The notes under the pieces are model-generated. The model saw only the letters and a program-made list of their open reading frames with translations. It did no database searches and was not told the origin of the DNA. DNA of 31,275 nt, taken from positions 1-31,275 of IMG/VR virus record IMGVR_UViG_3300046532_000672. One strand, 5' to 3'. Origin of the DNA: a virus. Both the position numbers and the translations under genes were made by a program. Positions 1 through 31,275 of this stretch are shown here, piece by piece. Positions within the stretch are counted from its first letter, which is position 1, and the number at the start of each line of letters is the position of its first letter.

Positions 1-741
1 ATCAACGATCAGGTCAGCGCCTGCTGCCACATCGAAGGTGACCTTGTTGTTCCCTATGAAGCGTTGCTCCAACGTCTTGGAAAGGAACCAATCGAAGTTA
101 TCCTTGGCTCGTAGTTTATGACGAGGCTTCCGGGTTCGACGCCCATGATTACCAACAACACACGGCACATGCACATAGTCGAAGTGTTTGGCTAGAAGGT
201 TGATACCTGCCGTGACCTGTTCAGCCCAGAAGATAACTGATGCAAGCATGGTGTCTTCATTAGTCTCTGATAGTTCCTCATGGATGTCACCGCTGAAGAT
301 GTCACCACCAAGGAAGAGGACACACCCTTCATACTTGATGCCGGTAATGTAATCCTTAGTTAGAAGGATGACCTTCTGGAAGTATGTCTCCAACCGCTTG
401 ACAGCGATCTCTCTATTATATTCGTTCTTGAAGTTGATCTCTTCTGGCCTGACCACCTCATCAAAGTGAGTGTCAGACAATATCGTACACACAACGCCGC
501 TTGATTTCTTAGGCTTACGTGTTAGCCACGCCGGAGGTTTGTATGTATGCCCAGCCAACTGTGTAAAGAGTTGGCCTCTGACCTCTGCTAGATCCAGATC
601 AGACTGCAACTCTTTAACATGAGCCTTCAAGATAGAAGCCTCAGCACGTACCCTACTCAACTTACGAGACAGGGCAGTGTACTCCTGTATCGTTTCGCTT
701 TCGTTAGCGAAATCCTTTAGGGAGTTATCGTCGTTTGGCAA
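1..741 (-). CDS. Calcineurin-like metallophosphoesterase (3' part missing)
   Basis: The reading frame is open from a TTG codon at 741 to the window edge (247 codons, no stop), so the C-terminus is missing. Residues 1-55 are charged and look coiled-coil. The metallophosphoesterase core then shows its metal-binding motifs in order: LSDTHFDE (D90, H92), FLGGDIFSGD (D147) and VVGNHGRR (N198, H199). In this family these residues bind a two-metal centre that hydrolyses phosphoesters, often in nucleic acids or nucleotides; the substrate here is unknown. TTG is the only usual start codon between the upstream in-frame stop and the conserved core region that gives a plausible N-terminus; its ribosome binding site is weak (a GAGGG about 20 bases upstream). 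It overlaps the end of the preceding 74-aa gene by 17 bases, which suggests translational coupling. The fold assignment is firm; the start codon is less so. Confidence 0.85.
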   Translation of the reverse strand, partial: MPNDDNSLKDFANESETIQEYTALSRKLSRVRAEASILKAHVKELQSDLDLAEVRGQLFTQLAGHTYKPPAWLTRKPKKSSGVVCTILSDTHFDEVVRPEEINFKNEYNREIAVKRLETYFQKVILLTKDYITGIKYEGCVLFLGGDIFSGDIHEELSETNEDTMLASVIFWAEQVTAGINLLAKHFDYVHVPCVVGNHGRRTRKPRHKLRAKDNFDWFLSKTLEQRFIGNNKVTFDVAAGADLIVD

Positions 742-949
742 GACGTATCGTCTTTACTTTGCCCTCTGTTACATCGGCGTAACCCAGCGACTGTAGCCAT
801 GTGACTACTGTCCGCGCACCGATACATCTATCGCTCTGAAACGCATCCCATATCTCATTGTAAATCTCATCAGACAACTGCATGTGCCACGCCCAGCCAC
901 CATTGGTAGCCTCACGCTGCTCCGCAAACTCCATAAGGTTATAGTCCAC
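725..949 (-). CDS. Small HTH-like phage protein, 74 aa
   Basis: I do not recognise a named family. The protein begins at GTG, chosen because GAGG sits 6 bases upstream and the start overlaps the lysin stop by 11 bases. The middle (about residues 24-58) reads as a compact helical unit: LSDEIYNEIWDAF, then IGARTVVTWLQSLGY. The conserved-looking 'IGAR..V.WL...GY' is what a helix-turn-helix of the kind found in small phage DNA-binding proteins looks like. The C-terminus is basic (VKTIRLAKRR). It lies between the endolysin and a metallophosphoesterase, so it may act with the phosphoesterase on DNA, but that is inference. A DNA-binding or small-terminase-like role is possible. Confidence 0.7.
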   Translation of the reverse strand: MDYNLMEFAEQREATNGGWAWHMQLSDEIYNEIWDAFQSDRCIGARTVVTWLQSLGYADVTEGKVKTIRLAKRR

Positions 950-1676
950 GCGGTACCTCAGGGTCGCACATGATGGCCCACAGGTTGCCTGTCACTACTC
1001 CAGTGGTATCCCGCAAGGCGGTACGCTGTAGTTGGCGAACAGCCTTAGTGGTCTTACGACCGAAGATCCCGTCAGCGGTACCGCACCAGAAATCCAATGC
1101 ATTCAATCGTTGCTGCACCACCTTGACTTCAATACCTCGTCGCCCACGCGACAGCGGGGACCGACCAATGCTACGTCCGACAGCCTCAACGAAGGCAAGC
1201 ACCGCTGCCCAGTCGATTGATGGGGCCGGGGCTTCGTCGTCAGGAGCCGAGGTAGAAGGGAACCATTCGTCTTCATCACGGGGCTGGAAATGCCACCACT
1301 CGCCCTTGACGGTTGGTCTAAACCCGTACAGTCGTGCCACCCTAGTTGCCTCTGGCTTTGTGATGCCGCCAATGACACGCAAATCAACAGCGTAAGAATA
1401 ACCATCAGGTTGCTCCTGATGAAACGAACCATGAAAGAACCCTCCGGGTCGCTTCCAATCAGGGTTGGCTGCGAGGTTGCCTCTACCTGCACGGTACTTC
1501 TTATACAGGCGCTTCTGTTCAGCGTATGACCGGCACCCAGACGCGACGGCTACCTTGTTCTTGATGCGCCCGTCAGCGAAGTAGAGTTCAAGCCGCTCCA
1601 TGAAACGGGGATGAAGTAGCGACAGGTCGATGTGTTTGTTCGTGATGGGGATCATGTTGATGAAACTGTAGCACAT
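939..1676 (-). CDS. Endolysin: M15 peptidase with peptidoglycan-binding domain
   Basis: This is probably the lytic enzyme that cuts the peptide part of host peptidoglycan at the end of infection. Residues about 15-132 form an M15 (VanY/L-Ala-D-Glu peptidase type) domain: ASGCRSYAEQKRLY (46-58), the zinc-binding GSFHQEQPDGYSYAVDL (H86 and D98 as likely ligands, with a slightly long spacing), and GEWWHFQP (E126 catalytic, H129 ligand). After a Pro/Asp-rich linker (about 135-175), residues 178-236 match a peptidoglycan-binding-type-1 repeat: IEVKVVQQRLNAL, then ADGIFGRKTTKAVRQLQ. No signal peptide is seen, so release through a holin fits, and a holin is encoded upstream. The first ATG is 12 bases after the previous stop but has no clear ribosome binding site; ATG at codon 8 (MIPITNKH) is an equally possible start. 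Confidence 0.93.
   Translation of the reverse strand: MCYSFINMIPITNKHIDLSLLHPRFMERLELYFADGRIKNKVAVASGCRSYAEQKRLYKKYRAGRGNLAANPDWKRPGGFFHGSFHQEQPDGYSYAVDLRVIGGITKPEATRVARLYGFRPTVKGEWWHFQPRDEDEWFPSTSAPDDEAPAPSIDWAAVLAFVEAVGRSIGRSPLSRGRRGIEVKVVQQRLNALDFWCGTADGIFGRKTTKAVRQLQRTALRDTTGVVTGNLWAIMCDPEVPRGL
956..959 (-). promoter_or_regulatory. Ribosome binding site supporting the GTG start at 949
   Basis: On the minus strand GAGG lies 6 bases upstream of GTG. It is inside the last codons of the lysin gene. This favours GTG over the internal ATG five codons later. Confidence 0.6.
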
Positions 1677-1688
1677 CCTGTGGATAAT

Positions 1689-2756
1689 TTACAGGATGTC
1701 TATCGGATCAGGTACCGGCAGCGGATCTGGTGCATCGTACTCCACTATCAAACGACCATGATCGTCAGCCACATCACAGTCTGAACCTTTCATGTGAGGA
1801 TCGTGTCGTTCACCAATCACCATCCACATGCAGGTAGTTCCCTCATCACCTGTGATAGTGAGCGTGCTCCCCTCAAACTCCCACTCCACTACCTTGCCGG
1901 ATGCCGACACCATGCTCCAAGGCGTACAGTTCAACGCCTCCCATGTACCCGCAGTCATGTCGAACTCCGTATCCATGTCGATCACCATCGGTGCAGCCCC
2001 CAACTCAGCAGTACCACGATAGATCAGGTCAGCCTGCGGTCCTTCAATGAAAGAATGTCTAAGTCTCTTGCCCTCCACAGTTGGGTGTTCAATATCGAAA
2101 GTACCTGACGACTTACTAAGGTTGCCGATAACATTCAGATTGTAACTCTGAGTGGCGGAACCTATCTGCAAGACACGGCTTGTCCCCCCATACAGGGACA
2201 TCATCTGCTCTTCGGTCACACCATGCTGAGGGTTGTTATACCAGTGATGGTTACTCCCGTAGTTCGAAATGTAACCCAAGGAACCGTCTTGTTTACTCCA
2301 ATAGGTCACAGCCTCTGCCATAGCACCTGCCGCATCAGTATAATCCCATATCCCCGTAGACTGGTAGGCCAAGCCGGGTCTAGTGGGATGGTCATCGTGC
2401 TCAGTCATGTATGTAATCATCCGGTAGTCATCTGTCTGTTGCTGCGACCCACCATATATCCGCAACGAACTCCACCAACCAGTCGTAGGGTTTTCGTCAC
2501 CGATGAGTGCCATACCCGCTGAACGGTTTTCAAGGGCAATGGATTGGAACCTGAGGAACGGGTAATCAATCTGCCCGTGCCCACTAGAACTTGTAAGTGA
2601 GTCAGTACCTATTCTTATATAGGCTTTGGGTGTTGCGACAGTATTCGGTTTGGGGCTTGTACTACCCCACCAATTCGATACACCACCGACACCGACCATG
2701 CCCCCCTGCCTGCGAGGTACCCCGGCATACCCGTACGTAGGAAAGTGCCTATCCAT
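1689..2756 (-). CDS. Putative tail fibre / receptor-binding protein
   Basis: The protein has 355 aa. Residues 1-40 are Gly/Tyr/Pro-rich, perhaps the virion attachment part. The middle is rich in Tyr, Trp, Ser and Gly (for example NYGSNHHWYNNPQHG), typical of beta-structured fibre shafts. The C-terminal third contains GTFDIEHP, KRLRHSFIEGPQADLIYRG and later MWMVIGERHD, followed by LIVEYD. This string of motifs ('HP..GK.LRH...EGP....Y.G') is a recurrent C-terminal domain of phage tail fibres, especially in aquatic phages. It overlaps the preceding tail gene by 8 bases and is followed by the endolysin, as expected for the end of a tail module. Likely role: recognising or gripping the host surface. 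The receptor is unknown. Confidence 0.75.
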   Translation of the reverse strand: MDRHFPTYGYAGVPRRQGGMVGVGGVSNWWGSTSPKPNTVATPKAYIRIGTDSLTSSSGHGQIDYPFLRFQSIALENRSAGMALIGDENPTTGWWSSLRIYGGSQQQTDDYRMITYMTEHDDHPTRPGLAYQSTGIWDYTDAAGAMAEAVTYWSKQDGSLGYISNYGSNHHWYNNPQHGVTEEQMMSLYGGTSRVLQIGSATQSYNLNVIGNLSKSSGTFDIEHPTVEGKRLRHSFIEGPQADLIYRGTAELGAAPMVIDMDTEFDMTAGTWEALNCTPWSMVSASGKVVEWEFEGSTLTITGDEGTTCMWMVIGERHDPHMKGSDCDVADDHGRLIVEYDAPDPLPVPDPIDIL

Positions 2757-4707
2757 TTCTAGTATCTATTCCTACGAGGCGCTGATCCCTACCTATCTGC
2801 ACTGTTACCAACGTGACAGTGAGAATACCGGCAGGCCACTTATCTCGCCTGCCTTGGGTGGGTTCCTCAATAGTAGCAACTGCCTGCTGGTCGCTGGCTG
2901 TCCACTGGGTAAGGGAACCCTGTTCATAGGCGACACCAGATACATAGACGTTCTTTGTTTCATCCCCCATGATGAACAACGCAAGGTCACGCTTCTCTAA
3001 CAGTTCCTTTATGTATGCATACTCATCATAGATATCCTGATACACCTCACGCTTGTCATACTCAGTGCGTTCAGTCAGGATGATAGGCAACTGGATGACT
3101 TCAGCAACGAACGGCATGGGTATGGCTCGCACTGTCCACCGGTACAGCGTGGGCGTGGAGGTACCCGGCCCCGTCAACGTCAGAGATGGAACAATAAACT
3201 CTCCTTGTACCGGGTTCATACCGGTACCACCCGCCGATACTGGCTCTGCTGAGGCTATCGCTCTGACCCCCGGTGTTGAGGTACCGTCGGTCTCTGATGT
3301 GACTGTTGCTGTACCTCCGCTGTCATCGACAACTGTTAGAGCCACCGATTCACTGGGCAACAGCGAGTTGTGTCGCATGTCTACTGACACAACTGACTTC
3401 AGTTCAGTGATACCCCACCTGAAGCGTCCCTCATTGAGTACACCTGAGGTCACATAGGTAGTGCCATGTTCCAACCATGCTCCGGTGTTGGCAGGCGTAA
3501 CACTGTCATACACAGTGAATAGCCGTCGGTCCTCACCACCGATGGTTATGGTAGCCAGCCCCCGTATCGGCCCCTGTGCGGATGCCATAAGATCAGACGC
3601 ATAGGCTGGCACCAACTGACCAGTGAACTCAGACAAACCAAGACGGCCTAGCCCGGTATGAGTCCCATCATAGTTAGACCACGAGAACCAGACGAACTCA
3701 CCTTGTTCTTCCAAGCAGGTGACACCACCGGAGATAGCGATCCGTGGCCCATATGTTAAATAACCTTCACCCGCAATCTGAGCAGTCCGAATACCCTTCG
3801 ACGTACCAATGATTACCAACCCACCGTACTCAACCAGTGTGTTGATGGTCTCCCCGTCAGGCAACTCGGCTGCTATTACCGGTGCAGTGAGGGATGACGT
3901 TGAGTCGTTGATCCCAATGTAATAGATCCTGCCTCGGGTGCCCTTGTTACCAGCAGCAAAGATACCAACGGGGGTACCGATAATTTCTTTCCATGCATCT
4001 ACCTGCGTGAAGGCATCGGTAGCAATATCGTTACCCGTAGTAGGCACAGTAGGGACAGCCAACGTACCGCTCAGATGAGTCAGTCGTGAACCGACGGCAG
4101 CAAGCAGGTACCCATTGGCAACCCATACGTCCTCTGCTCCAGCGAGTGTCCAGAGGGCGGTGCCGGACGGGCCGACTCCGCTTACAGCAGCAACACCGGC
4201 TGCATCTGCTACAAATAGATTCGTTCCATCACTTGCGATACCCTTAACATCGTTCGGTACTGTCATAGTGAACGTCGAAGGCCACGTTTGCCCCCCATCC
4301 GTGGAGGCATGGATGTTCTGCCCCTCTGTCATGTAAACGTAATCACCAGCAGTTGATAAGAATACGTTGTCAGTTGTGAACGTGGACGGGCCGGTATTTG
4401 TCGTCGCCTTATGTAATTTAATCTCGCCCTTAGTCCACGGGTCTATACCCAAACCTGTATGGTACTCACGCAGCGTAGACTCCATCATGTCAGCATCCTG
4501 CTGACCGGCACCCAACTCCCAGTCACTACGGGTCCGCTTCCACACACCAGCCTGATTCAATGACTGCTCACCCGGCTGGCCCTGTGTGTCATACCCCTGC
4601 CGGATAGGATCAATGGTGGCTCTGGCTAAGCGAGCAAGATCAATGTTATATTTACGGTCACCCAACCGGATAGGAAGAGCATCCCGTACCGAATCATGCA
4701 GAGCCAT
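2749..4707 (-). CDS. Large beta-rich tail protein, probably nozzle or propeller-like
   Basis: This is a 652-aa structural protein. The N-terminal region has SLNQAGVWKRTRSDWELGAGQ-like sequence near residues 49-70, followed by LGIDPWTKGEIKLHK. This is a pattern I associate with a tail protein of podovirus-like phages encoded next to the head-tail connector. Residues about 110-420 alternate short beta strands with turns (for example NIHASTDGGQTW, IKGIASDG-type repeats, GLVIIGTSKGIR), consistent with a beta-propeller-like fold. The C-terminal part is Thr/Ser/Gly-rich and then becomes mixed helical (YQDIYDEYAYIKELLEK). It starts 2 bases after the connector gene and overlaps the fibre gene, so it belongs to the tail module. 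The exact role (nozzle, hub or baseplate) is inference. Confidence 0.7.
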   Translation of the reverse strand: MALHDSVRDALPIRLGDRKYNIDLARLARATIDPIRQGYDTQGQPGEQSLNQAGVWKRTRSDWELGAGQQDADMMESTLREYHTGLGIDPWTKGEIKLHKATTNTGPSTFTTDNVFLSTAGDYVYMTEGQNIHASTDGGQTWPSTFTMTVPNDVKGIASDGTNLFVADAAGVAAVSGVGPSGTALWTLAGAEDVWVANGYLLAAVGSRLTHLSGTLAVPTVPTTGNDIATDAFTQVDAWKEIIGTPVGIFAAGNKGTRGRIYYIGINDSTSSLTAPVIAAELPDGETINTLVEYGGLVIIGTSKGIRTAQIAGEGYLTYGPRIAISGGVTCLEEQGEFVWFSWSNYDGTHTGLGRLGLSEFTGQLVPAYASDLMASAQGPIRGLATITIGGEDRRLFTVYDSVTPANTGAWLEHGTTYVTSGVLNEGRFRWGITELKSVVSVDMRHNSLLPSESVALTVVDDSGGTATVTSETDGTSTPGVRAIASAEPVSAGGTGMNPVQGEFIVPSLTLTGPGTSTPTLYRWTVRAIPMPFVAEVIQLPIILTERTEYDKREVYQDIYDEYAYIKELLEKRDLALFIMGDETKNVYVSGVAYEQGSLTQWTASDQQAVATIEEPTQGRRDKWPAGILTVTLVTVQIGRDQRLVGIDTRNG

Positions 4708-4709
4708 GA

Positions 4710-5624
4710 CTAACGAACGGTCGTCGGAAACACCGACGAGACTACGGCACCCGTCCGCACTCCGTACTTCGACATCAGACGACGTGCCTCTTCACTTACC
4801 CGACGATCATATTGCGACCGTAATACCATTGAGTACCTTGCGCGATCACCGGCAGCGACGGCTGCATCAGAACGGCTATCCCCTTGACTATGAAGATCAA
4901 GACGAAGAGATTCCTCTCCTAGAACTAGAGTCGCTGCTGCTCCTAGTGCTGGAATATCTTGCAACTCAACCTGCATTTTTACTGCACCTTCAAGAGATGT
5001 CACCGGATCTAGCGTACCTGTTACAAACGGATGAGCATACGTCAACTGAACCGTGATCGCCTTCTCAATAGCCTCCTGCCGTACCACCTCATAGGCACCC
5101 GCATACTCCTGCACCTTCACATTGAACTTAAGTAGCCTGTCCTCCGAGGTGCGCGCAGTACGGGTAGCAGATAGAACCTGAGTGAACCCATCAGTGAACG
5201 TTGTTGTTACAGACTGCTGGGTAGTAGAGAACGATACCGGTACATGACCCACTGCATATAGATTGTTGGGCATGGCACGGATGGAATCACGCACCGACTC
5301 TAGTATCTGATGCTCACTAAACCGTGGCTCAACTTCAATGATAGCAGCAGCAGTCCAGATTTGAGGGAGGCTACCATCTGCACCCCGAATGACTTCGATT
5401 GCCAGCCCATTACGTGACCTGACATACATAGTCTCAGGCGGGAGGGTACCATCACCGATAGAGATGTAAGACCCAGCCCGGATACCATCAGTCTTATACT
5501 CCAGAGTAAGACTGGTATCTGTAGACGCTCCACCTGTTGCAACAGCAAAATTGTTTAGTTCGGTACGTGTATTGCTGTTAAGCAATCGCTTTGTACGTAC
5601 AACTATGTCGTTGACAGTCGCCAT
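4710..5624 (-). CDS. Head-tail connector/adaptor protein
   Basis: This 304-aa protein is encoded directly after the major capsid protein. It begins with a short helix (VNDIVVRTKRLLN), then a beta segment with SYISIGDGTLPPETMYV and EVIRGADGSLPQIW, leading to IIEVEPRFSEHQILESVRDSIRAMP at residues about 95-118. The 'VEPRF....I...VR..I...P' block is typical of head-tail connectors (gp6-like adaptors) in phages with this capsid type. The C-terminus is helical and basic (SQYDRRVSEEARRLMSKYGVR). It likely sits under the portal and joins it to the tail. An AGGA lies 7 bases ahead of the ATG. The next gene begins 2 bases after its stop. Confidence 0.72.
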   Translation of the reverse strand: MATVNDIVVRTKRLLNSNTRTELNNFAVATGGASTDTSLTLEYKTDGIRAGSYISIGDGTLPPETMYVRSRNGLAIEVIRGADGSLPQIWTAAAIIEVEPRFSEHQILESVRDSIRAMPNNLYAVGHVPVSFSTTQQSVTTTFTDGFTQVLSATRTARTSEDRLLKFNVKVQEYAGAYEVVRQEAIEKAITVQLTYAHPFVTGTLDPVTSLEGAVKMQVELQDIPALGAAATLVLGEESLRLDLHSQGDSRSDAAVAAGDRARYSMVLRSQYDRRVSEEARRLMSKYGVRTGAVVSSVFPTTVR

Positions 5625-5647
5625 ATTCCGATCCTAGTGGGTAGTGA

Positions 5648-5670
5648 GGGACGGGGCTAGGCCCCGCCCC
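5648..5670 (-). terminator. GC-rich hairpin after the capsid gene
   Basis: In the 71-base gap between capsid and connector genes, the minus-strand RNA can form a 10-bp stem, GGGGCGGGGC / GCCCCGUCCC, with one G-U wobble and a CUA triloop. No uridine run follows, so it is not a classic intrinsic terminator. It could be a partial terminator, or a structure that protects the 3' end of capsid mRNA and sets the capsid-to-tail expression ratio. Confidence 0.6.
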
Positions 5671-5695
5671 CCACAATCCGGTTTAGATTAAAGGA

Positions 5696-6901
5696 TCAAA
5701 CGGATCCGTAACCAGCACCAGCACCAGTGTAATCGATGAGGGTATTCCACTTCGCCATGTGCTGTTCAGCCTTCACCTGAAGGCCTTCCTCACACACGAT
5801 GTGCACCGAGTCGCTGTCGCCTGTCTTTGCGAGGGCCTCAACGATGAGGGGCTGGATCACCCGACGCTGGACGTTATCCTTCACGATGATGAAGGCGTCG
5901 CCCTTGTCAACCCAACGGTTCCGCACGATCTGTGTCTCACCGAACTCGTGGAACACAGAGGTAACAGGTACGCGGCCACGGCGCGGATCGTCAATGACGG
6001 TACGCACACGGCTGGAATCCGAGATGGCATTCAAGTCGGTCAACGAGGAGGGGTTAGCCATGAGAAGATCAGGCACCCCACCTATGTTGTACGTTGTCTG
6101 CATCAAGGTTTCCAGTGAACCAATGGTCAACGCATTATCAGTTGACACATTGGAAGTGATGAATGACGACAAACTACCACTTGACCTACGCTTGGTAGAG
6201 GTGTCGTCACGCTTCTGGCCGTACAGGTAAGCCTGCTCACGCATGATGACGTTCTCAACGGTCCTGCCGTACAACTGCTTGGCAAACTCGTCAGTCACGC
6301 CATACCGGCTGATCTGCTGCTCTGTCCGCGTCATGTCAACCTTGGTCGGGCCGAAAATCTGCGTGTTACCGCTACGGATTGTGCGGTCAGCCGAACGGGA
6401 CGGACCCGCATCGGAACCCTCAACCAAGGCGCTACCGACACAGATAACAGTGTCAGCGTTTGCTCCATGAGCAGTAGCCAACTGTCCAGCATGGTTAACC
6501 CACTCACCGACAGTTAGAACGCCGGTTGTGTTGTTAACGTTACTGACCAGAAGGACAGTACCCGTTGCAGCAGCACTTCGATCCAAAGTAGTTACAAGAT
6601 CGTTCTCCTGAAACTTGTATGAATCGGCTGCTGCTACTGTGATAGTGGTATGTGCTACACCCAGTGCTGCGTTCCCCGCCGAAATGTTCGCGCGTGGCAG
6701 CAGCAACTGCTCGTCCATCCACTTCCATGATGTCTGATCCACACTGGAACTGCCGAGCAACTGTCGCCCGTCTGTTCCGATGCCATTCAGAAATGGTGAA
6801 TCAATGGGCGAGATCATAAAGATCGCCTCGTCCATACTGATCTTTACTCCGACCGCTAGGTCATATGATGTGACCCGCCCCGGAAATCCTACGATAGCCA
6901 T
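5696..6901 (-). CDS. Major capsid protein, SU10/DUF5309 type (HK97 fold)
   Basis: This 401-aa protein forms the shell of the head. The core matches the SU10-type major capsid family: TQIFGPTKVDMTRTEQQISRYG and DEFAKQLYGRTVENVIMREQ (about 178-225), then GGVPDLLMANP, TSVFHEFGETQIVRNRW and AFIIVKDNVQRRVIQPL, ending with LQVKAEQHMAKW. The N-terminus has the expected start (GFPGRVTSYDLA, SPIDSPFLNGIG). Residues about 80-150 form a Thr/Val/Ala-rich beta insertion (TTITVAAADSYKF, TGVLTVGEW), which may protrude from the capsomer. The gene has a good ribosome binding site (AGGAG, 6-base spacing) and lies just after scaffold and zinc-ribbon genes and before a hairpin, as expected for a highly expressed capsid gene. 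Confidence 0.93.
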   Translation of the reverse strand: MAIVGFPGRVTSYDLAVGVKISMDEAIFMISPIDSPFLNGIGTDGRQLLGSSSVDQTSWKWMDEQLLLPRANISAGNAALGVAHTTITVAAADSYKFQENDLVTTLDRSAAATGTVLLVSNVNNTTGVLTVGEWVNHAGQLATAHGANADTVICVGSALVEGSDAGPSRSADRTIRSGNTQIFGPTKVDMTRTEQQISRYGVTDEFAKQLYGRTVENVIMREQAYLYGQKRDDTSTKRRSSGSLSSFITSNVSTDNALTIGSLETLMQTTYNIGGVPDLLMANPSSLTDLNAISDSSRVRTVIDDPRRGRVPVTSVFHEFGETQIVRNRWVDKGDAFIIVKDNVQRRVIQPLIVEALAKTGDSDSVHIVCEEGLQVKAEQHMAKWNTLIDYTGAGAGYGSV

Positions 6902-6907
6902 GATGTA

Positions 6908-6912
6908 CTCCT
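6908..6912 (-). promoter_or_regulatory. Ribosome binding site of the major capsid gene
   Basis: AGGAG on the minus strand, 6 bases ahead of the capsid ATG and inside the 17-base gap after the zinc-ribbon gene. It is one of the stronger sites in the window, consistent with high capsid output. Confidence 0.75.
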
Positions 6913-6918
6913 AAGTAG

Positions 6919-7266
6919 TTAAGTGGGTTTGTTCTTGTTCTCCCGTATGGCCCGCTCGTACTTAGTGCGATTATCGGCAAACTCTTTGACACCAATCTTG
7001 CTACCGTCAGCATGTAGATACGGGACAAACGATCCATCCCGCCTCTCACTGCCTGCAATTCCCCTCTCCCAAACCGGATTGGCTTTAGGTGGAGGAACCT
7101 TATTCATCCTGCTAGGTGCAGCAGCAGCCGTTAAGGCTGGCGCTTGTAGTACCCGCTTAACAGTCTCACCGCAATCCGGACAAACCTCGTCGGGATCATC
7201 GGATATCAACTGTGTCCGCTCGTACTGCTCCAAGCAATCAGAACAACGGTAAACGTATGTAGGCAC
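6919..7266 (-). CDS. FmdB-type zinc-ribbon protein
   Basis: The 115-aa protein opens with MPTYVYRCSDCLEQYE and continues with VCPDCGETVKRVL, giving two CxxC pairs (C8/C11 and C29/C32) that would bind one zinc. This is the FmdB-like zinc-ribbon signature. The rest (about 50-115) is basic and probably disordered, with VWERGIAGSERRDGSF and KYERAIRENKNK. It starts at GTG, sharing a base with the scaffold stop (TAGTG), without its own clear ribosome binding site, so it is likely translationally coupled to scaffold. Its position between scaffold and capsid suggests a role in head assembly or a nucleic-acid-binding role, but its function in phages is not established to my knowledge. Confidence 0.85.
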   Translation of the reverse strand: MPTYVYRCSDCLEQYERTQLISDDPDEVCPDCGETVKRVLQAPALTAAAAPSRMNKVPPPKANPVWERGIAGSERRDGSFVPYLHADGSKIGVKEFADNRTKYERAIRENKNKPT

Positions 7267-7736
7267 TATCGGCCAGAAATAACCCGTGGATCGGGCTTGT
7301 CCCCACCTGCTGCTTCCAGCACAGTGTGTACGAAACGTGCTGCGGAGTCTTCCTTCGGACGACCCGCATCCATCATCGTCTTGAACTCACGATGACCTGC
7401 GTCGTATGGACTTTCTGTCTGATTCTCTGGTGGGACACTATCTCCGGCAAGATCCTTCCTCTCCTGTGATACTCGCGCATCATCAGTAGTGTCAGGCTCC
7501 GACGGCGGTGCTGCTGCTGTCGGTGACAACTCTGACCACTCCGCTTGGATGGATGCTGTATCTAGTTCTCCATCGTAAGCCTTGTATAAGAGTTGACCTA
7601 CCTTTGAATCTGTATCCACGCCCGCCTTTAGAAACGCCATTTCACGTTTCATTGTATTGAGTTCCTGCGATGCTTGCTTGCCACGATCTGCGGCATCACG
7701 CAGTTCCTTGATACTGCCGGGTTCCTGAGTAGCCAT
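7266..7736 (-). CDS. Putative capsid scaffolding protein
   Basis: This 156-aa, charged, helical protein is encoded upstream of the capsid gene. Residues 7-42 are a probable coiled coil (IKELRDAADRGKQASQ, then ELNTMKREMAFLKAG), followed by DSKVGQLLYKAYDGELD. The 'REMAFLKAGVDTDSKVGQLL.KAYDGEL' pattern recurs in scaffold-like proteins of phages with similar capsids. The middle (72-115) is Pro/Ser/Asp/Glu-rich and likely disordered, with a short C-terminal helix (SAARFVHTVLEAAGG). It follows the only large intergenic region and has the strong site AAGGAG 7 bases ahead of the ATG, suggesting independent control of the head module. The scaffold call rests on position and composition as much as on similarity. 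Confidence 0.75.
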   Translation of the reverse strand: MATQEPGSIKELRDAADRGKQASQELNTMKREMAFLKAGVDTDSKVGQLLYKAYDGELDTASIQAEWSELSPTAAAPPSEPDTTDDARVSQERKDLAGDSVPPENQTESPYDAGHREFKTMMDAGRPKEDSAARFVHTVLEAAGGDKPDPRVISGR

Positions 7737-7743
7737 GATGTCT

Positions 7744-7749
7744 CTCCTT
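7744..7749 (-). promoter_or_regulatory. Strong ribosome binding site of the scaffold gene
   Basis: AAGGAG on the minus strand, 7 bases ahead of the ATG at 7736. It is preceded by a hairpin whose CCUCC loop is complementary to this type of sequence. Confidence 0.8.
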
Positions 7750-7761
7750 AACCGATTCGCA

Positions 7762-7780
7762 CATAGCCGGAGGGGCTATG
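7762..7780 (-). promoter_or_regulatory. Hairpin with CCUCC loop upstream of scaffold
   Basis: On the transcript, CAUAGCC and GGCUAUG form a perfect 7-bp stem closing a CCUCC loop. The stem ends 12 bases before the scaffold ribosome binding site. The loop matches the core of the 16S anti-Shine-Dalgarno sequence and could pair four bases with GGAG of the nearby site. Confidence 0.6.
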
Positions 7781-7867
7781 AGGGGGTGACTAGTTCAACG
7801 TCACCGGGCGTCAGCCGGGTCTGTCTCCACTTACTACTCATCGGGAGCGTGGGGCTTCCCAACGGTG

Positions 7868-7907
7868 ATGGCGCACACCGGCCAAATACATGGCGCACAG
7901 CGGCCAA
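7868..7907. repeat. Two tandem 18-bp operator-like repeats
   Basis: Copies at 7868-7885 and 7890-7907 read ATGGCGCACA(C/G)CGGCCAA, with one mismatch and a 22-bp period. Each copy holds a dyad TGGC-N8-GCCA. Such paired, helically phased dyads resemble binding sites for a dimeric regulator. They lie just after the stop of the membrane-protein gene and upstream of the capsid module. Confidence 0.65.
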
Positions 7908-7920
7908 CGAGATAACCATA

Positions 7921-8145
7921 TCATACGGTCTTATCTAAATGCCACTCTAAATGGCGATCATGCGAATCTTTCACATGACGCACATCCGACTTGACTTCAT
8001 CAACACCTTCACCAATAGCCCTCAACGTAGCCGAGTTGGCTGCGTGCTGGGATGTGTTCTCTCTACGTAACCGGTTGGCTATCACAGTAAAGAGTCCGGT
8101 GATGAGGGCTGCCCCTACTAGACCGAGGGGACCGACCCATTCCAT
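7921..8145 (-). CDS. Membrane-anchored small protein, DUF2746-like
   Basis: The 74-aa protein has an N-terminal membrane segment at residues 4-23 (VGPLGLVGAALITGLFTVIA), then a basic stop (NRLRREN) and a charged helical tail ending VKDSHDRHLEWHLDK. The order 'membrane helix, R.N..QH, helix, H.EWH' is what I recall of DUF2746-type proteins found in actinobacteriophages next to lysis genes. Its ATG follows the preceding TAG directly. Together with the holin two genes upstream, this suggests a lysis-related role, perhaps a second holin-like or spanin-like component, but no experimental function is implied by the sequence. Confidence 0.72.
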   Translation of the reverse strand: MEWVGPLGLVGAALITGLFTVIANRLRRENTSQHAANSATLRAIGEGVDEVKSDVRHVKDSHDRHLEWHLDKTV

Positions 8146-8364
8146 CTACTTTGAGGGCCGTCCATACAGACGGGCACCAGCCCGTTTCCCCGTTTTGTGG
8201 TACACCCCGCCGTTAAGGTTGTACACACTTTGAAGCGCGTTCCACGCTCGCTGGACTTTGCCAAGGTCCGCAGAGTGGACTGGCTTACTACGCACGACCA
8301 TGCCAGTTGCCTCCCCTGAACCCTTGAATATGGGGAGGGTGGGGGTACGTAAGTTCTTAGCCAT
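8146..8364 (-). CDS. Small basic protein of unknown function, 72 aa
   Basis: I do not recognise this family. The protein is basic and soluble-looking: a short N-terminal strand region (NLRTPTLPIFKGSG), a central helix (DLGKVQRAWNALQSVYNL) and a Gly/Lys/Arg-rich end (GGVYHKTGKRAGARLYGRP). There is no membrane segment. The ATG at 8364 overlaps the holin stop (TGATG), and a GTG one codon earlier is an alternative start. The tight packing between holin and the DUF2746-like gene suggests co-translation with lysis genes. Confidence 0.65.
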   Translation of the reverse strand: MAKNLRTPTLPIFKGSGEATGMVVRSKPVHSADLGKVQRAWNALQSVYNLNGGVYHKTGKRAGARLYGRPSK

Positions 8365-8552
8365 CACGACACCGTTGACGCTGATCCGTCACCAAAGCGT
8401 GATGCGGCCAGACCCTTAATGAAACTCAACAGAGCCGCTGCTCCAGCCACACCAGCGGCCTTCAACGAGTCGGTGCTACCAACGACGTATACAGCAAGGA
8501 ACGCCTGCACAAACGTCGCTATAGCCCTCTCAAAGAGATCCTTAGTAACCAC
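8364..8552 (-). CDS. Holin, r1t-type
   Basis: This small membrane protein (62 aa from the chosen start) has two hydrophobic segments: about residues 8-26 (RAIATFVQAFLAVYVV) and 32-48 (AAGVAGAAALLSFIKGLA). The pattern 'KDL.ER...TFVQAFLA' then 'AG.AGA.A.LS..KG.AA...G..SAS' is the signature of r1t-like holins, which form the membrane lesion that frees the endolysin; a lysin is encoded downstream in this window. I chose GTG at 8552 because AGAAGG lies 6 bases ahead of it. An in-frame TTG at 8570 would add the basic extension MERRCK, but its spacing to a ribosome binding site is poor. Confidence 0.88.
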   Translation of the reverse strand: MVTKDLFERAIATFVQAFLAVYVVGSTDSLKAAGVAGAAALLSFIKGLAASRFGDGSASTVS

Positions 8553-8558
8553 TTTGCA

Positions 8559-8564
8559 CCTTCT
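8559..8564 (-). promoter_or_regulatory. Ribosome binding site deciding the holin start
   Basis: AGAAGG on the minus strand lies 6 bases ahead of GTG at 8552 and downstream of the alternative TTG at 8570. It would therefore serve only the shorter 62-aa form. Confidence 0.6.
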
Positions 8565-8572
8565 TTCCAACC

Positions 8573-9925
8573 TTAGGCATTAGCCGCCCCGAATCCTGTT
8601 TGTGTACCAACAACCATAGCACTACCGCCACCTCTAAACTCTGCGCTACGTTCTGCTGCCCGTCGATCAAGAGTTTGACTAAGATCCGCGTCCATATCAA
8701 ACGCTGCCTTGACACCCTCATCGTCCATGCCGAGGTCTACCTTCTCATTTAGTTTCTCTTCAAATAGCATTTCACTCTCTTTCATCTCAGCAAACCTACT
8801 CCACTGCTGCGCCTGCGACAGACCTAGATCGGAAACTTTCTTGGCAAGATCCTTATCCCAACCCTGATCCAGACCAGCAACCATCTGGCCCCAAGCACCC
8901 GTCCGGGCAGTACTGATATCGTCCTTCACATTAGCCCACTCATCCAAGGGATCAAGGAATGTCTCCATTGAAATAGTTGTACCCGCCTCACCGAAGTAAT
9001 GATCGAACGTATCGCGCACCTCCTGCGGCATGTTATACATGACCTGCTCCGCCGCATTCAATCGCTCAGTCACCTCATCTCCACTAACACTATTTACAAA
9101 GAGACTAGTAATCAGGGTATCGAAAGCCGCCCCCTCTTTCTTCATCCCTACCCGCTTGAGTTCCTGAGAAACATGCTTCTCCATAGCGATGTATTCACCG
9201 GGGGTAGGTATATCCCGGTCACCCTGAGCCATCTGTGATATCCCCGGAAACCTCTTAACGAATGCTTCACTGTCGTACATGCCGATGAGTAGACGCTCCG
9301 CTGACATCGACGGATCATTCTGCATCTGAGCCTCAGCCCACAGCCACAGCGAATTAATAGTTTCCCGATCCAAACCTGCTCCACGCAGAGCACCGAAGAA
9401 TGCCTGCTGCATTTTCAGCCGGGTACTCGCACCGTCATCTTCGTCATCTTCAGCGTCAGCAACCCTTAGGCCCTGTGCAGTGACACCAAGGTTGGATTGG
9501 TGGAGGTTGCCCTGCTGTATCCAACGGGCAGCAATGTCTCCGCCTGCACCCATACGCTCTGTGCCAGAGTACTCACCATCTATCAGAGTCTCCGATGTGG
9601 ATGCAGCCTTTGTCGCTTCCCCGAAACTGGTTCCTGCAAACACACCACCCGTTTGAAACGGGTCGCTACCAACCCGGTACGCGAGGATGTCGGCACGGAT
9701 CTGTTCAGCCACATTCCAGCCAGCCTCGTCACCCTGAGCATCTTCAATCGCACTACGCCAACGAGTGACATCAGCACCCGTGATCGCCTCACCTTCCATA
9801 GTCCCCGACTGCACATCTGTCATAGACGCACGATCAAGCGTCTGATTCAACAACTGCAACGGAGACATAGCATCCGATATGTCACCCAGATGCTTCTGGA
9901 CTAGTGCCTGAATGGACTCACTCAC
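8573..9925 (-). CDS. Helical structural protein, probable internal virion protein, 450 aa
   Basis: No enzymatic motif is seen. The protein is acidic and mostly helical. A central block (about residues 178-265) reads FFGALRGAGLDRETINSLWLWAEA, then ERLLIGMYDSEAFVKRFPGI, then IPTPGEYIAMEKHVSQELKRVG. The 'L...F..RFPG......P..EY...E......L...G' arrangement is a repeat I recognise from large structural proteins of several phages, without an accepted name. The end is Gly/Ala-rich (AEFRGGGSAM, GFGAANA). The start is GTG, overlapping the preceding stop (GTGA). It is the last of five linked large genes and probably a minor virion or ejection component. Confidence 0.65.
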   Translation of the reverse strand: MSESIQALVQKHLGDISDAMSPLQLLNQTLDRASMTDVQSGTMEGEAITGADVTRWRSAIEDAQGDEAGWNVAEQIRADILAYRVGSDPFQTGGVFAGTSFGEATKAASTSETLIDGEYSGTERMGAGGDIAARWIQQGNLHQSNLGVTAQGLRVADAEDDEDDGASTRLKMQQAFFGALRGAGLDRETINSLWLWAEAQMQNDPSMSAERLLIGMYDSEAFVKRFPGISQMAQGDRDIPTPGEYIAMEKHVSQELKRVGMKKEGAAFDTLITSLFVNSVSGDEVTERLNAAEQVMYNMPQEVRDTFDHYFGEAGTTISMETFLDPLDEWANVKDDISTARTGAWGQMVAGLDQGWDKDLAKKVSDLGLSQAQQWSRFAEMKESEMLFEEKLNEKVDLGMDDEGVKAAFDMDADLSQTLDRRAAERSAEFRGGGSAMVVGTQTGFGAANA

Positions 9926-11505
9926 CTGTAGTCACTCCTAAACATCGAAGCCGCACCCGCAATAAACTGATTCATTGGGTTCTGGTAAGACTTACCCTCC
10001 GAGAACCTATCCATATTCTGACGCGCAGCAGCCTTCATTTCTGTCTGCGTCCTGAATCGTTTACGTCCGAGTTCGGGATCTTCTATCTGATAATTATCCA
10101 TCAACCACGGATCATTCTTACGGTAACTAGTATCACCCCAGATGCTAGTAGCACCTGCATACAAGTCCCCAATCAAGTTAGTGATGGTACCGCTACCCTC
10201 TGCACCAGCCTGACCCATACTGTCAATCTCTTCAGGCGTCAACCCCCACTGCTGGTGTGCTTTGGTAGCAATGTTTGTCATCACCTGACCCTCGTTGTCA
10301 CCTTGCTCCGATTTGATATCCAACGCCCAATCCCGAACCGTAGTATTATTTAATGCAGCCATCTGATCCAGATCAATCATCTGCATATCAGCATAGGAAC
10401 GAAGTCGCTTCTCTATATCCGTGACTTCGCCAGCACCTAGCGGCTGTACAAACCCACCGCTCCGTATGCTCTGTATCAGAATGTTTTCAGTCATCTGTCT
10501 AGCCTGATTAGGCCAGCCTTCAGCAGTCTGAGGTTCCAGATGGGCTGCCGCACCGCCCTCTGACATCAACGTGAAAGCAATCTGACTGACCATGGTATCA
10601 GTCAACTCATCTTCGATACCTAGATCATCAGCGGTAGACCTGATGATCTCAATGGAGTCTGACCAAATCTTACCCCAGTTGCCTACACCACCATAGGTAG
10701 TCTGACCTACACCTTCATCACCGGGATGGAGAATACCCGATCCATCGGCACCACCCGGACCACCCTGCGTGTACCACATCTCCGTCATCGCTAAGAAGTT
10801 GTTGGTCTTATCCGTCCACCAGTCCTGAGAATACAAACCATCTGTAGAGTCATTGTAGAAATCATCTATCAGCAAATGCTCAGCATACGGAGAAGTAGAT
10901 TCATTGTTGCTGTTGAACCGCTCCACCCACATATCCAACCAGTCCTTAATGACCGGCTCGTTCGTACTGCCCGTGTAATCATCCCCCCAGAACGTCAACC
11001 ATCCCTCCGGTAGCGTCCCGCTATTGGGCTTGTAGCCCTCAGGCGAGGCTTCAAAGTAAGATTCAGCCGACGCATATATGCCTGCGGTGGCATCCTTCGG
11101 GTCGGGCATCCCCGGAGCGCTACTACCCTGACCCATGAAATCTTCTACTGTTCCACCGGGCTGCCACCCTGCCGGGTTCTCCTCATCCGGGTCAAACCCA
11201 TTAACGAACTTGTCATACATCCTACGCAGTAAGGCATCCTGCTCATCGGCATCCATACCATGAGTGGTCACAGTATTAAACCAACCCTCACTCTGTGTGA
11301 TGGCCTCCTCAAAAGCAGGTGGAACAACAGAAGCGTCAATCGGATCAGGTGTGGCAACGATCTCGCCTAAATCCAGACTCGTAGAATTCTCCAATGTGTA
11401 ACCAGTAGTCGGATCAGCGATCTTCCCCGCCCACTCCATAAGGACAGCATCAGATAGATGGAGATACTCCGCTTTCAGGATCTCGTAAATATCTTCAACA
11501 CTCAT
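9922..11505 (-). CDS. Acidic helical structural protein, probable internal virion protein, 527 aa
   Basis: I recognise the style but not a named family. The N-terminal half is strongly acidic and Trp/Gly-rich (GWLTFWGDDYTGS, DFYNDSTDGLYSQDWW). The C-terminal half has a helical pattern: EIIRSTADDLGI, MVSQIAFTLMSEG, RLRSYADMQMIDLDQ, NIATKAHQQWGLTPEEID, then NDPWLMDN, FRTQTEMKAAARQNMDRF and FIAGAASMFRSDYR. This chain of modules, ending near 'R...EM..AAR....' and a Phe/Arg-rich tail, resembles the C-terminus of large helical virion proteins in other phages. ATGA and GTGA overlaps join it to both neighbours, so it is probably made in fixed ratio with them. A role in DNA ejection is inferred. Confidence 0.62.
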   Translation of the reverse strand: MSVEDIYEILKAEYLHLSDAVLMEWAGKIADPTTGYTLENSTSLDLGEIVATPDPIDASVVPPAFEEAITQSEGWFNTVTTHGMDADEQDALLRRMYDKFVNGFDPDEENPAGWQPGGTVEDFMGQGSSAPGMPDPKDATAGIYASAESYFEASPEGYKPNSGTLPEGWLTFWGDDYTGSTNEPVIKDWLDMWVERFNSNNESTSPYAEHLLIDDFYNDSTDGLYSQDWWTDKTNNFLAMTEMWYTQGGPGGADGSGILHPGDEGVGQTTYGGVGNWGKIWSDSIEIIRSTADDLGIEDELTDTMVSQIAFTLMSEGGAAAHLEPQTAEGWPNQARQMTENILIQSIRSGGFVQPLGAGEVTDIEKRLRSYADMQMIDLDQMAALNNTTVRDWALDIKSEQGDNEGQVMTNIATKAHQQWGLTPEEIDSMGQAGAEGSGTITNLIGDLYAGATSIWGDTSYRKNDPWLMDNYQIEDPELGRKRFRTQTEMKAAARQNMDRFSEGKSYQNPMNQFIAGAASMFRSDYR

Positions 11506-14500
11506 TTAGCACCCCCGAAGTACCCGGATGTAGCCATCTTCTGAAGATGCTCACGGGTCCACTCTTCACCCTCACGCGGCTTAAGGCTACTATCCGACGG
11601 CTTACGCCAGTAGTTGCCATCGACCACCACGCCATACCTGCCCGCCGCTCCCACGGCACGCTTGTAATCCTCATCGCTGCGGTACCCGACGACCATCGCG
11701 TCACCGTTCTCAATCTCCTTACGTTGATCGTTGGAGAATATCTGATGACCGTTATAGCCATTCTGGGAAAGATCCCTGCTGACACCCTTCAACAATTCTG
11801 GGTCTTCCCGCCCGACAAGAGGCACGGCCCCTTCACGCATCTGGGTAGCCAAGCCGTGTGCCTGCTCACGGAACCCGTCACCCAAACCGTCTAGTACCTG
11901 ATTGTTAGTGCTACGACTTGTCTTCTCCAACGCATCCATCGTGGCCGCAGTAGCCTTAGCCGCCCATTCCAGATGATCCGGGTAGTCCTCTATCCACGAC
12001 CACCAGCCGTCATTGTTCTTAGCCTGCCAAGCAAGCATGGACTCCACCGGTTGTGCTGCCGGGGCTGTACCCGTGAGGGATTCCTCAAAGGTAGTTTCCC
12101 GTGAGAGCAGTGGTGACAGGAAGTCTGTCGCATTCAGCGCACCCAAGCCACCCACACCATAGGCGGTACCGGTGATGCCCTTGCCGAACTGGTTGGGCCA
12201 TGACCAATCGTCGGGATCCCTCTTCGTCATAGGTGAGAACTCGTTTGCCCACGCCTGATGCTCAGGGAGCGCCAAGAACTTTGACTGCTCTCGCTCAGCC
12301 AGCATCCTGCTGTAGTCATCCATGTTCGTGACACCGAGCAGTTCGTTTGCTTCATCGGGTGCGAGGAACCCTTCGTCCCTTGCTCGCATGTCGTTAGGCG
12401 TAACCCCGGTGTACTCGTGAACCTCAATCCCGTCGTAATCTGCTATTTCACCCTTGGTCCAGTCATCGGCACCTCCCAATGAACCTTCATTCATCATCAT
12501 GTATTGATCTATTTGGTCACCGACATCTTTCAACTCCGCAGTCCCATACCGGAACAGAGGATCTTCAGCCCCCGGACCATCGGTAAACCGTGACTTCCTG
12601 AACCAGTTCTTGCCCATGCCGTACTGGCCTAGCCCATCGAACGGAACCCACATATGGGCACCACCACCACCACCACTAGCGATAGCCGCCTCATCGCCAG
12701 ACACATTGCCCCCACCACTGCGCTTATAGAACGGCTGCATAGTTCCATTTTGTAGTTCAACTACAACTATGTCGCGCGTATTCCCATCTTGGCTTTTGAG
12801 GCGCAGGATGTCAGAGATACGGATCTCACCCGGTTCTCCGAGGTGGCCGAGTTCGGTGATGATGTGCTTCGGACGGAAAGCACCTCCCTCACCAGCAAAC
12901 GACGTTATAGCATCCTTTACCTCCGGTACCGCCTTCTCCACCGTGGACTCGAAGGCCGCCCAGTCAGCCTCCATACCCGCAACGGGGGCAACCGACCCAT
13001 CCGGTGCCGTGTGGCCGTACCCTGTGGCAGCCCTATCTGCCCTAAACTTCTGATAAGCGGAGTCGGCCACAATCCTTTCTACATTCCGCATCTCGTGCAG
13101 GTTATGACCTCGGGCCTCCGGATTACGACCCGGCACACTTTGCCAGAACGGGGAGCGCATCTCACCTATATCCCACTCTTCCATCTCTCGGAGATAATAG
13201 AAGTGGGCGATATCGTCATCAGAGTATTGATTGATCTTACCCAACGCATAGAAATTGCCAGCCCATTCTTCTTCACCACCGAATGGAAGATCCTGCGCAC
13301 TGCGCATATCCCCACGCAACGCAGCCTCACGGAACCGTGCCGGAGGATCAATCTTTATACCGAAGGCTTCCATATAGCCTGCACGAGAATAAGCCCCCAC
13401 CCGACCGGGCCGCGACATCCGGGCGGTCGGACCTGTCACCTCATCACCAGCCTCGCTGACTATCGAACCCCGTGCCAATGGACCAGTCCCGTCCGTGTAG
13501 ACCGTGAAACCTGCGTTCCGGTACATATCGACAAGAGATCCTCGGCTTGACTCAACCGTCGCTCTGAGAATCACACCGTTGTCGGCCAGATAAGTCACTA
13601 CTCTTTTCAGTTCACGTAAGGCATCCCGCGCTATCCCCACACGGGCCATACCCTCCGGCCCTACCTCTTCGGCTACGTTATCCCACGTAATATAAATCTC
13701 CCCCGGTCCCTCTTTCTTCAGATTGAACTGAGCATCGCCTATCCTCATTGAAACCGACTGATCGCCGTGGTTCCAAATATCCATTTCTGTGATTGGATCC
13801 CAGTGATCTAAAACACTATCTTCACGGGCCATACCATCTGGGAACTTCCACGGACCCCAATTACCGTGACCCGGTTCCCCCGGTCGTAGCCCCTCATCCG
13901 GAAGCACCTGAAGCCCCTCTTCATCAGGTGGATCCATTCTTCGCTCGCGTGCATACCAATGCTCATCAGAGCGGGCGGGTGGACTGTCACGGAGTTCGCT
14001 GATGTTCCTGCGTAGTTCCCGAGCAGAACCGGACTGGCCCGGAGGCACAGATGGAGGATAGTAGCCGGGTGGGTGGGCCGCCCGCATAGCCTCAGTGGGG
14101 CGAGGTACGCCCCCAACGTGGGTGATGTCAAGCCAGTCAAGTGCATCTTCGGACAAGTCGAATGGACTCAGATCATCCGGGATCTCCCTCCAAGACAGCG
14201 CACTCTCAGGCCACAACCGCCTCGGCAGCCACCTCAAATCATCACGCGAAAGATGATCGAGATCACGCCGGACTGATGGAGTACCCGGACCGGGGCGGTC
14301 CATGCCAGTCAACGGAGTGCGACGCCACGGTGGATCCGGATAATCTATTCCGGGCGTGGTGCCCGCTATGCCTTCATCGGGTCTGGTGCCCGCCATGGGA
14401 TTCCCAGCCCAATCAGTTGCCGCCACAGGAGTAACTGATTCGTCGGGTCTGATGGGGTACACCGATGCGAGCCGTTCGCGGCCAAGGCCATCCATGCGGC

Positions 14501-15710
14501 CCTCAAACCAAGCAAGGTACTCAGGTGTATAAAGTTCACGAAGTATTTGTTCGTATTTTTCGTGAAGATTAGCCAGATCCGGGCCGGTTCCCCCCGACAT
14601 CATCGCCTCAGACATCTCTTGATCTCGTTCGTTACGCAACAACTTTATTGATTCAAGATCATCGGGAGGAGTCAGAGCCATCAACCGCTCACCTTCCGCT
14701 CCGTCCCAGTCCGCTGCGGCCTCACCACGCGGCCCCGACAATGTTCGTTCTCCACCTTCGCCACCACCCGGTAGCGCCTCAAGACTAGGTGGATCACCCG
14801 CTACTTCAGCGACACGCTGATCTCTAGCCGCCGTTTCTGCGAGGGCATCCGACCGCCGGATATCCTTCAACTTCGGATCAAAGATTTCAGATAGTTGCCT
14901 GAACTTAACCAACAACTCCGGTGGCAACATATCCAGATTCTTAGCCATCATCTGGAATAGCCGACCGCCACCTGCTCTCATCAGAGCGCGACCAGTCGGG
15001 CCGAACATGGCGCCAACAGTTGCTTCCAACGCCCACTCAAGAGGAGTATTCGGTATCAGTTTGGAGTTCTCATAATTGACGCCGTACCCATGCGGGTACG
15101 ACTCAGCAGGACTCTCATACTCATACGGCAGCCCACTTCCCGGCCCGCCATAGGTCCGGTTATACTCAGCCCATTCGGTTTGCGACTCATGCGTCTGAAC
15201 ACCAGCACGACGTGGGTCGCCTCCCATCTCGTAAACCTCTTCAGCAGTGGGTGACGTATCGCGGCCCTGCCTATGCATCATCGTATTATTCGGACGGTAA
15301 GCACTACCTGTATACGGGTCATCGCTCAATGGATTCCCGCTAAAGAACTCCGGTGCCTGCGGTGCCTGTTCCTTACCGCCACGCATCACCGTATAGGTAG
15401 GGATGTCCCATGCGTAAGCAAGTTCTTCTTGAGTGACACCCAACTGGTTGGTCAACAGGCTGACAGTCGCTTCCCGAGTAAGACCAAACTGTGCAAGAAA
15501 CTCGTTAGCCTTAGCATCCAGTTGCGCCGATTCCTCAGGTGCCCGTACCCCGTCATGGGAACGGATGCGGCCACCTAGCCCCATCGATTTTCCATCCGTC
15601 AATTCGACACCGGCTTGCACGGCAGAGAGGTGCGCCGTCCTCAGCAACTCCAGATAGAACGCATCATTGAAGTACCCTCCGAGTGCTACGTTGCCAGTAG
15701 TGCGGGTCAT
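11502..15710 (-). CDS. Large multidomain virion protein with GNAT-like domain, 1402 aa
   Basis: This is probably an internal or ejected virion protein. Residues 1-110 are helical. About 115-215 and 300-640 are Pro/Gly/Asp/Arg-rich and look disordered. Residues about 650-740 resemble a GNAT acyltransferase: a beta region (SVSMRIGDAQF, GEIYITWD), a helix-start VGIARDALRELKRVVTYL in place of the usual acyl-CoA loop, and ATVESSRGSLVDMYRNAGF, the typical end of that fold. Residues about 960-1060 form a second compact domain: RDIVVVELQNGTMQPFYKRSG, a Gly run, WVPFDG, NWFRKSRF and PLFRYG. The C-terminus (about 1200-1402) is helical. ATGA overlaps link it to both neighbours. A multidomain ejected protein with an enzyme-like module is the simplest reading; catalytic activity is unproven, and the GNAT loop looks degenerate. 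Confidence 0.68.
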   Translation of the reverse strand: MTRTTGNVALGGYFNDAFYLELLRTAHLSAVQAGVELTDGKSMGLGGRIRSHDGVRAPEESAQLDAKANEFLAQFGLTREATVSLLTNQLGVTQEELAYAWDIPTYTVMRGGKEQAPQAPEFFSGNPLSDDPYTGSAYRPNNTMMHRQGRDTSPTAEEVYEMGGDPRRAGVQTHESQTEWAEYNRTYGGPGSGLPYEYESPAESYPHGYGVNYENSKLIPNTPLEWALEATVGAMFGPTGRALMRAGGGRLFQMMAKNLDMLPPELLVKFRQLSEIFDPKLKDIRRSDALAETAARDQRVAEVAGDPPSLEALPGGGEGGERTLSGPRGEAAADWDGAEGERLMALTPPDDLESIKLLRNERDQEMSEAMMSGGTGPDLANLHEKYEQILRELYTPEYLAWFEGRMDGLGRERLASVYPIRPDESVTPVAATDWAGNPMAGTRPDEGIAGTTPGIDYPDPPWRRTPLTGMDRPGPGTPSVRRDLDHLSRDDLRWLPRRLWPESALSWREIPDDLSPFDLSEDALDWLDITHVGGVPRPTEAMRAAHPPGYYPPSVPPGQSGSARELRRNISELRDSPPARSDEHWYARERRMDPPDEEGLQVLPDEGLRPGEPGHGNWGPWKFPDGMAREDSVLDHWDPITEMDIWNHGDQSVSMRIGDAQFNLKKEGPGEIYITWDNVAEEVGPEGMARVGIARDALRELKRVVTYLADNGVILRATVESSRGSLVDMYRNAGFTVYTDGTGPLARGSIVSEAGDEVTGPTARMSRPGRVGAYSRAGYMEAFGIKIDPPARFREAALRGDMRSAQDLPFGGEEEWAGNFYALGKINQYSDDDIAHFYYLREMEEWDIGEMRSPFWQSVPGRNPEARGHNLHEMRNVERIVADSAYQKFRADRAATGYGHTAPDGSVAPVAGMEADWAAFESTVEKAVPEVKDAITSFAGEGGAFRPKHIITELGHLGEPGEIRISDILRLKSQDGNTRDIVVVELQNGTMQPFYKRSGGGNVSGDEAAIASGGGGGAHMWVPFDGLGQYGMGKNWFRKSRFTDGPGAEDPLFRYGTAELKDVGDQIDQYMMMNEGSLGGADDWTKGEIADYDGIEVHEYTGVTPNDMRARDEGFLAPDEANELLGVTNMDDYSRMLAEREQSKFLALPEHQAWANEFSPMTKRDPDDWSWPNQFGKGITGTAYGVGGLGALNATDFLSPLLSRETTFEESLTGTAPAAQPVESMLAWQAKNNDGWWSWIEDYPDHLEWAAKATAATMDALEKTSRSTNNQVLDGLGDGFREQAHGLATQMREGAVPLVGREDPELLKGVSRDLSQNGYNGHQIFSNDQRKEIENGDAMVVGYRSDEDYKRAVGAAGRYGVVVDGNYWRKPSDSSLKPREGEEWTREHLQKMATSGYFGGAK

Positions 15711-17848
15711 ACGTTTCTCACCTTCAACGTGTTCAAACTCTTCCTACGGCTATTCACCGAATCCATCAGGCGTCGGAAGTCGGGGCCACCATTACCAACA
15801 AGGTCCATTGACTGTGCCAGTCGATCATCCAGAGTGGTAGCCAACGGTGCCTCTGCTGGGGTGCCCTTAGCCATCTGCATAGCCTTGTTCACCATGCGAC
15901 CATAGTCCTCGTTGCTGTACCCCCGCTCGGAAGCGGTACGCTGACCAATGGTGTGAGCGTAAGTAATCATTCCCTTACGAAGAGCGTTAGCATCATCCCA
16001 GCCACCATTATCCGTAATAAACTTTACAAGATTGGCAGTAACTACATCCTGTTCAGCGTGCTGTAGCGCCCCGACATCATTCGGATCCCAGTTCTCTCTA
16101 TAGTTCTCAGGCCGCAACTTCCCTCTGTCCAACAAAGAGATTTCATTCTCGTTCAATGCCCCCGCCCTTTGGGCGTACCTCATAAAGTCATCGTCAGTGT
16201 TTCGGCTACCAAAGAATATCTGTGAACCCCAATCGCTATCCCCGTAGAAGTCGGACATCAATAGATCCACCATCTGCTGCTGGTCCGCAGAACCACCCCG
16301 CCCGAAATACTTCTCTCGTTGCTCTGTACCCAACTCTCCCATCATCCCTTCGATGGTGGCTTCCAACTCTTTGATACCTTGATTGTTGATTGAGCGATTA
16401 GGATTACCAGTGATTCTTTCCTGAATCCTTCGTGATACCTCTTTTATCACATCCTCTTGCTGCTTGAAAGACTGATTGTTTTGAAGTTCACCAGTGCTGA
16501 CATTCCGGCTAATGAGCCGCCGCATCACTGTCGCTATATAGGGAGTAGCATCAGAATGGAGTTCGCCTTCCGGTACCTGCAACGCCTCATTAACGATGTC
16601 TGCTTGGAACATCTGCAACGCATCAACAGTACGATCAGCCATACCCGCCATACCGGGGATGTCTAGTCTGCCCCACTCAAAACCTTCACCGCCTTCCAGT
16701 ATCCCCCATGCAAACAACTCCTGTTGGATCTGATCCATGACGGGGGAGTAACCTGTGGAATCTTTAGTGTTGTCATACAAGGTACGCATGTAGTTGTAGG
16801 CATCCATTGGGCCAAGTCTGCCGCCGGAGAACAGATCGTTAACTGATTTAATATCCCCATAGGGTGTGCCATCAAACGACGTTATCCACCCAACCTGCCC
16901 TCCCTCTTCGCCGTCGGGGTCAGGACCGATCATCATCGATGGGTCGCCCTTGCTGAGTTCTGCTGCATACGTTGTGATGGCAGCCTGTAACGCCCCACCG
17001 AGGATGTCCTGTGCTGACCCACCACCAAACGCATCATCAACATTTGCTAGTATCGTGGTGCCGTCGCCGTACCCACCGAACTGTCGCATCAGTTCACCGA
17101 ACACAGCAGGATCCGCTTCGGCAGTCTCTAAAGTATTCGGCTTCTTGCCATCGACAATACCGGACATAAATGTTGACCAGTTCTCAGCAACATTCTGTTG
17201 AACCAACTTAAGTAGATCGGGCGTGTCGCGCCAGTTGCCATTCAGGTATGCAACCAATTTGTCCTGACCTACGGTACTGGAAAGATTGTAAACGTTGGCG
17301 GTAGGTTTGGATGTCTCACCTTGGAACGCAGGACTAACCCCGCCGTCTGGCTCATAGATAACTGACCTGCCGATACCAGCGCCCTCACGAGAAGCCAGCG
17401 TGACACCGCTTTTCCTTAGCCAGTTAATAAACTTAACGAACGATTCCTCACCAGTCATCTGCTCAAAGTGCAAAGCCCTAATAGCATTAGTACCAGCAGC
17501 AGGCCCCTGATCGGTGCCCGTTCCTGCGGGCATTATCCCCTCTGCTACCTGACCCTGCAAGCCTTCTGCCGTCACGTCCTCTGGCTCAGGTGGAGCGAAC
17601 GTGCCTTCCTGCTTAACAAAGTCCTTAAGGGTTCTTGCTATCTCCCTGCTTTGTGCTGCATACGGAAGACGCCACCAGCCTTCAGCGGTCTCAACCGCTT
17701 CGCGTGCGCCTGTAAATACTTCATCTATGGCGAGACCAACGTCGTCAAAGAACGTACCAACTTCAGGCGGGACAAGTGGATCTCGCTCGTCTTCAGTGAG
17801 GGTACCGATTACCTCGTCTTCGGGCTGCTCTACAAAGAGATCAGTCAT
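15707..17848 (-). CDS. Large helical structural protein, probable internal virion protein, 713 aa
   Basis: I do not recognise a named family. The N-terminus is acidic and Pro-rich, with a predicted helix at VGLAIDEVFTGAREAVETAEGW-like sequence (about 37-58). Residues 130-175 (EESFVKFINWLRKSGVTL) form a helical block. The middle is Asp/Gly-rich. The C-terminal third is charged and helical (EDVIKEVSRRIQERITG, IKELEATIEGMMGEL), then DDFMRYAQRAGALNENEISLLDRG, ending in a basic tail (NSRRKSLNTLKVRNV). There is no signal peptide, membrane segment or catalytic motif. It sits between the 2669-aa and 1402-aa genes with ATGA overlaps at both ends. Its setting points to a virion protein, probably of the ejection group. 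Confidence 0.6.
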   Translation of the reverse strand: MTDLFVEQPEDEVIGTLTEDERDPLVPPEVGTFFDDVGLAIDEVFTGAREAVETAEGWWRLPYAAQSREIARTLKDFVKQEGTFAPPEPEDVTAEGLQGQVAEGIMPAGTGTDQGPAAGTNAIRALHFEQMTGEESFVKFINWLRKSGVTLASREGAGIGRSVIYEPDGGVSPAFQGETSKPTANVYNLSSTVGQDKLVAYLNGNWRDTPDLLKLVQQNVAENWSTFMSGIVDGKKPNTLETAEADPAVFGELMRQFGGYGDGTTILANVDDAFGGGSAQDILGGALQAAITTYAAELSKGDPSMMIGPDPDGEEGGQVGWITSFDGTPYGDIKSVNDLFSGGRLGPMDAYNYMRTLYDNTKDSTGYSPVMDQIQQELFAWGILEGGEGFEWGRLDIPGMAGMADRTVDALQMFQADIVNEALQVPEGELHSDATPYIATVMRRLISRNVSTGELQNNQSFKQQEDVIKEVSRRIQERITGNPNRSINNQGIKELEATIEGMMGELGTEQREKYFGRGGSADQQQMVDLLMSDFYGDSDWGSQIFFGSRNTDDDFMRYAQRAGALNENEISLLDRGKLRPENYRENWDPNDVGALQHAEQDVVTANLVKFITDNGGWDDANALRKGMITYAHTIGQRTASERGYSNEDYGRMVNKAMQMAKGTPAEAPLATTLDDRLAQSMDLVGNGGPDFRRLMDSVNSRRKSLNTLKVRNV

Positions 17849-20800
17849 ATCGCACTCATATCGATATTAACCAGCCCAGCCTGATGCTTCGCAATCCAAC
17901 TCTCCCCGATGATAGGTAGGAACACACTGTAATATAGTTCATTCAACCAAGGCTTGTTATGAACAAACTCTTCCATGATCCGCTTATACTGGAACCGGAG
18001 AGCATCACGTTTCGCTCGTGCACTAGGATCAGACTGACCCTTCAAGCCATCCATCTTGTCGGAGAACCCGACAATGGTAGCCATCGCATCCAAGATGTCT
18101 TCTCGGTGCAGCCCCTCAGGTACCAGTTCCGGTGATTCGACAAGCAACCTGAACTCGTTGACAGTTGAATCTCGCTTAATGCGGGCAGTACCAGTAGTGA
18201 TCTGATTCACGAATACGGGGTGCTGCATCTGGAACGCCGCGTACCATAGATCCCATTTGCTATCCAACTGCGTGGTATCCATGTTCATGGCACGCATCGA
18301 ATTCTTTCGTGTCATATAGGTGATACGACGCTTGCTGTAAACAGGATAAGAGATATTGAAATACAACTCAGATAGAAACTCTTCCGACGTATCCATCTTG
18401 CGTAGACCCATATTCAACTGACGCTGCTTAGTCTCCGCTACGTATTCGTCATCATCTACATCAAACTTGCGAGGCATGAAGAACGCCGACGACATCGTGA
18501 AGTCACGGGCAAATGCGTCGTTATCCACCAGCCAGCGGTTAGCGTCCTGTGTAGTCTCCAGCACAGCGAACGGAACCTTCGTATAGCCGGAAGTCCTGAA
18601 CGGTGAATGCTCTACCGGATCGAACTTCTCCCCAGTACGAGCCTCCACGTTCTTCACCCACTGCGGGTACGCCTCCTCATAGGGAAGCCCCATCTCCAAC
18701 AACTCATGGAACTCTTGGTTCCATTCCCAATTCTCATGGAGGGTAAGGTCAGCCAGTGCCCCGGTAGATGGACCCCAGAACCATGATAGAGCCTGCAACA
18801 ACTGGTACTGGCGGGCCATTTCATCTACATCCTCTAGGAACCATTCCTCATACAGCGCCGGATTGGAATGCGACGCGATCTCCTGCTCCGTAGGAATAGA
18901 ACCATTCATTGCCATGAACTTAAGTACATCAATCTTTGCCTTGGCACGAGCCTCACCGTTCGGACCATCGATACCCAATACAGCAATCGCCCTGACGACC
19001 AGTGCCGGAGCGACCGACGACCATGCCGCCTCAAAGACATTAGATACGGTTCCGCCTGCACCTGTATTTAGTTTGCTGGCTCCGGGGTAGCGGCCACCGA
19101 CAAGGTTATGTTCAAACATCTTTCGGATCTCAGCGTCACGACCCGAAGCGAAGTTGATTGGAGCAGCGAGCAGCGGACCCAACCCCAACTGACCCATTGA
19201 GTCCAGATCGTAACCGGGGATGACATGGATGTTCATTGCGATGCCCATACCGGGGCGCTGTACGGCACCGAGGTTGCCACCGAAGACGCTATTGACGATG
19301 GGTGTCTTGTCGGCTATCGACAGCATGTAATGGGTAGCGATTTCACTACCGGGAATAACGATCTGCTTCTCTCCGAACTGATCCTCCTGAACGATGCCGC
19401 TGTATACCCCAGCATTCATTGTTAGATGAAGGTTGCGGAACATCAACGGGTTGTGCTTCAGGCTGCGTCCGACACGACGCAAGAAGTTATCTTCAGCAAA
19501 CCAGAACGGTACGACCGTACCAACCATTGCCTGAAACTGTGAGCGGATACGGTGATCATCGATGTAAGCGCTGGTCAGGGTCATAGCCCGACGGGCGGCT
19601 ATGTCACGGTGTGCATCAGCCATCATCTTACGGTGCAGCATGTAGCCGAAGAACTCGTCCTGCAACCGTACGTGTTCGTCAAGAACCTCCGCTACTGTCT
19701 GGGTTCTCACCGCTCCGTACCAGCCCTGACGGTCCCCTTTCTTTACAGTCCTCAGTATGGTTTCGATTTGCTTCTCATTCAGTTCACCCATGAGGCGAGC
19801 GACCCGCTCCAATACCTGCGATACATCAGCAGGTACGTCACCTTCTTTGATAATCTGATGTATCGCATCGATGGTAGCGAGCGGGCTTTTTGTTTCGATA
19901 CCGGCAGCCAACAAGGAGGCCGCAGCCTCCGGGTCGGCCTTAGCCAACGGCCAATCGAACTCAATGAATCCGTCTAGTTCATCGATAATGAACTGGTCAG
20001 CCTCATCGATATACCCCAAAGTTCTACCACTGGCCTCGTGAAGCCTGTAGTTGTACGGCTTCTCCACCCATTTCACGTCACCCGTCCTTCGCCCCGGCTC
20101 GGGAAAGAACTCACGCACTTCCAACTTGGACCGATGATAGATGCGTCGAACACCAACCGTCTGCTCCGTACCCAGAGCCAGATAATGCTGGAACAACGGT
20201 TCACGAACCATCCCACCAATCATGGGATTGACCACGCCATCGAACCAGTTGCGTAGAATCGTTGTCCACGCCTTACTTATCTTCTCTCCGACCTTCCCAC
20301 CTTCTTCAGTAACCGGCATGAACGCGAGGATATTGTCAGGAGCGTTGTTCCACCATCTTGCTCTACTGGCATAGGCACCAACCCGTATTGCGCTTACTTC
20401 GTGTGGTTCAAGGACTTCACGAAGCCACGGATGGAAGATTTCTACGTTGTCCTGCCTACTACCCGTACTAAGCAGATCGTTCAATTCAAAGGAGTTGAGG
20501 TAGGCTAGTTCCTCAGCCATGTTGTGGAGATCGTTACCTGTTGTGATCTGTTCTTCTACCAATTCGTAGTCAAGGAACCAATCATCGGTAGGTTCCGTAC
20601 CGTGCCTCAGCACAATAAACTCACCGGTTGTTGGACTCCTGTAGTAGCGAGTTAGATGGGTAACTGGTTCACCATCCAACATGGGTACTGGTGTCAAGCC
20701 ACCGGGACGTGGGGCGATCAGATGTTGGGCGGCGATCCCGATCACGTTCTCATCGCGTAGACCGCGTGGACCAAAGTCGCGTGCTGTTGTTGCACCTTCT

Positions 20801-23800
20801 TTACCCCACCCGTAATAGGAGTTCATAAACTCGCCACCCAAAGCAGTAGCCATACTCTCATGTGCGGTATGTGACCCGACCGCATTCCTGACGGTGGTGA
20901 TGTCAAGTTCGGCTGGCCTGCTGCCTGCTGACAGACCGGGTGCGTTCCACATTTCCTCACTACTGACATCCATCGTACCAATGCGTCCGCTACCTACACG
21001 GTGGGCTGGCATCCCAACGGAACCGAACCGAGCCGGTACCCGTCTGGATAAGACATCTTCCAAAACCTGCGATACGATATGGGCTACCTTGGGGTTGGCG
21101 CTACCAACTACCATCGGGAAGAAGCCCTCTCCAACCTCTTCCCACAGGTTTGCAGTAGCAACCATAGAACTAGCGGTCAAGCCCGTATTGCCCGGTCCCA
21201 GTGATGGCGATAGCAGGCGTGCCGCATTCAACGCTTCCTTCTCGCTTAAACCAATCTCTCGCATTCTGACTGTGAGAAGGTCTACGACCTCATCGAACCA
21301 GCCCTGATGACGCCGCCCACCTGAAAGCATTTGAACCAATGCTTCCCTGTATTCCAAACGAATCATCGGGACAAACAGACGGGTAGCGCCGGGTGGCAGT
21401 ATCTCGCTGGACTTACCACCCAAGGCAGCGAACCCAGCATTCGACCGGTGCACCGTCCTGAGAATCTGCTGACCCGCAGGGGTCATCACCTGATTGAAGT
21501 AGGCCAACCGTGCACGTCGGACGACCTCATCCCAATCGTCTGCCAAGCGAGTGACATCTGATTGACCGAGGAGATAGCCAACGATGTTGACATCGGCACC
21601 AACCTTCTGTCCACCAACCTCCGGGTCCAATATGGTGCGCCATATATCCTGCTGGTTTTCAGGCATCGCTTCGATGAAGTCATCAACAGCGTCCGGCCAT
21701 CCGGCTTCAAATGGCAGGTCACCGGCAACCAAGTTGCCCGCCTCATCGAAGGATGAACCGGGTCCAACACGGTCGAACGACTGCCGCAGTTTGTCCAATG
21801 CCTCCGGGTTCTCCCGTGCAAGGTGTAGAACGATCTGCTCTGGCGACTGGTCTGTCAGCAGTGCCCTCACACGACGGATCTCATCGGGGCTACCAGAAGA
21901 CAGCGCAGCGAGGGCTAGTCCCTCAGCAGTAGCGGTAAGGTCTTGTCTAACCCGTGGCGAAACGTAGTTGATTATTTCTTGTAGATAGGCACGAGCGAAT
22001 ATGTCGTCGGAGTGCATGGACAACCGCTGTGATACCGCCTGAGCCTTACGAACAAGACCCATTTCGCTACCCGGCTCATTGGATACATACGCCAGTTCTG
22101 TATTCTGGTAATCAACTGTGAACTTCAGCAGCCGGTCTACAGAAGTGACACTGTTCCCCCGCCGGAGTGCCTCATCCATAGTGTTCTTGCTGTAGTTGAG
22201 GTAGTTGTCGAAGGTTCCTAGAACCTCCCTCATCTGGGCGTCCAGCAACGTGGGGATAGTCAAAGAGGATGCAACGGCAGACACCCGCTCCTCGTGGTTC
22301 TTCGCCACCTTAGTAAGCAGCCGGTTAGCGAGTCCCTGTCGGGTAGGCATACCCGGTATGCGACCGAAGGTATCTCGTGCGAGAAGCGTGAGTTCGTTGG
22401 CCTTCGCATTAGAGAACTCAAACAACTGCTTGGAAGTTCTCCCCAATACGGTGCGGCCTGTCCGCAGTTTCACCGCTTCATGGGTATCCTCAAACAACTT
22501 GAATGCGAGGTCCGGGCTGTCCTCCAGCAAGGACGCCCATCTATCCTTGTTCTTTTCGACAACCTCCAAGAGCGACTTCCGGAATATGGCGAAGTCTCCG
22601 ACTCCAGCAATCTCATTAAACGACCGCCAGATTGAAGCGACCGGCTTCCACAGCAGCCCCACCCGCTCTTCGTCGGGTAGTTTCGATCCCTTGACCAGCG
22701 TCTTCCTGCCGTATGCATCCCACATAGGATGGAAATCGGCTGCTGTCTTGGCTAGTTTCTGCTTTGCGTAATGTGACGGGCCTTCACGCACCATCCATGT
22801 GAACAACTCTTCGCCACCGTTACGGACCACATACCCCATGCGTAGCAGAACAGCGGGACGCCATGTCCTAGCGAGAAGATTATCGACGGCAGGTAGATGC
22901 ATCCCCCAGCCAAGCCTCCGGTAGAATGCCATGTACTTGGCTACGGCTCCTAGTTCCCGGTAGTTGGGTATGACATTGGCTCGTGCCAACTGTGCTGAGT
23001 ATTCCTGACCGGGCATAATGGCCTTGCGAACATTCAGACCTGAGATTCCAACCATGTCATCAGTGATGTTGCCGTACCTGTGTGCACCCTGTCGGATAAA
23101 CTTTTCAACGAACTTCTGGACATCTCGTCCGCCGTGCATTAACACACCGGACCTACCAAGGAAATCCAAATAGAATTCTGTGGTCACCAGCCATTTCTCA
23201 GAATCGTTACCCATCGTATAGGCACGTAGGTAGTTGTCGATCTGGGTGCGTGGCATATCCACCATGATTCCCATATCGACTAGCCCTTGGAACTCAGCAA
23301 TCGCCACGTTGCCGCTACTCACATCGATATGGGCTGCCTTAGGAACGTAAGTAGTTAGTTTCTCTGCAAACTTGGCCGGGTAGTAGGCCAATGCACGCAT
23401 TGTCGCCCCACTGATTATGCCGCCGCGATGCCACCAGTCAAGTTCAGCGTTAGCCCCGCCTGCTCTGTGGATCTGGCCTTCCAGATAGTTCTGACGGGCA
23501 CGACGCGCCCCCTGAAATGGCAGGGCCGTTAGATCCTGAACGGGTACCCCGTCAATAATCTCTACACCTTTGCCCTGATGATACATGAGTAGGGCATCCA
23601 TCTCCCCACTAGCCATAACGTGTGCTATGGCTTCTGGTTCCAACTCAAGGAGAGCCTCATCGATCTTCGCCATGTCTGTTTCACCCAAGCCGTGCCGACG
23701 CGCGTTACCGATGGACGCATCATCCATTACCGATTGAAGACCTATGGGGTCTACCTCATTACTGAGAGTAAGCAGCCCGTCGTCAATCCGTTTAAGAAGA

Positions 23801-25854
23801 GCAGCATGGAGGTAGTTGCCCTGTTCCACTAGCCACGTTGCAGCGCCGCGTGCAAGGTCATCAACAACATCTGATTCCAGATGATGGAAACTAAGTATGT
23901 CGTTCTTGATGTACTTCTTACCGTCAGCCCACTTCTCTCCGAACTTGCTCATCCGTGGTAGGAAGATCGCGTCCGGGTCAACTCCTCCCACCTTGGAGGC
24001 CAGCATCTCCCAACCCGTCTGAGACTGGAGGAAGTCCCAGAAGCCCTGCTCATTGGCTAATGTCGGGAATGTCCTAGTCTGGAAATCAATGTGTTCGACA
24101 AAGTTTCCATCCTTGTCATAACTAGCAAGCCTCGTTCCCTCATTGGTGAATGCAACATCGCCATCCACCATTGGGTTACTAGGGTCACCCTTGATGCGGG
24201 CCTCACCCAGCAACTTGCCTTCGCTATCGTGGACCTTCCACATGCCAGTCTCATCGATGTGCCGTGCATCCACGGTCAGGCTCATCCTGCGCCTCATCAG
24301 ATGCCAGTTCCACATATCACCGATGATTGGAGCCATCGCAGGCACGTCACGCATCAACTGACCTAGACCAGTTTCATTACCGAACTCTATCTTGATAGCA
24401 TTAGCGACATTCTCGTCAGGGTTCGCAGCCCTGAACGCACGAGAGAACTCATCTATTTCATCCTGCTTCTTGAACGCATCGTTAACCCGGTCGATCAACC
24501 GGTTGATTGCCCTGTGCTGTGAACGAAGCATCGGGTTCGTCTGGGCCAGATACTCGGCACCGCTTCTGATTAGCCGCTTGCCACGCCCAATCGGGATGTT
24601 GCCCTGAGTGAGCGCACCAGTGCTTCCAACTCCACCCCCTGCGACCCATTCCTTGACTTCGCTGAGCGCATCATCCCACGCCCCGGTAGTAGGATTCCAA
24701 ATCCTGATTGGTGCGAACAGGTCGGTATCTTTGGCTTCTGCACGGAGCGCCTTAGATAGCCGTTCAGAGAAGTGGACTGCATCCGAGGTCATTCCTGCAC
24801 GCATTCCGACCTTCGCGTGCTTGGCTATCTTGAAGAGAGCACCACCAGCCCACGTTGTCGGATCCAGCAAGATTTCGGTAGCAAGCGCACCGACCATGCC
24901 GACGGTCTTGCCCTGCCAACTATCAGGGGTAACATCCCACGGCGACACTACATTGAACGCACGTTGTGATGCATCAAAGAGAGTGAGTTTACCCGATTCA
25001 AGAATCTCTAGTGCCCTAACATTATTATCTTCAGCCAGCGACGACTGCCAGTTGCGCCAGTATTCGGCAGCCTTCTCTTCAGATAGGCCGTTCTTCTGCC
25101 CCTCCTTCAAGATCAGGTCGTATGCGCCCTGCTGCCCACCCTCAAGGTATGCCCGTAGCATCCGTGTCTGGTGACGGCCAACGATACGTTCAGCCTGCTT
25201 AACGGTCCCCGAGTAATAGGAGTTCTCTTCTAGTTTCGTTTCATTCCACGACTCCCGCCAATCACGGGGATCAGCAAAGGAACCCAGCCCCTTCTCACCG
25301 AGATAGGCACCCCACCGACCGGTGCGTGTAGCGAACCGGGACGGCTTCATCACCCCCCACTCCCATGCAGTACTGGCAGCCTTACCTGCAAACCACCCCA
25401 TCGTACGCACCGGAGCCATGCCGATACCTATGGCCTGACCCATATGCTCTTCAGGTAGTAGCGGAATGTCCCACGTCAACATCCGTCTAATCAATGACTT
25501 CTGTTCCTCATTCGGTGGTTCGTACCCACCACTGAGGAGAATCTGCTGAGTCGGTTCCGCCAACCGACCGAACTCAGCCTTCTGTATCTGATCCGGCATT
25601 GCCTCAAAGGTGTGCCGCATCTGATTGAACTCGGTCTGGTTGTATGCACGCAGGAAATCGTCCAGCATATCGCTGTCCGACTTTGGACTCTGCGCTAGAG
25701 CCATAATCGATTCAGGTGCAGTATCTAGGAACCGACCAGCCCCCGCTTTCATAAGCAACTGCATCCTACGACCGTGCCACTCATCGTTGAGTGACGATAG
25801 TGGTGCGGTACTAACTGTACTTGTTGCCAGCCTAAGCCCGGAGCGTTCAGCCAT
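17845..25854 (-). CDS. Giant virion/ejection-type protein, 2669 aa
   Basis: At 8010 bases this is a quarter of the window. The protein is mostly helical. Near residues 316-345 a hydrophobic stretch (VGMVGALATEILLDPTTWAG) could be membrane-active. Near 993-1021, RTWRPAVLLRMGYVVRNGGEE matches a 'WRP.VL.R..Y..RN' block recurrent in very large phage structural proteins. Near 2111-2165, VPFWFAEDNFLRRVGRSLKHN and MNAGVYSGIV form another such block, followed by Gly-rich and aromatic segments to the C-terminus (ELYYSVFLPIIGESWIAKHQ). I looked for the N4 virion RNA polymerase motifs and a lytic transglycosylase motif and found neither. Being next to the portal genes with no tail tube nearby, it is most likely an internal protein that enters the host with the DNA. 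A tape-measure role cannot be excluded. Confidence 0.7.
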   Translation of the reverse strand: MAERSGLRLATSTVSTAPLSSLNDEWHGRRMQLLMKAGAGRFLDTAPESIMALAQSPKSDSDMLDDFLRAYNQTEFNQMRHTFEAMPDQIQKAEFGRLAEPTQQILLSGGYEPPNEEQKSLIRRMLTWDIPLLPEEHMGQAIGIGMAPVRTMGWFAGKAASTAWEWGVMKPSRFATRTGRWGAYLGEKGLGSFADPRDWRESWNETKLEENSYYSGTVKQAERIVGRHQTRMLRAYLEGGQQGAYDLILKEGQKNGLSEEKAAEYWRNWQSSLAEDNNVRALEILESGKLTLFDASQRAFNVVSPWDVTPDSWQGKTVGMVGALATEILLDPTTWAGGALFKIAKHAKVGMRAGMTSDAVHFSERLSKALRAEAKDTDLFAPIRIWNPTTGAWDDALSEVKEWVAGGGVGSTGALTQGNIPIGRGKRLIRSGAEYLAQTNPMLRSQHRAINRLIDRVNDAFKKQDEIDEFSRAFRAANPDENVANAIKIEFGNETGLGQLMRDVPAMAPIIGDMWNWHLMRRRMSLTVDARHIDETGMWKVHDSEGKLLGEARIKGDPSNPMVDGDVAFTNEGTRLASYDKDGNFVEHIDFQTRTFPTLANEQGFWDFLQSQTGWEMLASKVGGVDPDAIFLPRMSKFGEKWADGKKYIKNDILSFHHLESDVVDDLARGAATWLVEQGNYLHAALLKRIDDGLLTLSNEVDPIGLQSVMDDASIGNARRHGLGETDMAKIDEALLELEPEAIAHVMASGEMDALLMYHQGKGVEIIDGVPVQDLTALPFQGARRARQNYLEGQIHRAGGANAELDWWHRGGIISGATMRALAYYPAKFAEKLTTYVPKAAHIDVSSGNVAIAEFQGLVDMGIMVDMPRTQIDNYLRAYTMGNDSEKWLVTTEFYLDFLGRSGVLMHGGRDVQKFVEKFIRQGAHRYGNITDDMVGISGLNVRKAIMPGQEYSAQLARANVIPNYRELGAVAKYMAFYRRLGWGMHLPAVDNLLARTWRPAVLLRMGYVVRNGGEELFTWMVREGPSHYAKQKLAKTAADFHPMWDAYGRKTLVKGSKLPDEERVGLLWKPVASIWRSFNEIAGVGDFAIFRKSLLEVVEKNKDRWASLLEDSPDLAFKLFEDTHEAVKLRTGRTVLGRTSKQLFEFSNAKANELTLLARDTFGRIPGMPTRQGLANRLLTKVAKNHEERVSAVASSLTIPTLLDAQMREVLGTFDNYLNYSKNTMDEALRRGNSVTSVDRLLKFTVDYQNTELAYVSNEPGSEMGLVRKAQAVSQRLSMHSDDIFARAYLQEIINYVSPRVRQDLTATAEGLALAALSSGSPDEIRRVRALLTDQSPEQIVLHLARENPEALDKLRQSFDRVGPGSSFDEAGNLVAGDLPFEAGWPDAVDDFIEAMPENQQDIWRTILDPEVGGQKVGADVNIVGYLLGQSDVTRLADDWDEVVRRARLAYFNQVMTPAGQQILRTVHRSNAGFAALGGKSSEILPPGATRLFVPMIRLEYREALVQMLSGGRRHQGWFDEVVDLLTVRMREIGLSEKEALNAARLLSPSLGPGNTGLTASSMVATANLWEEVGEGFFPMVVGSANPKVAHIVSQVLEDVLSRRVPARFGSVGMPAHRVGSGRIGTMDVSSEEMWNAPGLSAGSRPAELDITTVRNAVGSHTAHESMATALGGEFMNSYYGWGKEGATTARDFGPRGLRDENVIGIAAQHLIAPRPGGLTPVPMLDGEPVTHLTRYYRSPTTGEFIVLRHGTEPTDDWFLDYELVEEQITTGNDLHNMAEELAYLNSFELNDLLSTGSRQDNVEIFHPWLREVLEPHEVSAIRVGAYASRARWWNNAPDNILAFMPVTEEGGKVGEKISKAWTTILRNWFDGVVNPMIGGMVREPLFQHYLALGTEQTVGVRRIYHRSKLEVREFFPEPGRRTGDVKWVEKPYNYRLHEASGRTLGYIDEADQFIIDELDGFIEFDWPLAKADPEAAASLLAAGIETKSPLATIDAIHQIIKEGDVPADVSQVLERVARLMGELNEKQIETILRTVKKGDRQGWYGAVRTQTVAEVLDEHVRLQDEFFGYMLHRKMMADAHRDIAARRAMTLTSAYIDDHRIRSQFQAMVGTVVPFWFAEDNFLRRVGRSLKHNPLMFRNLHLTMNAGVYSGIVQEDQFGEKQIVIPGSEIATHYMLSIADKTPIVNSVFGGNLGAVQRPGMGIAMNIHVIPGYDLDSMGQLGLGPLLAAPINFASGRDAEIRKMFEHNLVGGRYPGASKLNTGAGGTVSNVFEAAWSSVAPALVVRAIAVLGIDGPNGEARAKAKIDVLKFMAMNGSIPTEQEIASHSNPALYEEWFLEDVDEMARQYQLLQALSWFWGPSTGALADLTLHENWEWNQEFHELLEMGLPYEEAYPQWVKNVEARTGEKFDPVEHSPFRTSGYTKVPFAVLETTQDANRWLVDNDAFARDFTMSSAFFMPRKFDVDDDEYVAETKQRQLNMGLRKMDTSEEFLSELYFNISYPVYSKRRITYMTRKNSMRAMNMDTTQLDSKWDLWYAAFQMQHPVFVNQITTGTARIKRDSTVNEFRLLVESPELVPEGLHREDILDAMATIVGFSDKMDGLKGQSDPSARAKRDALRFQYKRIMEEFVHNKPWLNELYYSVFLPIIGESWIAKHQAGLVNIDMSAI

Positions 25855-26225
25855 TACTGGCCCAGTTGTATAGCAGCGTCTATGAAGGCAGGCTCATTCA
25901 CGGCCTCCGCCCAGTTACGCAACATCTCAGCCGATTCCTGATTAGGGGTAGGAGCAGGACGGCCCATACCTACCCCCATACCTGTACCCTGCGCTGTCAG
26001 CGGTGTGACCTGCGGCGTATATGCCGCCGCCGCTTCCATCGGGTTCTGCATAGGAGCAGGCCCTTCGAAGGCGGGGGCGTTAACCTGCGGAGGTGCACCC
26101 ATCATGCCCCCCTGCTGCAATGGGATGGAATCCTGCGCCGCGAGGCTGTCGCTGACCTCACCATAGGCAGCACCAGCCTCCAGACTAGGAGTCTGTGGTT
26201 TCAGATTCTTATTCGGTCGTACCAT
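25854..26225 (-). CDS. Small disordered protein after portal, 123 aa
   Basis: No family is recognised. The sequence is rich in Pro, Ala, Gly, Met and Gln (QGGMMGAPPQVNAPAF, GTGMGVGMGRPAPTPNQ), and only the end looks helical (SAEMLRNWAEAVNEPAFIDA). Start and stop overlap the portal stop (TGATG) and the giant gene start (TAATG), so it is almost certainly translated. Its composition resembles the portal's own C-terminal tail, which is also Ala/Pro/Gly/Met-rich. It may be a small portal-associated or head protein; this is inference. Confidence 0.6.
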   Translation of the reverse strand: MVRPNKNLKPQTPSLEAGAAYGEVSDSLAAQDSIPLQQGGMMGAPPQVNAPAFEGPAPMQNPMEAAAAYTPQVTPLTAQGTGMGVGMGRPAPTPNQESAEMLRNWAEAVNEPAFIDAAIQLGQ

Positions 26226-28045
26226 CAGCCAAGCCCCTGACCCAACGCAGCAACTAACTGCTGTGCCGCCTCAGGAGAGAACTCGCCACCGGGAGGACCG
26301 GCTGGCCCCTGTGGTGCCATACCTGCCGGTCCTGCTGCCAAACCGGCTGCCTGTTCTGGTGCCATAGCCATACCCGCTTCAGGCTCAGGTGCTACAGCAG
26401 CCTGCTGCTTCCGTATCTCTTCATCTGCCTTCTCTATGGCTTCAAAGATATCCAAACCCTTCTTACGATGCTTCTCAATCTTAGAGACATACACCACCGG
26501 CAACTGACCCGACAAAGCCTGCTGCTGGATTGCGGCCATAACCGCCTCCTCCAACTGCTCCTCATCGACACGACGCCCTTCCATCTCAGCATCATCAATA
26601 AATGGATGCTTAGCCCTGAATGTATGGAGGCTGATACCCTTCATGGATAGCAACTGCCCCAACTGGATTGTAGTCCCCTGCACGTCCGCTCCGGGGATGG
26701 AATGCGATACCACGTTATCGAATGTTTCAAAGTGGTCATTCGGAGTGAACTGAACCTGCCCGAAGTCACCTGCATACCCAGTAAACATAGAGAACTGCTT
26801 GCTACCCCAATAACCCTTATAGGTAGAGAAGAGGCATTCGTTCAGATGAGGAAGATGAGCCTCCATAATCTCTTGCATTTCCTGAATGCGCGGGTCCAGA
26901 GCGGCACCCATGAGGGCGTCGATACCTCGTCCGGTACGCAAAGCCCCGTATGACTCACCACCGATTTGAGGTACTGTTCCGGTAGAGATTCGCGCATTGC
27001 GTTCCAATCTGTCGATTGCAATGTTCGTTGAGGGATCAGGCGTTGACCGGAGTTCCCCGATCTGTTCTGCATCAAGCAGAACATTCACTTGTCCTTCGCG
27101 CCCGTCTTTCCATTCGCCGCCAACGATCATCGGTACCTGACCTGACCGACCGATGATATACCTATCTGGGAAGATCGCCTTCTCTGTTGCCATGATCTCC
27201 AATGCCATCATCTTCGACATGAGATCAACTATCCCGATCACGTTAGAGATAGAAGAAGCGATCCTGTCCAGTGTCACCCGTCCGGGCATGATGACACACG
27301 GCATTCCCGCCTTATTGGGAACACGGGTCAGTTCCAGTTGTGTTGTAGCCAACGGTTCCGTATGCGAGAACCGGCTATACCGTGGCCCCATGATACCGAT
27401 AACGATGTGGTCAGAGTCCACCCATTCGGCTACGTCCCACAACTCCTGACGAGAATTCTCATCCGAGTGTACAGGCCCACCGTTCTCCTGACGGCTGGCA
27501 GGATAGTGGCTACGCAGCCAAGCACCTGACTTACCGTAAATGAATCCGACATTAGCCGGGGGTGCCACGTCCTCGTAGGCTTGTGGTTCTGGAAACACGC
27601 CAATAGGATCACGTACCTGAATACGAGGTAGCCCCTTATCGAAATCAGGGGTAACTACAAGACAAGCGGTGGCGTACCCCGCTAGATGCCTGTATGCGCG
27701 ACGTATCTTAATCTTATACTTAGAGTCATACCATGTAGCAGCGAGCGCCTTACGTCGGATATCGGCGTACTCGCGTGATCGGATCCCCCTTTCCTTGGAA
27801 GGATCGATAGCCGGGCAACCAATGAACGGCATAACTGATGCAGCCCGCTGAGCCAGCGCATCAATGTTCTCCGCTATCAAAGCAGGCGTCAGAGGAGGAA
27901 GAACCGGCTCCTCCTCCATTGACGGCAGAGGTATAACGTAATCACCGTTATATCGCTCTTTAACGTCTTGCATACGGGCGATGAGAGGAGACTGTGCCTC
28001 CTGTCGAAGCCGAATGATCGACACTATCTCGTCAAAAGTGTACAT
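26225..28045 (-). CDS. Portal protein
   Basis: This protein (606 aa) would form the dodecameric ring through which DNA enters and leaves the head. It directly follows the large terminase. The start region is helical (FDEIVSIIRLRQEAQSPLI, MQDVKERYNGDYVIPLP), then LTPALIAENIDALAQRAASVMP and a wing region with ACLVVTPDFDKGLPRIQVRDP, IGVFPEPQAYEDV, EWVDSDHIVIGIMGPRY. The crown/stem part has LIVDLMSKMMALEIM-like helices and ESYGALRTGRGIDALMGAALD, a block typical of portals. The C-terminus (about 545-606) is Ala/Gly/Pro/Met-rich and disordered. I chose ATG at 28045 because AGGTG lies 5 bases before it; a TTG one codon earlier is poorly spaced. Confidence 0.88.
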   Translation of the reverse strand: MYTFDEIVSIIRLRQEAQSPLIARMQDVKERYNGDYVIPLPSMEEEPVLPPLTPALIAENIDALAQRAASVMPFIGCPAIDPSKERGIRSREYADIRRKALAATWYDSKYKIKIRRAYRHLAGYATACLVVTPDFDKGLPRIQVRDPIGVFPEPQAYEDVAPPANVGFIYGKSGAWLRSHYPASRQENGGPVHSDENSRQELWDVAEWVDSDHIVIGIMGPRYSRFSHTEPLATTQLELTRVPNKAGMPCVIMPGRVTLDRIASSISNVIGIVDLMSKMMALEIMATEKAIFPDRYIIGRSGQVPMIVGGEWKDGREGQVNVLLDAEQIGELRSTPDPSTNIAIDRLERNARISTGTVPQIGGESYGALRTGRGIDALMGAALDPRIQEMQEIMEAHLPHLNECLFSTYKGYWGSKQFSMFTGYAGDFGQVQFTPNDHFETFDNVVSHSIPGADVQGTTIQLGQLLSMKGISLHTFRAKHPFIDDAEMEGRRVDEEQLEEAVMAAIQQQALSGQLPVVYVSKIEKHRKKGLDIFEAIEKADEEIRKQQAAVAPEPEAGMAMAPEQAAGLAAGPAGMAPQGPAGPPGGEFSPEAAQQLVAALGQGLG

Positions 28046-29757
28046 CAAAACACCTGTCTAGCGGGCAGACTTGACTTCCACGGTAGTCCACCAAAGTTAA
28101 ACTGTGAAGTATCCAGATCAAATGATTGCTTACGCTGCCGCCAGAGAATCCAAATGAACCACAAGGCCATCACCTGATCCTGACGCAGTTTCGTCCCACG
28201 CTTCAGCGGACGCCATGCCTTCAACTGGCGAATCAACTGATCTGCTTGATGGCGCGTCGAAGGATCATCCGCATACGGGATGTCCATTTCACCGCGCATA
28301 AACGACAACGCCATCGATGGGACACCAATCGTTTCATCATACTTGTTCATCCCGGTCAGATGCTCCCGCACCCTGAACCCGTACCGTTGTGTCATTTCGA
28401 TCAGGCGTTCATCACGGGATAGCCCCTTCTGGAACACCATCGCTTCAATAATGACATCCGACACGCTGCTACCATTCCTGCCACACTGGAGTACAGCATC
28501 CTCCACGATACCAAGGATCTGTTCGTTACGGGTAAGCCCTACATCTTCCCGAATGAAAAGTACTTTAAGTTTCCCTTCGTGCGGTGTCGCAGCAATAACA
28601 CAATTATTAGAGCCGAGAGCGGGATCAACCCCAATGTACACAGAGCAATCTTTAGGTGGTTCATGGTTCACTGACCTTAACGGGTTTAGGCATTTCTGGA
28701 TAGACTCATCGCTAAAGGTTGCCAAAGCCGATGAACTAGGTTCCTGCATGTAGTTACGAGACCATGCTTCCTCACCGACCTTCCTGCGAATCCGATCTAG
28801 TTTGTCCAGTGTGAACATCTCAGGCCACAACGGTTCAGGTTCACCCTGCTCATTTGTGATAATCGCCGGGAACTTAATCACCTTGAGAATGTCCCCGTCG
28901 ATCTCATTCATTACCCGCTCATAGAAATCATCCTGACCGACACGGGTACCGTTAATGCTGGTACGCCCATTCTCGCCGGGACGGGTCAACCAGTCCTGAC
29001 GGAAAATCTCGAACATCTGTTCGGTCAGATTAAGAGAAACCCTTGACTGAATATCATCAATATGTAGGTGATCGGTTCTGGTACCAGCAATCTTAGATCG
29101 CCACCCCAAAGAAACCATCGAATAGTCACGTTCATCATGCCTGTTCTTCTTGAATATACTAAAGTAATCAGCACCCCAAGGCTGCGCAGTCTTACGCCCA
29201 GACGCATTCTGAGGAACAAATGGACCGTACTTCGCCACGAAACGAGGGAACGGACCTTGAGGCTCCATACGGGAACGGATACGCCCAAGGATCTTACGAG
29301 CCATGTCCTGTCCCTCAGATCCGACAGTAACCCGGAACTCGGGATTGGTAGCCAGTTTGTAGCAGAAGTAATCCTCAGCCAACGTAGTTTTACCGTGCTC
29401 CGGAGGCCACAAGATGAGAGTGATGTTACCGGGTGGCGTATTCTCGTAGGCTTCGATGGCTTTGATATGGAACCACGGGGACGAATGCCCGAAATACTTA
29501 CTTCGGAAACTTTGGAACGTGCCATCCCAGTCTTCGTTACCGCCGTCACGGAGAGCCTTCTCCCTGATGGCGTCAGCGCGTTCACTGAACTCGGGGATGC
29601 GTTGACGCCACTTATCGTAAGCCGACCGGGTAACACCAGCGATCATGCACGCCTTACTGATAATCCCATGCTCCGCGAGTCCTTCAAGGAAAAGTTCGCG
29701 GGTCTGCTGGCCTCGGGCTTTGCTGACGTTTTGGTCAGTCGCATCTGGGTACGTCAT
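28045..29757 (-). CDS. terL: Large terminase subunit with N-terminal HTH
   Basis: This 570-aa motor packages DNA. Residues 21-62 look like a helix-turn-helix (LAEHGIISKACMIAGVTRSA, YDKWRQRIPEF) of the kind usually found in small terminase subunits. The ATPase part has Walker A WPPEHGKTTLAED (117-129), Walker B HIDDIQS (232-238) and a coupling segment SINGTRVGQDD (267-277). The C-terminal RNase H-like nuclease shows YIGVDPALGSNN (D378), VIIEAMVFQKG (E438) and RQDQVMALWFIWIL (D527), giving the three acidic residues expected. The ATG follows the previous TAG directly, with no clear ribosome binding site, so coupling is likely. Its stop overlaps the portal start (TGATG). No separate small subunit is recognised in the window. 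Confidence 0.95.
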   Translation of the reverse strand: MTYPDATDQNVSKARGQQTRELFLEGLAEHGIISKACMIAGVTRSAYDKWRQRIPEFSERADAIREKALRDGGNEDWDGTFQSFRSKYFGHSSPWFHIKAIEAYENTPPGNITLILWPPEHGKTTLAEDYFCYKLATNPEFRVTVGSEGQDMARKILGRIRSRMEPQGPFPRFVAKYGPFVPQNASGRKTAQPWGADYFSIFKKNRHDERDYSMVSLGWRSKIAGTRTDHLHIDDIQSRVSLNLTEQMFEIFRQDWLTRPGENGRTSINGTRVGQDDFYERVMNEIDGDILKVIKFPAIITNEQGEPEPLWPEMFTLDKLDRIRRKVGEEAWSRNYMQEPSSSALATFSDESIQKCLNPLRSVNHEPPKDCSVYIGVDPALGSNNCVIAATPHEGKLKVLFIREDVGLTRNEQILGIVEDAVLQCGRNGSSVSDVIIEAMVFQKGLSRDERLIEMTQRYGFRVREHLTGMNKYDETIGVPSMALSFMRGEMDIPYADDPSTRHQADQLIRQLKAWRPLKRGTKLRQDQVMALWFIWILWRQRKQSFDLDTSQFNFGGLPWKSSLPARQVF

Positions 29758-30069
29758 CTAATCGGCAAATACCGAATGTGCTACCTGTAACTCAACAACA
29801 TCTGCGGCAACGATCCCTTCCAGCCCCTTAACACGAACGGTGTGTACACCTTCCTCGTCAAGTAGCAGATCCACAAAATAGATTCCAGTAGTGCTCTTGG
29901 TGGCTGTCGGATAGGTGTCCTGACCTGCGACACCGTTAACATCCTTGCGTGAAGGACGCCGATGCCTGACCTGAACGTCGTCAGCGTCATCTGTCGGATC
30001 GGTGATAACGCTATCGGAGGTGAACGTGGCCGTTATCCGGACCTGATCCCCTTTATCGTAAATGGGCAT
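29758..30069 (-). CDS. Small Ig-like beta-sandwich virion protein, 103 aa
   Basis: The sequence alternates beta strands and turns: IYDKGDQVRITATFTSDS, DADDVQVRHRRPSR, TGIYFVDLLLDEEGVHTVRV, KGLEGIVAADVVELQV. The pattern 'YD.GD.VR..A.FT....DP' with later 'TGIY.VDL.L.E.G..TVR..G' is seen in small Ig-like proteins encoded close to terminase in other phages, probably decorating the head or fibre. It has the best ribosome binding site here, AGGAGG followed by AGTT before ATG, so it may be made in quantity. The role is inferred. Confidence 0.7.
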   Translation of the reverse strand: MPIYDKGDQVRITATFTSDSVITDPTDDADDVQVRHRRPSRKDVNGVAGQDTYPTATKSTTGIYFVDLLLDEEGVHTVRVKGLEGIVAADVVELQVAHSVFAD

Positions 30070-30073
30070 AACT

Positions 30074-30079
30074 CCTCCT
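30074..30079 (-). promoter_or_regulatory. Consensus ribosome binding site of the 103-aa gene
   Basis: AGGAGG on the minus strand overlaps the TAG stop of the 194-aa gene and lies 4 bases ahead of ATG. It is the only full consensus site noticed in the window. Confidence 0.8.
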
Positions 30080-30662
30080 AGACCGTGGTTACCAATAGAG
30101 TAACACCGCTAGGCGATGTCACTATCAACTGAACGTCCGGTATGGGCTTCTGTATCAACTGTTCCGGGTCGATCAGGTTCAGTAGTGATGATACGGACAT
30201 GGACGAGGAGTCCGGTCCCGGTAGGCCGACGACGCCGAACTTGATTGGGCCACCCGAATCGGATGCCGGTATCGTGAACGTGAACGTCCCTGTCAATCCT
30301 TCCGGGGTGAGGACTACAGGTATCTCAGCAGCGGCCCCTACCGTCGCTGCTGCTGAGAGGGCTGCTGTAAGCCCCAGTATGATTTCTTCCGAACCATCGG
30401 TGGGGAAATCCTTATCGATACCACGGTATCTGATATCGGGCTGCCGATAGATACCCGGAGTTCTCCGGTAGGTACCCCACTGGAAGACCCGCCAACCATG
30501 ATAGTTGTATTCGGTCTGACGGTAGGGGGCCTGCTGGCGGTATTGCATCCCGCCCTGCTCATCAGGATTTCCCCGGTAGTCCCACTGGTAGCCGGGGTAT
30601 ACAGAAAAATCGACTCCGTTATATCGGAATCCTGACTCCCGATACTCGGTCGGGGTTGCCAT
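30078..30662 (-). CDS. Tyr/Arg/Gly-repeat protein, probable tail or fibre accessory, 194 aa
   Basis: Residues about 7-85 contain four imperfect 17-24 residue units built on Tyr-Arg-X-X-X-Tyr: YRESGFRYNGVDFSV, YPGYQWDYRGN, YRQQAPYRQTEYNYHG and YRRTPGIYRQPDIRYRGI. A predicted helix (IILGLTAALSAAATVGAA) and a beta-rich C-terminus (TGTFTFTIPAS, VQLIVTSPSGVTLLVTTV) follow. Such aromatic repeats suggest a surface-exposed filament or binding module. The start overlaps the preceding stop (TAATG). I do not know a named family; function unknown. Confidence 0.62.
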   Translation of the reverse strand: MATPTEYRESGFRYNGVDFSVYPGYQWDYRGNPDEQGGMQYRQQAPYRQTEYNYHGWRVFQWGTYRRTPGIYRQPDIRYRGIDKDFPTDGSEEIILGLTAALSAAATVGAAAEIPVVLTPEGLTGTFTFTIPASDSGGPIKFGVVGLPGPDSSSMSVSSLLNLIDPEQLIQKPIPDVQLIVTSPSGVTLLVTTV

Positions 30663-31210
30663 TAGGTTTCTTCAAGCCAAGCGAGCGTCGCTTCGTCCCA
30701 TTTAAAATAGGGTTCGGTGTAGATCCTCGCACCGTCATCCGTATATGTGTAGGTGCCGGGGTGGGCTACGGGTGGTGACCAGCATCCGTTGGGGCGTTCC
30801 TGTCCATCGGACTGCCATGTCGTCTGCCAAGTAAACGATGCGAGATCATCCGGTTGGGGTGGCTGCTCCCAAGTCCCGGCGTCTTCGTTCCAATCGTAAC
30901 CCTTGATCTCCGGTACGGGAGCCTCGTATCGTCCTGTGGTCGTGTTCAGAACCCACGAAGGATATTCCGATGGGAGGCTAACAAAGATGTCGTTAACCGG
31001 ATCGTAGGTTTCCCCTACCCCAGTGTAGTGGCCTCGGATGTTGTGGTTGTACGATGTGCGGAGCCAAGTGTCGTCGGTGCCGAACAGCGACTCCAAATAG
31101 GCAACAGACTTGGCCTCGTCATCAACGCCGTCCGTCAAGGAAACCTCATCGGAAAGAGGCGTGACAAAGACAACTTCGTTATCTGCGTTTAAACGTGCAT
31201 AGTGAGCCAA
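30662..31210 (-). CDS. Marine-phage-type small structural protein, 182 aa
   Basis: The N-terminus MAHYARLNADNEVVFV and later ESLFGTDDTWLRTSYNHNIRG, YTGVGETYDPVNDIF and FVSLPSEYPSWVLNTT match a small protein repeatedly seen in cyanophages and other aquatic phages, generally close to tail-fibre genes. The 'YDWNEDAGTWEQ' and 'FKWDEATLAWLEE' blocks repeat the W(D/N)E....W theme that closes those proteins. The start is TTG at 31210, chosen because GGAGG lies 6 bases ahead of it and MAHYAR is the typical opening. It may be a fibre or tail-associated accessory; direct evidence is lacking. Confidence 0.78.
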   Translation of the reverse strand: MAHYARLNADNEVVFVTPLSDEVSLTDGVDDEAKSVAYLESLFGTDDTWLRTSYNHNIRGHYTGVGETYDPVNDIFVSLPSEYPSWVLNTTTGRYEAPVPEIKGYDWNEDAGTWEQPPQPDDLASFTWQTTWQSDGQERPNGCWSPPVAHPGTYTYTDDGARIYTEPYFKWDEATLAWLEET

Positions 31211-31212
31211 CG

Positions 31213-31275
31213 TCAGCCTCCGGCGATAAAGTCTTCGACCGTCATATTAGACGAAGAAGTAGGTGATTGTGAAGG
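31213..31275 (-). CDS. C-terminal end of an unidentified protein (5' part outside window)
   Basis: The frame is open from the right edge to a TGA at 31213-31215, giving only about 20 residues, ending SNMTVEDFIAGG. The stop lies 2 bases before the next gene's TTG start, as expected in this packed operon, so it is probably the real end of an upstream gene. Nothing more can be said about the product. Confidence 0.5.
   Translation of the reverse strand, partial: PSQSPTSSSNMTVEDFIAGG
31217..31221 (-). promoter_or_regulatory. Ribosome binding site supporting the TTG start at 31210
   Basis: GGAGG on the minus strand, within the last codons of the upstream gene, sits 6 bases ahead of TTG. Confidence 0.65.

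Follow-up and report, generated by a model that had tools for sequence, protein, structure and literature searches.

The DNA analysed here (the window), a virus record of 31,275 bases, encodes on its minus strand, in order, a terminase, a portal protein, proteins of 123, 2669, 713, 1402, 527 and 450 aa, small open reading frames (ORFs) and the major capsid protein, the central block running portal, giant protein, P0003, P0001, P0002, P0005 and capsid (Table 1). Our analysis concerns the 1402-aa protein, P0001. A preliminary description of this DNA had placed a GNAT acetyltransferase-like domain at 13491-13763, corresponding to about aa 650-740 of this protein. The ORF lies at 11502-15710 on the minus strand, and its translation bears out this correspondence; the extent given for the domain proved too narrow, and we place it at approximately aa 623-745.

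Table 1. Coordinates of the late-block genes, of the parts of P0001 and of related proteins from other contigs
Feature	Coordinates	Strand	Evidence or comparison
Terminase	28045-29757	minus	phrog_38, E 1.7e-48
Portal protein	26225..28048	minus	phrog_104, E 3.7e-11
Giant 2669-aa protein, late block	17845..25854	minus	83% identity with the G004 copy
713-aa protein (P0003), upstream neighbour, late block	15707..17848	minus	4-base overlap with the P0001 gene; 74% identity with G004
1402-aa modular protein P0001	11502..15710 (stop codon included)	minus	ORF and translation
P0001 conserved N-terminal region, aa 1-245	14976..15710	minus	about 26-68% identity to related proteins
P0001 variable Pro/Gly/Asp/Glu-rich linker, aa 283-622	13845..14864	minus	24% identity to G004 (global alignment)
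P0001 GNAT-like domain, aa 623-745	13476..13844	minus	profile, HMM ranks, AlphaFold topology, Foldseek/VIA; encloses 13491-13763 of the preliminary description
P0001 conserved region of unknown fold, aa 780-935	12906..13373	minus	56% identity to G004
P0001 second accessory domain, aa 936-1080 (FYKRSG...GGGGGAHMWVPFDG...WFRK...RYGT)	12471..12905	minus	66% identity to G004
P0001 conserved C-terminal domain, aa 1240-1402	11505..11993	minus	M15/VanY-like model; 82% identity with G004
527-aa protein (P0002), downstream neighbour, late block	9922..11505	minus	4-base overlap with P0001; 53% identity with G004
Major capsid protein, SU10 type	5696..6901	minus	PF17236, E 2e-47
HELAH-bearing P0001 orthologue, L121	113-2905		
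HELAH-bearing P0001 orthologue, L122	7604-10525		
HELAH-bearing P0001 orthologue, L123	6170-9289		
HELAH-bearing P0001 orthologue, L101	1872-5039	minus	
Same-slot SLT lysozyme protein, L105	10592-11629		weakly alignable C-terminus
Same-slot SLT lysozyme protein, L108	6436-7491		weakly alignable C-terminus
Same-slot SLT lysozyme protein, L109	6189-7244		weakly alignable C-terminus

By its portal and a 652-aa late (tail-region) protein (2749-4707), the nearest named relatives of this phage are Streptomyces phages of the Beephvirinae, at 21-29% identity. The terminase ranking is headed by two unannotated Caudovirales sp. records, followed by Streptomyces Beephvirinae phages at 25-28% identity. 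Members of the Beephvirinae are podoviruses. In addition to a 1644-aa protein, their portal-capsid block contains one protein each of the NlpC/P60 and SLT types, and this content indicates that the P0001 gene occupies the site at which such phages encode their large proteins, internal or tail-associated. In the Streptomyces phage WRightOn, the block gp10-gp14, located between portal and capsid, likewise opens with a single giant protein and continues with smaller ones, with weak similarity between P0004 and gp10 and between P0005 and gp14; unlike in the phage described here, the enzymes of this block are of the NlpC/P60 and SLT types, and no GNAT was found in WRightOn. The IMG/VR provenance of the relatives suggests that these phages are marine. 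Among genome contigs no terminase relative was found, and thus no host could be linked.

No part of P0001 matched Pfam or PHROG, its single NCBIfam match (E 0.19) is at chance level, and single-sequence searches with the whole protein and with the GNAT-like domain returned nothing from named phages, viral contigs, Pfam or PDB sequences. Its parts become apparent by comparison with record G004 (IMGVR 3300035204_000233), which carries an orthologue over aa 621-1401 (62% identity in the contig search, 57% in pairwise comparison) and does not share the linker of aa 283-622. The linker, of which 41% is Pro, Gly, Asp and Glu, retains a blastp match to G004 of only 26 aa. The long disordered flanks that had been described around the domain are present on the upstream side only; downstream, the sequence is conserved across aa 780-1205 (56-66% identity) and through the C-terminal domain.

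The preliminary description had proposed profile comparison, structure prediction and a fold search as checks on the GNAT assignment. For the first of these, seven GNATs of E. coli (SpeG, RimI, YiaC, YhhY, YpeA, MnaT and ElaA) were combined into a profile, which was aligned by hhalign with 137 pair-profile windows, covering five protein pairs from the window and G004. The highest-scoring three correspond to aa 603-841, with probabilities of 53-73% and P values from 3e-5 to 1.3e-4; a fourth (aa 722-881), which overlaps the end of the domain only, reached 18%, and the remaining ones did not exceed 2.6%. When the HMM of the same seven proteins was run against 7,929 tiles (up to 160 aa) of the collected phage loci, ranks 1 to 16 were all occupied by the GNAT-like region of the window or of G004, with individual E-values of 0.12-1.4. 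The resemblance therefore stands above chance level. Among curated families, none of the Pfam or NCBIfam GNAT models matched aa 623-745 within a limit of E = 10, no PHROG GNAT model did so either, and a canonical PF00583 match is absent from the window's own record. Profile and pattern searches for further copies recovered G004 only and none in bacterial genomes, leaving, among the contigs covered by these capped scans, two sequences that carry the domain.

Two AlphaFold models include the domain: that of the window sequence has a mean pLDDT of 59 and a pTM of 0.54, and that of the G004 sequence a mean pLDDT of 45. In both, the domain runs from helices through three strands into a 24-residue helix, after which come another strand and helix. 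This is the order seen in GNATs, and the window model adds two short strands. The beta-beta-beta-alpha-beta-alpha-beta succession of the GNAT core is thus present at modest confidence (pLDDT about 44-81 per 10-residue block). Foldseek searches of the PDB with the window model gave weak matches, the best of which (E 0.09) is an acetyltransferase. With the G004 model, about 48 of the 50 matches listed were GNATs, none with E below 0.001. In a viral structure library, phage acetyltransferases were among the best matches, at E 0.018 or worse. The best VIA-align match of the domain was AcrVA5, an anti-CRISPR acetyltransferase of GNAT fold (Z 5.7 and 6.8), and the other rows listed were mostly GNATs. 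AcrVA5 and the P0001 domain appear to share a GNAT-type fold carried by a mobile element, but all Z values are below 8, a level that common arrangements also reach, and AcrVA5 is tied with many other GNATs. AcrVA5 is moreover a small stand-alone protein, made after entry.

Z values of this size are no more than common arrangements can give, so we rest the assignment on the agreement of several lines of evidence and on no single score. These lines are not fully independent because the window and G004 sequences are homologous. It could be argued that the segment is some other alpha/beta domain that resembles GNATs by chance, as the lack of a family-level match, the low-confidence models and the high individual E-values would allow. 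We regard this as improbable, given that the sequence profile and two structure predictions concur and that the structural matches are mostly GNATs. Taken together, the profile and model evidence makes it probable that aa 623-745 adopt a GNAT fold.

The acyl-CoA loop, which had been noted to depart from the Q/R-x-x-G-x-G/A form, is degenerate in both known copies. It reads A-R-V-G-I-A in the window, where hhalign aligns it with Q-G-K-G-L-A of SpeG, and E-R-A-G-S-Q in G004. The Gly is retained in both, the first residue is lost in both, and the last is retained in the window only. As the loop consensus is absent, we refer to the domain as GNAT-like and do not file it as an acetyltransferase. 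In the last GNAT helix, a Tyr preceding GF is a common general acid. This Tyr is present in both copies within a MYR-x-AGF motif, and MYRNAGF of the window aligns with IYRKLGF of SpeG.

These features bear on whether the domain is an inactive remnant, which would have kept the fold, lost acyl-CoA binding and come to serve as a spacer or protein-binding module in the virion. The loop has decayed differently in the two copies, and the GNAT-like domain as a whole is 44% identical between them, compared with 56-82% for the other globular parts, as might be expected of a remnant. Against this, the helix-strand-helix core with its Tyr and AGF (aa 690-742) is 55% identical, and the differences at codon positions 1, 2 and 3 (0.28/0.28/0.53) indicate a constraint resembling that on the N-terminal region. 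This degree of conservation suggests that the domain has been maintained, either as an enzyme or as a binding domain, and we judge a remnant to be rather unlikely.

Terminase relatives were present in at least 176 viral contigs, and 38 of those records were searched with P0001. The contigs of the relatives are fragments, and P0001 orthologues occupy the same gene position in them. Besides G004, the search recovered an N-terminal piece in G002 (77% identity) and, in five other records, matches restricted to the N- and C-terminal parts (28-38% identity). The full sequences display constant ends (approximately aa 1-245 and 1240-1402) and a variable middle. In G004, this middle contains the GNAT domain and the second accessory domain. 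A further relative, L138 (5971-9798), found through the N-terminus, shares both ends (39% and 54% identity) and the second accessory domain (33-41%) and has no GNAT segment. As the FYKRTGTG...WFRK domain occurs there without its GNAT companion, the two accessory domains can be separated from each other. In L112, both ends are found (38% and 55%) with neither accessory domain, and the conserved region of aa 780-935 was detected in neither L138 nor L112. Between the same conserved ends, the centre of G012, L121, L122 and L123 bears a HELAH sequence, zincin-like by motif only, while G007, G009, G011, G013, L115, L117 and L120 have another centre, common to all seven. In G008, G018 and G020, the same slot is occupied by a protein that begins with an SLT lysozyme domain (the G008 copy matches PF18896 at E 2.4e-13). 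The C-terminus of these proteins escaped blastp detection and is weakly alignable to that of P0001, to which it is tentatively related by sequence.

The second accessory domain carries the signature FY[KR]R[ST]G...W.P..G[LI]G...WFRK...RYGT, common to P0001 and L138; it has no family in the databases searched, and fold prediction gave no confident model for it. The C-terminal domain is present in those relatives in which the 3' part is covered. Its model, built on the G004 sequence (pLDDT mostly 53-81 per block), matched M15/VanY-type or related peptidoglycan endopeptidases and endolysins in the 13 best VIA rows and in row 15, at Z 6.7-9.0, including VanY/VanX-type and endolysin M15 structures. 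In a 14-sequence alignment the domain has no conserved His, so that the His/Asp/His zinc ligands are missing, and no M15 support was found in sequence searches. We therefore rejected membership of the M15 family and retain a resemblance of fold only; the domain may be a dead peptidase fold serving as a virion or cell-wall module. Profile matches of this domain to designed solenoids and other unrelated chains were judged to be due to chance.

This resemblance raises the question of whether P0001 descends from a peptidoglycan hydrolase and is chiefly an ejection protein for crossing the cell wall, with central domains that act in the envelope or the ejection channel and not in the cytoplasm. Consistent with such an origin are the M15/VanY-like C-terminal model, the SLT domain in the same-slot proteins of G008, G018 and G020, and the peptidoglycan hydrolases of the equivalent Beephvirinae block. 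The lack of conserved zinc ligands and of M15 sequence support weakens the case, and a functioning GNAT must reach the cytoplasm, where acetyl-CoA is found. On this evidence we consider such a role unlikely.

Cargo domains of polyvalent proteins, which enter the host with the DNA, include GNAT, zincin-like peptidase and lysozyme domains (PMC5512222). As in the polyvalent GNATs (Iyer et al. 2017, PMC5512222), the GNAT-like domain of P0001 is one of several in a large protein whose gene stands among the virion (late) genes, here between those for the portal and the capsid. Several globular domains have been exchanged between relatives, as seen in G004, L138 and L112 and in the HELAH-bearing centres elsewhere, and other copies of the slot hold zincin-like or lysozyme domains, which are typical polyvalent cargo (PMC5512222). 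The two polyvalent GNAT families described belong to the RimI-like clade and in phages usually stand beside an ART domain (PMC5512222). Compared by description with these families, P0001 differs in having no recognised ART domain, a non-canonical P-loop, and constant ends enclosing an exchanged middle.

P0001 also resembles the podovirus ejection proteins of the T7 gp16 type, for which swapping of lysozyme domains is established (PMC8954989), in being a large, late protein of the head or ejection block with domain mosaicism and same-slot SLT lysozyme relatives. Unlike them, it has no match to PHROG ejection-protein families at E up to 1, and the window copy has no lysozyme. The gp16 proteins are not known to carry a GNAT-like domain.

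As its layout fits both polyvalent cargo and the lysozyme swapping of ejection proteins, we propose that P0001 is a packaged protein that accompanies the DNA into the cell. On balance we favour a modular virion-delivered protein of the ejection or polyvalent type, the middle of which would be swappable cargo and, in this phage, a GNAT-like putative effector. The reading of the domain as polyvalent-type cargo, already offered in the preliminary description, gains indirect support from the position of the gene between portal and capsid, from the exchanged middle with its zincin-like motif in some copies, and from the lysozyme version in the same slot; packaging, entry and the acylation of a target are the steps that we infer. 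The gene could also encode an assembly protein or one that is not packaged.

In the mechanism that we envisage, P0001 would be a protein of the late (head or ejection) block of a marine podovirus-like phage, with its conserved N- and C-terminal parts acting as a constant scaffold that encloses a region of exchangeable cargo. Here and in one relative, that cargo would comprise the GNAT-fold domain of aa 623-745 and the second conserved domain. P0001 would most likely be packaged and delivered together with the DNA, and in the opening minutes of infection its GNAT-like domain could then modify, presumably by acylation, or bind a protein of the host (or of the phage). If delivered with the genome, it would act ahead of phage gene expression, like T4 Alt.

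More broadly, and as a tentative suggestion that we hold with less confidence, marine podovirus-like phages may possess a dedicated delivery chassis, consisting of a constant-ended late protein with a cargo bay for interchangeable effectors (GNAT-like, zincin-like or as yet unnamed), with lysozyme in the slot of relatives; the effectors would act on the host within minutes, ahead of phage transcription. Should the termini indeed serve as a scaffold for packaging and delivery, comparing this slot across the many related marine contigs would list virion-delivered effectors of uncultured phages. Such effectors would be missed by family searches, as the absence of Pfam and PHROG matches throughout P0001 illustrates.

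Three other proteins of the window merit mention. The giant 2669-aa protein (17845-25854) is without a confident domain match in the window copy and is weakly similar to WRightOn gp10; its counterpart in G031 is a 4365-aa protein (L106, 1010-14107). A zinc ribbon of the Zn_ribbon_8/FmdB type occurs in a 115-aa protein (6919-7266, minus strand) whose gene adjoins that of the capsid protein. Lastly, the minus-strand gene at 939-1676 encodes an endolysin with a PG_binding_1 domain (E 8.6e-12) and a weak VanY match, and the genome that encodes P0001 may thus also encode a live M15-type hydrolase.
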